In this document: in pieces, positions 1 through 64,000 of the stretch
Layout: the number at the start of each line of letters is the position of its first letter
How positions within the stretch are numbered: the first letter of the stretch is position 1
The notes under the pieces: model-generated
What the model was told of the DNA's origin: nothing
The model's database searches: none
Seen by the model: only the letters and a program-made list of their open reading frames with translations
DNA from: Cellulomonas sp. KH9
GTDB lineage: Bacteria > Actinomycetota > Actinomycetes > Actinomycetales > Cellulomonadaceae
Length of the DNA: 64,000 bases
NCBI RefSeq assembly: GCF_900114185.1
Contig: NZ_FOSE01000002.1
Location: 249,909 to 313,908, forward strand
Direction of reading: 5' to 3'
Translations under genes and position numbers: made by a program

Positions 1-541
1 GCCCGGTGCGGAGCCGCACGCCCCCACCGGCTACGCGGCCGCCGTGCTGCTCGATGCCGCCGTCGCCAGCGCAGGGGAGCGGCTGGGGGCGGAGGTCGAC
101 GCGCTGCGCCGCTGGCTGGGCGCGGCCGCGCTCGTGCGCCCTGCGGGCCAGGTGCTCCTCGTCGGGGACGGTGCGGCGCGCCCCACGCAGGCCCTCGTCC
201 GCTGGGACCCCGCCGGCCTCGCCGAGCGCGAGCTCGACGAGCGCGCCGAGCTCCGGCTGCCGCCGGCGGTCCGGGTCGCCGCCCTGACCGGCACGCGGGA
301 CGCGGTCGCGGCGGTCGTCGCGCGCGTCGACGTCCCCGTGCTGGAGGTGCTCGGACCCGTGCCGGTGCCCCCGGACGACCGGGGCGCGGCGCTGGAGCCC
401 GAGGTGCGCACGCTCCTGCGTGTGCCCCCGGCCGACGGGGCGGCGCTGGCGGCGGCCGTCGCCGCGTCCGTCGCGATCCGCAGCGCCCGCCGGGAGGGCG
501 GCACCGTCCGCGTCCAGATGGACCCCGCCGACGTGCTGTGA
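1..541 (+). CDS. priA: PriA, primosomal protein N' (3' end only)
   Basis: The gene is cut by the left edge of the window; about 179 codons remain in the frame starting at base 2. PriA reloads the replicative helicase at collapsed forks. What is visible is the C-terminal region, an Ala/Val/Leu-rich alpha-beta segment closing in VRVQMDPADVL, which resembles the R-V-D-P ending usual for PriA. Position supports the call, since priA-fmt-rsmB is a common actinobacterial order. Actinobacterial PriA copies often have degenerate helicase motifs, but those would lie to the left and cannot be checked here. The next gene starts 39 bases downstream behind its own promoter hexamer. Confidence 0.75.
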   Translation, partial: PGAEPHAPTGYAAAVLLDAAVASAGERLGAEVDALRRWLGAAALVRPAGQVLLVGDGAARPTQALVRWDPAGLAERELDERAELRLPPAVRVAALTGTRDAVAAVVARVDVPVLEVLGPVPVPPDDRGAALEPEVRTLLRVPPADGAALAAAVAASVAIRSARREGGTVRVQMDPADVL

Positions 542-567
542 CGCACGGCGGGTGCGGTGAGCCGACC

Positions 568-573
568 TAGGAT
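568..573 (+). promoter_or_regulatory. Leaderless-type -10 hexamer of fmt
   Basis: TAGGAT ends 7 bases before ATG 581 and there is no Shine-Dalgarno sequence. The spacing puts the transcription start on or next to the start codon, so fmt is probably translated from a leaderless mRNA. This also supports 581 over the in-frame GTG at 557, which lies upstream of the hexamer. Confidence 0.6.
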
Positions 574-580
574 CGAACCC

Positions 581-1552
581 ATGCGTCTGCTCTTCGCGGG
601 GAGTCCCGCGGCCGCCGTTCCCTCCCTCGAGGCCCTCCTGGCCTCCCGGCACGAGGTGGCCGCGGTGCTCACCCGGCCCGATGCGCGCGTGGGGCGGGGG
701 CGGACGGTGCAGCCGTCGCCCGTCGGTGCCCTGGCCCGCGAGCGCGGTCTGCCGGTGCTGACCCCGCGGACGCTGCGCGACCCCGAGGTGGTCGCCGAGA
801 TCACCGCCCTGGGCGTGGACGCGGCACCGGTGGTCGCCTACGGGGTGCTCGTGCCGCCGGCGCTGCTCGACGTCCCGCGGCACGGCTGGGTCAACCTGCA
901 CTTCTCGGTGCTGCCCGCCTGGCGCGGGGCCGCGCCGGTGCAGCACGCGGTCATGGCGGGCGACGAGGTCACGGGCGCCTCGACGTTCCGGCTGGAGGAG
1001 GGGCTGGACACGGGGCCGGTGTACGGCACCCTCACCGAGACGATCCGCCCCACCGACACGTCGGGCGACCTGCTGGGTCGGCTGGCCGTGGCGGGGGCCG
1101 AGCTGCTGGTGCGGACGCTGGACGCGCTCGAGGACGGCGTGCTGGAGCCGGTGCCGCAGCCGGCGGACGGGGTGAGCCTGGCGCCCAAGCTGACGGTGCA
1201 GGACGCGCTGGTGCGCTGGCAGCACCCGTCGACCGCCGTCGACCGGCGGATCCGGGGCTGCACGCCTGCCCCCGGTGCGTGGACCACCCTGCCGGACGGG
1301 CAGCGGCTGGGCGTGGGGCCGGTGCGTCCCGTCCCGGAGGTGACGGACCTGCGCCCGGGCGAGGTGCGTGCGGACAAGCGGGAGGTGCTGGTCGGGACGG
1401 GGGCCGGCGCCGTGCGCCTGGGGGAGGTGACGGCACCGGGCAAGCGCCCGATGCCCGCGGCCGACTGGGCGCGGGGTGCGCGCCTCGACGCGGGGACCGT
1501 GCTGGGCCGGGTGCCGGAGGGTGCCGCAGCGTCCGAGGGGGGTGCCCGATGA
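581..1552 (+). CDS. fmt: Methionyl-tRNA formyltransferase
   Basis: Fmt transfers a formyl group from 10-formyltetrahydrofolate to initiator Met-tRNA in the cytoplasm. The 323-residue product has the normal family length. The N-terminal formyltransferase domain begins MRLLFAGSP, carries the catalytic N-x-H-x-S-x-L-P segment (VNLHFSVLP, about residues 104-112) followed by AWRGAAPVQ, and later GLDTGPVY with the conserved Asp. The C-terminal OB-like domain follows from about residue 205. The ATG at 581 is chosen because the domain starts there and a TAGGAT hexamer lies 7 bases upstream. The stop codon overlaps the start of rsmB by four bases (ATGA), which indicates translational coupling. Confidence 0.96.
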
Positions 1553-3120
1553 GCCGGGAGGACGGCCCGCGCCGTGACGACCGTGCCGGGCGCGACGAGC
1601 GTCCGCGCCGCGACGGCGGCGGTCAGGACGCCCGGCGTGACGCGCGGGGCCGGCAGCGTGGTGAGGCGCGGGTGCAGGGTCGCGCGGCACGCACGACGGC
1701 GGCGCCGTCGCAACGTGCTCGGCAGGGCGACGCCGCCCGCGGTGCGGCGTACGACACCCTGCGGGCGGTGGCGGACTCGGACGCGTACGCCAACCTGGTG
1801 CTGCCGCCGCTGCTGCGCGAGCGCCGGGTCGCCGGGCGTGACGCGGCGTTCGCCACCGAGCTGGCGTACGGCACCCTGCGGCTGCAGGGCCGGTACGACG
1901 CCGTGCTGGAGCAGGCGTCGTCGCGTCCGCTCGCGCAGGTGGACCCGCCGGTGCTCGACGTGCTGCGGATGGGTGCGCACCAGCTGCTGGGCATGCGGGT
2001 GCCGCCGCACGCGGCGGTCTCCGAGACGGTGGGCCTGGCCCGCGAGCGCGTCGGGGCGGGGGCGGCGCAGTTCGTCAACGCGGTGCTGCGCCGGGTGGCC
2101 GAGCAGCCCCTGGACGTGTGGTTGACGCGGGTCGGGGACGCGGCCGACCCCACGGGCGAGGACGTGGTCGCGCGGCTGGCCGCTGTGGAGAGCCACCCCG
2201 CGTGGGTGGTCCGGGCGCTGCGCGAGTCGTTGGTGGGGTCGGGGCGCTCGGCGGACGAGCTGGCGGCGCTCCTGGAGGCGGACAACGCGCCGCCCCGGGT
2301 GACGCTGGTGGCGCGTCCCGGGCTCGTGACGCCGGCGGGGCTCGCGGAGCAGGTGGACGCGGTGCCGGCCGGTCTGGCGCCGACGGCGCTGGTGCTGACC
2401 GGGGGAGACCCGGGTGCGGTGCCGGCGGTCCGCGACGGCCTGGCGGGTGTGCAGGACGAGGGGTCGCAGCTCGTGACGCTCGCGTTCGCCGCGGCTCCCG
2501 TCGACGGGCGCGACGAGCGCTGGCTGGACCTGTGCGCGGGACCCGGCGGCAAGGCGGCGCTGCTCGGTGCCCTCGCAGCCGGTCGGGGGGCGCGGCTGGT
2601 GGCCAACGAGGTGCAGCCGCACCGCGCCCGGCTGGTCGAGCAGGCGCTGCGAGCGGTGCCCCGTGACGCCGTGGAGGAGGTGCGCACCGCGGACGGGCGC
2701 ACCGTGGGGGAGCTGGAGCCCGGCGCCTACGACCGGGTGCTGCTCGACGCCCCGTGCACGGGTCTGGGCGCGTTGCGGCGGCGTCCGGAGTCCCGCTGGC
2801 GGCGCACGCCGGCGGACCTGGCGACGCTCGGCGCCCTGCAGCGCGCGCTGCTGGCGTCGGCGCTGGCGGCCGTGCGTCCCGGGGGTGTGGTCGGGTACGT
2901 GACGTGCTCGCCGCACCTGGCCGAGACGCAACTGGTGGTGCTCGACGGGCTGCGGGCGGCCACGCGGGCCGGCACGCCCGCGGAGGTCGTCGACGCCGCG
3001 CCGGTCCTCGCCGGTGTCGCGCCGGCGTGGGAGCCGGTGACGGGGCGCACCGACGTGCAGCTGTGGCCGCACGTGCACGGCACCGACGCGATGCACCTGA
3101 CGCTGCTGCGGCGGCTCTGA
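1549..3120 (+). CDS. rsmB: 16S rRNA (cytosine-967-C5)-methyltransferase RsmB
   Basis: RsmB uses S-adenosylmethionine to methylate C967 of 16S rRNA. The 523-residue protein begins with about 60 residues of charged Arg/Asp/Gly-rich sequence, longer than in enteric homologues. A NusB-like RNA-binding helical domain follows (AAYDTLRAV to about residue 200), then the SAM-dependent domain. Visible motifs are the SAM loop [10 protein letters not shown], motif [10 protein letters not shown] and motif [12 protein letters not shown], which supplies the catalytic cysteine. ATG 1549 overlaps the fmt stop codon. Long Arg-rich N-terminal tails are common in actinobacterial homologues; what this one does is unknown. 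Confidence 0.94.
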
Positions 3121-3142
3121 GCGCGGCGCCCGGCGGGGTCGG

Positions 3143-3148
3143 TAGCGT
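3143..3148 (+). promoter_or_regulatory. Leaderless-type -10 hexamer of rpe
   Basis: TAGCGT ends 7 bases before GTG 3156, which has no ribosome binding site. The spacing fixes the start codon. Confidence 0.6.
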
Positions 3149-3155
3149 GGTGCTC

Positions 3156-3827
3156 GTGCCACCCGTGCTGATCAACCCGAGCATCCTGTCCGCCGACTTC
3201 GCCAACCTCGAGCGGGACCTGCAGGCGATCGCGTCGGCGGACCACGCGCACGTCGACGTGATGGACCAGCACTTCGTGCCCAACCTCACGATCGGCCTGC
3301 CGGTGGTGCGGCGGCTGGCGGAGGTCAGCCCCGTGCCGCTGGACGTGCACCTCATGGTGGAGGACGCCGACCGTTGGGCACCGCAGTACGCGGAGGCCGG
3401 CGCCGCGTCGGTGACGTTCCACGCCGAGGCGACGCAGGCGCCGGTGCGCCTGGCGCGCGAGCTGCGCGCCGGCGGGGTGCGTGCCGCGGTGGCGCTGCGC
3501 CCCGCGACCCCGGTCGAGCCGTTCCTCGACCTCCTGGCGGAGGTCGACATGATCCTCGTGATGACGGTCGAGCCGGGCTTCGGTGGGCAGGCGTTCATCG
3601 AGGGCACGCTGGCGAAGGTGCGCCGGGCGCGCGCCGCGGTGGACGCGGCCGGTGCGGCGACGTGGATCCAGGTCGACGGCGGCGTCTCGCGCGACACCAT
3701 CGGGCGGATCGCCCGCGCCGGGGCGAACGTGTTCGTCGCGGGCTCGGCCGTCTACGGCGCGGCGGACCCCGCCCAGGAGATCGCGGCGCTGCGGGCGCTG
3801 GCCGAGCGCCCGACGACGCAGGCCTGA
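3156..3827 (+). CDS. rpe: Ribulose-phosphate 3-epimerase
   Basis: Rpe interconverts ribulose 5-phosphate and xylulose 5-phosphate in the pentose phosphate pathway; ribulose 5-phosphate is also the substrate of RibBA encoded just downstream. The 223-residue TIM barrel has the expected length. It starts [14 protein letters not shown] and contains the metal-binding segments [10 protein letters not shown] and DVHLMVE, the [10 protein letters not shown] loop and the phosphate-binding end DGGVSRDTI. The usual family motif reads VMDGHF; Gln replaces Gly here, a mild variation. The GTG start is set by the promoter hexamer 7 bases upstream. About 120 bases separate the gene from the FMN riboswitch, so rpe is probably not under FMN control. 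Confidence 0.95.
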
Positions 3828-3944
3828 GGCCGCCGGCACCGGACCCTGCGCGTCCGGCCCGCGCCACCGGACACCACAGGTCGGGGTGCGGACGGGCGGC
3901 CGGGCGGGAATGCCCCGTGTGGCATCATCGTTGTCGAACACACA

Positions 3945-4074
3945 CGTGCTCCGGGGTCGGTGAAAGTCCGAGCCGGCGGTGACAGTCCGCGACCCGTGAT
4001 CCCCGCGAGGGGTGAGCGGTTGACCTGGTGGAACTCCAGGACCGACGGTGAAAGTCCGGATGGGAGGAGACGCG
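3945..4074 (+). promoter_or_regulatory. FMN riboswitch (RFN element)
   Basis: This is an FMN-sensing mRNA leader. The conserved RFN blocks appear in order: GGGGTCGGTGAAAGTCCGA (from about 3952), GGCGGTGACAGTCCGCGACCC (split here as 3975-3995), GGTTGACCTGGTGGAACTCC (from about 4018), then CGACGGTGAAAGTCCGGATG and the closing GGGAGGAGA (4062-4070). It precedes ribD by 85 bases and is expected to repress the rib operon when FMN is plentiful. The ends are approximate because the outer P1 helix was judged by eye. Confidence 0.95.
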
Positions 4075-4110
4075 TGCGCGGTGCGCCTGCGGCGTGCCGT
4101 GACGGTGCGG

Positions 4111-4152
4111 TCCTCCGCCCGTGCTGCCCCGGAGCCCTGACGGCGACGGAGG
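4111..4152 (+). promoter_or_regulatory. Candidate RBS-sequestering hairpin of the FMN riboswitch
   Basis: CCTCCG at 4112-4117 can pair with CGGAGG at 4147-4152, which contains the Shine-Dalgarno sequence of ribD. TCCTCC at 4111-4116 can instead pair with GGAGGA at 4063-4068 at the 3' end of the RFN element. The two pairings exclude each other, as expected for a translational switch. The complementarity is read directly; the mechanism is inferred. Confidence 0.45.
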
Positions 4153-4158
4153 TGGACG

Positions 4159-5292
4159 GTGACGCGGACGACGACCGACGACGCCGCACGCGACGTGCCC
4201 GTGCCGGGCCCGCAGGGCGTGCTCCCGCACGAGGTCGACGCGATGCGTCGTGCCCTGGGGCTGGCGCACCGCGGGCCGACGGGCCCCAACCCCCGCGTCG
4301 GGTGCGTCCTGCTCGGCCGCGACGGCGAGGTCCTCGGGGAGGGCTGGCACCGCGGTGCGGGCACCCCGCACGCCGAGGTCGCCGCGCTGGCCGACGCCCG
4401 CGAGCGCGGTGCGGCCGTGCACGGCGCCACGGCGGTCGTGACCCTCGAGCCGTGCGACCACACCGGGCGCACCGGCCCGTGCTCGACGGCGCTGCTCGCG
4501 GCCGGGATCGCGCGGGTGGTGGTGTCCGTGGAGGACCCCAACCCCGTTGCCGCCGGCGGCACGCGCCGCCTGCGGGAGGCGGGTGTCGACGTCCTGACGG
4601 GCGTCCTGGCCGACGAGGGTCTGGCCGCGCTGGGCGCCTGGCTGCCCGCGGTGCGCCACGGTCGCCCGTTCGTCACCCTGAAGACGGCCACCACGCTCGA
4701 CGGGCGCATCGCCGCCGTCGACGGCACGAGCCGCTGGATCACGTCGGACGTGGCACGCCGGCACGCGCACGCGCTGCGCGCGGACGTGGGGGCGATCGTC
4801 GTGGGCACGGGCACCGCGCTGACCGACGACCCGTCGCTGACGGCGCGCACCGAGGACGGCTCGCTCGTCGAGCACCAGCCGCTGCGGGTCGTCGTGGGCC
4901 GTCGCGACGTGCCCGCCGGCAGCCGGCTGCGGGGCCCCGGCGGGGAGCTGGTGACCGTGCGCACGCACGACCCCGCGCAGGTGCTGGCCGTGCTGCACGA
5001 GCGCGAGGTGCGCCACGTGCTGGTCGAGGGCGGCCCGACGCTCGCCGCCGCGTTCCTCGCGGCCGGCCTGGTGGACGAGGTCCACGCGTACATCGCCCCG
5101 GTGCTGCTGGGCGCCGGCCCGGCCGCGGTCGGCGACCTCGGCATCACCACCATCACGCAGGCGCTGCGCCTGGTGCCGAGCACGGTGGTCCCGTTGGGGC
5201 CCGACGTGCTCGTCGTCGCCACGCTCCGGCCCGCACCGGCCGGCGAGGCACCAGCCCCGGCCGCACGTCCGTCCACCGAGGAGGAGCACTGA
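4159..5292 (+). CDS. ribD: Bifunctional diaminohydroxyphosphoribosylaminopyrimidine deaminase / reductase
   Basis: RibD performs the deamination and the side-chain reduction that follow GTP opening in riboflavin synthesis. The 377-residue protein has the zinc deaminase domain first, with HAEV and PCDHTGRTGPC supplying the metal ligands. The reductase domain follows (about 160-360), starting FVTLKTATTLDGRIAA and including the TSDVARRHAHALRA and LVEGGPTLAAAF segments. The GTG at 4159 has GGAGG 6 bases upstream, the site that may be masked by the riboswitch hairpin. The end overlaps ribE by one base (TGATG). It is the first gene of the rib operon. Confidence 0.96.
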   Translation: MTRTTTDDAARDVPVPGPQGVLPHEVDAMRRALGLAHRGPTGPNPRVGCVLLGRDGEVLGEGWHRGAGTPHAEVAALADARERGAAVHGATAVVTLEPCDHTGRTGPCSTALLAAGIARVVVSVEDPNPVAAGGTRRLREAGVDVLTGVLADEGLAALGAWLPAVRHGRPFVTLKTATTLDGRIAAVDGTSRWITSDVARRHAHALRADVGAIVVGTGTALTDDPSLTARTEDGSLVEHQPLRVVVGRRDVPAGSRLRGPGGELVTVRTHDPAQVLAVLHEREVRHVLVEGGPTLAAAFLAAGLVDEVHAYIAPVLLGAGPAAVGDLGITTITQALRLVPSTVVPLGPDVLVVATLRPAPAGEAPAPAARPSTEEEH

Positions 5293-5906
5293 TGTTCACC
5301 GGGATCGTCGAGGAGCTGGGCACGGTCGTCGCGCTGGAGCGCGGGGCCGGGGACGAGGCGGACGCGCGGCTGCGCGTGCGTGGGCCGCTGGTCACGTCCG
5401 ACGCGCGACCGGGCGACTCGATCGCGGTCAGCGGCGTGTGCCTGACCGTCGCGGACCTGCCGGGCGACGGCACGTTCGTCGCCGACGTCATGCCCGAGAC
5501 GCTGCGGCGCTCCGCGCTGGGCGACCTCGCACCGGGCGACGCGGTCAACCTGGAGCGGGCGCTGGCGGTCGGCGGCCGGTACGGCGGGCACGTCGTGCAG
5601 GGGCACGTCGACGGTGTGGGCGTCGTGCGGTCGCGCAGGCCCGGCCCTCGCTGGGACGACGTGGAGATCGGGCTCGAGCCGGCGCTGGCTCGGTACGTGG
5701 CCGAGAAGGGCTCCATCACGGTGCAGGGCGTGTCGCTGACGGTGACGCACGTGGGCGACGACACGTTCGGCGTCTCGCTGATCCCCACGACCCTGCAGGT
5801 CACGACGCTGGGGACGCTCGCGCCCGGGGCACGGGTCAACCTGGAGGTCGACGTGCTCGCGAAGTACACCGAGCGGCTGCTGGCCACGGCGGGGGTGGCC
5901 CGATGA
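5292..5906 (+). CDS. ribE: Riboflavin synthase alpha subunit
   Basis: Riboflavin synthase dismutates two 6,7-dimethyl-8-ribityllumazine molecules into riboflavin plus a pyrimidine. The 204-residue protein begins with the family hallmark MFTGIVEELG and holds two lumazine-binding repeats (about 1-97 and 98-195), visible as SIAVSGVCLTV in the first and SITVQGVSLTV in the second. It sits between ribD and ribBA with one-base and four-base overlaps, so the cistrons are almost certainly translationally coupled. The name ribE is used here for the synthase; some databases call the same gene ribC. Confidence 0.96.
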   Translation: MFTGIVEELGTVVALERGAGDEADARLRVRGPLVTSDARPGDSIAVSGVCLTVADLPGDGTFVADVMPETLRRSALGDLAPGDAVNLERALAVGGRYGGHVVQGHVDGVGVVRSRRPGPRWDDVEIGLEPALARYVAEKGSITVQGVSLTVTHVGDDTFGVSLIPTTLQVTTLGTLAPGARVNLEVDVLAKYTERLLATAGVAR

Positions 5907-7279
5907 GCGGCGACATCCGTCTGGGCACGGTCGAGGAGGCGCTCGACGCGCTGCGCGCCGGCCGCCCGGTGCTCGTCTCGGACTCCCAGGACCGGGAGAA
6001 CGAGGCCGACGTGGTCCTCGCGGCGCAGTCCGCGACGCCGGAGTGGGTCGCCTGGACGATCCGGCACTCCTCGGGCTACCTCTGCGCGCCGATGACCGGC
6101 GAGCGCGCGGACGCGCTGGACCTGCCGCTGATGGTCCCGCACAGCCAGGACCCCCGCCGCACCGCGTACACGGTCACCGTCGACGCCGCGACGGGCGTCA
6201 CCACGGGGATCTCCGCGGCCGACCGCGCCCGCACGCTGCGGGTGCTGGCCGACCCCGCGTCGGGCCGCACCGACCTCATCCGCCCCGGGCACGTGCTGCC
6301 GCTGCGCGCCGTGCCCGGCGGGGTGCTGCACCGCGCGGGGCACACCGAGGCCGCGGTGGACCTGTGCCGGCTGGCCGGCCTGGAGCCGGTCGCCGCGATC
6401 GCCGAGCTGGTGCACGACGACGGCACGATGATGCGGCTGCCGGACGCGGCCGCGGTCGCCGCCGAGGAGGGCCTGGTGCTCCTGACGATCGCCGACCTGC
6501 GGGCCTGGCGCCTCGCCCACGGCGACACCGAGCCGGAGCCCGTCGAGCCGGCCGCCCTGGCGCCGCGCGTGCACGCCACCCACACCGCGTACCTGCCGAC
6601 GCGCCACGGCGACTTCCGCATCCACGGGTTCCGTGACCTGCGCACCGGCGACGAGCACGTCGCGCTCGTCTCGACGTCGGGCCTGGCCGCCGAGCCGACG
6701 GTGCGGGTGCACTCCGAGTGCCTCACCGGCGACGCGTTCGGGTCCGCGCGCTGCGACTGCGGTCCGCAGCTGGACGCGGCGCTGCAGATCGCCGCCGCCG
6801 AGGGCGGCGCGGTCGTCTACCTCCGCGGGCACGAGGGCCGGGGGATCGGGCTGCTCGCCAAGGTCGCCGCGTACGCCCTGCAGGACGAGGGCCGCGACAC
6901 CATCGAGGCCAACGTCGACCTGGGGTGGCCCGCCGACCGGCGCGAGTACGGCGCCGCGGCGGCGATCCTGGCCGATCTCGGCGTGCGGCGCGTCCGCCTG
7001 CTGACCAACAACCCGGCCAAGGTCGCCGGGCTGCGCGCCCACGGCATCGAGGTCACCCAGGTGCGCGGCCTGGAGGTGGGTCGCACCCCGCACAACGAGG
7101 CGTACCTGCGCACCAAGGCCGTCAGCATGGGCCACGCGCTGCACCTCGACGACCCCGCGACCGTGGGCGCACCGGACGTGGCACCCGCCGTGCACGTCGC
7201 CCCCGTCCTCGCCGGCCCCGCACCGGCGGGCGCCGACACGACCGACCACACGTTCGCACCCCTGGAGGAGCTGGCATGA
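5903..7279 (+). CDS. ribBA: Bifunctional 3,4-dihydroxy-2-butanone-4-phosphate synthase / GTP cyclohydrolase II
   Basis: RibBA supplies both precursors of lumazine, from ribulose 5-phosphate and GTP. The 458-residue product is a fusion. The DHBP synthase domain (about 1-205) has [13 protein letters not shown] and the HSSGYLCAP segment. The cyclohydrolase II domain (about 215-425) has [10 protein letters not shown], the zinc cysteines in [10 protein letters not shown], and the HEGRGIGLL loop. Both sets of active-site residues look intact, so neither half appears degenerate. ATG 5903 overlaps the ribE stop. A roughly 30-residue Ala/Pro-rich tail follows the last conserved block. Confidence 0.96.
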
Positions 7280-7749
7280 GCGGTGCAGGCGCACCCACCT
7301 TGGACCTGGACGGCAGCGGCCTGAAGGTCGTCGTCGTCGCCGCGAGCTGGCACACCACCGTCATGGACGGTCTGGTCGCCGGCGCCGAGCGCGCGCTGGC
7401 CGAGGCCGGTGTGCGCGACGTCACCACCGTGCGCGTCCCCGGCTCGTTCGAGCTGCCCGTGGCCGCGCAGCGCGCCGCCGGCACGGCCGACGCGGTCGTC
7501 GCCCTCGGTGTCGTCATCCGCGGCGGCACCCCGCACTTCGACTACGTGTGCCAGGCCGCGACCTGGGGCCTGACGCAGGTCGGCCTGAACACCGGGGTCC
7601 CCGTCGGGTTCGGGCTGCTGACGTGCGACGACGAGCAGCAGGCCCTCGACCGTGCCGGGCTGCCCGGCTCGCGGGAGGACAAGGGCGCCGAAGCCGCGCA
7701 GGCGGCGGTCGCCACCGCGCTGACCCTGCGTGCGCTGGGCGACGCATGA
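7276..7749 (+). CDS. ribH: 6,7-dimethyl-8-ribityllumazine synthase
   Basis: RibH condenses the RibD-pathway pyrimidine with dihydroxybutanone phosphate and forms icosahedral shells or pentamers. The 157-residue product has the expected length. It contains the substrate-binding segments [16 protein letters not shown] and [16 protein letters not shown], and a C-terminal GAEAAQAAV helix. ATG 7276 overlaps the ribBA stop (ATGA). It is the last gene of the rib operon; hisE has its own promoter hexamer 35 bases later. Confidence 0.96.
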
Positions 7750-7783
7750 CGGACCCGTGTGCGGCTGCGGTCGGACGGACGTC

Positions 7784-7789
7784 TAGGCT
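7784..7789 (+). promoter_or_regulatory. Leaderless-type -10 hexamer of hisE
   Basis: TAGGCT ends 6 bases before GTG 7796; no Shine-Dalgarno sequence is present. Confidence 0.55.
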
Positions 7790-7795
7790 CGGCTC

Positions 7796-8059
7796 GTGAA
7801 GTCGTTCGAGGAGCTGTACGCCGAGCTGTCCCAGAAGGCCGTCACCCGCCCCGAGGGGTCGGGCACGGTCGCCGAGCTGGACGCCGGCGTGCATGCGATC
7901 GGCAAGAAGATCGTCGAGGAGGCGGCCGAGGTCTGGATGGCGGCCGAGCACGAGTCCGACGTGCGCGCCGCCGAGGAGATCTCCCAGCTGCTGTACCACC
8001 TGCAGGTGCTCATGCTCGCCAAGGGGCTGACGCTGCAGGACGTGTACACGCACCTGTGA
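7796..8059 (+). CDS. hisE: Phosphoribosyl-ATP pyrophosphatase
   Basis: HisE hydrolyses phosphoribosyl-ATP to phosphoribosyl-AMP, the second step of histidine synthesis. The 87-residue all-helical protein has the MazG-like fold, visible in [17 protein letters not shown] with the acidic metal-binding residues and the [10 protein letters not shown] helix. It is followed 61 bases later by hisG, the usual actinobacterial hisE-hisG pair away from the main his operon. A TAGGCT hexamer 6 bases upstream fixes the GTG start and suggests a leaderless transcript independent of the FMN riboswitch. Confidence 0.95.
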
Positions 8060-8120
8060 GGGATCCCGGCCCCGCCGGACGCACCGCCCACCGACACCCA
8101 CCGAACCACCCGAGGATACC

Positions 8121-8969
8121 GTGCTGAGGATCGCCGTCCCCAACAAGGGCTCCCTGTCGGAGCCCGCCGTCGACATGCTCCGGGAGGCCGGGTACCGGCA
8201 GCGCCGCGACTCGCGCGAGCTGGTCCTGCCGGACCCGGACAACGACGTGGAGTTCTTCTTCCTGCGCCCGCGCGACGTCGCCGTGTACGTCGGCGCCGGG
8301 ACCGTCGACGTCGGCATCACCGGGCGTGACCTGCTCATCGACTCCGCCTCGTCGGCCGTCGAGCACCTGCCCCTCGGGTTCGCCCGCTCCACGTTCCGGT
8401 TCGCCGGCACAGCCGGTCGGCTGACCGACGCCCGGCAGATCGCCGGGCTGCGGGTCGCCACCTCCTACGCCGAGCTCGTGGCCGCCTACCTGCGCGAGCG
8501 CGACATCGAGCCGGCCGCGGTCGTGCGCCTCGACGGTGCCGTCGAGTCCGCCATCCGCCTGGGTGTCGCCGACGTGATCGCCGACGTCGTGGAGACCGGC
8601 TCCACCCTGCGTGCCGCCGGGCTCGAGGTCTTCGGGGAGCCGATCCTGCGCTCCGAGGCCGTCCTGGTCCGGCGTGCCGACGTGGACCAGCCCGCGGGCC
8701 TGGACATCCTCACCCGCCGGCTGCAGGGGGTGCTCACCGCCCGCGAGTACGTCCTCATGGACTACGACGTGCCGCTCGAGCTGGTGGACCAGGCCGTCGC
8801 CATCACCCCCGGCCTGGAGTCGCCCACGGTGTCACCGCTGCACAACGGCCAGTGGGCCGCCGTGCGTGCGATGGTGCCGCGCAACCAGACCAACCGCGTC
8901 ATGGACGCCCTGTACGACGTGGGCGCCCGCGCGATCCTCGTGACGTCGATCCTCGCCTGCCGGATCTGA
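8121..8969 (+). CDS. hisG: ATP phosphoribosyltransferase (long form)
   Basis: HisG catalyses the committed step of histidine synthesis, joining ATP and PRPP. At 282 residues it is the long form: the catalytic PBP-like domains start [11 protein letters not shown] and include [11 protein letters not shown] and [22 protein letters not shown]-terminal ACT-like regulatory domain (about 205-282) ends in VTSILACRI and usually mediates histidine feedback. The GTG start is preceded by GAGG about 6 bases upstream. It lies after hisE and is followed one base later by a PH-domain membrane gene that probably shares its transcript. Confidence 0.96.
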
Positions 8970-8970
8970 C

Positions 8971-9417
8971 GTGACGCCCGACGACGACCGGCTCGACGCA
9001 CCGTTCCGGCCGCGGCTCGCACGCGCCGTCACGCTGGGCGTCGCGGTCGCCGTGCTCGCCCTGACGGTCCTGCTCGTCGCCGTCATGCCCGGGCTCTCGC
9101 CGCTCGACCAGGTCGCGTTCGTGCTGTTCGCCCTCGCGATCGCGTGGTTCTGCTGGCGGCAGGCCTCCGTCAGCGCGGTCCCGGACGCGACCGGCCTGCG
9201 CGTGCGCAACCTCCTGGTCACCACGCACGTGACCTGGGCGCAGATCGTCTCGGTGCGGTTCGGGCAGGGACGGGCCTGGGTGCAGCTCGACCTGGCGGAC
9301 GGGGACACCCTCGCCGTCATGGGGGTGCAGCGCGCCGACGGTGAGCGCGCCGAGCGCGAGGCGCGCCGCCTGGCCACGCTCGTCGCACGGCGCAGCGCCA
9401 CGGCCGCCGACGACTGA
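8971..9417 (+). CDS. PH-domain-like membrane protein
   Basis: The 148-residue protein has two predicted transmembrane helices (about residues 20-42 and 46-62). A soluble beta-rich tail follows (about 65-130) of the bacterial PH type, with SAVPDATGLRVRNLL and HVTWAQIVSVRF. These small proteins are widespread in actinobacteria next to ribH/hisG; their role is not known. GTG 8971 lies one base after the hisG stop, so co-translation is likely. The assignment to the PH class rests on the overall pattern rather than on any catalytic residue. Confidence 0.75.
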   Translation: MTPDDDRLDAPFRPRLARAVTLGVAVAVLALTVLLVAVMPGLSPLDQVAFVLFALAIAWFCWRQASVSAVPDATGLRVRNLLVTTHVTWAQIVSVRFGQGRAWVQLDLADGDTLAVMGVQRADGERAEREARRLATLVARRSATAADD

Positions 9418-9418
9418 C

Positions 9419-9441
9419 CCGGGGCCGGCCGCCGGTCCCGG
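9419..9441. terminator. Convergent-gene hairpin
   Basis: CCGGGGCCGGC and GCCGGTCCCGG pair with one G-U between the convergent genes ending at 9417 and 9452. There is no T-tract. The arms are almost touching, so the real loop must open some pairs. Confidence 0.35.
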
Positions 9442-9451
9442 CGTCGCCGCG

Positions 9452-10609
9452 TCAGCCCGCCGTCACGGCGTGCACGCCCGCCACGGCCGCCGCGAGGAAC
9501 GCGGCCGGGTCGGCGTCCAGGCCCCGACCCATGGTCGACAGCCGCACGGGGCAGGTGCGCAGCGCGTCCAGCAGCGCCGTCCCCGCACCGACCCGCACCG
9601 ACGCGTGACGTCCGGCCGGTGACGTGATCCCCTCGGCCTGCGCCGTGACGCGCGCCCCGAACGCGGCCCACGCCGCGGGGTCGGGGTCCGCGGTGAGGTC
9701 CTGCGGGGTGCCGGGCAGGTCGGGGTCGAACTCCGGGACGACGACGTCGGCCGGGACCAGCGCCACGCGGCCGTAGGCCGTCAGCGAGTGGTGGGACACG
9801 CCCAGGTGGCGGTCACGGGCGTCGGCACCCGACACGCGCAGCGACGCGACGGGCCGGCCCCCCAGGACGCCGGCCGCGTTCAGCGCCTCACCGGCGGCGA
9901 CCCCCGAGAACCCCCAGCGCGTGCCCGTCCCGAGGTTGCCGGGCCCCTGTGCCACGACCACGAGGTCCGCGCCGACCACGTGCCGCGCGGCCAGCAGCCC
10001 CGTGTGGACGGTCACCGCCTCCAGGTCACCGCCGAACGCCTGCCCCACGGTCACGCACGCCTGCAGCCACCCCGCCGACCGCAGGCCGTCGACCGCGCGG
10101 GAGAACCAGGCCGGCAGCGCCCCGCCGTCCGTCATCACGTACGCCACCCGCGGCGCCGGACGCCCGAGGCCGGCAGCCGCGGCGCGGGCACCGGCGACCA
10201 CCGCCGGCAGCGCCGAGTGCAGGTCGGCCACGACCACCGGCAGCCCGGCGAGGTCGTCGGCGTCCCGCAGCACCTCGTGGTGCGGGGACTCCTGGTCGTC
10301 GACGCCCAGGACCATCGCCTGCAGGGGCGTGTACCGCGCCTTGACCAGGTGCCCGGGACCGGGCAGCGGGTCCGGCACCAGGGAGTCGGTGCGCGCGACC
10401 ACCAGGGCGTACCCCCCGGTACCGAGCCCGCGCAGCAGCGCGGTGGCGTTGAGCAGCACCCGCGCGCCCGGCACGACCTCGCCGACGAGGTGGGGGTAGG
10501 ACAGCGCCCGCACGGTGCGGTCCTCGCCTTCGAGCGCCACCGTCGACTCGCACGCACCGTCCCACCGGGCCCGGCACTCCCTCACCACTCCCGCACGCCA
10601 CGCGATCAC
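9452..10609 (-). CDS. DUF3866 family protein of unknown function
   Basis: The 385-residue protein matches the actinobacterial DUF3866 type: it starts MIAWRAGVVRECRARW, has an EDRTVRALSYPHLVGEV block, and a central Rossmann-like stretch with AYVMTDGGALPAWFSRAV and VGQAFGGDLEAVTVH. No catalytic motif can be named. It is divergent from pafB, a position conserved in many actinobacteria beside the Pup-proteasome or pafBC genes, which hints at a link to that system without proof. A TAGCGT hexamer ends 6 bases before the GTG start. Confidence 0.8.
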   Translation of the reverse strand: MIAWRAGVVRECRARWDGACESTVALEGEDRTVRALSYPHLVGEVVPGARVLLNATALLRGLGTGGYALVVARTDSLVPDPLPGPGHLVKARYTPLQAMVLGVDDQESPHHEVLRDADDLAGLPVVVADLHSALPAVVAGARAAAAGLGRPAPRVAYVMTDGGALPAWFSRAVDGLRSAGWLQACVTVGQAFGGDLEAVTVHTGLLAARHVVGADLVVVAQGPGNLGTGTRWGFSGVAAGEALNAAGVLGGRPVASLRVSGADARDRHLGVSHHSLTAYGRVALVPADVVVPEFDPDLPGTPQDLTADPDPAAWAAFGARVTAQAEGITSPAGRHASVRVGAGTALLDALRTCPVRLSTMGRGLDADPAAFLAAAVAGVHAVTAG

Positions 10610-10615
10610 GCGCCC

Positions 10616-10621
10616 ACGCTA
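10616..10621 (-). promoter_or_regulatory. Leaderless-type -10 hexamer of the DUF3866 gene
   Basis: On the minus strand TAGCGT ends 6 bases before the GTG at 10609. It faces the pafB hexamer at 10669-10674, so the divergent promoters share about 50 bases. Confidence 0.55.
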
Positions 10622-10668
10622 CCGGCGCGGCGCGGGCGTCCCGTGCCCCCCGTGCACGTCCGGACGAC

Positions 10669-10674
10669 TACCGT
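10669..10674 (+). promoter_or_regulatory. Leaderless-type -10 hexamer of pafB
   Basis: TACCGT ends 8 bases before ATG 10683; no Shine-Dalgarno sequence is seen. Confidence 0.5.
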
Positions 10675-10682
10675 GGTGCCCG

Positions 10683-11741
10683 ATGCCCCCCGCGATCCCA
10701 CCCGCCGAGCGCCTGCTCAACCTCGTCATCGCCCTGGTGAACACCACCGGCCGCATGACCAAGGAGCAGGTGCGCGCCTCCGTGGCCGGGTACGGCGACG
10801 CCCGCTCCGACGACGCCTTCGAGCGGATGTTCGAGCGGGACAAGGACACGCTGCGCGAGCTCGGCGTCCCGGTGCTCACGGTGACGCACGCCGGGCACGG
10901 CGACGACATCGGGTACCGCATCGACACGGCGCACTGGTCGCTGCCGCCGATCGAGCTGACGGCCGCCGAGCTGGGGGTCCTGGCCCTGGCCGCCCAGGTG
11001 TGGCAGGACCAGTCGCTGCGCGCCGACTCGACGCGCGCGCTGACCAAGCTGCGCGCCGTGGGCACTGCACCCGAGGCGCACGACCTCGTCGCAGGTCTCG
11101 CCCCGCGGGTGCGCGCCGGCGGTGAGGCCTTCGCACCGCTCGTCGACGCCGTGCAGAACCGCCAGGCCGTGCGCTTCACGTACCACGCCGCGACCACCGG
11201 GGAGGTGCGTGAGCGGCGCGTCGAGCCGTGGCGGCTGCTGGCGCGACGCGGCGGCTGGGTGCTGCTCGCCCGTGACCTCGACCGCGACGCCAGCCGCTCG
11301 TTCCGCCTGTCGCGCATCCGCGGGCCCGTGCGGCCGGTGGGGGAGCCCGGCGGCTTCGCACCGCCCACCGCCGAGGAGCTCGCCGAGGCGGCCCGCACGT
11401 GGGGTGCCGCGGGACCGGAGCAGACGGCCCTGCTCGCCGTCACGCCCGGGCGGGCCGGCGCGCTGCGGGCACGGGCCACGCAGGCCCCGTCCGACGTCGC
11501 GCTGCCCACCGGCGCCGCGGACGTCCTCGCCGGGCGCGACCTGCTGGCCGTGCCGTTCCGGGTCGACTGGGAGCTCGCCGAGGAGGTCGTCGGGTACGGC
11601 GACGCCGTGGTCGTGCTGGACCCGCCGCAGGTGCGCGACGCCGTGGTCGGCATGCTGCGCGTCGCCGCGACCCTCGACGCCCGCCCGGCGCACCACGAGG
11701 CGCCGCACCGCACCGACGTCGAGGAGGCCCGCGGTGCCTGA
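10683..11741 (+). CDS. pafB: PafB, WYL-domain transcriptional regulator
   Basis: PafB pairs with PafC to activate the RecA/LexA-independent DNA-damage response of actinobacteria. The 352-residue protein has an N-terminal winged helix (about 5-75, ERLLNLVIALVNTTGRMTK), a WYL domain (about 150-215, with FTYHAATTGEVRERRVEPW and WVLLARD) and a C-terminal WCX-like region. It overlaps pafC by 8 bases. The proteasome genes that usually precede pafBC are not in the window; a DUF3866 gene lies divergently upstream instead. Confidence 0.9.
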   Translation: MPPAIPPAERLLNLVIALVNTTGRMTKEQVRASVAGYGDARSDDAFERMFERDKDTLRELGVPVLTVTHAGHGDDIGYRIDTAHWSLPPIELTAAELGVLALAAQVWQDQSLRADSTRALTKLRAVGTAPEAHDLVAGLAPRVRAGGEAFAPLVDAVQNRQAVRFTYHAATTGEVRERRVEPWRLLARRGGWVLLARDLDRDASRSFRLSRIRGPVRPVGEPGGFAPPTAEELAEAARTWGAAGPEQTALLAVTPGRAGALRARATQAPSDVALPTGAADVLAGRDLLAVPFRVDWELAEEVVGYGDAVVVLDPPQVRDAVVGMLRVAATLDARPAHHEAPHRTDVEEARGA

Positions 11742-12720
11742 GCGCGCGAGCGACCGCCTGGTGCGGATGCTGGGCATGATCGCCTACCTCGAGCGGCACG
11801 AGGACGTCCCGGTCGAGCAGGTCGCCGCCCAGTTCGGCGTCACCCCCGAGCAGGTCATGGCCGACGTCGACACCCTGTGGGTGACCGGGACACCGGGGTA
11901 CCTCCCGGACGACCTCATCGACTTCGACGCGTCCTCCTACGAGCAGGGCGTCGTGCGGCTCACCGAGGGGCGCGGCGTGACGCGCCCCCTGCGCCTCGGC
12001 CCGCGCGAGGGCGTCGCGCTGCTGGCGGCACTGCGCTCCCTCGCCGCCCTGCGACCCGCGATGGACGCCGAGCGCGCGGCCGTGCTCGACTCCGTGCTCG
12101 CCAAGGTGCAGGCGGCCACGGGCGACGCGGCGGCGGGGGTGCCCGTCGACGTCGAGCTGCAGGTCGGCGCCGTCCCGGCGGTCGCCGCCGCGGTCGGCGC
12201 CGCCCTGTCCGGACGTCGGCGCCTGCGGCTGCGGTACGTGGACGCCTCCGACGTCGTCACCGAGCGGGACGTCGACCCCGTGCGCCTGGTGACGCAGGAC
12301 GAGCACTCCTACCTGCTGGCGTGGTCGCTCGCGGCCGACGCCGAGCGGATGTTCCGCGTCGACCGCATCGTCGACGCCGCCGTGCTCGACGAGCCCGCCG
12401 ACGAGCACCCCGTCGCCGCCGACGCCGACGTGTTCCAGCCCGACCCGTCCGGTGAGCTCGTGACCGTCCGCCTGGCCGGCCGCGCACGCTGGGTCGCCGA
12501 GACCGTCCCCGTGGAGCGCACGCGCGAGCTGGCCGACGGGGCGTTCGAGGTCGAGCTGCGCGTGGTGCAGCCGGCCTGGGTGCGGCACCTGCTGCTGCAG
12601 GTGGCGGACGACGTCCTGGACGTGCGGCCGCCGCACGTCGCGCACGACGTGGCCGCGACCGCCCGCGGCGCCCTGGCGGCCTACGCGCCGCTGCTCGAGA
12701 CGACCGCGGGGGAGTGCTGA
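11734..12720 (+). CDS. pafC: PafC, WYL-domain transcriptional regulator
   Basis: PafC is the partner of PafB; WYL domains are thought to sense nucleic-acid damage products. The 328-residue protein has an N-terminal HTH (SDRLVRMLGMIAYLERHEDV, about 4-60), a middle WYL domain (RLRLRYVDASDVVTERDVDP to AERMFRVDRI) and a WCX tail ending near DVAATARGALAAYAP. Its GTG start lies inside the last codons of pafB, so the two are produced together. The next gene starts one base after the stop codon. Confidence 0.9.
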   Translation: MPERASDRLVRMLGMIAYLERHEDVPVEQVAAQFGVTPEQVMADVDTLWVTGTPGYLPDDLIDFDASSYEQGVVRLTEGRGVTRPLRLGPREGVALLAALRSLAALRPAMDAERAAVLDSVLAKVQAATGDAAAGVPVDVELQVGAVPAVAAAVGAALSGRRRLRLRYVDASDVVTERDVDPVRLVTQDEHSYLLAWSLAADAERMFRVDRIVDAAVLDEPADEHPVAADADVFQPDPSGELVTVRLAGRARWVAETVPVERTRELADGAFEVELRVVQPAWVRHLLLQVADDVLDVRPPHVAHDVAATARGALAAYAPLLETTAGEC

Positions 12721-12721
12721 C

Positions 12722-13054
12722 GTGCTGTGGTTCACGGTGTGGACGGTCCTGGTCCTGGCGACCCTGGCCGGCGCCTTCCTGATCGGCCGGCGGCTGTGGC
12801 ACGCCGTCGTCGCCCTGGGGCACGAGCTCGCGCGGGCGGGGGAGGTCGCCGACCGGCTGACCGCCCGCACGGCAGAGCTCGAGGAGCAGGCACGCGCGGC
12901 CGGCGCGGAGATCCGACCCGCGCTGGGACGCGAGCCGCAGGAGCTGCGCGACCGCGTCGAGCTGCTGCGGGCCGTCCGCCGGGAGCACCGGGCCCTGCGC
13001 CGGGAGCGGCACCGCGCCACGGTCGCCGACGCGTCGACCCGCTGGTTCGGGTGA
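12722..13054 (+). CDS. Small single-pass membrane protein, unknown function
   Basis: The 110-residue protein has one N-terminal transmembrane helix (about 2-22), a positive GRRLW junction, a heptad-like helical segment (about 35-65, LTARTAELEEQARAAG) and an Arg-rich C-terminus ending RWFG. It starts one base after pafC and 97 bases before tatA. No family was recognised. Its place between the PafBC regulators and the Tat translocase suggests co-expression with pafBC. A role in membrane tethering or DNA-damage signalling would be speculation. Confidence 0.7.
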   Translation: MLWFTVWTVLVLATLAGAFLIGRRLWHAVVALGHELARAGEVADRLTARTAELEEQARAAGAEIRPALGREPQELRDRVELLRAVRREHRALRRERHRATVADASTRWFG

Positions 13055-13110
13055 GCGCACCACTCCCGGAACCGCCTGCCGAAGCGCTTCGACTCCCGAG
13101 GTCCACCCCG

Positions 13111-13116
13111 TAGACT
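13111..13116 (+). promoter_or_regulatory. -10 element upstream of tatA
   Basis: TAGACT lies 34 bases before ATG 13151, with TTCGAC 16 bases upstream as a possible -35. Unlike many promoters in the window it would give a leader that includes the AGAGGGG ribosome binding site. Confidence 0.45.
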
Positions 13117-13150
13117 CGCCCGGAGGACAACGGACCACAGAGGGGTCGTC

Positions 13151-13462
13151 ATGCTCAGGAACGTCAGCGCCGTGCACGTGATCATGGTCCTGGTGGTGGT
13201 CCTGCTGCTCTTCGGGGCGAACCGGCTGCCGGGACTGGCCAAGAGCATCGGGCAGTCCATGAAGATCTTCAAGAACGAGGTCAAGGACCTCGCGGACGAC
13301 GGACGCCGCACCCCCGGCGCCCCGACGCCCGACCCCGTGGTCGACGCCGACCCGGTGACCGGCACCACCGCCGGCACGGGCACGGCCGCCGGTACCGCCC
13401 CGGCCGCCGGTGACGTGCCGCCACCGCCGCCCGCGGCGCCCGCCGCACCGCCGCGCGCCTGA
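13151..13462 (+). CDS. tatA: Sec-independent protein translocase subunit TatA
   Basis: TatA forms the pore-like component that moves folded proteins across the membrane. The 103-residue protein has a short N-terminal transmembrane helix (VHVIMVLVVVLLLFG), the hinge ANRLPGLAKSIGQSMKIFKNE amphipathic helix (residues about 23-43) and a long Pro/Ala/Thr-rich acidic tail of low complexity. The family's usual phenylalanine-glycine hinge reads LFGANRLP here. ATG 13151 has AGAGGGG upstream. tatC follows after 7 bases. Confidence 0.93.
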   Translation: MLRNVSAVHVIMVLVVVLLLFGANRLPGLAKSIGQSMKIFKNEVKDLADDGRRTPGAPTPDPVVDADPVTGTTAGTGTAAGTAPAAGDVPPPPPAAPAAPPRA

Positions 13463-13469
13463 GCGGCCG

Positions 13470-14363
13470 GTGAGCCGCAAGCCCCGACGCGCGGCGGACC
13501 CGGGGGCCCGCATGCCGCTGCGCGAGCACCTGCGCGAGCTGCGTCGCAGGATCGTGCTCATCGCGCTCGGTCTGGTCGTCGGCGCGGTCGGCGGCTGGTT
13601 CCTCTACGAGCCGGTCTTCCACCTGCTCCAGCAGCCGATCCTCGACGTCGCCGACGCCCGCGGCGACCGGGTGTCGCTGAACTTCCAGGGTGTGGCGACG
13701 GCGTTCGACGTCCAGGTGAAGGTCTCCCTGTTCCTCGGCGTGCTGTTCACCGCGCCCTGGTGGATGTACCAGCTGTGGGCCTTCATCACGCCCGGGCTGA
13801 CGTCCAAGGAGCGCCGCTACGCCGTGGGGTTCATCGCCGTCGGCGTGCCGCTCTTCTTCGCCGGCGCCGGGCTCGCCTGGTGGGCGCTGCCCAACGCCGT
13901 GCGCCTGCTCACCGCCTTCGCCCCCGCGGAGACGACCAACTGGGTCGACGCCCAGCTCTACCTGTCGTTCGTCATGCGGATCGTCCTGGCCTTCGGCCTG
14001 GGGTTCCTGCTCCCGGTCGTCATGGTCGCCCTGACCTTCGCCGGGCTCGTCCGCGCACGCACGTGGGCGGCCGGGTGGCGGTGGGCGATCGTCCTCGCGT
14101 TCGTCTTCGCGGCGATCGCGACCCCCACGCCCGACGCCGTGTCGATGCTCGTCGTCGCCGTGCCGATCTGCCTGCTCTTCCTCGGGGCGCTCGGGGTGTG
14201 CCTGCTGCACGACCGCCGGCTGGACCGCGCGCTCGTCGCGCAGGGGATGCCGCGCCTGGACGGCACCATGCCCGACGACGACGAGGCGCCCGGTGGCGGC
14301 ACCCCCCGGGACGGCGCCGGGCCCGCCGGCACGCGCACCGACGCCGCGCCCGGCACGGCATGA
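13470..14363 (+). CDS. tatC: Sec-independent protein translocase subunit TatC
   Basis: TatC recognises twin-arginine signal peptides and recruits TatA. The 297-residue protein has the signature MPLREHLRELRRR near the N-terminus followed by six membrane spans. It carries the conserved FVMRIVLAFGLGFLLPVV and FAAIATPTPDAVSML segments and a hydrophilic tail rich in Gly, Asp and Pro. GTG 13470 is preferred because it lies 7 bases after tatA; ATG 13512, which begins the conserved MPLREHL, is an alternative. The stop overlaps the following kinase gene (ATGA). Confidence 0.94.
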   Translation: MSRKPRRAADPGARMPLREHLRELRRRIVLIALGLVVGAVGGWFLYEPVFHLLQQPILDVADARGDRVSLNFQGVATAFDVQVKVSLFLGVLFTAPWWMYQLWAFITPGLTSKERRYAVGFIAVGVPLFFAGAGLAWWALPNAVRLLTAFAPAETTNWVDAQLYLSFVMRIVLAFGLGFLLPVVMVALTFAGLVRARTWAAGWRWAIVLAFVFAAIATPTPDAVSMLVVAVPICLLFLGALGVCLLHDRRLDRALVAQGMPRLDGTMPDDDEAPGGGTPRDGAGPAGTRTDAAPGTA

Positions 14364-15274
14364 GCACCGTCGGGCTCGTCGTCAACCCCGTCGCCGGCAC
14401 CGGGCAGGGCACCCGCGTCGGACGGCGCGCCCACCGGCTGCTGGAGCGTGCCGGGCACGTGGTCCACGACCTGTCCGCGCCGACGCTCGCCCAGGCCACG
14501 TCCCGGGCACGGCAGGCGGCCACGGCCGGGCTCGACGCGCTCGTCGTCGTCGGCGGGGACGGGATGGTGCACCTCGGCGTCGACGTCGTCGCCGGCACCG
14601 ACGTGCCCCTCGGCGTCGTCGCGGTCGGGACCGGCAACGACGTGGCACGCGCCCTCGGGCTGCCGCGCGCCGACGTCGACAAGGCGGTCGCCGTCATCGA
14701 CCGGGCGCTGCGCGCCGCACCGCAGCGGGTCGACGCGCTGCGCGCTGGACCGCCCGACGGGTCCGCGAGCACGTGGTGCGCCGGCGTCCTGTCCTGCGGG
14801 CTGGACGCAGCCGTCAACGCGCGCGCCAACGCCCTGAACTGGCCCCGGGGCCACGCACGCTACCTGCGAGCGCTGCCCCCGGAGCTGGCTGCCTTCCGGC
14901 CGTACGGGTACCGCGTGCAGGTCGACGACACCGTCTGGGAGTCGGCCGGCACGCTCGTGGCCGTGGCCAACACGCCCTGGTTCGGCGGCGGCCTGCCCAT
15001 CGCGCCCGATGCCGTCCCGGACGACGGCCTGCTCGACGTCGTGCTCGCCGGCCCGCTGACCCGCACGCAGGCGCTCGGGGTGTTCCCGCGGATCTACCGC
15101 GGCAGGCACGTCGACGACCCGCGGGTGCAGGTGCTGCGTGGGCGGCGCGTGCTGGTCGAGGCGGCACCCGCACTGGGCCCGCCGCCGCCGGTCGCGTTCG
15201 CGGACGGGGAGCGTGTGGGCGCCCTGCCGCTGGTCGTCGAGGTGGTCCCCGGCGCGCTCGGCGTGCTCCGGTAG
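14360..15274 (+). CDS. Diacylglycerol/lipid kinase family protein
   Basis: The protein belongs to the DagK/YegS lipid kinase family, which phosphorylates diacylglycerol or related lipids at the inner face of the membrane. The 304-residue sequence starts GLVVNPVAGTGQG and has the ATP-binding GGDGMVH motif and the VGTGNDVARALGLP segment that follows it. The common family motif is GGDGT; Met replaces Thr here. The C-terminal beta domain includes TPWFGGGLPIAPDAVPDDGLLDV. It overlaps tatC by four bases and precedes helY, an order also found in relatives. Confidence 0.9.
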   Translation: MSTVGLVVNPVAGTGQGTRVGRRAHRLLERAGHVVHDLSAPTLAQATSRARQAATAGLDALVVVGGDGMVHLGVDVVAGTDVPLGVVAVGTGNDVARALGLPRADVDKAVAVIDRALRAAPQRVDALRAGPPDGSASTWCAGVLSCGLDAAVNARANALNWPRGHARYLRALPPELAAFRPYGYRVQVDDTVWESAGTLVAVANTPWFGGGLPIAPDAVPDDGLLDVVLAGPLTRTQALGVFPRIYRGRHVDDPRVQVLRGRRVLVEAAPALGPPPPVAFADGERVGALPLVVEVVPGALGVLR

Positions 15275-15293
15275 CGCACCGCCGCGGCGTGCC

Positions 15294-15299
15294 TAGGGT
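15294..15299 (+). promoter_or_regulatory. Leaderless-type -10 hexamer of helY
   Basis: TAGGGT ends 6 bases before GTG 15306; no ribosome binding site is visible. Confidence 0.6.
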
Positions 15300-15305
15300 G
15301 GGCCC

Positions 15306-18197
15306 GTGCCCCCACGTCGTCGACCGTCCCGTGCCGCGTCCGCCGAGCCCCGCCGGGCCGGTGGCTCGAACGCCGCGCCGCCCTCGCGACAGGCGGACCA
15401 GGAGCCGTCGCCCGCGGAGCGGTACGCGGCCGCACGCCGCCGGGCCGCGGCGGAGCGTGGTGAGCTCGGGACGTTCCGGGAGCGCCTGGACTTCCCGCTG
15501 GACGACTTCCAGGTCGAGGCGTGCGCTGCGCTGGAACGCGGCAGCGGTGTGCTCGTCGCAGCACCGACCGGGGCGGGCAAGACGGTGGTCGGGGAGTTCG
15601 CCGTGCACCTGGCGCTCGCCTCGGGGCGCAAGGCGTTCTACACCACGCCCATCAAGGCGCTGTCGAACCAGAAGTACGCCGACCTCGCCCGGGTCCACGG
15701 CGCGGACCGTGTCGGCCTGCTCACGGGTGACACGACGGTGAACGGTGACGCCGACGTCGTGGTGATGACGACCGAGGTGCTGCGCAACATGCTGTACGCG
15801 GGGTCGCCGGCGCTGGCGGGGCTCGGCTACGTCGTCATGGACGAGGTGCACTACCTGGCGGACCGGTTCCGCGGTCCGGTGTGGGAGGAGGTGATCATCC
15901 ACCTGCCCGACGACGTGCAGCTCGTGTCCCTGTCGGCGACCGTGTCCAACGCGGAGGAGTTCGGCGACTGGCTCGCCACGGTGCGCGGTGACACCACCGT
16001 GGTGGTCAGCGAGCACCGCCCCGTGCCGCTGGGGCAGCACGTGCTGGTGGGTGACCGGCTGCTCGACCTGTACGCCGGGCACGTCGACCCGACGGCCCCC
16101 GGCGTCGACCCGCCCATCAACCCGGACCTGACGCACCTGCTGCGGCGCCAGCCGCCCGGTGCGCGTGACCAGCGCGGCCCGCGTGACCGCGGGCACCGGG
16201 GACGCGGCGGCCACCGGCCCGGACCGGGGCTGCGCCCGCCGCCACGGTTCGTGGTCGTCGACGAGCTGGCCGAGGCGGGGCTCCTGCCCGCGATCGTCTT
16301 CATCTTCTCCCGGGTCGGCTGCGAGGCGGCCGTGCAGCAGTGCCTGTCCGCGGGGGTGCGCCTGACCGACCCGCGGGAGGAGGCCGGGATCCGCCGCGTC
16401 GTGGAGGAGCGGTGCGCCGCGATCCCGCCCGAGGACCTGGGGGTGCTCGGGTACGACGCGTTCGTCGAGGCGCTCGCGCGCGGGGTCGCCGCGCACCACG
16501 CCGGCATGCTCCCGCTGTTCAAGGAGACCGTGGAGGACCTGTTCTCGCGCGGGTGGGTCAAGGTCGTGTTCGCCACCGAGACCCTCGCCCTGGGCATCAA
16601 CATGCCGGCACGTTCCGTCGTGCTCGAGAAGCTGGTGAAGTGGGACGGCAGCGCGCACGTCGACGTGACGCCGGGGGAGTACACCCAGCTGACGGGTCGC
16701 GCCGGGCGCCGGGGCATCGACACCGAGGGGCACGCGGTCGTCGTCGCGCACCCCGGGCTGGACCCCGTCCAGCTCGCCGGGCTGGCGTCGCGCCGGCTCT
16801 ACCCGCTGCGCTCGTCGTTCCGCCCGACGTACAACATGGCCGTGAACCTCGTGGCGCAGGTCGGCCGGGAGCGGGCCCGCGACGTGCTGGAGACGTCGTT
16901 CGCCCAGTTCCAGGCGGACCGTGGCGTCGTGGGCCTGGCCCGTCAGGCCCAGACGCACGCCGAGGCCCTCGAGGGGTACGCCGAGGCCATGCAGTGCCAC
17001 CTCGGGGACTTCGCGGAGTACATGGGCCTGCGCCGGGCCCTCACCGACCGCGAGCGCGGCATGGCCAAGGCGGCGGCCGCCGCCCGGCGGGCGGACGTCA
17101 CGCGCACGCTCGAGGGGCTGCACGTGGGCGACGTGGTCGAGATCCCCGTCGGTCGGCGCGCGGAGCACGCGGTCGTCGTGGACCCCGGGGGTGGCGGCGG
17201 GTTCGACGGCCCGCGCCCGACCGTGCTGACCACGGACCGCCGCGTGCGCCGGCTCACGGTGGCCGACGTCGGGACGGGTCTGCGGACGGTGGGACGCCTG
17301 CGGGTGCCGGGACGGTTCGAGGTGCGGGTGCCGGCTGCGCGGCGTGACCTGGCGGCGCGCCTGCGTGCCCGCCTGGACGAGCTCGACGTGGTGCCCTCGC
17401 CCGCCCGCTCCGGGGGGCGACGTGCGGAGCTCCGGTCGGCGGCCACGGAGGACGCCGAGCTGGAGTCGCTGCGGCGCCGGATGCGAGCGCACCCCTGCCA
17501 CCGGTGCCCCGACCGCGAGGACCACGCGCGCTGGGCGGAGCGGTGGGAGCGGCTGCGTGACGAGCACGCCGCCCTGGTGCGCCGCATCTCGGGACGAACG
17601 GGCTCGATCGCGGCCGTGTTCGACCGCATCTGCGACGTGCTGGGCACCATGGGGTACCTCGCCACGGACGACACCGGGGCGTTGCGGGTGACCGACGACG
17701 GCCGCTGGCTGCGCCGCCTGTACGCGGAGAACGACCTCGTGCTCGCGGAGTGCCTGCGTCGTGGCGTGTGGGACGAGCTGGACCCTCCCGGCCTGGCGGC
17801 GGCGGTCTCGACGATCGTCTACCGGTCGCGCCGTGAGGAGGACACGGAGCCCCGCGTGCCGGGCGGGACGGACAGCCGGCTGGGCCGTGCGCTCGACGCC
17901 GCCGTGCGGGCGTGGTCGGAGCTGGAGGACCTGGAGCACGGGGCGCGCCTCGACACGATCCAGCCGCTGGACCTGGGGCTCGTCGAGCCGATCCACCGGT
18001 GGGCGGCCGGGCGCAGCCTGGACACCGTGCTGCGGGGGTCCGACCTGGCGGCCGGGGACTTCGTGCGCTGGTGCAAGCAGGTCGTCGACGTGCTCGACCA
18101 GGTCGCCGGCGCCGCGCCGACGGAGCGGTTGCGCACGACGGCCGGGCGGGCGGTCTCCGCGGTGCGGCGCGGCGTGGTCGCGTACTCGGCGGTCTGA
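15306..18197 (+). CDS. helY: HelY, Ski2-like DEAD/DEAH-box helicase
   Basis: HelY is an ATP-dependent 3'-5' nucleic acid helicase of the Ski2/Mtr4 class. The 963-residue protein has Walker A APTGAGKT (about residue 90), DEVH in VMDEVHYL, motif III SLSATVSN, the LGINMPARSVV segment and motif VI QLTGRAGRRG. A C-terminal DSHCT-type helical domain follows (about 790-960). Between the two RecA-like domains there is a low-complexity insertion (about 280-312) rich in Arg, Gly and His. The gene order pafB-pafC-tatA-tatC-helY is shared with mycobacteria. Confidence 0.93.
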   Translation: MPPRRRPSRAASAEPRRAGGSNAAPPSRQADQEPSPAERYAAARRRAAAERGELGTFRERLDFPLDDFQVEACAALERGSGVLVAAPTGAGKTVVGEFAVHLALASGRKAFYTTPIKALSNQKYADLARVHGADRVGLLTGDTTVNGDADVVVMTTEVLRNMLYAGSPALAGLGYVVMDEVHYLADRFRGPVWEEVIIHLPDDVQLVSLSATVSNAEEFGDWLATVRGDTTVVVSEHRPVPLGQHVLVGDRLLDLYAGHVDPTAPGVDPPINPDLTHLLRRQPPGARDQRGPRDRGHRGRGGHRPGPGLRPPPRFVVVDELAEAGLLPAIVFIFSRVGCEAAVQQCLSAGVRLTDPREEAGIRRVVEERCAAIPPEDLGVLGYDAFVEALARGVAAHHAGMLPLFKETVEDLFSRGWVKVVFATETLALGINMPARSVVLEKLVKWDGSAHVDVTPGEYTQLTGRAGRRGIDTEGHAVVVAHPGLDPVQLAGLASRRLYPLRSSFRPTYNMAVNLVAQVGRERARDVLETSFAQFQADRGVVGLARQAQTHAEALEGYAEAMQCHLGDFAEYMGLRRALTDRERGMAKAAAAARRADVTRTLEGLHVGDVVEIPVGRRAEHAVVVDPGGGGGFDGPRPTVLTTDRRVRRLTVADVGTGLRTVGRLRVPGRFEVRVPAARRDLAARLRARLDELDVVPSPARSGGRRAELRSAATEDAELESLRRRMRAHPCHRCPDREDHARWAERWERLRDEHAALVRRISGRTGSIAAVFDRICDVLGTMGYLATDDTGALRVTDDGRWLRRLYAENDLVLAECLRRGVWDELDPPGLAAAVSTIVYRSRREEDTEPRVPGGTDSRLGRALDAAVRAWSELEDLEHGARLDTIQPLDLGLVEPIHRWAAGRSLDTVLRGSDLAAGDFVRWCKQVVDVLDQVAGAAPTERLRTTAGRAVSAVRRGVVAYSAV

Positions 18198-18255
18198 GGC
18201 CCTGACCCGGCGATCTACCGCCGGTGTGCGGACCGCAACGGGCGCGGCGGGGCCC

Positions 18256-18261
18256 TATCGT
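18256..18261 (+). promoter_or_regulatory. Leaderless-type -10 hexamer of the amidohydrolase gene
   Basis: TATCGT ends 8 bases before GTG 18270. The nearby ATG at 18268 is followed at once by a stop codon, so GTG is the start. Confidence 0.5.
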
Positions 18262-18269
18262 GTGCTGAT

Positions 18270-19889
18270 GTGAGCTCGACCCTGTACCGGCACGGCGTCG
18301 TGCACTCCCCGGCCGACCCCTTCGCCGAAGCGCTCCTCGTCGAGAACGGGGTCGTCGCCTGGCTCGGCTCCGACGACACGGCCGACGGCCTGGTCGCCGG
18401 CGTCGACGAGGTGGTCGAGCTGGGCGGTGCGCTGGTCGCGCCCGCGTTCGTGGACGCGCACGTGCACCTGCTCGAGACCGCCCTCGCGGCGGCCGGCCTG
18501 GACCTGACCGGCGCCGACCTGCCCGGCGTCCTGGACGCCGTCGCGGCCGTCGCCGCGCAGCGCGGGGCGGGCGACCGCCGCGTCGTGCACGGCACCGGCT
18601 GGGACGAGGGTGCGTGGCCCGAGGGCCGGCCGCCGACCCGCGCCGAGCTCGATGCCGCGGGGCAGGGTCTGCCCGTGTACCTCGCGCGGGTGGACGTGCA
18701 CTCGGCGGTGGTGTCGAGCGCGCTGGCCGACCTGGCCGGCCTGCGGGACCTTCCCGGGTGGTCGCAGGACGGCCTGGTGGTCGGCGCCGCGCACCACGCA
18801 GCCCGCGACGTCGCGCTCGCGGTCGACGCGCGCGAGCGCACCGCGCTGTACCGGGACGCGCTGCGGCGTGCCGCGGCCGCCGGGATCGTCGCGGTGCACG
18901 AGCAGTCGGCGCCCCACGTCGACACCCGTGACGGGCTGCGCGAGCTGCTGACCACGACCGCGGACGCGGCGTCCGCCCTGCCGCTGGTCGTGGGCTACCG
19001 CGCCGAGGCGTGCGTCACGGTCGACGACGCGCGGGCGCTGCTGGCCGACCTGCCCGGGCTGACGGGCATCGGCGGCGACCTCAACGTCGACGGCTCCCTG
19101 GGCTCGCGCACGGCCGCCCTGCGCCACCCGTACGCCGACGCGCCGGGGACGTCCGGGACCCTGCACCTGACGGCCGAGCAGATCGCGAACCACGTCACGG
19201 CCGTGACGCGCGCCGGGTCGCAGGCAGGTTTCCACGTCATCGGGGACCGCGCCCTGGACGAGCTGCTGCTGGGGCTGCGGGCCGCGGCGGACGTGGAGGG
19301 CTCGGCGGCGATCGCCGCCGCCGGCCACCGCATCGAGCACGCCGAGATGGTCGACGCCCACTCGCTCGCGCAGATCCTGCTGCTGGGCCTGCGCCTGTCG
19401 GTGCAGCCGGCGTTCGACGCGACGTGGGGTGGCCCCGACGGCATGTACGCCGCTCGGTTGGGCCGGGGCAGGGCGGCGGCGCTGAACCCGTTCGCGGACC
19501 TCGCGGCCGCCGGTGTGCCGCTCGCCCTGGGGTCGGACACACCCGTCACCCCGTTCGACCCCTGGGGCGGTGTGCGGGCCGCGTCGGCGCACCGCCAGGC
19601 CGACCAGCGCATCAGCGTGCGGGCTGCGTTCCGGGCCGCGACCCGCGGCGGCTGGCGGTTGGCCGGGCTGGACCACAGCGGTGCCGGCGAGCTGCGGGTC
19701 GGTGCGCCCGCGCACCTGGCGGTGTGGCAGGCGGAGCACCTCGTGGTCCAGGCGTCGCGCACGTCGACGTGGAGCGCGGACGCGCGCGCCGGGAGCCCGC
19801 TGCTGCCGGACCTCGGCCCCGACGAGCCCGCACCGCAGTGCCTGCGCACGGTGCGCGCGGGTGTCGTCCTGCACGACACCCTGGGCTGA
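18270..19889 (+). CDS. YtcJ-like metal-dependent amidohydrolase
   Basis: The 539-residue protein is of the Amidohydro_3/YtcJ class, cytoplasmic metal hydrolases acting on amide or related bonds of unknown substrates. It shows the metal-binding DAHVHL (about residues 63-68), GDLNVDGSLGSRTAAL, a later HVIGDRALDE segment, AGHRIEHAEMVD with metal-ligand histidine, and LALGSDTPVTPFDPWGG near the C-terminus. It stands alone between helY and the lnt leader region with its own hexamer, so neighbours give no clue to the substrate. Confidence 0.88.
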   Translation: MSSTLYRHGVVHSPADPFAEALLVENGVVAWLGSDDTADGLVAGVDEVVELGGALVAPAFVDAHVHLLETALAAAGLDLTGADLPGVLDAVAAVAAQRGAGDRRVVHGTGWDEGAWPEGRPPTRAELDAAGQGLPVYLARVDVHSAVVSSALADLAGLRDLPGWSQDGLVVGAAHHAARDVALAVDARERTALYRDALRRAAAAGIVAVHEQSAPHVDTRDGLRELLTTTADAASALPLVVGYRAEACVTVDDARALLADLPGLTGIGGDLNVDGSLGSRTAALRHPYADAPGTSGTLHLTAEQIANHVTAVTRAGSQAGFHVIGDRALDELLLGLRAAADVEGSAAIAAAGHRIEHAEMVDAHSLAQILLLGLRLSVQPAFDATWGGPDGMYAARLGRGRAAALNPFADLAAAGVPLALGSDTPVTPFDPWGGVRAASAHRQADQRISVRAAFRAATRGGWRLAGLDHSGAGELRVGAPAHLAVWQAEHLVVQASRTSTWSADARAGSPLLPDLGPDEPAPQCLRTVRAGVVLHDTLG

Positions 19890-20111
19890 CTGTGAGGGTT
19901 GTGCCCGCGGCCCGGCGCGGCGGCAGCGGGCTGCGGACGTCACGCCGGGGGACGCCCCGGGTGAAGAACGGCGCCGGTCGCGCAGCCGGTGAACCGTCCA
20001 GATCACGGCCGTGGCCGACACGCGGGCGACACGCCGCACGGGGGCAGCGTGCGGGCAGCGGCACACCCGTGCTGGCCTGCGCCGATCTCCCTGACCTGGC
20101 CGTTCGTCCCC

Positions 20112-20139
20112 TTGACAGGGTCGGTCAGACGGGTAGTTT
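20112..20139 (+). promoter_or_regulatory. Consensus-like promoter with no adjacent ORF
   Basis: TTGACA at 20112-20117, a 16-base spacer and TAGTTT at 20134-20139. It is the best -35/-10 pair I found in the window, yet no start codon with a ribosome binding site follows; the next gene is lnt, 225 bases on. Confidence 0.6.
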
Positions 20140-20159
20140 CGCAGTGGCCCGTCGTTGCG

Positions 20160-20197
20160 GGCACCGGAGGGGGACCCACGAGCCACTGACCGGTGCC
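20160..20197 (+). other. Stem-loop in the lnt upstream transcript
   Basis: GGCACCGG (20160-20167) and CCGGTGCC (20190-20197) form a perfect 8-bp stem with a 22-base loop holding AGGGGGACCCACGAGCC. A second near-palindrome, CGGTC-C-GAGCTC-C-GACCG, follows directly. Candidate small RNA or leader structure. Confidence 0.4.
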
Positions 20198-20352
20198 GCA
20201 CGGTCCGAGCTCCGACCGGGTCCGCGCGCTCAACAGAAAACGGCAGGACTCGTCCTCGCCGGTACGAAGGGCGCGCGGGCCGGTCGGTCGGGCCGGCCGT
20301 GCGGTCCCCGGTCCCATCCGGGGCGCGGACGAGGCACCTGCGCAGGCTGACG

Positions 20353-20358
20353 TACCCT
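20353..20358 (+). promoter_or_regulatory. Leaderless-type -10 hexamer of lnt
   Basis: TACCCT ends 6 bases before GTG 20365, giving lnt a second, leaderless promoter besides the one at 20112. Confidence 0.5.
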
Positions 20359-20364
20359 GCTGCG

Positions 20365-21933
20365 GTGCCCGTCCCACCGTCCGCCCGCTGGCTGACGCTC
20401 GTCCTGGCCGCCGCGGGCGGCCTGATCACGCGCCTCGCCTTCCCGGACCCCGGCCTGTCCCTGCTGGCACCCGTGGGCATGGCCCTGCTGTACCTGGCGC
20501 TGCGCCGCGACTCCGCGGCCTGGAACGCCCTGGTCGGCCTCGTGTGGGGCCTGACGTGCTTCGGCCCCATGATCACGTGGGCGAACGACGCCGTCGGGCC
20601 CGTCCCGTGGCTGGCGCTGACGGTGTTCGAGGCGGGCTACGTGGCACTGTTCGGCGCCGCGTGGGCGTGGGCCCGGCGCGGTCACGCCGTGTGGCGCAGC
20701 GGCGCGTGGCAGCTCGCGGCGTTCGTCGTGCTGTGGGTCGGCGTCGAGGAGCTGCGCTCCGCCTGGCCGTTCGGGGGCTTCCCGTGGGGTCGGCTGGCCT
20801 TCTCGCAGGCCGACTCCTCGCTGTCCGCGTACATGTGGCTCGGCGGCACCCCGCTGCTCAGCGGCGTCGTCGCGGCACTCGGCGTGCTGCTGGGCCGGGC
20901 CGTGCTCGCGGCGGGCCAGGTCGCCCTGGGCCGGACCGTCGGTGCCCTGGCGGCCGGTGGGGCCCTCGTCGTCGGGTCCCTGCTCATCCCGCTCGACACG
21001 GTCGCGCAGCAGGGGACGCTGCGGGTCGGCGCCGTGCAGGGTAACGTGCCCGAACCCGGCAAGCTCGACGCGTTCGGTGAGCGCCGCCAGGTCCTCGACA
21101 ACCACGTCGCCGGCACCCGGGCGCTGCTCGAGGACGTGCAGCCGGGCGACCTGGACCTCGTGCTCTGGCCCGAGAACGGCACCGACATCGACCCGCAGGT
21201 CGACGCCGAGGCCGCAGGACTCATCGACGGCGTCGCGCAGGAGGTGGGTGCACCGCTGCTCGTCGGGACCGTGGAGTACCCCGACTCCGGTGGCCGGTAC
21301 AACACGGCGCTGCTGTGGCAGCCGGGGGAGGGGCCCGTGGCCCGGTACTCCAAGCAGCGGCCCGCGCCGTTCGCCGAGTACATCCCCCTGCGCTCGTTCG
21401 TGCGGCACTTCTCGGACGCCGTCGACCTGGTGTCGCGCGACATGCTGCCCGGCACCGAGCCCGGCGTCATCCCGCTCGAGTCGCCCCGCCTGGGCCGCAC
21501 GGTCGTCGTGGGGGACGTGATCTGCTTCGAGGTGGCGTACGACGCCATCGTCCGCGAGGCGGTCACCGAGGGTGGCGAGCTGCTCGTCGTGCAGACCAAC
21601 AACGCGTCGTTCGGGTGGTCCGACGAGTCCACGCAGCAGCTGGCGATGTCCCGGCTGCGCGCGATCGAGCACGGGCGGGCGACGGTCCAGATCTCGACCG
21701 TCGGCGTGAGCGCGGTCATCGAGCCCAACGGTGTCGTCACGCAGCGCACGGAGCTGTTCACGGACGCCCAGATGATCGCGAACCTGCCGCTGCGCGACTC
21801 CCTGACGCCCGCGACGCGGGCGGGTGACCGGCCCGCCCTGGTCGCCGACGTGCTCGCCGTGTGGGTGGTCCTGGCGGGCATGGTGGGCGCAGCCCGGCTG
21901 CCGCGGGCCGAACGGCCCGACGGCCCCGCCTGA
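20365..21933 (+). CDS. lnt: Apolipoprotein N-acyltransferase
   Basis: Lnt adds the third acyl chain to the N-terminal cysteine of lipoproteins in the membrane. The 522-residue protein has about six N-terminal membrane spans (residues about 10-215) and then a nitrilase-like periplasmic domain. The catalytic triad is visible: Glu in LWPENGTD, Lys in RYSKQRPAPFAEYIPL and Cys in VGDVICFEVAYD. The substrate segment VQTNNASFGWSDESTQQLAM is also present, and a last membrane span follows near the C-terminus. The GTG is chosen because a TACCCT hexamer lies 6 bases upstream and the first membrane helix begins soon after. Confidence 0.94.
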   Translation: MPVPPSARWLTLVLAAAGGLITRLAFPDPGLSLLAPVGMALLYLALRRDSAAWNALVGLVWGLTCFGPMITWANDAVGPVPWLALTVFEAGYVALFGAAWAWARRGHAVWRSGAWQLAAFVVLWVGVEELRSAWPFGGFPWGRLAFSQADSSLSAYMWLGGTPLLSGVVAALGVLLGRAVLAAGQVALGRTVGALAAGGALVVGSLLIPLDTVAQQGTLRVGAVQGNVPEPGKLDAFGERRQVLDNHVAGTRALLEDVQPGDLDLVLWPENGTDIDPQVDAEAAGLIDGVAQEVGAPLLVGTVEYPDSGGRYNTALLWQPGEGPVARYSKQRPAPFAEYIPLRSFVRHFSDAVDLVSRDMLPGTEPGVIPLESPRLGRTVVVGDVICFEVAYDAIVREAVTEGGELLVVQTNNASFGWSDESTQQLAMSRLRAIEHGRATVQISTVGVSAVIEPNGVVTQRTELFTDAQMIANLPLRDSLTPATRAGDRPALVADVLAVWVVLAGMVGAARLPRAERPDGPA

Positions 21934-22034
21934 CGCCCGCCACCCAGGCTCCCCAGGCCGGCCCCGCCGTCGGGAGCGGCTGCCGCGCCGGGGCGTCCGT
22001 CTCCCCCGGGGGCTCACCGCCGGGGCCGGACAGC

Positions 22035-22066
22035 ACGACGCCCCGGTGTCTCCACCGGGGCGTCGT
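22035..22066. terminator. Bidirectional hairpin between lnt and rbpA
   Basis: ACGACGCCCCGGTG (22035-22048) and CACCGGGGCGTCGT (22053-22066) form a perfect 14-bp stem with a TCTC loop between convergent genes. There is no T-tract, as is usual for actinobacterial terminators. Confidence 0.75.
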
Positions 22067-22087
22067 CGGGTTGTGCGGTGCGCGCCG

Positions 22088-22432
22088 TCAGGCGCTGCGG
22101 CGCAGCTTGCCCGCGCGCAGCAGGCCCAGGCGCTCGTCGAGCAGCTCCTGCAGCTCGTTCACCGTGCGCCGCTCCAGGAGCATGTCCCAGTGCGTGCGCG
22201 GGGGCTTGCCGGTCTTCGCCTCGGGCTGTGCCGCGTCGCGCAGCAGAGCCTCGGCGCCGCAGCGGCACTCCCAGACCACCGGCACGTCCGCCTCGACGGA
22301 GAACGGCAGGATGATGGTGTGGCCGTTGGGGCAGTCGTAGTGCGCCTGGAGCCGAGGGGCGAAGTCGACGCCCTCCTCGGTCTCCATGCTGTGGGACCCG
22401 ATGCGCATGCCGCGCAGGGACCTGTTGGCCAT
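22088..22432 (-). CDS. rbpA: RNA polymerase-binding protein RbpA
   Basis: RbpA is the actinobacterial factor that binds RNA polymerase and principal sigma factors and stabilises the open complex. The 114-residue product begins MANRSLRGMRIGSHSMETE and has the core beta domain with YDCPNGH and VWECRCG, then the C-terminal sigma-interaction helices (THWDMLLERRTVNELQELLD). A TTGACA lies on the minus strand at 22523-22518, but no good -10 stands at the right spacing. It is monocistronic and faces away from the next gene. Confidence 0.95.
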   Translation of the reverse strand: MANRSLRGMRIGSHSMETEEGVDFAPRLQAHYDCPNGHTIILPFSVEADVPVVWECRCGAEALLRDAAQPEAKTGKPPRTHWDMLLERRTVNELQELLDERLGLLRAGKLRRSA

Positions 22433-22794
22433 GTGGACCTCCGTGCCGTGTCGTCCCGGCGGACCCGCTCGTGGTGGGCCCCGCCAGATCGTGTGTCGAA
22501 TCGTTCTGCTACCTGACTGTCAACGTGGCCGGGGACCCCGGTGTTCCGGCCGACCGTGAAGGTCTGGTGAACACCCCTCGGTGCGGTGCCCGCACGTCGT
22601 GGTGGAGACCCACCCTGTCAGGTCCCGGCGCGCGTCGCGCGTCGGGGGAGGGCCGGACGGGGGACGGCCGCAGCCCGGTCGGCGACGTGACCCGCGACCC
22701 GCAGCAGGGAGCTGCGTTGCGACCTGCGGTGCGCTCCTGGCCGGCCGGGCCCGTCCCGCGGCGCGCGGATCGACCGGTCCCTAGGGTGGGGCGC
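22433..22794. other. 362-base divergent spacer between rbpA and an aldo/keto reductase
   Basis: No gene is seen. The rbpA side is relatively A/T-rich around 22490-22525 and holds a minus-strand TTGACA, so the rbpA promoter is probably there. GGCCGG (22527-22532) and CCGGCC (22546-22551) form a short inverted repeat. The right end holds the reductase promoter hexamer. Confidence 0.4.
22782..22787 (+). promoter_or_regulatory. Leaderless-type -10 hexamer of the aldo/keto reductase gene
   Basis: TAGGGT ends 7 bases before ATG 22795; this decides the start against upstream in-frame codons. Confidence 0.55.
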
Positions 22795-23748
22795 ATGACG
22801 ATGACGTACCGCCGGCTGGGCGACAGCGGACTGACGGTCTCCACGGCCGGCCTCGGGTGCAACACGTTCGGTGCGACGCTGGATCCCGCGGGCGTCGGGG
22901 CGGTGGTCACGGCCGCGCTCGATGCGGGCGTCACCCTGTTCGACACCGCCGACGTGTACGGGGGAGTACCGGGGCAGAGCGAGGAGCTGCTGGGCGCCGC
23001 GCTGCGGGGCCGGCGCGACGACGTCGTCGTGGCCACGAAGTTCGGGATGGACGTGCGCGGGCTGCACGGCGCCGACTGGGGCGCGCGCGGGTCCCGGCGG
23101 TACGTCCGCCGGGCGATCGAGGGCTCGCTGCGCCGGCTGGGGACGGATCACGTCGACCTGTACCAGCTGCACGCACCCGACCCCGGCACCCCGGTCGAGG
23201 AGACGCTGGCCGCGCTGCACGAGCTCGTCGTCGAGGGCAAGGTCCGGTACCTGGGGTCCTCCAACCTCGCGGCCTGGCAGGTGGTCGACGCCGACTGGGT
23301 GGCCCGGTCCGCCGGCACGACCCCGTTCGTCTCCGCCCAGAACCGGTACAACCTGCTGGACCGCGAGGCCGAGGCCGAGCTCGTGCCGGCGGCGGAGCAC
23401 GTGGGCGTCGGCCTCCTGCCGTACGTCCCGCTCGCGTCCGGCCTGCTGACGGGCAAGTACCGCCGCGGCGAGGCAGCGCCCGTGGGCAGCCGGCTGGCGC
23501 GCATGCCGCATCGGCTGGCCGCGGCCGACTTCGACCGCATCGAGGCGCTCGCCGCGCTCGCCGCCGACTGGGGGGTCGACCTGCCCACCGTCGCGCTCGG
23601 TGGCCTGGCCGCCCAGCCGGCCGTGGCATCGATCATCTCCGGTGCCCGCACGCCCGAGCAGGTGCGTGCCAACGTGGCCGCGGCCCTGTGGGAGCCGACG
23701 CTCGAGCAGCTCGCCGCCATCGACGAGGCCGCGCCCGGTCCCGTCTGA
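22795..23748 (+). CDS. Aldo/keto reductase
   Basis: The protein is an NADPH-dependent oxidoreductase of the aldo/keto reductase superfamily with a TIM-barrel fold. The 317-residue sequence begins MTYRRLGDSGLTVS and has the catalytic Asp and Tyr in LFDTADVYGG and the catalytic Lys in VVATKFGMD. Further blocks are HVDLYQLHAPDP, VRYLGSSNLAAWQ and the cofactor-binding end SIISGARTPEQVRANV. It resembles the subgroup acting on small aldehydes or sugars; the substrate cannot be read from the sequence. The gene stands alone with its own promoter. Confidence 0.9.
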   Translation: MTMTYRRLGDSGLTVSTAGLGCNTFGATLDPAGVGAVVTAALDAGVTLFDTADVYGGVPGQSEELLGAALRGRRDDVVVATKFGMDVRGLHGADWGARGSRRYVRRAIEGSLRRLGTDHVDLYQLHAPDPGTPVEETLAALHELVVEGKVRYLGSSNLAAWQVVDADWVARSAGTTPFVSAQNRYNLLDREAEAELVPAAEHVGVGLLPYVPLASGLLTGKYRRGEAAPVGSRLARMPHRLAAADFDRIEALAALAADWGVDLPTVALGGLAAQPAVASIISGARTPEQVRANVAAALWEPTLEQLAAIDEAAPGPV

Positions 23749-23781
23749 CGAGCGGCAGCGCGCAGGCGTCACGGGTCGACC

Positions 23782-24234
23782 TCACGGGCCGAGCACGCGT
23801 GCGCGGTGCTCGCCGATCGCGACCACGGCGCTGAGCCGCACACCGTGGTCCGCGGTGGTCGTACGCAGGGCGTGCTCCCACGCACGCTCCAGGGACCCGC
23901 GGTCGCCGCCGGCGGCCCGCACGACGGCCACCGCCACCGACCCGCCGGGCGCGTCGTGCCTGAGGATGTCCGCCATCGCGACCACCACCTGCCGGACCTG
24001 CGCCGGGTCGGGGTGCAGGGGGATGCCGACGAGCGGCAGCACGACCGGCAGCATCCTGCCGTCCGCGTCGAGCAGCACGAGCCACAGCGCCGGCGGACCG
24101 GCCCGCTCGGGCCCGACGAGCGACAGCATCACCGCGAGGATGTCGTCGACGTCGCGCAACGGGTGCGCGGGCAGCACGGGCAGGTCGTCGTCGGGGCCGG
24201 GGGCGGCCCAGCCGGCCGTGTCGGGCGTGTCCAT
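23782..24234 (-). CDS. Hypothetical protein
   Basis: The 150-residue protein has an acidic Pro-rich N-terminus, an alternating hydrophobic stretch (LWLVLLDADGRMLPVVLP, about 50-67) suggesting a beta-sheet core, then helices. No membrane helix, catalytic motif or known family was recognised. It is faintly like DUF4192-type actinobacterial proteins in having DDILAVMLSLVGPE, but the match is too weak to use. It lies convergent to the aldo/keto reductase gene. Codon use (G/C third positions) supports it as a real gene. Confidence 0.6.
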   Translation of the reverse strand: MDTPDTAGWAAPGPDDDLPVLPAHPLRDVDDILAVMLSLVGPERAGPPALWLVLLDADGRMLPVVLPLVGIPLHPDPAQVRQVVVAMADILRHDAPGGSVAVAVVRAAGGDRGSLERAWEHALRTTTADHGVRLSAVVAIGEHRARVLGP

Positions 24235-24445
24235 GCCTCGACCCTGGGGGCGCGGCGCGGGGTGCGGGCGCGCCGCACGACCGGTCGTGGACACGGCACG
24301 GTGGCACCGGGTCTGTGGTCGGTTCGGGGCGCACCCGTGCGGCGGGCCGCGGTGGGCGTGCACGGGACTCGTCACGGGGGGACGATCGGCACGTCGGCCG
24401 TCGGGCTTGACGTCCACGGCTCCCGCACCCGCCGGCGGCGGGGGA

Positions 24446-25906
24446 TCAGACCCCGCCCAGCGGCCGCACGCGGATCCCGAACTCGCGGCGCAGCGCCCGC
24501 CGCGCCGCGAACCACCCGCCCAGCCCGTGCACCCCGGGCCCCGGCGGTGTGGCGGCCGAGCACAGGTAGACACCGTCGGCACCGGTCGCGTACGGGTCCG
24601 CCGCCGCCGTGGGGCGCGCCAGGACCTGCCGCAGGCTCACGGCACCGGCGGCGATGTCCCCGCCGACGTAGTTGGCGTTGTGGTCCGCCATGCGCGCCGC
24701 CGGGACGCACCGGGACGTGACGACGACGTCCCGGAACCCCGGTGCGTACCGCTCGATGTGGCGGGTGACCGCTTCCGTCACGTCCACGTCGGAGCCCGCG
24801 GGGACGTGCGCGTACGTCCACAGCGGCCGCAACCCGCCCCGCACCCGCCCGGGATCGACCGTGGCCGGGTCGCTGACCAGGCACATCGGTAGCTCGGCGT
24901 GGCGTCCGGCATGCACCTCGGCCTCGGCGCGCACCATCTGCGCGCGCGTACCGCCCACGTGGACCGTGCCGGCCCGGGCCACGTCGGGATGCGCCCAGGG
25001 CACCGGCCCGGACAGGACGAAGTCGACCTTGGCGGCACCGTCGCCGTACCGGTACCGCTCCAGCGCCGCGCGCCGCCCCGGGGCCAGCTCGTCACCGAGG
25101 ACCTCGACGAGGGTGCGCGGCGTGGTGTCGAACAGGACGCACCGGGCGTCCGGCAGGTCACGGCGACTGCGCACCGGGTGGTCGGTCACGACCGTGCCGC
25201 CGTGGGCGATCAGGTCCTCGACCAGGGCGGCGACGATCGCGCCGGACCCACCGCGGGGGATCGGCCAGCCCTGCCCGGCATGCGCGAGGGACGCCAGCAG
25301 CAGCGCGGTCCCGGCGGCGGCCGGGCTGGGCAGGGGAGTGATGGCGTGCGCGGCGACGCCCGTCAGCAGCGCGGGCGCGACCTCGTCGCGGAACCGCAGG
25401 CCCCACGCGGCCGAGCCCTGCTCGAGCACCCCGAGCCCGAACCGCGCGGCCGTGCCGACGCCACCCGGGAGCAACCCGGTCGGGACGCTGCGCTTGTCAC
25501 CCAGCGCCACACGCACGACGTCGGACGCGTGACCGGCCAACCCACCGACGAGCGCGCGCCACGCGGGCCCGTCCGCGCCCAGGTCCGCCACCGTGCGCTC
25601 CAGGTCGTGCCACGCCACGCCGGCCCGGCCACCGGGCAGCGGCTGGGCGTACGACGCCTCCGGGACGAGCAGCTCGACACGGCGCTCCAGGCCGAACGCC
25701 CGGAAGAACGGTGACGCCCAGGCCATCGGGTGCACGGCGGAGCACACGTCGTGCACGAGGCCGTCGGCCAGCCCCAGGTCGAGCGTGCGCGCGCCGCCAC
25801 CCGCGGTCGGCTGGGCCTCGAGGACCGTGACGCCCAGCCCGGCACGCGCCATCGTCACGGCCGCGGCCAGTCCGTTCGGTCCCGAGCCGACGACGACGAC
25901 GTCCAC
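24446..25906 (-). CDS. FAD-dependent phytoene desaturase-like oxidoreductase
   Basis: The 486-residue protein belongs to the phytoene dehydrogenase/CrtI-like amine-oxidase fold. The N-terminal dinucleotide-binding motif reads VVVVGSGPNGLAAAVTMARA with Glu ending the second strand (VLEAQ). The C-terminal FAD-contact segment appears as GVYLCSAATPPGPGVHGLGG. No other carotenoid gene is nearby, so the substrate is unknown and it may act on another isoprenoid or a polyketide. The GTG start has AAGGGG 6 bases upstream. An A/T-rich palindrome 154 bases upstream is a candidate operator. Confidence 0.85.
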   Translation of the reverse strand: MDVVVVGSGPNGLAAAVTMARAGLGVTVLEAQPTAGGGARTLDLGLADGLVHDVCSAVHPMAWASPFFRAFGLERRVELLVPEASYAQPLPGGRAGVAWHDLERTVADLGADGPAWRALVGGLAGHASDVVRVALGDKRSVPTGLLPGGVGTAARFGLGVLEQGSAAWGLRFRDEVAPALLTGVAAHAITPLPSPAAAGTALLLASLAHAGQGWPIPRGGSGAIVAALVEDLIAHGGTVVTDHPVRSRRDLPDARCVLFDTTPRTLVEVLGDELAPGRRAALERYRYGDGAAKVDFVLSGPVPWAHPDVARAGTVHVGGTRAQMVRAEAEVHAGRHAELPMCLVSDPATVDPGRVRGGLRPLWTYAHVPAGSDVDVTEAVTRHIERYAPGFRDVVVTSRCVPAARMADHNANYVGGDIAAGAVSLRQVLARPTAAADPYATGADGVYLCSAATPPGPGVHGLGGWFAARRALRREFGIRVRPLGGV

Positions 25907-26059
25907 GGTGAGCCCCTTCGGGTCGACGTTTGACCCCGCGATTCAACCATCCCGGGCAGCCGGGGCCACCGGTGGTCGTGCGACGACGCCCGGCGCACGT
26001 GCACGGAGCGGCGCACCCGGCGGTGGCGGCCCCTTCCGAGGACGTGCGATCAAACGCCG

Positions 26060-26073
26060 ATAATGTGCATTAT
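26060..26073. promoter_or_regulatory. A/T-rich inverted repeat, candidate operator
   Basis: ATAATG-TG-CATTAT sits in an A/T-rich island (about 26048-26095) that stands out against its surroundings. On the minus strand CATTAT could be a -10 with TTCCGA 17 bases upstream, placing it at the promoter of the FAD enzyme gene at 25906. The arms are exact; their function is inferred. Confidence 0.45.
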
Positions 26074-26178
26074 GTCAGAACGTCGGAACCAAAAGCCCCC
26101 AGCGTCACCATGACGCCGCGCACCACGTCCCCTGCCGTCGGCCCGCTCCGGTCGCCCGGGTCGCCGCTGACGTGTCGC

Positions 26179-26697
26179 TCAGCGGCCGGCGAGCCCGAGG
26201 ACGTCCGTGCGCCGGACGTACCGTTCCTCGGTGCGCTGCGGGTCGCGCGGCAGCACCTGGCGCTCACCCGTGCGCTCGAAGCCGGCGCGCACGTACAGGT
26301 CGACGGCCGACGCGTTGTCGTCCACGACCCACAGCGAGACGGTCCGGGCCGCGTCGGCGGCACCGGCGCGCACCACGGCGTCCAGCAGCGACCAGCCGAT
26401 CCCGCGCCGACGCACCTCGGGTGCGACCCACAGCGACACGACGTGCCGGTCGTCGTCCGGCGAGCCCGGCTCCTGCACCAGCGACACCAGGCCGCGCGGC
26501 GTGCCCTGCTCGTCCAGGGCGACCCACGTCGGGCTCGTGCGCAGCCGCATGCGCCAGTGCGACTCGGCGAACAGCCCTTCGCGGGCCAGCGACGACCCGA
26601 ACGCGTCGGGTGACTCCCGCAGGGCCCGCAGCCGGATGTCGCGCACGGTCTGCCAGTCGTCCTCGTCGACGCGTCGGATCAGCACGCGTGCCAGCAT
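26179..26697 (-). CDS. GNAT family N-acetyltransferase
   Basis: This is a small acetyl-CoA-dependent acyltransferase of 172 residues. It has the N-terminal strand VLIRRVDEDDW, a PRGLVSLVQE strand and motif A VVSLWVAPEVRRRGIGWSLLDAVV, which binds the acetyl-CoA pyrophosphate (R-R-x-G-I-G here). The closing SLWVVDDNASAVDLYVRAGFERTG is typical of the family. ATG 26697 is preferred to GTG 26715, which would add six residues. The substrate is unknown and the gene is separate from its neighbours. Confidence 0.88.
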   Translation of the reverse strand: MLARVLIRRVDEDDWQTVRDIRLRALRESPDAFGSSLAREGLFAESHWRMRLRTSPTWVALDEQGTPRGLVSLVQEPGSPDDDRHVVSLWVAPEVRRRGIGWSLLDAVVRAGAADAARTVSLWVVDDNASAVDLYVRAGFERTGERQVLPRDPQRTEERYVRRTDVLGLAGR

Positions 26698-26731
26698 GCC
26701 CCATCCGCCGGGCACCGGTGTCGAGGCGCGC

Positions 26732-26920
26732 TCAACCGACCTCGCGGGCCGTCGGCTCGTCCGTGCGCGCGGTCCCCGCCTGCGGTGCGCCGTCTCCCCC
26801 GTGACCCGCCGCGTCGGGGACGGCGCGGGCGGCGTCGGCGACCTCCTCCTCGGGGCGCGGCGGGATCGTCTCGTCGTACTCGAGCTCGGGCACCTGCGTG
26901 TCGTCGAACGACTCGGTCAT
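26732..26920 (-). CDS. Small acidic hypothetical protein
   Basis: A 62-residue Asp/Glu-rich protein starting MTESFDDTQVPELEYDETIP. It has no hydrophobic segment and is likely disordered. The start is well supported by AAGGAGG (CCTCCTT at 26925-26931), one of the best Shine-Dalgarno sequences in the window, spaced 4 bases from ATG 26920. It lies 34 bases upstream of the GNAT gene on the same strand, so the two may share a transcript. No family was recognised. Confidence 0.65.
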   Translation of the reverse strand: MTESFDDTQVPELEYDETIPPRPEEEVADAARAVPDAAGHGGDGAPQAGTARTDEPTAREVG

Positions 26921-27152
26921 GTCGCCTCCTTCCGGCGGCGCCCACGCTAACCGGACGGGCCCGACCCGGCGAGGCGAGAGGCCCCCTCCCCCGCCCGCGC
27001 CCGGCGCGGTGAGGCGACCCTGCCGGGGCCGGACACCGGGGAACCGCCCACCGGAGGTCAGACCACCGCACAACCACCTCCCGGGTGCCGAGGGCACCCG
27101 TCTGCGCGTCGGCGTGTCGGCCAGGGGTTTCGTGACGGGCGACCGGTCCCAC

Positions 27153-27158
27153 TACGGT
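27153..27158 (+). promoter_or_regulatory. Leaderless-type -10 hexamer of the parA-like gene
   Basis: TACGGT ends 7 bases before GTG 27166. It overlaps the longer in-frame GTG at 27157, which therefore cannot be the start if this promoter is used. Confidence 0.55.
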
Positions 27159-27165
27159 GGGCGCC

Positions 27166-27930
27166 GTGCTCGTCCTCGGTGTGTGCAGCCTCAAGGGTGG
27201 AGTGGGCAAGACCTCCGTGACGCTGGGGCTCGCCTCGGCGGCCCTCGAACGGGGTCTGCGCACCCTGGTCGTCGACCTCGACCCGCAGGGCGACTCCACG
27301 ATGGCGCTGGGCGCGGCGGGCGCGCAGGGCGACGTCGCGTCGGTGCTCGACGCACCGTCCGCGCAGACCGTGGCGGCGGCGACGGCCCCGTCCTCGTGGG
27401 CCGACCACGGGCTCGACGTCCTGGTCGGCTCGGAGCGGTCCGTCATGCACGACCGCGTCGACGACGCCGACGCCGACCGGTTGCGCTACGCGCTGTCCTG
27501 GGTCGCGGGGTACGACCTCGTCCTCATCGACTGCCCCCCGTCGCTCGGCGGGCTCACGCGCACGGGACTGACGGCGTGCGACCGCGCCGTGGTGGTCACC
27601 GAGCCCGGCCTGTTCGCCGTCATGGCGGTCGGCCGGGCGATGCGCACCATCGACGAGCTGCGCCGCGGGCCGGCGCCGTCGCTGCAGCCGCTCGGGATCG
27701 CGGTCAACCGCGTACGGGCGCGCTCGGTCGAGCAGGCGTACCGCCTGCAGGAGCTGCAGACCCTGTACGGCCCGCTGGTGCTGACGCCGAACATCCCCGA
27801 GCGCGCCGCGCTGCAGCAGGCCCAGGGCGCCGCGCAGCCCGTGCACGTGTGGCCGGGCGCCGCGGCCGCCGAGCTGGCCGACGTGTTCGACCAGCTGCTC
27901 GACCGGGCCCTGCGCGCACCACGCCGCTGA
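27166..27930 (+). CDS. ParA/MinD-family ATPase
   Basis: The protein is a deviant Walker-A ATPase of the ParA family, proteins that position chromosomes, septum components or other cargo. The 254-residue sequence starts VLVLGVCSLKGGVGKTS with the signature Lys of KGGVGKT. It continues VVDLDPQGDSTMALG and VLIDCPPSLGGLTRTGL, and ends with a helical region around VLTPNIPERAALQQAQG. It is not the chromosomal parA paired with parB. In many actinobacteria this gene lies beside the merR/ftsR/garA locus, as here, but convergent to merR. The partner is unknown. Confidence 0.88.
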   Translation: MLVLGVCSLKGGVGKTSVTLGLASAALERGLRTLVVDLDPQGDSTMALGAAGAQGDVASVLDAPSAQTVAAATAPSSWADHGLDVLVGSERSVMHDRVDDADADRLRYALSWVAGYDLVLIDCPPSLGGLTRTGLTACDRAVVVTEPGLFAVMAVGRAMRTIDELRRGPAPSLQPLGIAVNRVRARSVEQAYRLQELQTLYGPLVLTPNIPERAALQQAQGAAQPVHVWPGAAAAELADVFDQLLDRALRAPRR

Positions 27931-28052
27931 CGGGCCGCCGCCCCGCTGACGGGCACCGCGCCCTCACCTGCTGCGCAGAGGCTCGGGCCACGCCCGCTCC
28001 CCCGTCGGTGCGGCCGACGGCGCGCCGAGCAGGCGGCCGTGTGCCGCGCACC

Positions 28053-28086
28053 GCGGGGACGGTGCGGCGCGCCGCACCGTCCCCGC
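28053..28086. terminator. 34-bp perfect palindrome (bidirectional terminator)
   Basis: GCGGGGACGGTGCGGC at 28053-28068 is followed by GC and its exact reverse complement at 28071-28086. As RNA it gives a very stable hairpin. It lies between the convergent parA-like and merR genes and has no T-tract. Confidence 0.7.
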
Positions 28087-28093
28087 GAGCGAG

Positions 28094-28119
28094 CGGTCGG
28101 ACCGCGGGCGGTCCGACCG
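28094..28119. terminator. Second perfect inverted repeat next to the palindrome
   Basis: CGGTCGGACCGC (28094-28105) and GCGGTCCGACCG (28108-28119) are separated by GG. It is a tandem partner of the 28053 palindrome, 7 bases away, just downstream of the merR stop on the minus strand. Confidence 0.6.
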
Positions 28120-28142
28120 GCGCGTGGCGCCCCAGGGTCGTG

Positions 28143-28724
28143 TCAGCCGGCGGTGCGGGCGCGGCGGCGCTGGGCGAGCTCGTCGTGACCGGTCGCGGCG
28201 GGGGCGTCGTCGTCCGCACGCTCGCGCGGCAGCTCGGCCAGGGTGCCCTCGACCTCACGCCAGACGCGACCCACGGCGATGCCGAACACGCCCTGACCGC
28301 CCTGGACCAGGTCGATGACCTCGTCGGCCGACGTGCACTCGTACACGCTCGCGCCGTCGGACATCAGCGTGATCTGCGCCAGGTCCTCGACCCCGCGCTC
28401 GCGCAGGTGACCCACCGCTGCGCGGATCTGCTGCAGGGACACGCCCGTGTCGAGCAGCCGCTTGACGACCTTCAGCACGAGGATGTCGCGGAACGAGTAG
28501 AGGCGCTGCGTGCCGGACCCCGTCGCGGGGCGGACCGACGGCTCCACGAGCCCGGTGCGGGCCCAGTAGTCGAGCTGGCGGTACGTGATGCCGGCGGCAC
28601 GGCAGGCCGTGGGCCCGCGGTACCCGGTCGTCACGTCGAGGTCGGGCAGGTCGTCGTCGAACAGCAGGCCCTGCGCATGCTGAGGGACAGCGCCGGTGTC
28701 GTCGGCACTCTCGTTGCGGATCAC
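28143..28724 (-). CDS. MerR-family transcriptional regulator
   Basis: The 193-residue protein has a MerR winged helix (about 43-110): YRGPTACRAAGITYRQLDYWARTGLV followed by YSFRDILVLKVVKRLLDTGVSLQQI. A C-terminal region around YECTSADEVIDLVQGGQGVFG follows and has no metal-binding cysteines, so it is not a metal sensor of the CueR type. GTG 28724 is chosen for its GGGAGGG upstream; earlier in-frame starts would add 28 Pro/Arg-rich residues. A TAGCGT -10 lies at 28785-28780 (minus). It is one of two MerR proteins in this conserved locus. Confidence 0.88.
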   Translation of the reverse strand: MIRNESADDTGAVPQHAQGLLFDDDLPDLDVTTGYRGPTACRAAGITYRQLDYWARTGLVEPSVRPATGSGTQRLYSFRDILVLKVVKRLLDTGVSLQQIRAAVGHLRERGVEDLAQITLMSDGASVYECTSADEVIDLVQGGQGVFGIAVGRVWREVEGTLAELPRERADDDAPAATGHDELAQRRRARTAG

Positions 28725-28779
28725 GGGGCCCTCCCTCGGCGGCACCCGAGGGCGTCCGCGCTGTGCTGGTACGTCGGCA

Positions 28780-28785
28780 ACGCTA
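28780..28785 (-). promoter_or_regulatory. -10 element of merR
   Basis: TAGCGT on the minus strand, 55 bases before GTG 28724. It gives a short leader that includes the GGGAGGG ribosome binding site. Confidence 0.45.
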
Positions 28786-28843
28786 GGCCCGGCATGACGG
28801 GGGCGCAACGAACGACGCCCGGCGTGTCGGTGTCGATCGCCTC

Positions 28844-28866
28844 ACCTTCAGGTCGACGTCGAAGGT
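28844..28866. promoter_or_regulatory. MerR-type inverted repeat
   Basis: ACCTTC (28844-28849) and GAAGGT (28861-28866) are separated by 11 bases, about 60 bases upstream of the merR -10 element. Arms of the ACCTTC/GAAGGT kind are known from MerR-family operators such as CueR, though those usually have a shorter spacer. Confidence 0.4.
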
Positions 28867-28881
28867 CGCCACCCGAACGGC

Positions 28882-29406
28882 TCAACCCTCACGCGCCCCA
28901 CCCTCCGGCCCGGGATCGGGCCCGGACTCGAAGTCCTCGGCCGAGACGTGGTCCAGGAACTCCCGGAACTGCGCCATGTCCTCCTCGCTGGCCGCGGGCC
29001 GGATCTCCACACCGGCCAGGGCGACCACCTCCGCCGAGCACAGCACGTCGCACCCGAAGCGCAGCGCCACCGCGATCGCGTCGGACGCGCGCGCGTCCAC
29101 GTGCCGACCCGTCGACAGCACGAGCGCCGCGTGGAAGACACCGTCCTCGAGCCGGTTGATCTCCACGTGGTCGACCGGTGCGCCCGCTGCCACCAGCGCG
29201 TCGCGCAGCAGGTCGTGCGTCATCGGTCGCAGCGGCACGATCCCGGCCTGGGCCGACGCGATCGCCGACGCCTCCGCCGGCCCGATGAGGATCGGCACGA
29301 GCAGCGCGGCGTCGGGGTCCAGGAGCAGCACGACGATCTCGTCGTCGGCCAGGTGCGTCCGCACACCGACGACCTCGACCGGCACCATCTCGGGTTCCAC
29401 GCCCAC
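28882..29406 (-). CDS. DUF151 bifunctional nuclease family protein
   Basis: The 174-residue protein carries the DUF151 domain (about 8-140), with VVLLLDPDAALLVPILIGPAEA, MTHDLLRDAL and the DARASDAIAVALRFGCD block that defines the family. Some relatives have been reported as dual DNase/RNase, but the natural role in actinobacteria is unclear. A Glu/Gly/Pro-rich tail follows. It lies between ftsR and merR, a constant neighbourhood. Its own TAGCGT hexamer 6 bases before the GTG start suggests it is transcribed separately as a leaderless mRNA. Confidence 0.9.
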   Translation of the reverse strand: MGVEPEMVPVEVVGVRTHLADDEIVVLLLDPDAALLVPILIGPAEASAIASAQAGIVPLRPMTHDLLRDALVAAGAPVDHVEINRLEDGVFHAALVLSTGRHVDARASDAIAVALRFGCDVLCSAEVVALAGVEIRPAASEEDMAQFREFLDHVSAEDFESGPDPGPEGGAREG

Positions 29407-29412
29407 GCACCC

Positions 29413-29418
29413 ACGCTA
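29413..29418 (-). promoter_or_regulatory. Leaderless-type -10 hexamer of the DUF151 gene
   Basis: TAGCGT on the minus strand ends 6 bases before GTG 29406. Confidence 0.55.
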
Positions 29419-29494
29419 CGTCGCGCAGCGCGCGACGTCTGCCCGGGAGCGGAACAGCGGCGAGAGCCCTCAGGTCACACGAGCGCGGGGCCGC

Positions 29495-30271
29495 TCAGGG
29501 CGCCATGTCGTGGACCGAGGAGCGCACCAGCGCGGTGTGCATGCGCGCGCACAGCTCCCCCACCTCGGCGGCGAGGGTGCCGGCCCGTGCTCGTGCCGAC
29601 ACGCTGCGCTGACCGCGCCACGGGGCGACGACCTGGTCCACCAGGTCGGCCTGACGGTCCGCTGCCGCACGGAACGTGCGCAGGTGGCGGGGGTCGATGC
29701 CGTGGTCCGCCAGCGCAGCGGCCACCGCGACGACCTCGCGCGCCCACGGGTCGAAGACCCCCCGCGGTCCCGGACGCAGGACACCCTGGGTCACCAGCTC
29801 CGCGACGAGCTCGACGTCGGCACCGGCCTCCTGGGCCAGCCGCTCCGCGGTGAGCCGGGTGGTGTCCGGCACGACCCCGTCGCGCGTCGCGAGCCGTGCC
29901 CGCACGGGCGGCTCGGCGTCCTCGCCCGCGTCGAGGGCCGCCAGCCGCTCCCCGATGACCTTCAGCGGCATGTACCGGTCACGCTGCTGACGCAGCACGA
30001 AGCGCAGCCGCTCGACGTCCGCCGGGGAGTACTGCCGGTACCCCGCAGGTGTCCGCACCGGCGCGACCAGCCCCTGCTCCTCGAGGAACCGGAGCTTGGA
30101 CGTGGTGACCGCGGGGAACTCGATGCGCAGCGCGGCCAGGACGTCGGAGATCCGCATCGAGGCACGGCGAGAGATCCCGCGTGGCCACGGCTCGACGGCC
30201 CTGTCGCCGCCCTCGGCCGCGTCGCCCTCCTGCTCGAGGGCGCCGCTCACAGCGCGGTCAGGACGCGTCAC
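29495..30271 (-). CDS. ftsR: FtsR-like MerR-family regulator
   Basis: FtsR is a MerR-type regulator linked to ftsZ expression and cell division in corynebacteria, and corresponds to Rv1828 of mycobacteria. The 258-residue protein has a 38-residue N-terminal extension, then the winged helix MRISDVLAALRIEFPAVTTSKLRFLEEQGLV (about 39-69) with RQQRDRYMPLKVIGERL. A long C-terminal helical domain follows. It overlaps garA by 14 bases, so it is the last gene of the garA-ftsR pair and is probably translationally coupled. The N-terminal extension may be an annotation artefact, since MRISDV is a plausible internal start. Confidence 0.85.
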   Translation of the reverse strand: MTRPDRAVSGALEQEGDAAEGGDRAVEPWPRGISRRASMRISDVLAALRIEFPAVTTSKLRFLEEQGLVAPVRTPAGYRQYSPADVERLRFVLRQQRDRYMPLKVIGERLAALDAGEDAEPPVRARLATRDGVVPDTTRLTAERLAQEAGADVELVAELVTQGVLRPGPRGVFDPWAREVVAVAAALADHGIDPRHLRTFRAAADRQADLVDQVVAPWRGQRSVSARARAGTLAAEVGELCARMHTALVRSSVHDMAP

Positions 30272-30728
30272 GGTGGGGGCTGGGGTGGAACGTCATCCGG
30301 TACTTGCCGATCTGCACCTCGTCCCCGGGGCGCAGCACGGCCGCGTCGATCCGCTCGCGGTTGACGTACGTGCCGTTCAGCGAGCCGATGTCCCGCACGA
30401 GGAACTGGTTCCCGTCGCGCACGAACTCCGCGTGCTTGCGCGAGACCGTCACGTCGTCGAGGAAGATGTCGGCGCTGGTGCTGCGGCCCGCGGTGGTGCG
30501 CTCGGCGTCGAGCAGGAACCGCGCCCCGGCGCTCGGGCCGCGCTGCATCAGCAGCAGGGCCGACGTGGGGGGCAGCGCCTGGACTGCCGCGGCCTCGTCG
30601 GACGTCAGGCCGACCGGAGGCGCCTCGGTGTCGGACGGGTCCAGCGAGCCGAAGCTGACCGTCGTGTCGGGGCCGTCGCCCCGGTAGGCGGGGAGCCCGC
30701 CGTCCGGCGCCCGTCGATCGTCGCTCAT
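30258..30728 (-). CDS. garA: GarA-like FHA-domain protein
   Basis: GarA is a phospho-switch that binds and inhibits or activates 2-oxoglutarate-metabolising enzymes; phosphorylation of an N-terminal Thr makes its own FHA domain fold back. The 156-residue protein has the twin Thr motif at residues 22-23 (DTTVSF), matching the phosphosite position of mycobacterial GarA. The C-terminal FHA domain (about 60-150) has TTAGRSTSADIFLDD, VSRKHAEF and SLNGTYVN. ATG 30728 follows GGGAGG at good spacing. A TAGGGT promoter hexamer lies about 70 bases upstream. Confidence 0.9.
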   Translation of the reverse strand: MSDDRRAPDGGLPAYRGDGPDTTVSFGSLDPSDTEAPPVGLTSDEAAAVQALPPTSALLLMQRGPSAGARFLLDAERTTAGRSTSADIFLDDVTVSRKHAEFVRDGNQFLVRDIGSLNGTYVNRERIDAAVLRPGDEVQIGKYRMTFHPSPHRDAS

Positions 30729-30797
30729 GCGCACCTCCCGTGTCGGTCGCGGGCACCCGTGCGAGCGCGCTCGCCGTCGACCCAGCCTTGCGGACTC

Positions 30798-30803
30798 ACC
30801 CTA
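30798..30803 (-). promoter_or_regulatory. -10 element of garA-ftsR
   Basis: TAGGGT on the minus strand, 69 bases before ATG 30728. It suggests garA-ftsR can be transcribed apart from the upstream DUF881 genes. Confidence 0.4.
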
Positions 30804-30852
30804 TGCGGTCTCGGCGCGAGTGCGCAGCACACCGGCACGGCCGGTCGGGTGA

Positions 30853-30887
30853 CGGCCGCCCTCCGGGGGCGCGCGGTGGGGCGGCCG
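30853..30887. terminator. Hairpin between the DUF881 gene and garA
   Basis: CGGCCGCCC (30853-30861) and GGGCGGCCG (30879-30887) form a perfect 9-bp stem with a 17-base loop, just downstream of the DUF881 stop at 30916 on the minus strand. Confidence 0.5.
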
Positions 30888-30915
30888 ACGCACCGCCACG
30901 GGGCGGCGCCGAGCG

Positions 30916-32142
30916 TCATCCCTCGTCGGTGTCCGGCGTCGCGTAGACCGGGTCGGGCAGCTCGCGGACGGCCTCGACGTCCACGCGGTCGGCCTTCTCG
31001 ACCGTGCCGCGCCCGCCGTCGCTGCGCACCCGTGCCAGCGCGCCGCCGGGGATCTCGAGCGCCGGCGCGATCGTGTCCGGGTCGCCGATGACCGTCCAGC
31101 GGAACGGCGAGGTGATGACGGTGCCGTCGACCTCGATCGCGCCACGGACACCGGTGATGGCGGTGCTCGCCGTGATCCGCTGCCCGTTGAGCTCCATCGC
31201 CTCCGCACCCGCGTTGCGCAGCTCCTCGAGCACGTGCAGCAGCGTGGTGGGACGGATCCCCCCGTCCGGCTCCGTCAGGGTGACCCGCACCCCCGGGCCG
31301 GTGGCGGGCAGCCGGCCCGTGAGGATCCCTTGCATCGCGGCCGTGCGCCGCGCGGCGTCCAGCGCCGCCTGCTGCCGGTCCGAGCCGGACAGCAGCTCGT
31401 CCCGCTCGCGCTGCAGGTCACGGGACTCCTGCTCGAGCTCGTCGGTGCGGGTGGTCGTCTCGTCGAGCAGCCGCACCAGGTCGTTCTGCCGCAGCGCGCC
31501 CAGCTGGGTGTCCGTGGTCTGGCGCACCTGCACCACCAGTGCGAAGCCCAGCAGGGCGCACAGGCCGGCCGTGATGAGCTGGCCCTGCGTGGTGCGCGGG
31601 CGCATGGCGTGGCCGAGGCGCGCCCAGCCGGACCGCGGGGGTCGGGCGCCCGCTGCTCCCCCGGGCGTGTCGTCGACGGCCGCGCCCGCGGGCACGGGGG
31701 TCGGTGTGCCCGCGGCAGCCGGGGTCTCCGCCGCCGGCGCACCAGCCCCCGTCGCCGGGGTGTGCGGGTCCGTGGCGGGCGGCAGGGTCGCGGTCGCGGG
31801 GCCGGCAGGTGCCGGCGGCGCGACCGGCGCCGGCTCGGCAGGATGCGGGACGTCGGGGTCGGGGGCGTCGGGACCAGGGCCGTCGCCTCCCGCGGACTCC
31901 TCGTCGGCGGACTCCTCGTCGGCGGAGTCCTGATCCGAGGCGTCGTGTCCCGCCCCGACGGGCGGCGCCGGCGGCGGGCCGGTGGCGCCCGTCGGATCGA
32001 GGTCGCCCAGCCCGAGCGGGTCCCGCGGGTCGATGACGGGACCGTCGTCACGTACGTCGTCGTCGTCGCGTGCCGGGCCGTGGCCGACGGCGTCCTCCAC
32101 GGGCACGTCGTCCTGCGGCCGGTCGGGCTCGGTGCCGGTCAT
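30916..32142 (-). CDS. DUF881 membrane protein with long acidic N-terminus
   Basis: The 408-residue protein has about 165 residues of acidic, Pro/Ala-rich low-complexity sequence, then one membrane helix (about 190-207, LITAGLCALLGFALVVQV). A coiled-coil stretch follows (LLDETTTRTDELEQESRDLQ, about 222-241), then the extracytoplasmic DUF881 domain with GPGVRVTLTEPDGG, LLHVLEELRNAGAEAMELNG and PFRWTVIGDP. The domain's function is unknown. It overlaps sbp by four bases. The long cytoplasmic tail distinguishes it from the second DUF881 protein at 32468 and could be an interaction platform, which is inference. Confidence 0.87.
   Translation of the reverse strand: MTGTEPDRPQDDVPVEDAVGHGPARDDDDVRDDGPVIDPRDPLGLGDLDPTGATGPPPAPPVGAGHDASDQDSADEESADEESAGGDGPGPDAPDPDVPHPAEPAPVAPPAPAGPATATLPPATDPHTPATGAGAPAAETPAAAGTPTPVPAGAAVDDTPGGAAGARPPRSGWARLGHAMRPRTTQGQLITAGLCALLGFALVVQVRQTTDTQLGALRQNDLVRLLDETTTRTDELEQESRDLQRERDELLSGSDRQQAALDAARRTAAMQGILTGRLPATGPGVRVTLTEPDGGIRPTTLLHVLEELRNAGAEAMELNGQRITASTAITGVRGAIEVDGTVITSPFRWTVIGDPDTIAPALEIPGGALARVRSDGGRGTVEKADRVDVEAVRELPDPVYATPDTDEG
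31892..31921. repeat. 15-bp tandem repeat in the DUF881 coding region
   Basis: GCGGACTCCTCGTCG occurs twice in a row (31892-31906, 31907-31921). It encodes the repeated Asp-Ser-Ala-Asp-Glu-Glu-Ser acidic segment of the N-terminal tail. Confidence 0.7.
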
Positions 32143-32471
32143 GCCTTGAACAGGTGCCGGCGGATCGACGCGGCGTTGGAGAAGATGCGGATGCCGAGCA
32201 CCACGATGACGGCCGTGGTCATCTGGGAGCCCACGCCGAGCTGGTCACCGAGGAAGACGATGAGGGCGGCCACCACCACGTTCGACAGGAACGAGGTGAG
32301 GAAGACGCGCTCGTCGAAGATCCCGTCGAGGTAGGCGCGCAGACCGCCGAACAGCGCGTCCAGCGCGGCGACGACCGCGATCGGCAGGTACGGCTGGAGG
32401 TTCGCCGGCACGGTCGGCTCGATGAGGAGCCCCGCGACGACGCCGAGCACCAGCCCGATCACCGCGATCAC
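32139..32471 (-). CDS. sbp: Small basic protein Sbp (DUF1290)
   Basis: The 110-residue integral membrane protein starts MIAVIGLVLGVVAGLLIEP and has three hydrophobic segments, with the family block AALDALFGGLRAYLDGIFDERVF (about 36-58) between the first two. It ends in a basic stretch RRHLFKA. Sbp lies between two DUF881 genes here and near pgsA, an arrangement conserved in actinobacteria; in firmicutes it sits close to cell-division genes. Its function is unknown. It overlaps both flanking genes by four bases. Confidence 0.88.
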   Translation of the reverse strand: MIAVIGLVLGVVAGLLIEPTVPANLQPYLPIAVVAALDALFGGLRAYLDGIFDERVFLTSFLSNVVVAALIVFLGDQLGVGSQMTTAVIVVLGIRIFSNAASIRRHLFKA

Positions 32472-33415
32472 GGCGCCTCCTCTCCGTCGGGACTCCCCGA
32501 CCCTGCCACATCGGACGGCGTCGGCCCAGGGTCGGACGTCGCGCCGGCCGTGCCGGTGCCGGCGTCCGCGTCGTCGCCGCCCAGCACGCGCGCGGAGCGC
32601 AGCGTGAGCTGACCGCGTCCGGGGAGCTCGAGCATCCGCTGCGCGGACACCTGGACGTCGATGCCGTAGCCGGCCAGGGACGCCAGGTGCTGCCCCGCGT
32701 ACTGCCGCGCCATGCGCGTCTGCATCGTGGCGGCGTCACCGATCGCCTCGACGGTGTACGGGCTGCTCAGGGGCGTACTGTCGATGAGCACGGCGTCCCC
32801 GGCGCTGCGGATCGCGGTCGTGGAGATCACGCGCTCGCCGTTGAGCGCGACGGCCTCCGCCCCCGCCGCCCACAGCCCGTTGACGAGGATCTGCAGGTCG
32901 ACGTCGAGCACGAGGGCGCCGATGTCGTCCGCCACGGCCTCCTCGTCCCCGTCCGTGACGACGATGCGCAGACCCGGCCCGGACACCGGCACGACACCGG
33001 CCGGGACCGCGTCGTGCTGCAGCTGCGCGAACAGCTCGGGGTCGTCGGTGGCCGCCGCCCGGCCCTGCAGCTGGGCGATCTGCGCCGACAGGTCGGCGTT
33101 CAGCACCCGCAGCTCGTCCGCCTGCGCGGTGCGCTCGCGGATCTCCGCCTCCAGCAGCGCGCGCGCCTGGATCGCCGCCGGCGCGGGCCGCCGCAGCGCC
33201 GTCGCCGACGTCGTGGCGAACATGCCGAGCGCCACGGCGAGGACCAGCAGCCCGATCGCGGACACGACCGTGCGGCGCGGCGCCGTGCCGGCCGCCCGGC
33301 GGTCCGCCGCCTCCTGGTACCCCGGGTCGAGCGGTCGCCGGTCGACCTCCTTGAGCAGCGTCATCGACGCGTCGGCCTCACGCACGGGCAGCGCCTCGGC
33401 GTGCCGGCGGCTCAC
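32468..33415 (-). CDS. DUF881 membrane protein
   Basis: The 315-residue protein has a cytoplasmic N-terminus of about 48 residues, one membrane helix (VVSAIGLLVLAVALGMFA, about 50-67) and a coiled-coil-like helix (ALLEAEIRERTAQADELRVLNADLSAQ). The DUF881 domain follows, with GPGLRIVVTDGDE, ILVNGLWAAGAEAVALNGERVI and SSPYTVEAIGD, and then an acidic Gly/Pro tail. It is translationally coupled to pgsA upstream and sbp downstream. Two paralogous DUF881 proteins around Sbp suggest a membrane complex, but no function is established. Confidence 0.88.
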   Translation of the reverse strand: MSRRHAEALPVREADASMTLLKEVDRRPLDPGYQEAADRRAAGTAPRRTVVSAIGLLVLAVALGMFATTSATALRRPAPAAIQARALLEAEIRERTAQADELRVLNADLSAQIAQLQGRAAATDDPELFAQLQHDAVPAGVVPVSGPGLRIVVTDGDEEAVADDIGALVLDVDLQILVNGLWAAGAEAVALNGERVISTTAIRSAGDAVLIDSTPLSSPYTVEAIGDAATMQTRMARQYAGQHLASLAGYGIDVQVSAQRMLELPGRGQLTLRSARVLGGDDADAGTGTAGATSDPGPTPSDVAGSGSPDGEEAP

Positions 33416-34014
33416 GTGGTCCTCGCGGCACGCCCGTCACGCGCGTCACGGTGCAGGACGGTGGCCGCCTGCGTGAGGTAGAGCGCCCCGGCGAACCAGT
33501 ACAGGGCGACCCCCCACAGCGCGCACGCCCATCCCAGCACGCCCGCGACGTCACCGACCGGGGGCGGCCACTCGGAGAGCAGCAGCAGCGGGAACGCGTA
33601 CATGATGGCGAAGGTGCCGGCCTTGCCGGCCAGGTGGACACGCAGCGGCGGGTAGCCCGCCCGGGCGAGCACGACGAGCATGACGCCCAGCACCACGTCA
33701 CGTGCCACGAGGACCACGACGAGCCACACCGGGATCACGTCGCGCCACGCGAGACCGAGCAGCGTCACGAGGATGAACAGGCGGTCCGCCGCCGGGTCCA
33801 GCATCTGACCGAGCCGCGTGACCTGGTTCATGCGGCGCGCCAGCACGCCGTCGAGCCAGTCGCTGGCGCCGGACACCAGGAGGACGGCCAGCGCCCAGGC
33901 GTCGTGCCCCTCGACGACCATCCACGCGAAGACGGGCACGAGCAGCAGCCGCACGAGACTGATCATGTTCGGCACCGTGAGCACACGCGTGCTGACCGGT
34001 GGGTCCTGGGTCAC
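33412..34014 (-). CDS. CDP-alcohol phosphatidyltransferase (PgsA-like)
   Basis: The protein is a membrane enzyme of phospholipid synthesis that exchanges CMP for an alcohol. The 200-residue sequence has the complete family motif DWLDGVLARRMNQVTRLGQ (about 57-75) followed by MLDPAADR, so all catalytic Asp residues are present, plus five to six membrane spans. Whether the product is phosphatidylglycerophosphate or another phospholipid cannot be told from sequence. It is the first gene of the minus-strand operon pgsA-DUF881-sbp-DUF881. GGGAGAGG precedes the GTG start, and a TAGGAT hexamer lies at 34047-34042. Confidence 0.9.
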   Translation of the reverse strand: MTQDPPVSTRVLTVPNMISLVRLLLVPVFAWMVVEGHDAWALAVLLVSGASDWLDGVLARRMNQVTRLGQMLDPAADRLFILVTLLGLAWRDVIPVWLVVVLVARDVVLGVMLVVLARAGYPPLRVHLAGKAGTFAIMYAFPLLLLSEWPPPVGDVAGVLGWACALWGVALYWFAGALYLTQAATVLHRDARDGRAARTT

Positions 34015-34041
34015 CCTCTCCCCCGTCGTCGTCCTGGCGCG

Positions 34042-34047
34042 ATCCTA
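34042..34047 (-). promoter_or_regulatory. -10 element of the pgsA-like operon
   Basis: TAGGAT on the minus strand, 28 bases before GTG 34014. It gives a short leader with a GGGAGAGG ribosome binding site. Confidence 0.45.
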
Positions 34048-34152
34048 TGTCCCGGGCCGCGGGGCGCGGCACGGGGCCGTCGGTGCGCACACCCGACGAG
34101 CGTGCGTGCGGGTCCCGGGGCACGCCCGCCGACGGGGTGGCACGCTCGGGGG

Positions 34153-34560
34153 ATGGACGACGCCCGCACGATCGACGACCTGCTGCGCACCCCCGGCACG
34201 TGGGCCGTCGTGGGCCTGTCGACCAACCGGGACCGTGCCGCGTACGGCGTGTCCGCGTACCTGCAGCGCCTCGGCCACACGATCGTGCCCGTGCACCCGA
34301 GCGCCCCCACCGTCCACGGTGCGACGGGCGTCGAACGGCTCACCGACCTGCCGGAGCCGCCCGACGTCGTCGACGTCTTCGTCAACAGCTCCCGCGCGGG
34401 AGCCGTGGTCGACGAGGCGGTCGCCGTCGGTGCGCGCGCGGTGTGGCTGCAGCTCGGCGTCCACGCCGACGACGCCGTGGCACGCGCCCGTGCCGCGGGC
34501 CTGGTCGTCGTCGAGGACGCGTGCCCGGCGATCGAGGGCAGGGCGCGCGGGCTCGGCTGA
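34153..34560 (+). CDS. CoA-binding (YccU-like) protein
   Basis: A 135-residue Rossmann-fold protein of the CoA-binding family. It starts near ARTIDDLLRTPGTWAVVGLSTNRDRAAYGVSAYLQ, with the nucleotide-binding turn in about residues 18-30. HTIVPVHPS, VDVFVNSSRAGAVVDEA and AVWLQLGVH follow. The family binds CoA and its biological role is not known. ATG 34153 is preceded by CACGCT ending 6 bases before it, a weak version of the leaderless hexamer, and by a GGGGG run. It is divergent from the pgsA operon. Confidence 0.88.
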   Translation: MDDARTIDDLLRTPGTWAVVGLSTNRDRAAYGVSAYLQRLGHTIVPVHPSAPTVHGATGVERLTDLPEPPDVVDVFVNSSRAGAVVDEAVAVGARAVWLQLGVHADDAVARARAAGLVVVEDACPAIEGRARGLG

Positions 34561-34640
34561 CCAGGGTCGTCACCACGACGGATCACCGGGGCGTGTGCGA
34601 CGTCACCCCGCCGCACCTGCCGCCGCGACCACCGGGCAGG

Positions 34641-34836
34641 TAGAGTGTCCGGGACATCTGGAGTCGTGTCGCATCCCCTCTCGTAGGGCGGTCCGCCGGT
34701 CAGCCGGCAGCCACCTCCCGTCTCGTGCACATTGCGTGCGCCGCCCCTGGCGGCGCGTGGTCTGGTTCGGGGTGAGCGACGTCCGGGTCGTCTGACGACG
34801 CCCCGGCTCTCCCCCACTGCCACCGAACGGTGATCC
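34641..34836 (+). promoter_or_regulatory. Promoter and long structured 5' leader of the DEAD-box helicase gene
   Basis: TAGAGT at 34641-34646 is the likely -10 and leaves a leader of about 185 bases. The leader contains GCCGG-TCAG-CCGGC (34695-34708), GCGCCGCC-CCT-GGCGGCGC (34738-34756), and a possible 6-codon ORF GTG-TCG-CAT-CCC-CTC-TCG-TAG at 34666-34686. Long leaders are known for cold-shock type RNA helicases. The elements are read from sequence; the regulation is inferred. Confidence 0.45.
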
Positions 34837-36594
34837 ATGAGCACCCCCATGCCCTCTGCCATGCCCACGACCTCCGAGGCCGACACGAGCACGTTCGCCG
34901 AGCTCGGACTCGCCCCCCAGATCCTCAGCGCCGTGACCCGCCTGGGCTTCACCGCGCCCACGCCGGTGCAGGCACGCACCATCCCCGCCCTGCTGTCCGG
35001 TCGCGACGTCGTCGGCGTGGCCCAGACCGGCACCGGCAAGACCGCCGCGTTCGGCCTGCCGCTCCTGCAGGCCGTCGACCCCGAGCTCGCCGCGGTGCAG
35101 GTGGTCGTGCTGACCCCCACCCGCGAGCTCGCCATGCAGGTCGCCGACGCGCTGACCTCGTTCGCCGCCGACATGCCGGGCCTGCAGGTCGTGCCCGTGT
35201 ACGGCGGTGCGCCCTTCGTCCCGCAGCAGCGGGCGCTGGCCCGTGGTGCCCAGGTCGTCGTCGGGACGCCCGGGCGCGTCATCGACCACATCGAGCGTCG
35301 GACCCTGCGCCTCGAGGACGTGCGCTTCCTCGTGCTCGACGAGGCCGACGAGATGCTCCGCATGGGCTTCGCGGAGGACGTCGACAAGGTCCTGTCCGGC
35401 ACGCCGGCCGGACGGCAGGTCGCCCTGTTCTCGGCGACGATGCCGACGCCGATCCGCCGGGTCGCGGACAAGCACCTCAAGGACCCCGTCTCGGTGTCCG
35501 TGACGCGGCAGTCGTCCACGGTCGACGCGGTGAAGCAGTCCTTCGCGGTCGTGCCCTACCGTCACAAGGCCGGTGCGCTGGCCCGCGTGCTCGCGGTCAG
35601 CGACGCCGACGCCGCCATCGTCTTCGTCCGCACCCGCGAGGCCGCCGAGGAGATGGGCAACGCGCTCGTGCAGCGCGGCATCGCCGCCGCACACATCTCC
35701 GGGGACGTCGCCCAGTCGGACCGTGAGCGGATCGTCGAGCGTCTGCGCTCCGGCGCGCTCGACGTCCTCGTGGCCACCGACGTCGCCGCCCGCGGGCTCG
35801 ACGTGGAGCGCATCGGTCTCGTCGTGAACCTCGACCTGCCCCGCGAGGCGGAGTCCTACGTGCACCGCATCGGCCGCACCGGTCGCGCCGGCCGCACCGG
35901 TGAGGCGCTGACGTTCGTCACCCCTGCCGAGCGGTCCCGCCTGCGGCAGATCGAGCGGACCATCCGCACCACCCTCACCGAGATCGCCATCCCGACGCCG
36001 GCGGAGGTCAGCGCGCACCGTGCGACCGCGATGCTGGCGCGCACCGCCGAGCGCCTCGCCGCCGGCCGCCTGGAGGTCGTGCGCCAGGCCGTCGTCGAGC
36101 ACCTCGCCGCGAACCCCGACCTCGACCCGGTCGACGTGCTGACGGCGGTCACCGCGCTGGCCGTCGGCGACACCGGGCCCGGTGCGGCGTCCGAGGTCGA
36201 GGACCTCGACGACGCGGTGCGCCGCGCCCGCGAGGCCCGCACCGACGAGGTCCGCGGCAGCACCGGCGGCGCCCGTCGCCGCGCCGGTACCACCGGCCCC
36301 AGCGGGCGGCCGCGCTACCGCGTCGCCATCGGCGAGCGGGACGGCCTGCAGCCGGGCGCCCTGGTGGGCGCGCTCACCGGTGAGGGCGGCCTGACCGGCA
36401 AGGACGTCGGCAAGATCGACATCTACGGCAGCTTCGCGCTCGTCGACATCCCGGACGGGCTGAGCGCCGACGTCGTCGACCGGCTCGGCCGCACGCGGGT
36501 CGCCGGACGCCCCCTGCGGATCCGCCTCGACACCGGTCCGCAGGCGTCGCGCGGCCCGTCGCGCGGCGAGCGGACGCACCGCGCGCACGCCTGA
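34837..36594 (+). CDS. DEAD-box RNA helicase (DeaD/CsdA type)
   Basis: An ATP-dependent RNA-remodelling enzyme for ribosome assembly or cold adaptation. The 585-residue protein has the Q motif (FTAPTPVQARTIP), Walker A AQTGTGKT, motif Ia PTRELAMQ, DEAD in VLDEADEML, SAT in LFSATMP, and motif VI HRIGRTGRAGRTG. A helical dimerisation region (about 375-480) follows, then a DbpA-type RNA-binding domain (about 485-565; RYRVAIGERDGLQPGALVGAL and GKIDIYGSFALVDIP). It ends in an Arg-rich tail. The ATG at 34837 follows a long leader; no strong Shine-Dalgarno sequence is seen just upstream. Confidence 0.93.
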   Translation: MSTPMPSAMPTTSEADTSTFAELGLAPQILSAVTRLGFTAPTPVQARTIPALLSGRDVVGVAQTGTGKTAAFGLPLLQAVDPELAAVQVVVLTPTRELAMQVADALTSFAADMPGLQVVPVYGGAPFVPQQRALARGAQVVVGTPGRVIDHIERRTLRLEDVRFLVLDEADEMLRMGFAEDVDKVLSGTPAGRQVALFSATMPTPIRRVADKHLKDPVSVSVTRQSSTVDAVKQSFAVVPYRHKAGALARVLAVSDADAAIVFVRTREAAEEMGNALVQRGIAAAHISGDVAQSDRERIVERLRSGALDVLVATDVAARGLDVERIGLVVNLDLPREAESYVHRIGRTGRAGRTGEALTFVTPAERSRLRQIERTIRTTLTEIAIPTPAEVSAHRATAMLARTAERLAAGRLEVVRQAVVEHLAANPDLDPVDVLTAVTALAVGDTGPGAASEVEDLDDAVRRAREARTDEVRGSTGGARRRAGTTGPSGRPRYRVAIGERDGLQPGALVGALTGEGGLTGKDVGKIDIYGSFALVDIPDGLSADVVDRLGRTRVAGRPLRIRLDTGPQASRGPSRGERTHRAHA

Positions 36595-36629
36595 CCCGGC
36601 CGCCGGCACACGTCGGCACCCGGTCGCCC

Positions 36630-36663
36630 GGACGGGGCGTCACCTCACGGTGACGCCCCGTCC
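36630..36663. terminator. Bidirectional hairpin after the DEAD-box helicase gene
   Basis: GGACGGGGCGTCACC (36630-36644) and GGTGACGCCCCGTCC (36649-36663) form a perfect 15-bp stem with a TCAC loop between convergent genes. Confidence 0.75.
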
Positions 36664-36707
36664 GTCGTCCGTCCGGCCGTCCGTGGTGCGCCGGTGGTGC
36701 GCCGGCG

Positions 36708-39422
36708 TCAGCGCACGGCGGTGTTGCGCGGGTCGCTGCGTGCCTGTCCGCGCAGCAGCACGATGTCGGCCTCGCGCAGCACCTCGCTCACGTCCCGCAT
36801 GCCGCGCACCGACCCGATGACCCCGATGGCGATCCGCGGGCCGATCTCCCGCCGCAGCCGCTCCAGCAGCTCGGTCAGCCGGTCCGGCATCCCGCCGGCG
36901 CCGACGTCGTCGACGAGGATCGCGAAGTCGTCCTCCCCCGTGCGGGCGGTCGTGTCGCCCTCCCGCAGGGGACGGCGCAGCTGCCGCACCACCTCGCGGT
37001 GGACGTCCGGCGCGTGGTCCTCGTCGCGCTGGACCGCCCCGCCGTCCACCACCCGGACGAACGCCACGGCGCAGTCGTACGCCGCCGACCGCCGGCACCG
37101 CAGCAGCGCGGCCCCCAGCCGGTCGAGGAACAGCAGCCGGTTCACCAGGCCCGTCTCCGGGTCGTGCAGCGCGTCGCGCTGCAGGGCGATCTCGGCCTCC
37201 TTGCGCTCGGTCACGTCGACCAGCGTCCCGACCAGCCGCGAGGGGCACCCCGCGTCGTCGAGCACGGTCACCGCGCGGCACATCATCCAGCGGTAGTCCC
37301 CCGACTGCGTGCGCACCCGGTGCTCGAGCTCCAGCGGCGTCCCGCACCCGGCGAGCTGCGCGGCGATCGCGGCGGACAGCTCGTCCCGGTCCGCGGGGTG
37401 CACGCGCTCGAGCCACTCCGACGGCTGGTCCCCGATGACGTCCTCGGCGTACCCGAGCGTCTGCTTCCACCGCGGCGAGTAGTACACCGCCCCGGCCGAG
37501 ACGTCCCAGTCCCAGGTCCCGTCGTGCGCGGCCATCGACGCGAGCGCGTACCGCTCCTCGCTCTCCCGGACCGTGTCGGCCAGCGCGCGCTCGCGGGCCG
37601 CCGCCTGCTCCAGCGCCTTGCGCTGCTCACGCAGCGAGCCCAGCAACCGCTCCTGGTCGAGCGCCACGGCGAGCAGCGCGGCCCAGTGGTTGAAGCGGTC
37701 CCGCGGCTGCGTGGCGCGCGTCTCGACGGTCCCGTCGATCGCGAGCAGGCCCCAGTCGCTGCCGCCGAAGGTGACCGGCACGACGAACGTCAGCTCGTTG
37801 GACCCCACGGTCCCCGCGCGCGTCAGCGCGGGGGGCGGGAACTGGCTCGCCGTGGTCCGCACCCCGACGAGCCGCGAGAGCGTCCCGCTGGTGTCGTGCA
37901 CGCCGACGATCTCCATCTCCCGGTCCCCGGGGCCGCGGTCCGTGCCGACCCACAGGCCCAGGCACGCGTGCCCGCGGACGCCGCGCGGCAGCCACCCCAG
38001 CGCGCGCGGGCTGGCGCCGTCGCCCCGCAGCAGGTCCATGTCGACCTCGTACTGGTCGACGATCGTGCGCTCCAGCTGGCCGCTGCGGGCCAGCATCGCG
38101 CGGGTGCACCCCTTGGTCACCGCGAGCAGGACGTCGGTGACCGCACGGCGCACCGCGGGCTCGTGCCCGGCGCGGGCCTCGTCGAGGGACGCGACGCGAC
38201 GGCGCTCGACCGCGCGCAGCACCGCGACCATCTGCTCGAGCGCCTCGGGGTGCGGCTGCAGCGCCGCGGTGAGGTCCGACAGGCGTCCCAGGGCGGCCGG
38301 CGCCGGTGAGACGCCCCGCTCCGCGGCGACCTCGACGGGCTCCTCCACGGCACGCCACCACGTCTCGCGGGCGTCGGGACCGGTGCGCCGCGAGACGGCC
38401 GACCCGGCAGGGCCCGCGAAGGCGGAGTCCGCCAACCGGCGCAGCAGCTCGGAGCCCGTGACGTCCCCGCCCTCCTGGCCCGGCGAGGTGACCTCGGTGC
38501 ACCCGCAGGACTCGCGCACCACCAGGGACGACGGCACACGGTGCTCCCCCGGCATCACGTCGTCACCCCGCATGCGCGCCAGCAGCAGCCCGACGGCGTG
38601 CTCGCCGACACGTCCGAAGTGCGCGTCCACGGTCGACAGCCGAGGGCTGACCCGGGCGCCCGAGTCCGCGTGGTCGAACGCCACGACCGCCTGGTCGCGC
38701 GGCAGCACGAGCCCGTGCGAGCGCAGCGCGCGCTGGAACCCGACGGCGTTGCGGTCGGTCGCCGCGATGACCGCGGTGGTGGGCGTCCCGGCCTGCAGCA
38801 TGCGGGCAGCCGCGTCGACGCCGCCCTGCTCCTGGTTGTCCGACGCCTCGTACCACCAGGAGTCGTCGGAGTCGATGCCGTGCTCGGCGAGCGTCGTCCG
38901 GTAGGCCGCGAAGCGCTCGCGCATGTCACGCTGCCCCAGGTTCCCCAGGAACCCGATGGCCGTGTGCCCGTGCCAGATCAGGTGCTCGACGGCCGCACGG
39001 ACGCCGCCGACGTTGTCGGGCACGACCACCGGGTCGTCCGGGTGCGCGGGGTCCTCGCTGATGAGGACCACCGGGACGCCCCACTCGCGCACCGCGGCGA
39101 GCCGCTCCGGGCTCAGCGCCTTGCCGATGACGACGAGCCCGTCGACGGCGCCCAGCGCCACCGGGGTGTCGAGCACCGACTCCTCGGGGTAGCGCTCGCG
39201 GTCGAGCCCTGCGGGATAGGTCTGGACGGCCACCACGCGGTGGCCCACGCCCCGTGCGGCCCGCGCCACGCCGGCGATCAGTGCGCCGAAGTAGAACCCT
39301 CCGACGACCGGCGACAGGACTCCGATCGTCCGACGCACCGTGGCGGGAACCCCGCGTCGGACCGTCACCATCTGCCACACCTCGCCCACACCGTCGGAGT
39401 CGAGCTGATGCTTTTGACCCAC
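36708..39422 (-). CDS. LacI-type sugar-sensor / GAF-like / PAS / degenerate GGDEF protein
   Basis: This 904-residue protein is a multidomain sensor without a membrane helix or signal peptide. Residues about 31-310 form a LacI/PBP-like ligand-binding domain (TIGVLSPVVGGFYFGALIAG, then AVEHLIWHGHTAIGFLGNLG and AVVAFDHADSGARVSPRLST). The helix-turn-helix that LacI proteins carry before this domain is missing. A helical linker and a GAF-like region (about 440-600, FVVPVTFGGSDWGLLAIDG) follow. A PAS/PAC domain (about 617-735, ending VGTLVDVTERKEAE) leads into a GGDEF-like domain (about 750-895). There the active-site signature reads GEDDF and the metal-binding FxDxD region is not conserved, so cyclase activity is doubtful. 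It is divergent from a LacI regulator, 17 bases apart, beside two cellulase genes. The start could instead be ATG 39371, which begins MVTVRRG. Confidence 0.85.
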   Translation of the reverse strand: MGQKHQLDSDGVGEVWQMVTVRRGVPATVRRTIGVLSPVVGGFYFGALIAGVARAARGVGHRVVAVQTYPAGLDRERYPEESVLDTPVALGAVDGLVVIGKALSPERLAAVREWGVPVVLISEDPAHPDDPVVVPDNVGGVRAAVEHLIWHGHTAIGFLGNLGQRDMRERFAAYRTTLAEHGIDSDDSWWYEASDNQEQGGVDAAARMLQAGTPTTAVIAATDRNAVGFQRALRSHGLVLPRDQAVVAFDHADSGARVSPRLSTVDAHFGRVGEHAVGLLLARMRGDDVMPGEHRVPSSLVVRESCGCTEVTSPGQEGGDVTGSELLRRLADSAFAGPAGSAVSRRTGPDARETWWRAVEEPVEVAAERGVSPAPAALGRLSDLTAALQPHPEALEQMVAVLRAVERRRVASLDEARAGHEPAVRRAVTDVLLAVTKGCTRAMLARSGQLERTIVDQYEVDMDLLRGDGASPRALGWLPRGVRGHACLGLWVGTDRGPGDREMEIVGVHDTSGTLSRLVGVRTTASQFPPPALTRAGTVGSNELTFVVPVTFGGSDWGLLAIDGTVETRATQPRDRFNHWAALLAVALDQERLLGSLREQRKALEQAAARERALADTVRESEERYALASMAAHDGTWDWDVSAGAVYYSPRWKQTLGYAEDVIGDQPSEWLERVHPADRDELSAAIAAQLAGCGTPLELEHRVRTQSGDYRWMMCRAVTVLDDAGCPSRLVGTLVDVTERKEAEIALQRDALHDPETGLVNRLLFLDRLGAALLRCRRSAAYDCAVAFVRVVDGGAVQRDEDHAPDVHREVVRQLRRPLREGDTTARTGEDDFAILVDDVGAGGMPDRLTELLERLRREIGPRIAIGVIGSVRGMRDVSEVLREADIVLLRGQARSDPRNTAVR

Positions 39423-39432
39423 ATCGGGCGCA

Positions 39433-39438
39433 ACACTA
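39433..39438 (-). promoter_or_regulatory. -10 element of the sugar-sensor gene
   Basis: TAGTGT on the minus strand, 10 bases before GTG 39422. It lies entirely inside the 17-base gap to the divergent LacI gene. Confidence 0.4.
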
Positions 39439-39439
39439 G

Positions 39440-40540
39440 GTGATCGTGGTCACTCCTGCACATGACACTGGCAAAGATGCTGTCTCTCCGGCGACCGGGG
39501 CACAGCCCGTCCTCGGCGGCCCTGGCGCCCGCCGACCGACGATCACCGACGTCGCCAAGGCCGCGGGGGTGTCCATCGCCGTCGTGTCGTACGCGCTGAA
39601 CGGACGCCCCGGCGTCTCGGCCGCCACACGAGAACGGGTGCTGCGCGTCGCCGACGAGTTCGGCTGGCGCCCGAGCGCGGCAGCGCGGTCCATGCGCAGC
39701 GGGCCCCGGGCGGTCGGGCTCGTGGTCGACCGGGGCCTCACCGGCGCGGTGGGCTACGGCGCCCACGTCCTGGAGTTCGTCGTCGCGCTGCAGGACGTCC
39801 TCGCCACGCGTGGGCTGGCCCTGGTCCTCCAGGTGGTCGACGACCTGCCGGCGGCGGTGGCGCTGTACGGCGAGTGGTGGGCCGAGCGCCGGTTCGACGT
39901 CATGGTCGTGACGGACGTGCGGACCGAGGACCCCCGGCTGGACGCGCTGCGTCGGCTGCGGATCCCCGCCGTGGTGGTCGGCGCGGGCGACGTCCCGGGC
40001 GAGGTGGCGAACGTCCGCGTCGAGGAGGAGCAGGCGGCCGAGCGGGTGGGCCGCTACCTCATCGAGCTCGGCCACCGTCACGTCGGCGCCGTGACCGGCC
40101 CGGCGTCGCTGCACCGCACGCGCTCGCGGGTCGCAGGCCTCGAGCGTGCGCTGGACGCCGGCGGCGGCGTGCTCACGCACGAGCCGACGGGCGGCTCCCC
40201 CGAGGAGGCGGCGGCCTCCTGCCGGCGCCTGCTGACCGGGGACCGTCCGCCGTCCGCGGTGGTGTTCGACACCGACCACATGGCGGTGGCGGCGCTCGAC
40301 GTGGCGCGGCGCACGGGGCTGGCGGTGCCGTGGGACGTCTCGATCGTCGCACTGTCGGACTCCGCGCTGTGCCGGCTGGCGACGCCGTCCATCACGTCGT
40401 TGCCGTCGGTCCAGGCGGAGCTCGGCACGGCGGTCGGCGAGGCCGTGCTCACGGTCCTCGACGCCCAGGGGGCGCCGGTGCGTCTGATCGAGGTCGGCGG
40501 TCTCGCCGTGCGGGGCAGCACCGGGCCGCGGTCCCGCTGA
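39440..40540 (+). CDS. LacI-family transcriptional regulator
   Basis: The 366-residue protein has a 31-residue N-terminal extension, then the LacI helix-turn-helix and hinge (PTITDVAKAAGVSIAVVSYALNGRPGVS, about 33-60). A periplasmic-binding-like effector domain follows, with HRHVGAVTGPASLHRTRSRVAGLERAL and PSAVVFDTDHMAVAALDVARRTGL. It is divergent from the sugar-sensor gene and upstream of the GH6/GH5 cellulase genes, so control of cellulase expression by a cello-oligosaccharide is a reasonable guess. No CelR-type TGGGAGCGCTCCCA box was found in the window. GTG 39446 is an equally possible start. Confidence 0.88.
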   Translation: MIVVTPAHDTGKDAVSPATGAQPVLGGPGARRPTITDVAKAAGVSIAVVSYALNGRPGVSAATRERVLRVADEFGWRPSAAARSMRSGPRAVGLVVDRGLTGAVGYGAHVLEFVVALQDVLATRGLALVLQVVDDLPAAVALYGEWWAERRFDVMVVTDVRTEDPRLDALRRLRIPAVVVGAGDVPGEVANVRVEEEQAAERVGRYLIELGHRHVGAVTGPASLHRTRSRVAGLERALDAGGGVLTHEPTGGSPEEAAASCRRLLTGDRPPSAVVFDTDHMAVAALDVARRTGLAVPWDVSIVALSDSALCRLATPSITSLPSVQAELGTAVGEAVLTVLDAQGAPVRLIEVGGLAVRGSTGPRSR

Positions 40541-40634
40541 CCGCGCGCGGCACAGCCGAACGGCGCCGTGCACCCGATGTGTGCGTTCACCTGCCTCCTG
40601 ACCTGCTGCTTCGCCCTGCCGGGGCCGATCGGGG

Positions 40635-40650
40635 CCAGATCACGATCTGG
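40635..40650. promoter_or_regulatory. Candidate operator 1 upstream of the GH6 cellulase gene
   Basis: CCAGATC-AC-GATCTGG is a perfect inverted repeat with 7-base arms, 151 bases before GTG 40801. It is one of two operator-like elements in this promoter region. Confidence 0.45.
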
Positions 40651-40665
40651 TAACGGCGGCTTGCC

Positions 40666-40675
40666 TAAACGATTT
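40666..40675. promoter_or_regulatory. Candidate LacI-type operator 2 upstream of the GH6 gene
   Basis: TAAACGATTT has the central CG flanked by A's and T's that LacI/GalR-family operators favour, in an otherwise G/C-rich region, 126 bases before the cellulase start. The match is to the general pattern only. Confidence 0.35.
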
Positions 40676-40800
40676 GCCCCCGTTCGACCCCGCCGTCCGC
40701 GTGATGGATTCCCCACAGTCGTCGTGGACTGCGTCCGCGGCGGCACGCACCCGTCGCCGCCGAGGGCCGGGTGCGACCGACCACCCCCCGGAGGACCCGC

Positions 40801-42696
40801 GTGTCCACACACGGCAATCGAACGGAGCGAGGGCGCTGGCGCGCCGTCGCGACCGTCGCGACGGCAACGGCGCTCGTCGCGGTGCCCCTGACGCTCAGCA
40901 GCACGATGGCGACCGCTGCCGAGGCGCACGTCGACAACCCCTACGCCGGCGCCAAGCAGTACGTGAACCCCACGTGGGCAGCGACGGTTGAGAGCGCTGC
41001 CACACGTGCCGGCGACCCGACGCTCGCAGCCCAGATGCGCACCGTCGCCCAGCAGCCCACCGCCGTCTGGATGGACCGCATCAGCGCCATCAACGGCAAC
41101 GCCGACGGCAACGGCCTGAAGTTCCACCTCGACGAGGCCCTCAAGCAGAAGACCGGCAGCACTCCCCTGGTCTTCAACCTCGTCATCTACAACCTGCCCG
41201 GCCGCGACTGCTTCGCGCTGGCGTCCAACGGCGAGCTGCCGGCCAGCGACGCGGGGCTCGCGCGCTACAAGACCGAGTACATCGACCCCATCGTCGACCT
41301 GCTCTCGGACTCCAAGTACGCGGACATCCGCATCGCCGCGACGATCGAGCCCGACTCCCTGCCGAACCTCGTCACGAACATGTCCGAGGCCACCTGCCAG
41401 GCGTCGGCGCCGTACTACCGCGAGGGCGTGAAGTACGCGCTGGACGAGCTGAAGACGCTCGACAACGTCTACACGTACATCGACGCCGCCCACTCGGGCT
41501 GGCTCGGCTGGGACTCGAACTCGGGCCCGACCGCCAAGCTCTTCGCCGAGGTCGCCAAGTCCACCAAGAAGGGCTTCGCGTCGATCGACGGCTTCGTGAC
41601 CAACACGGCCAACAGCACGCCGCTGGCCGAGCCGTTCCTGCCGGACCCGACGCTGAACGTCGGCGGCAACCCGGTCCGCTCGTCGAAGTTCTACGAGTGG
41701 AACTCCGACTTCGGTGAGCACGCGTGGACGGCGCAGCTGCACCGCCTGCTCGTGGCCGAGGGCTTCCCGGCCTCGACCGGCATGCTCATCGACACGTCCC
41801 GCAACGGCTGGGGCGGCCCGGACCGTCCCACGAGGGTCTCGACGAGCACGAACCTCGACACGTACGTGAACGAGTCGCGCATCGACCGCCGCACCCACCG
41901 CGGCGCCTGGTGCAACCCGCTGGGTGCCGGCATCGGGGAGCTGCCCGTGGCCACGCCGTCCAGCGCACCGGCCGCCGCCCACCTCGACGCGTACGTCTGG
42001 ATCAAGCCCCCGGGCGAGTCCGACGGTGCGTCGAAGGAGATCCCGAACGACCAGGGCAAGAGCTTCGACCGCATGTGCGACCCGACCTACGTCGCCTCCA
42101 AGCTGGCGAACAACCTGACCGGCGCCACGCCGGACGCCCCGCTCGCCGGCCAGTGGTTCGAGGCCCAGTTCAAGACGCTCGTCAAGAACGCCTACCCGGT
42201 CATCCCGACGAGCGGTGCCACCCCCGGCCCCACCCCGTCGGTCACGCCGAGCCCGACGGTCACCACGCCGCCGCCGGTCACGCCCAGCCCGACGGTCACC
42301 ACGCCGCCGCCGGTCACGCCGAGCCCGACGGTCACCACGCCGCCGCCGGTCACGCCGTCGCCGACCGCGAACCCGGCCGGCGCCTGCGCCGTGACGTACA
42401 CGGCCAACAGCTGGAACAACGGCTTCACGGCGTCGGTCAAGGTCACCAACCGCTCCTCGTCCGCGCTGAGCAGCTGGAACCTGAAGTTCACCTTCGCCAA
42501 CGGCCAGCAGGTCCAGCAGGGCTGGAGCGCGACCTGGTCGCAGTCCGGCACGACCGTGACGGCCACCAACGCGGCCTGGAACGGCACGCTGGCCGCCGGT
42601 GGCTCGGTGGACATCGGCTTCAACGGCTCGCACTCCGGCACGAACAACGCGCCGACCGCGTTCACGCTGAACGGCGCCACCTGCTCGATCGGCTGA
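40801..42696 (+). CDS. Secreted GH6 cellulase (probable exo-cellobiohydrolase) with CBM2
   Basis: A secreted enzyme that cuts cellulose from chain ends, inferred from its long catalytic domain. The 631-residue protein has a Sec-type signal peptide (cleavage near ATAAEA, residue about 42) and a GH6 domain (about 43-470). The GH6 domain shows VIYNLPGRDCFALASNGEL, the catalytic Asp in TIEPDSLPN (about 181-189) and WIKPPGESDG (about 401-410). A Pro/Thr linker (about 471-526) has three near-identical 12-residue repeats, and a CBM2 cellulose-binding module (527-631) ends it. The GH6 domain of about 430 residues is close to that of exo-acting Cel6B enzymes and much longer than endo-acting Cel6A enzymes. 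GGAGG precedes the GTG start. Confidence 0.93.
   Translation: MSTHGNRTERGRWRAVATVATATALVAVPLTLSSTMATAAEAHVDNPYAGAKQYVNPTWAATVESAATRAGDPTLAAQMRTVAQQPTAVWMDRISAINGNADGNGLKFHLDEALKQKTGSTPLVFNLVIYNLPGRDCFALASNGELPASDAGLARYKTEYIDPIVDLLSDSKYADIRIAATIEPDSLPNLVTNMSEATCQASAPYYREGVKYALDELKTLDNVYTYIDAAHSGWLGWDSNSGPTAKLFAEVAKSTKKGFASIDGFVTNTANSTPLAEPFLPDPTLNVGGNPVRSSKFYEWNSDFGEHAWTAQLHRLLVAEGFPASTGMLIDTSRNGWGGPDRPTRVSTSTNLDTYVNESRIDRRTHRGAWCNPLGAGIGELPVATPSSAPAAAHLDAYVWIKPPGESDGASKEIPNDQGKSFDRMCDPTYVASKLANNLTGATPDAPLAGQWFEAQFKTLVKNAYPVIPTSGATPGPTPSVTPSPTVTTPPPVTPSPTVTTPPPVTPSPTVTTPPPVTPSPTANPAGACAVTYTANSWNNGFTASVKVTNRSSSALSSWNLKFTFANGQQVQQGWSATWSQSGTTVTATNAAWNGTLAAGGSVDIGFNGSHSGTNNAPTAFTLNGATCSIG
42241..42348 (+). 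repeat. Three tandem 36-bp repeats in the GH6 linker
   Basis: Units at 42241-42276, 42277-42312 and 42313-42348 differ by a single base and encode V-T-P-S-P-T-V-T-T-P-P-P; a fourth partial copy begins at 42349. They form the Pro/Thr hinge between catalytic domain and CBM2. Confidence 0.9.
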
Positions 42697-42737
42697 CAGA
42701 CCGGCTGACGAGCCGAGCGCGCACGCGCCCGACGTGA

Positions 42738-42777
42738 CGAAGGGGCCCTCCCGGACCAGTCCGGGAGGGCCCCTTCG
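42738..42777. terminator. Terminator between the two cellulase genes
   Basis: CGAAGGGGCCCTCCCGGA (42738-42755) and its exact complement (42760-42777) form an 18-bp stem with a CCAG loop. It is one of the strongest hairpins in the window and suggests the GH6 transcript ends before the GH5 gene. Confidence 0.8.
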
Positions 42778-42847
42778 GCGGCGGGGGCCGACACGCCCCC
42801 GCACTCCTGCCCCGCTCCCCTCCCGCCGTGCACTCCCCAGGAGAACC

Positions 42848-44638
42848 GTGTCCACCTCACGCGTGCGCCGCCTGCGCACCGCGCTCGGCAGCCTCGTCGC
42901 CGCCGGCGCCCTCACCCTCCCGCTCGCCCTGTCCGCGGCACCGGCGCAGGCCGCGCCCACCGACGACTGGCTGCACGTGCAGGGCAGCACGATCGTCGAC
43001 GCCTCCGGCAAGGAGGTGTGGCTCACCGGCGTCAACTGGTTCGGGTTCAACGCCACCGAACGCGTCTTCCACGGGCTGTGGTCGGCGAACATGCGGACCC
43101 TGACGCGCGACATCGCCGCCCGTGGCCTCAACGTCGTGCGCGTGCCCATCTCCACCCAGCTGCTGCTGGAGTGGAAGGCCGGCACGTTCACCAAGCCGAA
43201 CGTCAACGAGTTCGCCAACCCGGAGCTGGCGGGCCTCAACAGCCTGCAGGTCTTCGAGACGTGGCTCGACATGTGCGAGGAGTACGGCATCAAGGTCTTC
43301 CTCGACGTGCACAGCGCCGAGGCCGACAACTCCGGACACGTCTACCCCACGTGGTGGAAGGGCGACATCACCACCGAGAAGGTCTACGAGGGCTGGGAGT
43401 GGGCCGCGACCCGCTGGAAGAACGACGACACGATCATCGGTGCCGACATCAAGAACGAGCCGCACGGCACCCAGGGCGACACCGAGCGCGCCAAGTGGGA
43501 CGGCTCGACCGACAAGGACAACTTCAAGCACTTCGCCGAGACGGCGTCACGCAAGGTCCTCGCGATCAACCCGAACTGGCTCGTCTTCATCGAGGGCATC
43601 GAGATCTACCCCAAGCCCGGGGTGTCGTGGTCGTCGAAGGGTCTGACGGACTACTACGGCACGTGGTGGGGCGGCAACCTGCGCGGCGTGCGCGACTTCC
43701 CCATCGACCTGGGCGCGAACCAGGACCAGCTCGTGTACTCCCCGCACGACTACGGCCCGCTGGTGTACGAGCAGCCGTGGTTCACGGGCGACTTCGACCG
43801 CGCCAGCCTCGAGCGCGACGTGTGGGACCCGAACTGGCTGTACCTGCACAAGGAGGGCATCGCGCCGCTGCTCATCGGTGAGTGGGGCGGGTTCATGGAC
43901 GGCGGCAAGAACGAGAAGTGGATGCTCGCGCTGCGGGACCTCATCGTGGACCGCCGCCTGAGCCACACCTTCTGGGTGCTGAACCCGAACTCGGGGGACA
44001 CCGGCGGCCTGCTCGGGTACGACTGGGCGACCTGGGACGAGGAGAAGTACGCGCTGCTGGAGCCGGCGCTGTGGCAGCAGGGCGGCAAGTTCGTCGGGCT
44101 CGACCACGACGTCCCGCTCGGCGGCGCCGGCAGCACGACCGGCATCTCCCTCTCGCAGGCGACCGGGACCGGGGCCACACCGACCCCGTCGGTCACCCCC
44201 ACGGTGCGTCCGACGCTCACCCCGACCCCGACCCCGACGCCGTCCGCGTCGGTCTCCCCCGGCCCGACCGCCACCCCCACCGCCCCGCCGACCGCGGGGC
44301 CCACCCCGACGACCCCGCCGACCGGGGCCTGCACCGTGACGTACAGCGCGAGCTCGTGGAGCACGGGCCTGTCCGGCGCCGTGCGGCTGACCAACACCGG
44401 CAGCACCCTGTCGGGGTGGACGCTGACCTTCACCGCCCCGGCGGGCGTGACCGTCACGCAGGGCTGGGGCGGCACCTGGTCGCAGTCCGGGACTGCGGTC
44501 ACGGTGACCAACGCCACCTGGAACGGCGCCCTCGCAGCCGGCGGCACGGCGGAGATCGGCTTCAACGCGTCGCACGGCGGCACCGCCGGCACACCCACGG
44601 GCTTCGCGCTCAACGGTGCCCGGTGCGTCGTCGGCTGA
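42848..44638 (+). CDS. Secreted GH5 cellulase (endoglucanase) with CBM2
   Basis: A secreted endo-beta-1,4-glucanase. The 596-residue protein has a Sec signal peptide (cleavage after APAQA, residue 35) and a GH5 catalytic domain (about 36-440). The proton donor is in DIKNEPHG (Glu about 204) and the nucleophile in LIGEWGG (Glu about 345). A Pro/Thr linker (about 440-492) and a CBM2 (493-596) follow. The CBM2 is closely similar to that of the GH6 enzyme (both share TWSQSGT and ALAAGG/TLAAGG). AGGAGA precedes the GTG start. An upstream hairpin separates it from the GH6 gene and no clear promoter of its own was identified. Confidence 0.93.
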   Translation: MSTSRVRRLRTALGSLVAAGALTLPLALSAAPAQAAPTDDWLHVQGSTIVDASGKEVWLTGVNWFGFNATERVFHGLWSANMRTLTRDIAARGLNVVRVPISTQLLLEWKAGTFTKPNVNEFANPELAGLNSLQVFETWLDMCEEYGIKVFLDVHSAEADNSGHVYPTWWKGDITTEKVYEGWEWAATRWKNDDTIIGADIKNEPHGTQGDTERAKWDGSTDKDNFKHFAETASRKVLAINPNWLVFIEGIEIYPKPGVSWSSKGLTDYYGTWWGGNLRGVRDFPIDLGANQDQLVYSPHDYGPLVYEQPWFTGDFDRASLERDVWDPNWLYLHKEGIAPLLIGEWGGFMDGGKNEKWMLALRDLIVDRRLSHTFWVLNPNSGDTGGLLGYDWATWDEEKYALLEPALWQQGGKFVGLDHDVPLGGAGSTTGISLSQATGTGATPTPSVTPTVRPTLTPTPTPTPSASVSPGPTATPTAPPTAGPTPTTPPTGACTVTYSASSWSTGLSGAVRLTNTGSTLSGWTLTFTAPAGVTVTQGWGGTWSQSGTAVTVTNATWNGALAAGGTAEIGFNASHGGTAGTPTGFALNGARCVVG

Positions 44639-44679
44639 GGCTGCCCGGCCCGTCCGGACGGACCGAGCGCCCGTGACCC

Positions 44680-44715
44680 GGTCGGCTGCCGCACCCCGAG
44701 GTGCGGCAGCCGACC
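44680..44715. terminator. Bidirectional hairpin after the GH5 gene
   Basis: GGTCGGCTGCCGCACC (44680-44695) and GGTGCGGCAGCCGACC (44700-44715) form a perfect 16-bp stem with a CCGA loop between convergent genes. Confidence 0.75.
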
Positions 44716-44720
44716 GCAGG

Positions 44721-45779
44721 TCAGGGCGCGGCGGTGCCGTGCAGGGCCTCGCCCAGCGCGGCGAGGAGGTCGTCGACGTCCTGCTCCGTGGTGTCGAACG
44801 CGCACATGAGCCGCACCGTGCCGTCGGCGACGTCCCAGTCGTAGAACCGCCACGTGCGCCGCAGTGCGGCGGCGACCGGCCGCGGCAGCCGCACGAACAC
44901 CCCGTTGGCCTCGGTCGGCAGGGCGATCTCCAGCCCGAGCGCGTCCAGCCCGGCGCGCAGGCGTGCCGCCATCGTGTTGGCACGCTGCGCGGACCGCAGC
45001 CACAGGTCGCCCTCGTACAGCGCGACCAGCTGCGCCGAGACGAACCGCATCTTCGAGGCCAGCTGCATCCCGGCCTTGCGCAGGTACTCCACCCCGTCGA
45101 CGGCGCCGGGGTCGAGGACCACGACCGCCTCGCCGAGCAGCAGCCCGTTCTTCGTGCCCCCGAGGGACAGCACGTCGACCCCGCAGTCGGTGGTCAGCGC
45201 ACGCAGCGGCAGGCCCAGGTGCGCGGCCGCGTTGGCGATCCGGGACCCGTCCACGTGCACCCGCATGCCCAGCGCGTGCGCCTGGTCGCACAGCTCGCGG
45301 ACCGCGTCCGGGGTGTACACCGTGCCCAGCTCGGTGGCCTGCGTGAGGGAGACGACCCCGGGCTGCGCGCGGTGCACGTCACCGAACCCCCAGGCCTGGC
45401 GCGCGACCAGGTCGGGTGTGAGGCGACCGTCCGGCGTGGGCACGGTCAGCAGCTTCAGTCCGCCGACACGCTCCGGTGCGCCGTTCTCGTCGGTGTTGAC
45501 GTGCGCGGTCTCGGCGCACACCACGGCACCCCAGCGCGGCAGCATCGCCTGCAGGGCCACCACGTTGGCGCCGGTGCCGTTGAGCACCGGGTAGGCGGCG
45601 GCCGCATCGCCGAGGTGCGTGCGCACCACCTCCTGCAGCCGCTCGGTCCACGGGTCGTCCCCGTAGGCGGGCTCGTGCCCGACGTTGGCGGCCGCGACGG
45701 CGGCCAGCACCTCGGGGTGCACACCGGCGTAGTTGTCGGAGGCGAAGTGACGGGTACCGGGCGCGTGCGGATCGTTCAC
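44721..45779 (-). CDS. Low-specificity L-threonine aldolase (beta-eliminating lyase family)
   Basis: A pyridoxal-phosphate enzyme that cleaves threonine or related beta-hydroxy amino acids to glycine and an aldehyde. The 352-residue protein starts near RHFASDNYAGVHPEVL. It has the cofactor-contact segments NGTGANVVALQ, HVDGSRIANAAAHLGLPL and the PLP-binding lysine in LGGTKNGLLLGE. Fold type and motif order match the threonine aldolase family. The GTG at 45779 follows a GGGGG run, and GACACT ends 6 bases before it, a weak form of the leaderless hexamer. It faces away from the DUF6328 gene. Confidence 0.88.
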   Translation of the reverse strand: MNDPHAPGTRHFASDNYAGVHPEVLAAVAAANVGHEPAYGDDPWTERLQEVVRTHLGDAAAAYPVLNGTGANVVALQAMLPRWGAVVCAETAHVNTDENGAPERVGGLKLLTVPTPDGRLTPDLVARQAWGFGDVHRAQPGVVSLTQATELGTVYTPDAVRELCDQAHALGMRVHVDGSRIANAAAHLGLPLRALTTDCGVDVLSLGGTKNGLLLGEAVVVLDPGAVDGVEYLRKAGMQLASKMRFVSAQLVALYEGDLWLRSAQRANTMAARLRAGLDALGLEIALPTEANGVFVRLPRPVAAALRRTWRFYDWDVADGTVRLMCAFDTTEQDVDDLLAALGEALHGTAAP

Positions 45780-45881
45780 GCCCCCAGTGTCCCCGACGCG
45801 TCGGACGGGTCGGCACCCGGGCGTGCGCGACCTCCCTCGGACCGGCATGATCCGTGCAGCCCACCCACCAGAGGAGCCCGC

Positions 45882-46436
45882 ATGGCACGCACCGGCGGCG
45901 ACGCCCGACCCGCCGACACCGGGAGCACGGACGTCCCCACCCCGGAGGGCCGCGGCACCGACCCGGACGGCCGCGACGAGACGTACATCGAGCGGATGGA
46001 CCGCAACTGGGACGAGCTGCTGCAGGAGCTGCGCGTCACGCAGACCGGCACGCAGATCCTCACGGGCTTCCTGCTGACGCTGCCCTTCCAGTCCCGGTTC
46101 GCGGACCTCGACGACTACCAGCGCGACGTCTACCTGGTGCTCGTCGTGCTCGCCGCGCTGGCCACCGTGCTGATCGTCGCGCCGGTCAGCCTGCACCGGC
46201 TGCTCTTCCGCCGCCGCCTCAAGCCGCAGCTGGTGGACGCCGCGCACTGGTTCGCCCGCGCCGGGCTGGCAGCGCTCGCACTGGTGCTGTCGGGCGCGAC
46301 CATGCTGCTGTTCGACGTCGTGCTCTCGCGGACGGCGGGGCGCCTCGTCAGCGGCGCGCTGCTGCTCGTGATCGTGCTCGCGTGGCTGGTGCTGCCCCGG
46401 CTGATCGCGCGTCGTGCGGAGCGCAGCACTCCCTGA
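45882..46436 (+). CDS. DUF6328 family membrane protein
   Basis: The 184-residue protein has a charged N-terminus with ETYIERMDRNWDELLQELRVTQTG, the conserved block of this actinobacterial family. Four membrane helices follow (about 70-85, 88-108, 128-148 and 155-172). No enzymatic motif is present and the function is unknown. GAGGAG lies 7 bases before ATG 45882. It is convergent to the HU gene, from which it is separated by a duplicated hairpin. Confidence 0.8.
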   Translation: MARTGGDARPADTGSTDVPTPEGRGTDPDGRDETYIERMDRNWDELLQELRVTQTGTQILTGFLLTLPFQSRFADLDDYQRDVYLVLVVLAALATVLIVAPVSLHRLLFRRRLKPQLVDAAHWFARAGLAALALVLSGATMLLFDVVLSRTAGRLVSGALLLVIVLAWLVLPRLIARRAERSTP

Positions 46437-46448
46437 CCACGGGACGGC

Positions 46449-46490
46449 GACGGCCCCGGACCGCACCGATCGGTGAGGTCCGGGGCCGTC
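46449..46490. terminator. Bidirectional hairpin between the DUF6328 and HU genes
   Basis: GACGGCCCCGGACC (46449-46462) and GGTCCGGGGCCGTC (46477-46490) form a perfect 14-bp stem; the loop contains the palindrome CACCGATCGGTG. A second copy of most of this unit follows directly. Confidence 0.7.
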
Positions 46491-46533
46491 GGGTCCGGAC
46501 CGCACCGATCGGTGAGGTCCGGGGCCGTCGGGT
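46456..46533. repeat. Two exact 39-bp tandem repeats
   Basis: The unit beginning CCGGACCGCACCGATCGG is repeated without mismatch at 46456-46494 and 46495-46533. It duplicates the loop and right arm of the terminator hairpin in the 100-base gap between convergent genes. Confidence 0.85.
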
Positions 46534-46536
46534 CAC

Positions 46537-46818
46537 TCAGTCCTGGACGGCGCGCTTCAGGGCGCTGCCGGCCGTGATCTTCACACGGTGGCCCGCCGGG
46601 ATCTCCAGCTTCTCGCCGGTCTGCGGGTTGACGCCCGTGCGCGCGGCACGGTCGGCGCGCGCGACCGCGAGGAAGCCGGGGATCGACACGCCGCCGCCGG
46701 CGGCGAGCTGCTCGACGACGACCTCCTGCAGGGCCTTGAGCGCCTTGTCGGTGTCGGCGTTGGTGAGCCCGGCCTTCGCGGCGACGGCCTGGACGAGCTC
46801 GGTGCGGTTGACGCTCAC
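46537..46818 (-). CDS. hup: HU-family DNA-binding protein
   Basis: HU bends and compacts DNA as a dimer. The 93-residue protein has the standard length and fold: MSVNRTELVQAVAAKAGLTNADTDKALKAL helices, then the beta-arm region ARADRAARTGVNPQTGEKLEIPAG and the closing VKITAGSALKRAVQD. It lacks the Lys/Ala-rich C-terminal tail of mycobacterial HupB, so it is the plain HU form. The GTG start lies about 90 bases after a TAGGGT element (46911-46906, minus strand). It is monocistronic. Confidence 0.94.
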   Translation of the reverse strand: MSVNRTELVQAVAAKAGLTNADTDKALKALQEVVVEQLAAGGGVSIPGFLAVARADRAARTGVNPQTGEKLEIPAGHRVKITAGSALKRAVQD

Positions 46819-46905
46819 GGAGTCTGCTCCTCGGTACTCGGTTCACTCCCCCGGCCGGGTACGGGCCGGGGCGGTGCGGCACGTCGGGCGTGCGCACGGC
46901 CACCG

Positions 46906-46911
46906 ACCCTA
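46906..46911 (-). promoter_or_regulatory. -10 element of the HU gene
   Basis: TAGGGT on the minus strand, 88 bases before GTG 46818. It would give a leader of about 80 bases. No clear -35 was identified. Confidence 0.4.
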
Positions 46912-46957
46912 GCCTCGCCACCCCTGTACAGCCCGCCGACGCGGCCGGTTTCGGCGC

Positions 46958-47995
46958 TCAGCGTCGTGCACGCTGCCGCACCTCGTGCGCCGGACGGGTC
47001 GTCACGACACGTTCGGGGCCGATCCCGTGGGCCACCGCACGCTCGCACCCCACCCGCAACCAGTCGAGCTGGCCGGGTGCGTGCGCGTCGGAGTCGATCG
47101 TGACGTCGCACCCGGCGTCGACCGCGACCTGCAGCAGCTCGTGCGGCGGGTCCAGCCGGTCCGGGCGGCAGTTGATCTCGACCGCGACGCCGTGCTCGGC
47201 GCACGCGTCGAAGACCGCGCGGGCGTCGAACTCGCTCGGCGGCCGGTGCTTGTCGCCCACCTGCCGACCGGTGCAGTGCCCCAGCACGTCGGTACGCGGG
47301 TCGCGCACCGCGGTGAGCATGCGGCGTGTCATCGCCGTGCGGTCCATGCGCAGCTTCGAGTGGACCGACGCCACGACGACGTCCAGCTCGTCGAGCAGCT
47401 CGGGGTCCTGGTCGAGCGTGCCGTCCTCGAGGACGTCCACCTCGATGCCGCTGAGCACCTCGAACGGGGCGACCACCGGGCGCAGCGCGGCGAGCTGGTC
47501 CAGCTGGGCGCGCAGCCGCGCGGCCGACAGGCCGTGCGCGACCGTGAGCCGGGGCGAGTGGTCCGTGACGGCCAGGTACTCGCGTCCGAGCCCGACGGCG
47601 GCCAGGACCATCTCCTGCACGGGGGCCGACCCGTCGCTGGCGTCCGTGTGGGTGTGCAGGTCACCACGCAGCGCGGCGTGCAGGGCAGCCCCCTGCGGGG
47701 TGAGGCCCGCGTCCTGCTCGGCCGCACGGGCCTCCAGCTCGTCGAGCGTCGGCACGGCACGTCCTGCCATCGCGCGTGACACCACCCCCGCGGTGCTGCT
47801 GCCGACCGCGGGCAGGTCCGTCAGGGACCCGGCCGCGGCGAGGGCCGCCAGGCGCGCCGGGTCCTGCCGCTCGACCGTGCGGGCGGCCGCCCGGTACGCC
47901 TCCGAGCGGTACCGGCCCGCCTGCTCGCGCTCGAGCAGGAACGCGATGCGACGCAGCGTCGCGACGGCCCGCTCCTGGTCGTCCTGCGCGCTCAC
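46958..47995 (-). CDS. PHP-domain phosphoesterase with PolX-like helix-hairpin-helix N-terminus
   Basis: The 345-residue protein combines an N-terminal helical region with an HhH motif (about 5-95, LRRIAFLLEREQAGRYRSEAY and LPAVGSSTAGVVSRAMAG), as at the front of family X polymerases, with a C-terminal PHP domain (about 110-335). The metal-binding set is complete: GDLHTHTDASDG, VTDHS, GIEVDV, VASVHSKL, LGHCTG, EINCRPDRLD and TIDSDAH. The polymerase palm that separates these parts in PolX is absent. It overlaps ku by four bases (GTGA), so it is co-translated with Ku and may process DNA ends. That role is inference. Confidence 0.85.
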   Translation of the reverse strand: MSAQDDQERAVATLRRIAFLLEREQAGRYRSEAYRAAARTVERQDPARLAALAAAGSLTDLPAVGSSTAGVVSRAMAGRAVPTLDELEARAAEQDAGLTPQGAALHAALRGDLHTHTDASDGSAPVQEMVLAAVGLGREYLAVTDHSPRLTVAHGLSAARLRAQLDQLAALRPVVAPFEVLSGIEVDVLEDGTLDQDPELLDELDVVVASVHSKLRMDRTAMTRRMLTAVRDPRTDVLGHCTGRQVGDKHRPPSEFDARAVFDACAEHGVAVEINCRPDRLDPPHELLQVAVDAGCDVTIDSDAHAPGQLDWLRVGCERAVAHGIGPERVVTTRPAHEVRQRARR

Positions 47996-49062
47996 GACGC
48001 CTTGCTGCGCGCCCGCCGCCGCGGCGTGGCCTGCTCGTCGGCCCCCTCCTTCGCCGCCGCGGACCGACGCCTCGTGCCCGTGCCGCTCGTCGCGTCGTCA
48101 CCCGTGCCGCTCGTCGCCGCACCCGCCTTGCGGCCACGACCCTTCGCGCCCTTGTCGGTGGACGCCTCACCGGCGGCGTCCTTCGTCGCGCGCGTGCGTG
48201 TGCCGGAGGTCGTGCGCGTGCGTGCCGCCGGCTTCTCCTTCTCGGTCGGGGCGTCGTCGGCGTCCTCGCCCCGGGCCGCACGCGCCTTCTCGACGGAGCG
48301 CTGCAGGGCCGCGAGCAGGTCGACGACCTCGCCGCCGCCCTCGCCGGCCTCCTCCTCGGGCGGTGCGGGACGGGCCTGCGTGTCCCCCGACGACACCTTG
48401 GTCTCGATCAGCTGCTCGAGCGCCGCCACGTACGCGTCCTCGTACTGCGAGGGGTCGAAGTCCCCCGCCAGGGACTCCACCAGCGACGACGCCATCGTCA
48501 GCTCCTGCGGGCGCACCGTCACGTCGTCGTCCAGCACCGGGAAGTCGGCCTCCCGCACCTCGTCGGGCCACAGCAGCGTCTGCAGCACGATGACCTTGTC
48601 CCGCACCCGCAGCACCGCCATGGACTCCCGCTGCCGGATCGCGACCTTCACCACCGCGACCCGGTCCGTCTCCTCCAGCGCACCGCGCAGCAGCGCGTAC
48701 GGCTTGGCGGCCGTGCGGTCCGGCTCCAGGTAGTACGTCTTCTGCAGCATGATCGGGTCGACCTGGTCGGCCGGCACGAACTCGAGCACCTCGATCTCGC
48801 GCTCGGTGGCCAGGGGCAGCTGCTCGAAGTCCTCGTCCGTGAGGACGACCAGCTCACCGTCCTCCGTCTCGTAGCCCTTCGCGATGTCCGACCACTCCAC
48901 GGCCTCACCGTCGATGCTGCACACCTTGCGGTACCGGATGCGGCCACCGTCCTCGCGGTGCACCTGGTGCAGCCGGACCTCGTGCTCCCCCGTCGCGGCG
49001 TAGAGCCGCACGGGCACGTTCACCAGGCCGAAGGCCACGGCGCCCTTCCAGATCGCCCGCAC
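47992..49062 (-). CDS. ku: Ku protein (non-homologous end joining)
   Basis: Bacterial Ku binds DNA double-strand ends as a ring dimer and recruits LigD. The 356-residue protein starts RAIWKGAVAFGLVNVPVRLY and contains the beta-barrel core (IRYRKVCSIDGEAVEWSDIAKGYE, EIEVLEFVPADQVDPIMLQKTYYL) and the dimerisation helices up to about 250. About 95 residues of Lys/Arg/Ala/Thr-rich tail follow, typical of actinobacterial Ku and likely DNA-binding. GTG 49062 is chosen for GGGAGGA upstream and the family start. It is divergent from the LigD genes, 89 bases away. Confidence 0.94.
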   Translation of the reverse strand: MRAIWKGAVAFGLVNVPVRLYAATGEHEVRLHQVHREDGGRIRYRKVCSIDGEAVEWSDIAKGYETEDGELVVLTDEDFEQLPLATEREIEVLEFVPADQVDPIMLQKTYYLEPDRTAAKPYALLRGALEETDRVAVVKVAIRQRESMAVLRVRDKVIVLQTLLWPDEVREADFPVLDDDVTVRPQELTMASSLVESLAGDFDPSQYEDAYVAALEQLIETKVSSGDTQARPAPPEEEAGEGGGEVVDLLAALQRSVEKARAARGEDADDAPTEKEKPAARTRTTSGTRTRATKDAAGEASTDKGAKGRGRKAGAATSGTGDDATSGTGTRRRSAAAKEGADEQATPRRRARSKAS

Positions 49063-49151
49063 GGCACGTCCTCCCTCGTCGTGACGACAGCACCGCTCCC
49101 CCACGGGCCGCCCCACGCGACCGCTGCGCCGTCCACGGGCAGGATGGACCC

Positions 49152-50087
49152 GTGGAGCCCATGCTCGCCACCCCTGCGCCCGCACCGGCCGCCCTGCCGC
49201 ACGGGCGGGACTGGGTCTACGAGGTGAAGTGGGACGGCGTCCGCGTCCTCGCCGACGTGCGCGACGGCACCGTGCGGCTGGGCAGCCGCAACGAGCGCGA
49301 CGTCACCCCGGCGTACCCCGAGCTGCGCGGCCTGGCCGACCTCGGGGACGTGCTCCTCGACGGGGAGGTCGTGCTCATGGAGCGGGGCCGGCCGTCCTTC
49401 CCGGCCCTCGCCGAGCGCATGCACGTGCGCGACGCCCGGCGCGCCGAGGCCCTGGCCGCGGCGCGACCCGTCACGTACCTCGTGTTCGACGTCCTGCGCC
49501 GCAGCGGCCAGGACCTCGCGCCGCTGCCGCTGCGCGCACGGCGCGCCGTCCTCGAGGACCTGCCCCTGCCCGAGCACGTCCAGGTCTCCCCCTGGTACGA
49601 CGACGGCGACGACCTCTGGCAGGTCACCGCCGCCCACGGGCTCGAGGGCGTCGTCGCCAAGCGCACCGACTCCACCTACCGACCCGGTCGGCGGTCGCCC
49701 GACTGGGTGAAGTCCGCGCACCGGCGCACCCGCACGGCACTCGTCGGCGGCTGGCGCCCGGAGTCCACCGGGACAGGGCGCCTCGGCGCCGTGCTGCTGG
49801 GTGCCCCGGACGCCGACGGCGCCCTGCGCTACCTGTGCCGCGCCGGCTCCGGGCTCGCCGGCCCCGCGGCCCGCGCCATGCGCGAGCGCCTCGCCCCCCT
49901 CGAGCGCGCCACCAGCCCGTTCGCCGACGACGTGCCCGCCGTCGACGCCCGCGGCACCATCTGGTGCGACCCGGTGGTCGTGACCGACATCCTCTACCTG
50001 GGTCGCACACCGACCGGGCGCCTGCGCCAGCCGGTCGTGCGCGGTGTGCGGACCGACACCACGGCCGACCCGTGGGACCAGCCCTGA
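49152..50087 (+). CDS. ligD: ATP-dependent DNA ligase (LigD ligase domain, stand-alone)
   Basis: Seals double-strand breaks in end joining. The 311-residue protein contains only the ligase module. Motif I EVKWDGVR holds the adenylated Lys (about residue 26); DGEVVL and LVFDVL follow, then EGVVAKRTDSTYRPGRRSPDWVK, and an OB-fold tail (about 200-300) with GTIWCDPVVVTDILY. The polymerase part is a separate gene 58 bases downstream and no phosphoesterase domain is present. CAGGAT ends 7 bases before GTG 49152, a one-base variant of the leaderless hexamer. It is divergent from ku. Confidence 0.9.
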   Translation: MEPMLATPAPAPAALPHGRDWVYEVKWDGVRVLADVRDGTVRLGSRNERDVTPAYPELRGLADLGDVLLDGEVVLMERGRPSFPALAERMHVRDARRAEALAAARPVTYLVFDVLRRSGQDLAPLPLRARRAVLEDLPLPEHVQVSPWYDDGDDLWQVTAAHGLEGVVAKRTDSTYRPGRRSPDWVKSAHRRTRTALVGGWRPESTGTGRLGAVLLGAPDADGALRYLCRAGSGLAGPAARAMRERLAPLERATSPFADDVPAVDARGTIWCDPVVVTDILYLGRTPTGRLRQPVVRGVRTDTTADPWDQP

Positions 50088-50145
50088 CACCCCGCGCGGA
50101 CCTGACACCCGACCCGCCCCGCGAACCCGAGGAGACGCCGACCGC

Positions 50146-51027
50146 ATGACCGCCGAGCGCCGCACCGTGGACGTCGGCGGCCGTCCCGTCCGGCTGACCC
50201 ACCTCGACCGGGTCCTGTACCCCGCGACGGGCACCACCAAGGCCGAGGTCATGGACTACCTCGTGCGCGTCGAGCCGGCGATCCTGCGCCAGCTGCGGGA
50301 CCGACCCGTCACACGCATCCGCTGGCCCGGAGGCGTCGACGGCGAGAAGTTCTTCGAGAAGAACGTCCCCCGCGGCGCCCCGTCCTGGCTGCGGCACCAG
50401 CGCCTGCCCGCGTCCCCCGGCACGGACGACGAGGGCACGACCCTCGACCTGCCGTTCATCGACGACCTGGCAGGGCTGATGTGGGCGGCCAACTCCGGCG
50501 CCCTCGAGCTGCACACCCCGCAGTGGACCGTCGGACCGCGCGGAGGCCTGCGGGGCGCCGACCGCCTCGTCGTGGACCTCGACCCCGGACCCGGCGCCGG
50601 GCTCGACGAGTGCGCCCGCGTCGCGCACCTCGTCGCCGAGAGGCTCGCCACCGAAGGGCTCGGACGCACGGTGCCCGTCACCTCCGGCTCCAAGGGCCTG
50701 CAGCTCTACGCGCCGCTGCCCCGGCCCCGCCCCGCGACCGAGGTGCGGCAGCTCGCGCACGACCTGGCCCATGCGCTCGCGGGCGAGCACCCGGACCTGG
50801 TGGTCGCGGTGCAGCGCAAGGACCTGCGCGGCGGGAAGGTGCTCCTGGACTGGTCGCAGAACCACCCGGCGAAGACCACGATCACGCCGTGGTCGCTGCG
50901 CGGTCGGGACCGACCCACGGTCGCGGCACCACGGGACTGGGACGAGATCGGTCCCGGGCTGCGGCAGCTGACGGCCGACGAGGCGGCGGACCGCCTCGCA
51001 CGCGACGGCGACCCGTTCGACCTCTGA
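50146..51027 (+). CDS. LigD-type polymerase/primase domain protein
   Basis: A primase-polymerase that fills or extends DNA ends during end joining. The 293-residue protein is the LigD polymerase domain alone. It starts ERRTVDVGGRPVRLTHLDRVLYP and has EKFFEKNVPRGAPSWL, ADRLVVDLDPGPG with the catalytic Asp pair (about residues 141-147), TSGSKGLQLYAPL, and VLLDWSQNHPAKTTITPWSLRG near the end. AGGAG lies 13-17 bases before ATG 50146. It forms an operon with the stand-alone ligase. Confidence 0.92.
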   Translation: MTAERRTVDVGGRPVRLTHLDRVLYPATGTTKAEVMDYLVRVEPAILRQLRDRPVTRIRWPGGVDGEKFFEKNVPRGAPSWLRHQRLPASPGTDDEGTTLDLPFIDDLAGLMWAANSGALELHTPQWTVGPRGGLRGADRLVVDLDPGPGAGLDECARVAHLVAERLATEGLGRTVPVTSGSKGLQLYAPLPRPRPATEVRQLAHDLAHALAGEHPDLVVAVQRKDLRGGKVLLDWSQNHPAKTTITPWSLRGRDRPTVAAPRDWDEIGPGLRQLTADEAADRLARDGDPFDL

Positions 51028-51156
51028 GCAGCTCGCACGACCCCCGACCAGGTCGCGCACCCGGCCACCGGCTCCGATGGCGGGGCGTCGCGGCTCCTGG
51101 CAGCGTGGACGTCACCCCGGGCCGGACGAGCCCGGCGCGTCTGCGAAGGAGTGGTC

Positions 51157-51735
51157 ATGGCCCGCGATCTCCCGAAGTACACCGTCCCGTCGCTGACGCC
51201 GGAGGACGGCGCGCGGGTGGCCGCGATCCTGCAGGGTCGGCTCGACGCGCTGAACGACCTGGCGCTGACCCTCAAGCACATCCACTGGAACGTCGTCGGC
51301 CCGCACTTCATCGCCGTGCACGAGATGCTCGACCCCCAGGTCGACGCCGTCCGCCTCATGGTCGACGCGACGGCCGAGCGCATCGCGACGCTGGGTGCCG
51401 CGCCGGTGGGCACGCCCGGCGCCCTGGTCGCCGCGCGCACGTGGGACGACTACGCGATCGGTCGTGCGAGCACCACCGAGCACCTCGGCGCCCTGGACGA
51501 GGTCTACGTCGGCGTCATCACGGACCACCGCCGGGCGGCGGCCGACACCGAGGAGCTCGACACCGTCACCAACGACCTGCTGGTCGGGCACCTGCGCGAG
51601 CTCGAGCTGTTCCACTGGTTCGTCCGCGCCCACCTGGAGTCGTCCGGTGGTGCCCTGTCGACGGCCGGCGCCTCCACCGAGAAGGGTGCCGCCGAGGCCG
51701 CGAGGTCCGCCGTGACCTCGGACACCGCTCCGTGA
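51157..51735 (+). CDS. dps: Dps family DNA-binding ferritin-like protein
   Basis: Dps stores iron by oxidising it with peroxide and protects DNA in stationary phase. The 192-residue four-helix protein has the inter-subunit ferroxidase motif LKHIHWNVVGPHFIAVHEMLDPQVD (about 42-66) with the conserved His, Asp and later acidic ligands, and a C-terminal tail of about 25 Ala/Ser/Glu-rich residues. AAGGAG lies 5 bases before ATG 51157, which is preferred to GTG 51151. The stop codon overlaps the start of an APP1-type phosphatase gene, an unusual coupling. Confidence 0.92.
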   Translation: MARDLPKYTVPSLTPEDGARVAAILQGRLDALNDLALTLKHIHWNVVGPHFIAVHEMLDPQVDAVRLMVDATAERIATLGAAPVGTPGALVAARTWDDYAIGRASTTEHLGALDEVYVGVITDHRRAAADTEELDTVTNDLLVGHLRELELFHWFVRAHLESSGGALSTAGASTEKGAAEAARSAVTSDTAP

Positions 51736-52925
51736 CGCCCCGGCACGCCGAGGCTCCTGCCTCGACCGGGTCCGCCGCCGGCGGCGGGTCGGACGACGAC
51801 GGGCTGCGCGCAGGACGCGTCACGCCCCGGCTCGAGAACCCCGACGGCAGCCCGGTCCAGCGGCTGCACGTGGCGGCACGCCTGGAGGACCGGTTCGACG
51901 CCGTCCTCGCCCGCGTGCTGCGCCGGCGCGGCTGGACGGTGCGCGTGGTCGGGTACGCCGGGTACGGCTCCGGGGGCAAGGTGCGGGTGCTCGCGCGCAC
52001 CCTGCTGGCCTCGCCCACCGTGCGGCAGCGGGACCTGCCCGACGCCGGCGGCGGCGCGCAGACCGGGGAGCGGCCCGCGCCGACCGTCCGGGGCTGGCGG
52101 TCGTTCTTCACCGCGCCCGTGGCCGGTGCCCCGGTCGAGGTCGAGGTAGGTGGCCGCACGCACCGGCTGACCACGGACCGCGGTGGCTACGTCGACGCGA
52201 TGGTCGACGCCGACCTCGCGCCCGGCTGGCACGACATCACGCTCACGTCGGTGGACGACGCCCGGACCACCGCGCGCGTCGTGGTGGTGGGCCCCGAGCC
52301 GACGGTGGGCATCGTCAGCGACATCGACGACACCGTGATGGTCACGCGCCTGCCACGTCCCCTCGTCGCCGCGTGGAACGTCTTCGTGCGGCACGAGAAC
52401 GCGCGCGAGGCAGTGCCCGGCATGTCTCGCCTCTACCGCGCCCTGCGGGCGGACCACCCCGGGGCCCCCGTCGTGTACCTGTCCACCGGGGCGTGGAACG
52501 CGGCACCGGCGATCGGCCGGTTCCTGCGGCGTCACGACTACCCCGCCGGGCCGCTGCTGCTCACGGACTGGGGACCGACCAACACCGGGCTGTTCCGCAG
52601 CGGCCCGCGGCACAAGGTGTCCGAGCTGCGCCGTCTGTTCGTCGACCTGCCGCAGGTGCGGTGGGTGCTCGTCGGCGACGACGGCCAGCACGACCCGCAG
52701 ATCTACGCCGGGGCCGTGGAGCACCACCCGGACCGCGTCGAGGCCGTCCTCATCCGCCGGCTGACGGCCGGTGAGCACGTGCTCGCCCACGGCACGCCCC
52801 TCGCGACGCCCGAGCAGGAGGAGTCCGAGGAGCGGGCGGACGACCAACCCGGTCTCGACGTCCTCACGGGCGACGACGGGGAGCAGCTGCTGCAGCGTGC
52901 GCGGGAGGCCGGGCTCGCGCGCTGA
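51732..52925 (+). CDS. APP1-like phosphatidate phosphatase (DUF2183)
   Basis: The 397-residue protein has the DUF2183 HAD-type domain of yeast App1. The catalytic motif is VSDIDDTVMVT (about 197-207); GAPVVYLSTGAWN, the Lys segment RHKVSEL and WVLVGDDGQHDPQIYA follow. The N-terminal third includes a beta-rich region (about 100-180) with a WRSFFTAPVAGAPVEVEVGG start. The family probably dephosphorylates lipid phosphates; the bacterial substrate is unknown. GTG 51732 overlaps the dps stop (GTGA). No signal peptide is seen. An acidic C-terminal tail follows the domain. Confidence 0.85.
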   Translation: MTPRHAEAPASTGSAAGGGSDDDGLRAGRVTPRLENPDGSPVQRLHVAARLEDRFDAVLARVLRRRGWTVRVVGYAGYGSGGKVRVLARTLLASPTVRQRDLPDAGGGAQTGERPAPTVRGWRSFFTAPVAGAPVEVEVGGRTHRLTTDRGGYVDAMVDADLAPGWHDITLTSVDDARTTARVVVVGPEPTVGIVSDIDDTVMVTRLPRPLVAAWNVFVRHENAREAVPGMSRLYRALRADHPGAPVVYLSTGAWNAAPAIGRFLRRHDYPAGPLLLTDWGPTNTGLFRSGPRHKVSELRRLFVDLPQVRWVLVGDDGQHDPQIYAGAVEHHPDRVEAVLIRRLTAGEHVLAHGTPLATPEQEESEERADDQPGLDVLTGDDGEQLLQRAREAGLAR

Positions 52926-52939
52926 CGTCCGTCCGGGGT

Positions 52940-52964
52940 CGCCCGGGCCATCGAGGCCCGGGCG
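52940..52964. terminator. Hairpin after the APP1-like gene
   Basis: CGCCCGGGCC (52940-52949) and GGCCCGGGCG (52955-52964) form a 10-bp stem with an ATCGA loop between convergent genes. Confidence 0.65.
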
Positions 52965-52992
52965 GCGCGGCGTCTCGGCGCGGGTGCCGCGG

Positions 52993-53205
52993 TCAGAGCC
53001 GCTCGGGGTCGTCCCAGTCGTCGCTCGAGGCGATCGCCTCGTCGTCGGGCTCGAGCTCGGCGGCGCGCAGCGACCGCGGTGCCCGTGCGGCGTCGCCTCC
53101 GGTGCGGGCGTCGGCGGCGTCCAGGTCCGCCTGGCTGAGGGGCTGGTCGGCCAGGCCGTGGGCGGCGGGGTCGGACGTCAGGTCGCGCGCGCGGTGGGGG
53201 CTCAT
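52993..53205 (-). CDS. Small acidic hypothetical protein
   Basis: A 70-residue hydrophilic protein starting MSPHRARDLTSDPAAHG and ending EAIASSDDWDDPERL, rich in Asp, Ala and Arg and without a hydrophobic segment. TAGAAC ends 6 bases before the ATG, one base off the leaderless hexamer, and a terminator-like hairpin follows the stop. These two signals support it as a real gene despite its size. No family was recognised. Confidence 0.55.
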   Translation of the reverse strand: MSPHRARDLTSDPAAHGLADQPLSQADLDAADARTGGDAARAPRSLRAAELEPDDEAIASSDDWDDPERL

Positions 53206-53374
53206 GCACCGGTTCTACCCCGCGCCGGGCGGGTCGCGCACCCGCTCGGCGCCCGGCCCGGGCGTGTCGGGCGCCGGCGGCGGCGTGTCGTCGCGCCGGG
53301 TACGGCCCGGGCGCCGCGACGGGTGCACGGCGCGGTGTCGGTCGGCGACGACTGCGCCGCAGGTCAGCGCACCG

Positions 53375-53410
53375 CATGTGACGAAAGTCCCACGAGACAA
53401 ACATCACATG
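53375..53410. promoter_or_regulatory. Inverted repeat upstream of mqo
   Basis: CATGTGA (53375-53381) and TCACATG (53404-53410) are perfect complements separated by 22 bases in an unusually A-rich stretch, 32 bases upstream of the mqo -10. The half-sites resemble CRP/GlxR half-sites (TGTGA/TCACA), but the 22-base spacing is not that of a single CRP site. Confidence 0.35.
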
Positions 53411-53441
53411 ACTTGTGGTGGGAGGTCTCTCGACGTCGACC

Positions 53442-53447
53442 TAGCAT
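53442..53447 (+). promoter_or_regulatory. Leaderless-type -10 hexamer of mqo
   Basis: TAGCAT ends 7 bases before GTG 53455; this sets the start codon. Confidence 0.6.
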
Positions 53448-53454
53448 CGCGGAC

Positions 53455-54942
53455 GTGGCACCTGGAGAGCACGAGACCGCGGCCGACGTCGACGTCCTGC
53501 TGGTGGGCGGCGGCATCATGAGCGCGACGCTGGCGTCGCTGCTGAGCACGCTCGAGCCCGGGTGGCGCATCGAGGTGCACGAGCGGCTGGACGCCCCCGC
53601 GCTCGAGAGCTCGAACGCGTGGAACAACGCGGGCACCGGCCACGCCGCGCTGTGCGAGCTGAACTACACGCCGCAGCGCGCCGACGGCACGGTCGACGTG
53701 ACCAAGGCCGTCACGATCAACGAGCAGTACGAGCTGTCGCGCGAGCTGTGGCACCACCTGGCCGCGGCGGGCCGGCTGCCCGGCGGTGAGGACGCCGTCA
53801 CCACGACCCCGCACCTGACGTTCGTCCGCGGGGCGCAGGACGTCGAGTTCCTGCGCCGGCGCTGGGAGGCGCTGCGCGCGCACCGCCTGTTCGCCGACCT
53901 GGAGTTCACGACCGACCCAGCCGTCATCGCCCGCTGGGCGCCGCTGCTCATGGCCGACCGGGCCGACGACGAGCCCGTCGCCGCCACGCGCGCGGCCTGG
54001 GGCACGGACGTCGACTTCGGGTCGCTGACGCGCGCCATGCTCGCCGACGCGGTCGAGCGCGGTGCGACCCTGCACACGAGCAGCGAGGTGACGCGGCTCA
54101 AGCGCCTGCGCGACGGGCGGTGGCGGGTCACCGTCGCGGACCGCCGCTGGAACGGCCGCCCGCCGCGGACGACCACCGCCCGGTTCGTGTTCGTCGGCGC
54201 CGGCGGCGGTGCCCTGCACCTGCTGCAGCGCAGCCGCATCAAGGAGATCCGCGGGTACGCCGGCTTCCCGATCAGCGGGCAGTTCCTGCGCACCACCGCA
54301 CCGCACGTGGTGGACCAGCACCGCGCCAAGGTCTACGGCAAGGCCGCCATCGGTGCCCCGCCCATGTCGGTCCCGCACCTGGACGCACGCGTCGTCGACG
54401 GGCGCCGCGCGCTGATGTTCGGCCCCTACGCCGGCTGGAGCATGAAGTTCCTCAAGCGCGGCTCCTGGACGGACCTGCTGCGCTCGGTGCGACCCGCGAA
54501 CCTCGTGCCGATGCTCGCCGTCGGCATGCGCAACCTCGACCTGCTGACGTACCTGATCCGCGAGGTCACCGCCGGGGACACGGCGCGGCTGCGCACGCTG
54601 CGCGCGTACATGCCGACCGCCGACCCGCGGGACTGGGAGCTCGTGACCGCGGGCCAGCGCGTCCAGGTCATCAAGCGCGGCAAGGGCGGTGGCGTCCTGG
54701 AGTTCGGGACCGAGCTCGTGGCGTCGGCCGACGGCTCGATCGCCGGTCTGCTGGGCGCGTCCCCGGGTGCGTCGACCGCGGTGGCGACCATGCTGGACCT
54801 GCTCGACCGGTGCTTCCCCGAGCGGGCCGACACGTGGCGCCCGCGGCTGCAGCAGCTGATGCCCAGCCTGGGCGGCGGCGAGTGGGACGCGGCGCTGGAG
54901 CGCCAGCTCGTGGACGACGGGACGCTCACGGGCGGACACTGA
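53455..54942 (+). CDS. mqo: Malate:quinone oxidoreductase
   Basis: Mqo is a membrane-associated FAD enzyme that oxidises malate to oxaloacetate and passes electrons to quinones, feeding the TCA cycle and respiration. The 495-residue protein starts with the FAD-binding VDVLLVGGGIMSATLASLL and the ERLDAPALESSNAWNNAGTGHAALCE segment. FVFVGAGGGALHLLQRS, FPISGQFLRT and the C-terminal ELVASADGSIAGLLGASPGAST complete the family blocks. Length and motif order match the family. The start is fixed by a TAGCAT hexamer 7 bases upstream. A small gene follows after 4 bases and may be co-transcribed. Confidence 0.95.
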   Translation: MAPGEHETAADVDVLLVGGGIMSATLASLLSTLEPGWRIEVHERLDAPALESSNAWNNAGTGHAALCELNYTPQRADGTVDVTKAVTINEQYELSRELWHHLAAAGRLPGGEDAVTTTPHLTFVRGAQDVEFLRRRWEALRAHRLFADLEFTTDPAVIARWAPLLMADRADDEPVAATRAAWGTDVDFGSLTRAMLADAVERGATLHTSSEVTRLKRLRDGRWRVTVADRRWNGRPPRTTTARFVFVGAGGGALHLLQRSRIKEIRGYAGFPISGQFLRTTAPHVVDQHRAKVYGKAAIGAPPMSVPHLDARVVDGRRALMFGPYAGWSMKFLKRGSWTDLLRSVRPANLVPMLAVGMRNLDLLTYLIREVTAGDTARLRTLRAYMPTADPRDWELVTAGQRVQVIKRGKGGGVLEFGTELVASADGSIAGLLGASPGASTAVATMLDLLDRCFPERADTWRPRLQQLMPSLGGGEWDAALERQLVDDGTLTGGH

Positions 54943-54946
54943 GCCC

Positions 54947-55282
54947 GTGCCCGACCACGACCTCCCCGACGACCACCTGACCGACGGCGAGCCGACGACC
55001 GACCTGCAGGAGACGCTGCCGGAGCCCGTCAGCGCTCCGATGCGCCACGCCAAGGTGCGGGCCTTCACCGACCACACGACGGTCGGGCAGGTCGTCGTGG
55101 ACGACGACGGCGCGGTGACGATCGGGTGCGCGTGCGGCATGACGCTGACGAACGGGCCCGGGTGGTCGCTCGACGAGCACATCCGCCTGCACCGCGCCGA
55201 GGCGCGGTTCCTCGCGCTGTCGGCCGTCGCCCCGGCGGGCATCCCCCGCCTCGTGAGGGCACCGGGCCGCGCGGACGACTGA
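54947..55282 (+). CDS. Hypothetical protein
   Basis: The 111-residue hydrophilic protein has an acidic N-terminus (about 1-28), then a beta-rich central part (HTTVGQVVVDDDGAVTIGCACGMTLTNG, about 43-70) with a C-A-C pair, and a basic end. It may be a small zinc- or nucleic-acid-binding protein, but no family was recognised. GTG 54947 lies 4 bases after mqo; GACACT ends 6 bases before it, a weak form of the leaderless hexamer, so it may also have its own transcript. Confidence 0.6.
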   Translation: MPDHDLPDDHLTDGEPTTDLQETLPEPVSAPMRHAKVRAFTDHTTVGQVVVDDDGAVTIGCACGMTLTNGPGWSLDEHIRLHRAEARFLALSAVAPAGIPRLVRAPGRADD

Positions 55283-55317
55283 CGGGCCCGCCCGCACGTG
55301 CGGACGTCGTGGCGGTC

Positions 55318-55593
55318 TCAGCCGGTCCGGCGGGCGGCGATGCGCGCCTGCACCTCGGGGCGGCGCAGCGGCGGCACCGTCGCCGGCGGGCGACGACGCT
55401 CCGGCAGCTCGTCGAGCAGGTGCGCGGTGATGTGCGCGATCTGTGCCACCGCCGCCTCGACCGGCCCACGGGTGGCGTCGGAGAGCTGCTGCACCCCGGT
55501 CACCTTGCGCACGTACTGCAGCGCGGCCGCCTCGATCTCCGCGTCGGTGGCGTGCGGCTCCAGGCCGCGCAACGTCGTGATGTTCCGGCACAT
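55318..55593 (-). CDS. DUF2277 family protein
   Basis: The 91-residue protein starts MCRNITTLRGLEPHATDAEIEAAALQYVRKVTG, which is the DUF2277 signature, with a QLSDATRGPVEAAVAQIAHITAHLL helix pair and a basic Arg/Pro tail. The function is unknown. The TAGGTT hexamer that ends 8 bases before its ATG overlaps the stop codon of the ogt gene upstream, so it can be transcribed apart from the sigma factor operon. Confidence 0.85.
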   Translation of the reverse strand: MCRNITTLRGLEPHATDAEIEAAALQYVRKVTGVQQLSDATRGPVEAAVAQIAHITAHLLDELPERRRPPATVPPLRRPEVQARIAARRTG

Positions 55594-55601
55594 GCCTGCC
55601 G

Positions 55602-55607
55602 AACCTA
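55602..55607 (-). promoter_or_regulatory. Leaderless-type -10 hexamer of the DUF2277 gene
   Basis: TAGGTT on the minus strand ends 8 bases before ATG 55593 and overlaps the ogt stop codon. Confidence 0.45.
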
Positions 55608-56234
55608 CGCCTCGGCGGGTGCCGTGGCGAGAGGGCCGCCACCCGCCCGTTCCAGGCCGATCAGCGCACGCTTGGCCGCCTCGCCCCCGGCGTAGCGACC
55701 GGGCGACCCGTCGGACCGCACCACCCGGTGGCACGGCAGCAGCAGCGGCACGGGGTTGAGGGCGCACGCGGTGCCGACGGCGCGCACCGCGGCGGGGCGG
55801 CCCGCGGCCGCCGCGACCTGCCGGTAGGACGCGGTCGCGCCGTACGGCACGGCGGTCAGCGACGCCACGACGTCACGCCGGAACCCCCGCGTGAGCCGCA
55901 GGTCCACCGGCACGTCGAACGTGCGGCGTCGACCGGCGAAGTACTCGTCGAGCTCGCGCAGCACGGGGTCCAGGCGGGCGCCGCCCTCCAGCACCCGCGG
56001 GCCGACCCGTGCGGCCAGGTCGTCGAGCGCCGCCGTGTGGCCCTGGACCTCGAACGCGACCCGCAGCACCCCGGACTCCCCCGCGGCGACCAGCAGCCGA
56101 CCCACCGGGGAGTCGACCACCCGGTAGGTGACGTCGAGCAGCCCGTCGGCCTGCGCCTCGGCGACGAGGCGGGCGTGCAGGCGGCGCAGCGTGGCCCGCT
56201 CGTCACCGGTGCGCGTGGTCGGGTCGATGGTCAT
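55605..56234 (-). CDS. ogt: Methylated-DNA--[protein]-cysteine S-methyltransferase
   Basis: A suicide enzyme that moves alkyl groups from O6-alkylguanine or O4-alkylthymine to its own cysteine. The 209-residue protein has a degenerate N-terminal domain (about 1-110) and the C-terminal catalytic domain. The latter has the helix-turn-helix region GATASYRQVAAAAGRPAAVRAVGTA, the active-site LPCHRVVRSDG with the acceptor Cys, and GRYAGGEAAKRALI. The ATG overlaps the end of the ECF sigma factor gene (ATGA). This sigma-ogt coupling recurs in actinobacteria and points to control of alkylation repair by that sigma factor. Confidence 0.9.
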   Translation of the reverse strand: MTIDPTTRTGDERATLRRLHARLVAEAQADGLLDVTYRVVDSPVGRLLVAAGESGVLRVAFEVQGHTAALDDLAARVGPRVLEGGARLDPVLRELDEYFAGRRRTFDVPVDLRLTRGFRRDVVASLTAVPYGATASYRQVAAAAGRPAAVRAVGTACALNPVPLLLPCHRVVRSDGSPGRYAGGEAAKRALIGLERAGGGPLATAPAEA

Positions 56235-56737
56235 GGCAGGCCCCCGTCGTCGATGGTCGCGCCGTACGTGCGGCGCAGGGCGGCCACCCCGTCGGCACCG
56301 GCGCGCCGTGCCGCGGCGTCGCTGCCGCCCACGAGCGCCGCGACGTCGGCGTACGGCAGGCCGCCCAGGTGGTGCAGGACCACCACACGCCGCTGCTTGG
56401 CGGGCAGCGCGCCGACCGCCCGCCACAGGTCGAGGTCGCGGTCCCCGGGCAGTGGCGCCGGTGCGACCAGCGGGTCACCCCGCAGGGCGCCCGGTTCGGC
56501 GGCGGGTGTCGCGTGCCGGGCGCGGCGGCGCAGCTCGTCGATCGCCTTGCGCCGCGCCACCGTCACGAGCCACGCCTCGACGTTCGCGTCGGGCGGCAGG
56601 TCGGGCCAGGCGCGCAGCGCGGCCAGGAACGTCTCGGACCACGCGTCGTCGGCGTCACGGCGCCCGAGCACGGCGCGGCACACGCGCAGCACGGTGCCCC
56701 CGTGCGCGCGCACCACGTCCTCGAACGGTCCGGTCAT
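56231..56737 (-). CDS. ECF-type RNA polymerase sigma factor
   Basis: The 168-residue protein has sigma region 2 (about 20-70; CRAVLGRRDADDAWSETFLAALRA, then VEAWLVTVARRKAIDELRRR) and region 4 (about 105-155; ALPAKQRRVVVLHHLGGLPYADVAALVGGSDAAARRAG). No anti-sigma gene is adjacent. It is translationally coupled to ogt. ATG 56737 is preferred to GTG 56743, two codons upstream; CACACT ends 6 bases before it, a weak form of the leaderless hexamer. Its target promoter is unknown. Confidence 0.88.
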   Translation of the reverse strand: MTGPFEDVVRAHGGTVLRVCRAVLGRRDADDAWSETFLAALRAWPDLPPDANVEAWLVTVARRKAIDELRRRARHATPAAEPGALRGDPLVAPAPLPGDRDLDLWRAVGALPAKQRRVVVLHHLGGLPYADVAALVGGSDAAARRAGADGVAALRRTYGATIDDGGLP

Positions 56738-56825
56738 CCCCACAGTGTGCAGACGCCGCGCCCCGCCGTGACGTGAGGTCCGCCGGGGCGCGGGTCCGGG
56801 GCGCGCCGAGGTCGGCGCGTGCGGG

Positions 56826-57662
56826 TCAGCGCATCTGGGTGAACGCGGCGGTGGCCGGGTCGGCGCCGATGCGCTCCGCGCTGTCCAGCGCGTCGACGGC
56901 CGCGACGTCCTCGTCGGTCAGGTCGAAGGAGAACAGGTCGAGGTTGGAGCGGATCCGCTCGGGCGTGACCGACTTGGGGATGACGATGCGTCCCGCCTGC
57001 ACGTGCCAGCGCAGGACCACCTGGCCCGTCGTGACACCGAGCCGCTCCGCCACCGACGTCACGGCGTCGGCCTGCAGGTCCTTGCCCTGCCCCAGCGGCG
57101 AGTACGCCTCGACCGCGATCCCGTGCTGGGTGGAGGCGTCCTGCGTCGCCCGCTGCTGGAACGTCGGGTGCACCTCGACCTGGTTGGCCGCGGGCACGAC
57201 GTCGGTCTCGCGCAGCAGCCGCTCGAGGTGCTCGGGCAGGAAGTTCGAGACGCCGATCGCCCGGACGGCACCGTCCGCGAGCAGCTTCTCGAAGGCGCGC
57301 CACGTCTCGACGTACAGGTCCTTGCTGGGCACCGGCCAGTGGATCAGGTACAGGTCCACGACGTCCAGGCCGAGCGCCCGGCGGCTGTCCTCGAACGCGC
57401 GCAGCGCCTGCTCGTAGCCCTGGTCACCGTTGCGGAGCTTGGTCGTGACGAACACCTCGTCACGCGGCAGGCCGCACGCCCGCACCGCGGCGCCGACGCC
57501 CGCCTCGTTGTAGTAGCCGGCGGCGGTGTCGATGTGGCGGTACCCGACCTCGAGCGCGTCCTCGACGGTGCGCTGCGTCTCCTCGGCCTTGACCTGGAAG
57601 GTGCCGAAGCCGACCTGCGGGATCACGATGCCGTTGTTCAGGGTGAGGGTGGGAGAGGTCAT
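56826..57662 (-). CDS. Aldo/keto reductase
   Basis: The 278-residue TIM-barrel NADPH reductase resembles the 2,5-diketo-gluconate reductase subgroup. NGIVIPQVGFGTFQV comes first, then the catalytic Asp and Tyr in YRHIDTAAGYYNEAG and the Lys in VFVTTKLRNGDQG. VDLYLIHWPVPS, AIGVSNFLPEHLERLL and IVIPKSVTPERIRSNLDLF follow. All four catalytic residues can be seen. It overlaps the upstream MFS gene by four bases, suggesting a reductase-transporter operon; the substrate is unknown. Confidence 0.92.
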   Translation of the reverse strand: MTSPTLTLNNGIVIPQVGFGTFQVKAEETQRTVEDALEVGYRHIDTAAGYYNEAGVGAAVRACGLPRDEVFVTTKLRNGDQGYEQALRAFEDSRRALGLDVVDLYLIHWPVPSKDLYVETWRAFEKLLADGAVRAIGVSNFLPEHLERLLRETDVVPAANQVEVHPTFQQRATQDASTQHGIAVEAYSPLGQGKDLQADAVTSVAERLGVTTGQVVLRWHVQAGRIVIPKSVTPERIRSNLDLFSFDLTDEDVAAVDALDSAERIGADPATAAFTQMR

Positions 57663-58981
57663 GGGGTCACCCTCGCACCGGTGCCCGCGTCCGCGCGCGG
57701 GGACCGCCCGCCACGGTGCGCGGCGAGCACCACCAGCACGCCGAGGGTCGCCACGACCCCCGACACCGCGCTCAGCCCGCCGTACCCCACCAGGCCCAGC
57801 CACACGCCGGCCAGGGCGCCGCCGACGGCGCCGGCGAGCGACATGGCCGCGTCGGACAGCCCCTGGACGGCGACGCGCTCGACGCCCGTCACGTCCGCGG
57901 CGACCGACGCCGAGCCCGCGACCGTCGCCGCGGACCACCCCAGGCCGAGCAGCACGAGCCCGACCGTCACGCCCACGGCGTCCCCGCCGGCCAGGCCGCA
58001 GACCGCCGTGGCCGCCGCGAGGACCACCAGGCCGGCGAGGAGCACGGGCCGCGCCCCGACCCGGTCGACCAGCGCGCCCATGACCGGCGCGAGGGCGAAC
58101 ATCGCAGCCAGGTGCAGGCTCACCGTCAGACCGACGAGCTCGACCGACCCACCGTGCTCCGCCAGGTGGACGGGCGTCATCGACATCACCGCGACCATCA
58201 CGGCATGGGCGACGACCACGCCCAGGACGCCCGCGAGGGCCCGGGGGTGGCGGCGCAGCGTGGCAGCGGCGACCCGCACGGGCACGTGCCGGCGCGCGGT
58301 CCCCGCGGCCCGCCCCGCCACGTCCAGCGGGTCGGGCCGCATGCCGACCTGCACGACGAGCAGCGCGACGAGCATGCCGAGACCGGCCAGCACGAAGACA
58401 CCGGTCAGCGGCGGCAGCCCGGTGAGGCGACCGACGGCACCGTCGAGGTGCACGAGGTTGGGGCCCACGACCGCGCCGACCGTGCTGGTCCACACGACCA
58501 GCGACAGGTCGCGGCCGCGCGTCGCGGGCGTCGAGAGGTCCGTCGCCGCGAAGCGCGACTGCAGGTTCACGGCCGCCCCGACGCCCAGCAGCACGCTTCC
58601 CACCAGCAGCAGCGCGAACGCGGACAGGACGACGGACACGACGACGACCGTCGCGCCGAGCGCCGCCAGCGCCAGGCCCGTGGACAGCGCGGCACGCCTG
58701 CCCCGGGCCGTCGCCAGGCGTGCGAGGCCCAGCGACGCGAGCGCCGCGCCGAGCGTCGTCGCGGTCGTCACCCCGCCCGCCCACGTCGGCGACCCCGACA
58801 GCGCGACCGCGAGCAGCGAGCCGACCGACACCGCGGACCCGGCGGCCAGACCGCCGCAGACCTGCGCGGCCACCAGGACGGTGAGCGTGCGCCGCCGCAG
58901 CCGCGGCACGTCGACGAGGTCGCCGCCGCCCAGGCCGGGCCGCGCGGTGCCGGGCGCCGGCGGGCCGTCGGACGAGGTCAC
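57659..58981 (-). CDS. MFS transporter
   Basis: The 440-residue integral membrane protein has about 12 hydrophobic segments and the MFS layout of two six-helix halves. Loop motifs include LARLATARGRRAALSTG between helices 2 and 3 and PVMGALVDRVGARPVLLAG in the second half. It is of the drug/efflux-like type without a clear substrate. TAACGT ends 6 bases before its GTG start. The downstream gene is a coupled aldo/keto reductase, so export of a reduced product, or uptake and reduction, are equally possible. Confidence 0.9.
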   Translation of the reverse strand: MTSSDGPPAPGTARPGLGGGDLVDVPRLRRRTLTVLVAAQVCGGLAAGSAVSVGSLLAVALSGSPTWAGGVTTATTLGAALASLGLARLATARGRRAALSTGLALAALGATVVVVSVVLSAFALLLVGSVLLGVGAAVNLQSRFAATDLSTPATRGRDLSLVVWTSTVGAVVGPNLVHLDGAVGRLTGLPPLTGVFVLAGLGMLVALLVVQVGMRPDPLDVAGRAAGTARRHVPVRVAAATLRRHPRALAGVLGVVVAHAVMVAVMSMTPVHLAEHGGSVELVGLTVSLHLAAMFALAPVMGALVDRVGARPVLLAGLVVLAAATAVCGLAGGDAVGVTVGLVLLGLGWSAATVAGSASVAADVTGVERVAVQGLSDAAMSLAGAVGGALAGVWLGLVGYGGLSAVSGVVATLGVLVVLAAHRGGRSPRADAGTGARVTP

Positions 58982-58987
58982 GGCACG

Positions 58988-58993
58988 ACGTTA
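58988..58993 (-). promoter_or_regulatory. Leaderless-type -10 hexamer of the MFS transporter gene
   Basis: TAACGT on the minus strand ends 6 bases before GTG 58981, with no ribosome binding site. Confidence 0.5.
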
Positions 58994-59031
58994 GCGGCGC
59001 CGTGCCGTCGCGCCGAGCGCACCCCCCGGCG

Positions 59032-59781
59032 TCAGGTCGCGCGGCCCCGCAGGAACGCCCGCATCCGCTCCTTGCCGACCGCCGCGATCGCGCTCAGCGG
59101 GATCCCCGCCGGGCACACCAGCGCACACTCCCCGTACGTCGAGCACGGCCCGAAGTCGTGCTCCATCTGGTCGACCATCGCCACGGCCCGGCGCCCCCGC
59201 TCGGCACGGGTCTGCGGCAGGGTCGCCAGGTGGGTGAGCTTGGCTCCGGTGAACAGGGACGCCGAGCCGTTCGGGCAGGCCGCGACGCAGGCGCCGCACC
59301 CGATGCACGCAGCGAAGTCCAGCGCCATCTCCGCGGTCCGGTGGTCGATGGTGGTCACGTCCGCGTCCGGGGCGGTGCCCGCGTCGACCGCGACGTGCCC
59401 GCCCGCCTGGATCACCCGGTCCAGCGCCGACCGGTCGACCACGAGGTCCTTGACGACCGGGAACGCGGCCGAGCGCAGCGGCTCGATCACGACACGGTCG
59501 CCGTCCGCGAAGGACCGCACGTGCTGCTCGCAGGACGGCGTGCCGCGTTCCGGGCCGTGCGGCCGGCCGTCGACGTTCACCCCGCAGCACCCGCAGATGC
59601 CCTCGCGGCAGTCGGACTCGAACGCGACCGGCTCGCGGCCCTCGGCCACGAGCTGGTCGTTGAGCCGGTCCAGCAGCTCGAGCAGGGTCATCTCGGGGGT
59701 CGCGTCGGTGACCACGTAGGTCTCGAACGCGCCGGGCGATGCGGCGTCGGGCTGGCGCCAGACGTCCAGGGTGAGCTTCAC
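59032..59781 (-). CDS. sdhB: Succinate dehydrogenase/fumarate reductase iron-sulfur subunit
   Basis: SdhB carries electrons from the flavoprotein to the quinone site. The 249-residue protein has the plant-type ferredoxin domain with CREGICGCC and a further Cys in PSCEQ for the 2Fe-2S cluster. The C-terminal domain has CIGCGACVAACP and CSTYGECALVCP for the remaining clusters. GTG 59781 overlaps the sdhA stop. Last gene of sdhCAB. Confidence 0.94.
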   Translation of the reverse strand: MKLTLDVWRQPDAASPGAFETYVVTDATPEMTLLELLDRLNDQLVAEGREPVAFESDCREGICGCCGVNVDGRPHGPERGTPSCEQHVRSFADGDRVVIEPLRSAAFPVVKDLVVDRSALDRVIQAGGHVAVDAGTAPDADVTTIDHRTAEMALDFAACIGCGACVAACPNGSASLFTGAKLTHLATLPQTRAERGRRAVAMVDQMEHDFGPCSTYGECALVCPAGIPLSAIAAVGKERMRAFLRGRAT

Positions 59782-61838
59782 GCGTAGTTCCTCGTCTGCA
59801 GCGGCACGGCCTGGAACGTCAGCGGTTCGTCGTGCCGCACGAACCGCTGGTCGGGGGCGTCGGGGGCCGGGGACTCCCACGCGGAGACGCGGCACCACGT
59901 GGTGTCGTCGCGCAGCGCCTCGCCGTCGGGCGTCTGGTGGTCGGCGCGGAAGTGGGCGCCGCAGCTCTCGTCACGGTCCAGCCCGTCGACGCAGAGCAGC
60001 TCGGCCATCTCCAGGTAGTCCGCGACGCGCCCCGCGCGCTCGAGCTCCTGGTTGAGGGCCGACCCCTCGCCGAGCACGCGGACGTCGCGCCAGAACTCCT
60101 CGCGCAGCGCCCGGATCTCGGCGATGCCCTGCGCCAGGCCCTCGGGTGTGCGGGTGACGCCGGCGCAGCGGTAGAGGATCTCCCCCAGCCGGCGGTGGAA
60201 CCGGTCGGGACCCTGCGTGCCGTCGTTCCTCAGCAGCCGCTGCGTCCGGGCGCGCACCGCCTCGAGCGCGTCGAGCACGGCCTCGTGGTCCGGCGGCAGC
60301 ACGTGCGACCCCAGCAGGGGCGCCAGGTAGCCCGGCACGGCGTACGGCAGCGTGAACCAGCCGTCGACGCACGCCGAGAGCAGCGAGTTGGCACCCAGCC
60401 GGTTGGCGCCGTGGTAGCCCCAGCCGACCTCACCCCCGACGAACAGACCGGGGACCGACGTCATCAGGTCGTAGTCCGACCACAGCCCACCCATCGCGAA
60501 GTGCGCACCCGGCGCGATCCGCATCGGCGTGCGCAGCGGGTCGTCACCGGTCGCCTGCTCGTACATGTGGAAGAGGTTCGAGTACCGCGACACCACCGTC
60601 TCGCGGCCGAGCCGCGCCACGGCGTCCGCGAAGTCGAGGTACACGGCGTTGCGCAGCGGGCCCACGCCGTGGCCGGCGTCGATGCGCTCGCGGGCCGCAC
60701 GGGACGCGACGTCCCGGGGCGTGAGGTTCCCGTACGTCGGGTAGCGCCGCTCGAGGTAGTAGTCGCGCTCGTCCTCGGGGATGTCCGCCGGGGCGCGGTC
60801 GTCGCCGGCGCGTGCCGGCACCCAGATCCGCCCGTCGTTGCGCAGCGACTCCGACATGAGGATCGTCTTGGACTGCCACTCGCTCATCAGCGGCAGCGCC
60901 GTGGGGTGGAACTGGATGAAGGCGGGGTTCGCGAAGTGGGCGCCGCGCCGGTGGGCGCGCCACGCGGCCGTCGCGTTCGAGTTCTTCGCCAGCGTGGACT
61001 TGCAGTAGATGTTCCCGTAGCCGCCCGTGGCCAGGACGACGGCGTGCGCGGTGACGGCCCGCACCTCCCCCGTGACGAGGTCGCGCACCACGATCCCCTG
61101 GGCGCGTCCGTCCGCGACGATCAGGTCGAGCATCTCCTGGCGCGTGTGGAGGGTGACGGTCCCCCGTGCCACCTGACGCAGGAGCGCGTTGGCGCCGGCG
61201 ACCTGCAGCTGCTGGCCGGTCTGGCCGCGGGTGTAGTACGTGCGGGACACCTGCACCCCGCCGAACGACCGTGTCGCCAGGCGGCCGCCGTACTCGCGGG
61301 CGAACGGCGCGCCGATCGCGTTCATGTGGTCGATGACGCGCACCGACTCCTGCGCGAGCCGGTAGGCGTCGGCCTCGCGGCCGCGGAAGTCGCCGCCCTT
61401 GACGGTGTCCTTGACGAACCGGTGCACCGAGTCGTTGTCGACCTTGCGCGCGCGGGCGGCGTTGATGCCACCCTGCGCTGCCACGGAGTGCGCGCGGCGT
61501 GGTGCGTCGTGGATCGTGAAGCACTCCACCTGGTACCCGAGCTCGCCCAGCGCGGCCGCCGCGCCCGAGCCGGCAAGGCCGGTGCCGACGACGATCACGG
61601 TGAACTTGCGGCGGTTGGCGGGCGCGACGAGGTCGTAGTGCAGGCGGCGGTCGTCCCACGCCTGCTCGGCCGGCACCTCGGGCACGCGGCCGTCGAGCGG
61701 CTCACCGACCCGGCGCACGTCCTCGGGGGTGAGCGTCGGTGCCCCGGCGTCGGTGGTCGTGCCGGGAGCGGTCGTGCCGGTCATGTCGCTGCCCATCGCG
61801 TCGGTGCCGTCGGTGCCGGGTGCGTCCGTGCGGCTCAT
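59778..61838 (-). CDS. sdhA: Succinate dehydrogenase/fumarate reductase flavoprotein subunit
   Basis: SdhA oxidises succinate with covalently bound FAD. The 686-residue protein begins with a Thr/Gly/Asp-rich stretch of about 75 residues, then FTVIVVGTGLAGSGAAAALGELG for FAD binding, AHSVAAQGGINAA with the expected flavin-linked His, and FIQFHPTALP. The ERRYPTYGNLTPRDVASRAARE and FVGGEVGWGYHGANRLGANSLLSA blocks complete the active site. Size and pattern match the soluble-length flavoprotein of type B enzymes with a one-subunit membrane anchor. It overlaps sdhC and sdhB by four bases. Confidence 0.95.
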   Translation of the reverse strand: MSRTDAPGTDGTDAMGSDMTGTTAPGTTTDAGAPTLTPEDVRRVGEPLDGRVPEVPAEQAWDDRRLHYDLVAPANRRKFTVIVVGTGLAGSGAAAALGELGYQVECFTIHDAPRRAHSVAAQGGINAARARKVDNDSVHRFVKDTVKGGDFRGREADAYRLAQESVRVIDHMNAIGAPFAREYGGRLATRSFGGVQVSRTYYTRGQTGQQLQVAGANALLRQVARGTVTLHTRQEMLDLIVADGRAQGIVVRDLVTGEVRAVTAHAVVLATGGYGNIYCKSTLAKNSNATAAWRAHRRGAHFANPAFIQFHPTALPLMSEWQSKTILMSESLRNDGRIWVPARAGDDRAPADIPEDERDYYLERRYPTYGNLTPRDVASRAARERIDAGHGVGPLRNAVYLDFADAVARLGRETVVSRYSNLFHMYEQATGDDPLRTPMRIAPGAHFAMGGLWSDYDLMTSVPGLFVGGEVGWGYHGANRLGANSLLSACVDGWFTLPYAVPGYLAPLLGSHVLPPDHEAVLDALEAVRARTQRLLRNDGTQGPDRFHRRLGEILYRCAGVTRTPEGLAQGIAEIRALREEFWRDVRVLGEGSALNQELERAGRVADYLEMAELLCVDGLDRDESCGAHFRADHQTPDGEALRDDTTWCRVSAWESPAPDAPDQRFVRHDEPLTFQAVPLQTRNYA

Positions 61839-62581
61839 GCCACGAGCCCCGTCAGGACCGCGACCGGGATGAGCAGGTTGCCCACGAGGACCAGCAGGCC
61901 CACGCCACCGGCGAGTGCCGCGCCCGTGGCGCGCAGCCGACGTCCGGTGGCCCCGAGGTCGTTGACCACGCTCCACAGCCCGTGCGCCAGGTGCAGCGTG
62001 AGCGTCCCGATCGCCAGGACGTAGAACGCGGCGACCGCCGGCCGCTGGAAGGACGCGACGATGTTGGCGTACGCCTGCCCGGCGACGAACTCGTCGGTCG
62101 CGGCGGGCTGCGTGCCCGTCGTGATGTCGAGGACGTGGAACACGACGAAGAAGAGGAGGACCGCGCCCGTGACGAGCATGCTGCGCGCCTGGAACCCGCG
62201 CAGTCCCCGCAGTCCCTGACGGCGGTACGGCCCGCGGGCGGCGCGCGCGCGGCGCCGCAGCACCACGCCGGCCGCGACGTGGGCGACGAGGCTCGTCACC
62301 ATGACGGCGCGGAAGATCCAGATGAACCAGCCGTGCGGCACGAGCGGGGCCAGCAGGTCCTCGTGCAGCCAGTGGGCGTAGCCGTCGAGCTGCTCGGGGC
62401 CGAGGAAGATCTTGAGGTTCCCCACGAGGTGCACGACCGCGAACACCACGAGGACGAGTCCGGTGACGGCCATCACCGCCTTGAGTGCCCAGGTCGCCGG
62501 GCGGGGCGGCGGGGTCGGGGCGGGACGGGCGACGGCGGGGACCCGGCCGGGCTCGGGACGCGTGCTGGTCGGGACTGCCAC
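61835..62581 (-). CDS. sdhC: Succinate dehydrogenase cytochrome b subunit
   Basis: The membrane anchor that binds haem and quinone. The 248-residue protein has a Pro/Arg-rich N-terminus of about 30 residues and five membrane helices. Conserved His residues, likely haem ligands, are in VHLVGNLKIF, SLVAHVAAG, FVVFHVLD and LHLAHGLWSVVNDLG. A single five-helix subunit in an operon sdhC-sdhA-sdhB indicates the type B (di-haem) class. GGAGG lies 6-7 bases before the GTG start. It is the first gene of the operon. Confidence 0.92.
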   Translation of the reverse strand: MAVPTSTRPEPGRVPAVARPAPTPPPRPATWALKAVMAVTGLVLVVFAVVHLVGNLKIFLGPEQLDGYAHWLHEDLLAPLVPHGWFIWIFRAVMVTSLVAHVAAGVVLRRRARAARGPYRRQGLRGLRGFQARSMLVTGAVLLFFVVFHVLDITTGTQPAATDEFVAGQAYANIVASFQRPAVAAFYVLAIGTLTLHLAHGLWSVVNDLGATGRRLRATGAALAGGVGLLVLVGNLLIPVAVLTGLVA

Positions 62582-62900
62582 CGCTGACCTCCGTGTCACG
62601 GACGCCACGGGGTGCGGGCGTCCAGCGCCTCGAGGCTCCCACCCGGCGCGGTGGCCGAGGTGGGACTGGAGTCCCCCGCGTCGTCGCTCCCCTCCGGGCT
62701 TCCCTGCTGGTTTGTCGTCTTCCTTCGCGCTGGGTGCACGCCAGGTTCCGTTATCTTCCCTGCAGGACGCCGCCCACCGGCGCGGCCTGCACGTCCCTGC
62801 CTCCCCCGCCGGGACGGCGACGTTGCCCGGGCGGGCGTCGACCTGCCGTGCGATGCTCGACGACCACCGGAGCAGACCGTCACCCCAGGGAGGTCCCCCG
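62582..62900. other. 319-base divergent region between sdhC and the DUF2231 gene
   Basis: No gene is seen. GGGACT-GG-AGTCCC at 62662-62675 is a perfect inverted repeat in the sdh leader. A relatively A/T-rich stretch around 62705-62760 (with GATAAC on the minus strand and TTATCT on the plus strand) is the most likely place for both divergent promoters. The right end holds the GGGAGG ribosome binding site of the DUF2231 gene. Confidence 0.45.
62662..62675. promoter_or_regulatory. Palindrome in the sdhCAB leader
   Basis: GGGACT and AGTCCC flank a GG pair, giving a 14-base inverted repeat about 80 bases upstream of the sdhC start. It could be an operator or a leader hairpin. Confidence 0.35.
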
Positions 62901-63539
62901 ATGAGCGACACCGACGACCGGACGTCCCCCGCGCTGCGCGCCGCCCGCTCCCTCGAGCGCTCGGACGCGTTCGACGCCGTCATCGAGCGCTGGCAGCCCC
63001 GCCTCGCGGCCGCGCTGGAGCGCCGACCCGAGCTCGCCGCGCGGCTGCACGGGCGCGACCTCGGCCACGCGCTCCACCCGCTGATGACCGACCTGCCGCT
63101 GGGTCTGTGGATGTCCGCCACCACGCTGGACCTCGTGGGCGGCACCTCCGCACGACCCCATGCCGAGCGGCTGCTCGGGCTCGGCATCCTGGCCGCGCTG
63201 CCGACCTCCCTCACCGGGCTGGCCGACTGGGCCGTGTCCGGCCGCCGGACGCAGCGCGTCGGGGTCGCGCACGCCGCCCTCAACTCCGTGGCGCTGGGCC
63301 TCTACGCGGGGTCCTGGGTGCTGCGGCGCCGCGGGGCGCACCCGGCCGGTGTGGTGGCGTCGCTGCTCGCGACAGGTGCGGTCTCGGCCAGCGGGTACCT
63401 GGGCGGTCACATGTCGTTCCGCCTCGGCTCCCCGCCGCGCCGGCACAGCGGGCCGCCGACCACCCGCACGGAGCCCGACGCGGACGAGGTCGACCTGGTC
63501 CCCGGGGGCGGCTCGCCCTCCGCGGCCCCCGACGCGTAG
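62901..63539 (+). CDS. DUF2231 family membrane protein
   Basis: The 212-residue protein has a helical N-terminus, the family block HPLMTDLPLGLWMSATTLDLVGG (about 54-76), and three to four membrane segments through about residue 175, ending GGHMSFRLGSPPR. A Pro/Asp-rich tail follows. Relatives are often linked to Rieske or quinone-related electron transfer, but the function is not established. GGGAGG lies before ATG 62901. It is divergent from sdhCAB. Confidence 0.8.
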   Translation: MSDTDDRTSPALRAARSLERSDAFDAVIERWQPRLAAALERRPELAARLHGRDLGHALHPLMTDLPLGLWMSATTLDLVGGTSARPHAERLLGLGILAALPTSLTGLADWAVSGRRTQRVGVAHAALNSVALGLYAGSWVLRRRGAHPAGVVASLLATGAVSASGYLGGHMSFRLGSPPRRHSGPPTTRTEPDADEVDLVPGGGSPSAAPDA

Positions 63540-63554
63540 GACCGCCGGTCCACC

Positions 63555-63573
63555 CGGCCGACCCGGTCGGCCG
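63555..63573. terminator. Bidirectional hairpin between the last two genes
   Basis: CGGCCGAC (63555-63562) and GTCGGCCG (63566-63573) form an 8-bp stem with a CCG loop, ending just before the stop codon of the minus-strand gene. Confidence 0.6.
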
Positions 63574-64000
63574 TCAGTGGTGCCCGCGGCGCCCCAGCGT
63601 CTGCTCGGCGGTCACCCCGGGCCGCGTCCACTGCGGCACGGGCCGGGTCGTGGGCCCCCACCCCGCCCGGCCCTCGGCGTCGGACCTCCAGTACCAGCAC
63701 GGGTCGTTGCCCTGCGGCCAGCCGTCGGGGTCGTCCTGCCACGCCTCACCGCGGCCGTAGGGCGTGAGGTCGAGCAGCCCGAACGACGAGTCGGCGACCT
63801 CCGTGCCGCGGCCCGTGGTGTCGTACGTCAGGAAGACCTGGTCCTCGTCGCGCAGGAAGCACGTGAGGTGGCCCATCTCGCCGCCGACGGGCTCGTCCAG
63901 GCCGCGCACGGAGTACCAGGGCTGGGTGTAGCCCATGAAGTCGACGTACGGGGCGACCTCGTCCCACGGGCCGGTGGTCAGGATCGCGAACGACACCCCG
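63574..64000 (-). CDS. DUF899 family protein (5' end missing)
   Basis: The gene runs off the right edge; 142 codons up to the stop are visible. The sequence has the C-terminal part of the thioredoxin-like DUF899 family: VSFAILTTGPWDEVAPYVDFMGY, GHLTCFLRDEDQVFLTYDTTGRG and LLDLTPYGRGEAWQDDP, ending with a WGPTTRPVPQWTRPG tail. The ATG at 63996 is internal to the family pattern, so the true start lies outside the window. The function of the family is unknown. Confidence 0.85.
   Translation of the reverse strand, partial: GVSFAILTTGPWDEVAPYVDFMGYTQPWYSVRGLDEPVGGEMGHLTCFLRDEDQVFLTYDTTGRGTEVADSSFGLLDLTPYGRGEAWQDDPDGWPQGNDPCWYWRSDAEGRAGWGPTTRPVPQWTRPGVTAEQTLGRRGHH

Follow-up and report, generated by a model that had tools for sequence, protein, structure and literature searches.

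PelD is a degenerate GGDEF receptor, and the RxxD motif is common across the GGDEF fold in general; in diguanylate cyclases, an Asp after beta-1 binds metal and the FKxxND/GHxxGD region serves nucleotide binding. The cellulase repressor CelR recognises the site TGGGAGCGCTCCCA. CelR of Thermobifida fusca and the CelR-type repressors of actinobacteria belong to the LacI family and control a cellulase regulon by way of a short palindromic operator close to its genes; according to a 2012 survey, the site found at C. flavigena cellulases is unrelated to CelR, and the accessible part of that survey names neither a regulator nor a sensor for it (PMC3377646). In Actinoplanes, a LacI regulator, a glycoside hydrolase and a GGDEF-EAL protein are encoded side by side (amlR-amlE-ACSP50_2473), for which the authors, in the accessible part of their text, suggest feedback on LacI (PMC6828939).

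Here, we describe a 64-kb stretch of DNA from Cellulomonas sp. KH9 (the window), in which a LacI-type sensor gene lacking a helix-turn-helix (HTH) lies divergent from a LacI regulator gene and close to cellulase genes (Table 1), the neighbours being those that the original prediction had named. Among open-licence papers other than preprints, none describes this sensor/LacI/GH6 module in its title or the start of its abstract. Cellulomonas is a classical cellulose degrader for which a concrete regulator pair, operator and target list can now be proposed. We consider it slightly more probable than not, from comparative sequence analysis, that the sensor and the divergent LacI form one split sugar-responsive regulator of plant-cell-wall-degradation genes. 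More tentatively, and somewhat short of an even chance, a sugar-responsive LacI repressor split over two genes, with a DNA-binding subunit that has lost its effector pocket and an HTH-less sensor derived from a c-di-GMP enzyme, may be the cellulose/xylan master switch of Cellulomonadaceae.

Table 1. Features of the sensor/LacI/GH6 locus (positions in the window)
Feature	Position	Strand	Remarks
HTH-less sensor gene	36708..39422	-	904 aa; probable start ATG 39371
Pseudo-GGDEF domain, residues 747-893	36744..37184	-	GGDEF Pfam 751-891
RxxD (REGD) in the inhibitory I-site place	36954..36965	-	5 residues before GEDDF
PAS domain, residues 620-745	37188..37565	-	PAS_3 7.8e-18 at 646-733
Conserved middle region, residues 310-615	37578..38495	-	Helical, then alpha/beta, then long helix; alignment
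LacI/periplasmic-binding-type ligand core, residues 30-308	38499..39335	-	Ends in family signature ESCGC
Conserved GTGA-N6-TCAC palindrome, divergent sensor/LacI promoter	39440..39453	.	Phylogenetic footprint
Partner LacI-family regulator	39440..40540	+	Intact HTH, altered effector pocket
Candidate LacI-type operator CCTAAACGATTTG in GH6 promoter	40664..40676	+	Conserved in LacI-GH6 gap of orthologues
GH6-CBM2 cellulase	40771..42696	+	Pfam
GH5-CBM2 cellulase	42734..44638	+	Pfam; in many, not all, module loci

Results

Architecture of the sensor

The sensor ORF is genuine, and relatives occur at 30 loci with best-segment identities of 51-96%. Of these relatives, L016 is incomplete because its contig ends there, and L038 has a split frame. 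Its translation more likely starts at Met18 than at the listed start, because the frames of L012 and L035 are closed one to two codons upstream of Met18 and because the DNA upstream of this codon is conserved as promoter sequence. Residues 145-306 match Peripla_BP_3 (1.9e-30, Pfam), and the ligand core aligns to the ancestral LacI 9nt3 and to CcpA 2fep. The Pfam search gave no match to the LacI HTH (PF00356) in the sensor, and the LacI-type core begins at about residue 30, so close to the N-terminus that neither an HTH nor a signal peptide or membrane helix could fit upstream. The HTH-less and, judged by this anatomy, soluble cytoplasmic sensor originally predicted is thus supported.

The PAS and degenerate GGDEF domains predicted to follow the LacI-type core were recognised by Pfam as well. 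The GAF-like part found no such backing: the middle region gave, at ~440-600, no Pfam match, a weak AlphaFold model (pLDDT 68) and no match to a PDB fold at an E-value under 0.3. The whole-sensor model is also weak (pLDDT 66, pTM 0.31), usable for domain recognition only, and its best 50 Foldseek matches comprise LacI/CcpA-type cores and the PAS-GGDEF-EAL protein PA0861. Among Cellulomonas and Kribbella orthologues, mean pairwise identity over the five segments compared is highest in PAS (0.88), followed by residues 441-600 (0.87) and the ligand core (0.80), with the pseudo-GGDEF second least conserved (0.675) and helical residues 310-440 at 0.60.

Although the GGDEF fold still scores 38.1 bits against a Pfam cut-off of 23.8, its signature reads GEDDF at residues 829-833. 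GG is kept in none of the 30 aligned rows, Arg replaces the metal-binding Asp in 29/30, and a variable linker stands in place of the FKxxND/GHxxGD region. RxxD is kept in 27 of the 30 rows and lost in L024, L026 and L034. The whole domain is missing, as defined by the length after SCGC, in 14 of 63 module-clade rows, with 5 changes on the tree; in L080, L081, L085 and L097 the absence is visible residue by residue. The cyclase motifs being gone clade-wide and the domain missing in many members, c-di-GMP synthesis cannot be a conserved function of the sensor, and by its motifs the domain is the pseudo-cyclase that had been expected.

The sensor, LacI and GH6 genes form a conserved module

A survey of the architecture and its genomic neighbours, suggested with the original prediction, reveals a conserved module rather than an isolated case. 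The sensor, LacI and GH6 genes occur together in Cellulomonadaceae and also in Kribbella, in 28/28 orthologue loci long enough to show the arrangement (30 loci in total); two Kribbella loci lack the other flanking genes of the window. On a midpoint-rooted sensor tree, reduced from 137 to 93 rows by removing near-copies and leaving out five loci whose frames are split or truncated, the module sensors form a single clade of 63 rows with a support of 100, in which the GGDEF is degenerate or gone. All 30 rows with an intact GGDEF, as judged by two motif expressions (which L094 satisfies with GGDES), fall outside this clade; the change presumably ran from intact to degenerate. The comparison group of 32 contains, besides 31 intact-GGDEF ORFs, the split module sensor L192. 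The SCGC signature is present in 31/31 of these intact-GGDEF ORFs and an EAL-type motif in 28, and the stretches fetched for them contain neither a partner-like divergent LacI nor the operator. Seven of 114 degenerate-GGDEF ORFs show no divergent LacI, at L016 and L147 because the contig ends there, and at L159, L173, L179, L182 and L184 because the open frame extends upstream beyond the neighbouring gene.

Kribbella sensors nest among those of Cellulomonas on the tree, so that the module seems to have moved. The middle-domain family is found in 1/396 genomes sampled by phylum (the one that holds the window; limit E 1e-10), 6/394 sampled by class, 22/297 by order and 108/200 by family (limit E 1e-5 for the last). 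Carriage on plasmids was considered and rejected, the plasmid collection giving no match.

The partner LacI has an altered effector pocket

The partner contains a LacI HTH (PF00356, 1.2e-14) and an effector core (PF13377) by Pfam. Of 105 partner LacIs found, 78 are full length and 73 are distinct; we compared these 73. The sensor is degenerate at every locus from which they come. In the column that we take to be the effector-contact residue Asp275 of PurR, Asp is present in 0/73 partners and 82/82 distinct sensors, in 37/40 partner homologues from module-less genomes (the others 2 Glu and 1 masked; the 40 include two higher-scoring homologues, from G709 and G740) and in 18/18 LacI paralogues of the own genome. 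Partners carry S, T, E, A, G, R or N instead, with one gap. The effector-contact Arg is found in 48 of the 73 partners, 82/82 sensors, 40/40 module-less homologues and 17/18 paralogues. Since this Arg is often kept and 4o5a, the solved LacI structure nearest to the partner, also lacks Asp in the same column, the partner pocket may have taken on another specificity instead of being dead. The recognition helix VS(I/T)AVVSYALN, or a one-residue variant, occurs in 73/73 partners and its AVVS in none of the 40 module-less homologues; mean identity among partners is 85% in the HTH versus 46% in the effector domain.

A candidate operator precedes plant-cell-wall-degradation genes

CNAAWCGNTT occurs at a single place in the window, the GH6 promoter, for 0.06 matches expected. 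At 25/28 loci the LacI-GH6 gap contains an exact C(C/T)TAA(A/T)CGNTT; the best-matching place of each gap is always returned, and exact cores alone count as sites. A wider set of 79 GH6-containing module loci, some of them redundant, has the exact site in 67 of the stretches fetched and lacks it in 12. In the own genome, CCTAAWCGNTT occurs at 10 places and its reversed control at none; with one gene scanned per site (two at L124 and L126), mostly on one side, a glycoside hydrolase adjoins seven, a GDSL esterase with a lectin domain one, and at two no adjacent cell-wall gene could be recognised. A looser pattern has 19 places, of which 4 are shared with the CCTAAWCGNTT set; adjacent genes were scanned at 8 others, and 4 of these 8 adjoin non-cell-wall genes. 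Overall, the candidate operator precedes GH6, GH9, GH10, GH11 and GH30 genes, and a looser site a GH48 gene.

The divergent sensor/LacI promoter contains no operator in the window, in orthologues or in the phylogenetic footprint; there is therefore no autoregulation signature tying the partner to the site, and self-regulation through it was discarded. The palindrome conserved in this promoter is, by name, presumably CRP-type; TGTGA-N6-TCACC has 8 places in the own genome, and this palindrome, differing in the first base, is not among them. Control by CelR was likewise discarded: with up to 3 mismatches, TGGGAGCGCTCCCA has 7 matches in the window versus 7.6 expected, and it is absent from the GH6 promoter.

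The site tracks the sensor across the family

CCTAAWCGNTT is present in 79/79 sensor-positive genomes (74 with a middle-region alignment match at E ≤ 1e-50 and 5 with split matches, four of genus g12 and G697) versus 22/121 sensor-negative family genomes (29 in which all matches are weaker and 92 that have none; genomes with site counts but not listed as matching were taken as negative, 72 matchless ones being unnamed). One site per positive genome is expected, because the module itself carries one; at least two sites are found in 70/79 positive versus 6/121 negative genomes. The contrast holds inside each of the 10 genera with both classes, and 0/20,000 within-genus label shuffles, which correct for kinship only partly, reached the observed value. 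Among 63 sensor-negative genomes with GH6, 8 have a site and one at least two, so GH6 alone does not explain the co-occurrence. As sensor, LacI and GH6 are tightly linked, co-occurrence cannot tell to which of the three the site is tied. Of the sensor-negative genomes with at least two sites, G660, G747 and G753 represent background, their reversed control giving as many or more hits, while in G680, G709 and G770 the sites exceed it; G770 has a large GH6 and ~840 contigs, making a missed module possible.

Discussion

The conserved pairing, the reciprocal losses and the tracking of the operator together indicate that sensor and LacI probably act as one. The sensor would descend from a LacI-core(-PAS)-GGDEF(-EAL) c-di-GMP enzyme, with no EAL left, the cyclase motifs lost and the sugar core kept. 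A cello- or xylo-oligosaccharide would bind this core, and the ligand-induced change would travel via the middle and PAS regions of the sensor. The sensor may then touch its partner, possibly core to core like paired LacI subunits, and the partner, with its near-invariant helix, would bind CCTAAACGNTT, or C(C/T)TAA(A/T)CGNTT, before cell-wall genes. Contact might either release LacI from the operator or stabilise it there. Of the two outputs originally envisaged for plant-polymer sugars, a protein interaction, with the neighbouring LacI as target, is thus favoured, and a nucleotide signal is disfavoured by the lost motifs and the often missing domain. The proposed connection with the neighbouring LacI and cellulases has held up as a co-inherited unit with a conserved operator. 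If true, a second-messenger enzyme has been turned into the ligand subunit of a transcription switch, and the matching losses in sensor and LacI preserve the history of the swap.

The partner LacI could instead sense a different effector of its own, the sensor being separate and merely sharing the neighbourhood. That its Asp column is varied rather than deleted, with Arg retained in most partners, and that the related 4o5a has no Asp there either, would fit; we nevertheless consider this unlikely, since module-less homologues retain both residues almost without exception and since sensor and LacI have remained paired over long divergence, also in Kribbella. CCTAAWCGNTT might be bound by some other cellular regulator, leaving the pair a bystander that marks cellulolytic genomes, as the own genome has at least 18 other LacI paralogues and the divergent promoter of the module has no site. 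We regard this as improbable given the contrast between sensor-positive and sensor-negative genomes, which persists among GH6 genomes and within genera, the exact site beside the partner in 25/28 loci, and the near-invariant recognition helix.

Two further explanations concern the pseudo-GGDEF. It could be a PelD-like c-di-GMP receptor binding through RxxD, in which case the sensor would feed both c-di-GMP and sugar signals into the regulation of cellulases. The motif sits at the I-site position in most rows, the fold is still recognised and such degenerate receptors exist; yet RxxD is widespread in this fold anyway and lost in three rows, and the domain is repeatedly absent from the clade and far less conserved than PAS, so that we see little chance of a receptor role. 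It is very improbable that the sensor is a decaying c-di-GMP enzyme without present function. The degenerate signature, the repeated loss of the domain and the split frames in L038/G701 and G697 are what decay would leave behind, but the ligand core, residues 441-600 and PAS are well conserved, 310-440 alone being lower, the effector-contact Asp and Arg are invariant among sensors, and the module is present in Kribbella as well. We retain the split regulator as the preferred reading.

In comparison with described systems, the C. flavigena site shares with the operator described here, in the accessible part of the survey, the core CNAA(T/A)CGNTT and the type of target gene, and differs from the GH6 site of the window in the position after the core (PMC3377646). 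The GGDEF-EAL protein of Actinoplanes has an N-terminal membrane segment, and no LacI-type sugar core is reported for it in the accessible text (PMC6828939). Like the sensor, PelD-type receptors have a GGDEF fold without cyclase signature, and most sensor orthologues have RxxD; unlike them, module members often lack the whole domain, and a c-di-GMP receptor role here is hypothetical. The direct relatives are the actinobacterial LacI-core(-PAS)-GGDEF(-EAL) proteins, which share the N-terminal architecture and SCGC and differ by an intact GGDEF, a frequent EAL-type motif and the lack of a partner-like LacI and operator in the stretch fetched. Finally, CelR is a single cellobiose-responsive protein with an unrelated site, whereas here DNA and ligand binding appear to be split over two proteins.

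A putative sugar-binding sensor with a degenerate GGDEF domain

The predicted reading frame (Table) is real and, as the original prediction held, encodes a sensor lacking a helix-turn-helix (HTH): Pfam gave no HTH-like match at the N-terminus, and the LacI-type core begins around residue 30. From sequence, translation probably starts at Met18, since the frames of two relatives (L012 and L035, the latter from Kribbella albertanoniae) are closed just upstream and the upstream DNA is conserved in the manner of a promoter. The sensor frame is split in L038 and L157 (both genome G701) and in L192 (G697), by frameshift or assembly error. The middle region (residues ~310-615), claimed to be GAF-like, had no Pfam match in the sensor or nine scanned relatives, and a PDB fold search with its weak model returned no match; the model of the whole sensor was also weak.

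Table. Features of the sensor, its neighbours and their promoters
Feature	Position	Strand	Remark
Sensor ORF	36708..39422	-	904 aa
Peripla_BP_3	residues 145-306		Pfam; LacI-type ligand core
PAS_3	residues 646-733		Pfam
GGDEF	residues 751-891		Pfam; weak, over cut-off
Met18 start	39371	-	probable
Divergent promoter	39371-39460		conserved, ~80 bp
Partner LacI	39440..40540	+	
Operator	40664..40676		GH6 promoter
GH6-CBM2	40771..42696	+	
GH5-CBM2	42734..44638	+	

The predicted degeneration of the GGDEF domain was borne out in a signature alignment of 30 rows. GG is found in none of them (GEDDF in the window; AEDDF is the commonest form), and the metal-binding Asp after beta-1 is replaced by Arg in 29. 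The FKxxND/GHxxGD stretch has become a variable-length linker, and an RxxD at the I-site spacing, 5 residues ahead of the signature, occurs in 27/30 rows; for all these motifs we assume the roles usually given to them in GGDEF domains.

The sensor, LacI and GH6 genes form a conserved module

Scanning GTDB genomes, we found 30 loci with sensor relatives, 28 in Cellulomonas and 2 in Kribbella. At all 28 loci reaching far enough, the sensor gene and a LacI gene are transcribed divergently, with GH6 following LacI; in C. bogoriensis, a 1.8-kb gap separates LacI from GH6. The arrangement is repeated at seven more family loci (L078-L083 and L085); at L097, the contig stops after LacI. GH5 is present at many module loci, not all, and at the Kribbella loci and in C. 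bogoriensis the matches to the window's flanking genes are limited to LacI and GH6, plus GH5-like pieces in K. albertanoniae. The partner LacI match has one internal TAG in G797, G798 and G771, which may correspond to alignment past the gene end or to a truncated regulator.

The divergent sensor/LacI promoter, conserved across Cellulomonas, contains a conserved GTGA-N6-TCAC palindrome, which we take to be CRP-type, together with a TAGTGT -10-like element. The palindrome includes the start codon listed for LacI. The operator described below is missing from this promoter.

A shared operator at cellulase promoters

Cellulases of C. flavigena have sites of the CNAA(T/A)CGNTT type that bear no relation to CelR and whose regulator is not named in the excerpted text (PMC3377646). 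The 64-kb window has a single occurrence of this core, in the GH6 promoter, against 0.06 matches expected. Control of GH6 by CelR was rejected, this promoter having no CelR site. In 25/28 loci, the place that matches best in the LacI-GH6 gap has an exact C(C/T)TAA(A/T)CGNTT; its core differs in L025, L038 and C. bogoriensis, the last with an exact CNAAWCGNTT elsewhere in the gap. Over a larger, partly redundant set of module loci with GH6, the exact operator is found in 67/79 and missing in 12/79. In K. albertanoniae, a second CNAAWCGNTT (L035, 12052) lies ~1.4 kb past the sensor match and close to position 12271, where the GH5 query matches.

In the KH9 genome, CCTAAWCGNTT occurs at 10 places and the reversed pattern at none. 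The neighbouring genes scanned encode two GH9, two GH6 (one being the window GH6), GH10, GH11 with a deacetylase domain, CBM2-GH30 and a GDSL esterase with a lectin domain; the remaining two places lie beside a GNAT protein, an antiporter and a frame without family. The looser pattern CNAAWCGNTTNG gave 19 places, and scans of genes at 8 further ones identified GH48, GH10, a CBM2 esterase and a CBM4_9/CelD_N protein. The same scans returned another LacI, a nucleotide-cyclase domain, a WYL regulator and a solute-binding protein, so that this pattern is less specific. At L102 (G000:C2:1082018), the perfect palindrome CGAATCGATTCG adjoins another KH9 LacI gene and is perhaps the mark of a separate LacI regulon whose core is similar.

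Among 200 family genomes, at least one exact CCTAAWCGNTT is present in 79/79 genomes with a strong sensor match versus 22/121 without. The module itself would be expected to supply one site per sensor-bearing genome, so the fairer count is two or more sites: 70/79 versus 6/121. In the 10 genera with both classes, every sensor-bearing genome has the site and a lower share of the others does; within-genus label shuffles, which only partly remove shared descent, never reached the observed value (0/20,000). By counts, GH6 is present in 79/79 sensor-bearing genomes, and the 63 sensor-less genomes with GH6 have the site in 8 cases and two or more in 1. Because the genes are linked in the module, computation cannot separate which protein reads the operator. 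One module-less genome, G709, has two exact sites and the LacI scoring highest as a partner homologue among such genomes (43% identity, Asp and Arg kept).

Reciprocal losses in the sensor and the partner LacI

We compared 73 distinct full-length partner LacIs, all from module loci, with partner homologues from 40 module-less genomes. No partner carries Asp at the column of PurR Asp275, an effector-contact residue (S 26, T 14, E 11, A 9, G 5, R 5, N 2, gap 1). Asp is present in 82/82 sensors, 32/32 of the intact-GGDEF relatives group, 18/18 KH9 LacI paralogues and 37/40 module-less homologues (two Glu, one masked). The Arg column is conserved in 48/73, 82/82, 32/32, 17/18 and 40/40 of partners, sensors, intact-GGDEF group, paralogues and module-less homologues, respectively. 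Asp is likewise missing from this column in 4o5a, the nearest solved LacI to the partner, so that loss of the Asp is not unique to the module. In 73/73 partners, the recognition helix reads VS(I/T)AVVSYALN or differs from it by one residue; its AVVS is found in 0/40 module-less homologues, and mean identity among partners is 85% in the HTH and 46% in the effector domain.

History of the sensor family

A profile of the sensor middle region collected 31 ORFs with intact GGDEF motifs at 27 loci and 114 without at 111 loci, some genomes being doubled as named and unnamed copies. An EAL-type motif is found in 28/31 intact-GGDEF ORFs (confirmed by Pfam in 7/8 scanned), and within the stretch fetched neither the operator nor a divergent partner-like LacI accompanies any of the 31. 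One of them, a GGDEF-EAL relative (L088 in G015, 1265-7555), lies downstream of GH6 with neither the divergent LacI nor the operator, and may be a parallel case of a sugar sensor paired with a cellulase; at L207 (G726:C1), three intact-motif LacI-core/GGDEF relatives follow one another on one strand.

A tree of 93 non-redundant rows places all 30 intact rows on one side, and the 63 module rows form one clade (support 100); the tree being rooted at its midpoint, the change probably ran from intact to degenerate. Within the module clade, a lack of the GGDEF domain as scored from length requires 5 changes, of which well-supported branches force 4. Both Kribbella sensor rows nest beside C. cellasea, a position in the sensor tree that suggests joint transfer of the module to Kribbella.

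Discussion

The simplest account of these sequences is that sensor and partner LacI would be one regulator split over two proteins: the sensor has retained the sugar-contact residues but has neither an HTH nor cyclase motifs, the partner has retained its HTH but lacks the canonical Asp and often the Arg, and the two remain paired next to one and the same promoter element. Since cores of LacI proteins associate in pairs, a natural guess is that sensor and partner would touch core to core. Our literature searches found no description of the sensor/LacI/GH6 module. The nearest published parallel found is an Actinoplanes cluster of LacI, maltase and GGDEF-EAL genes, for which the excerpted text suggests feedback to LacI as possible (PMC6828939).
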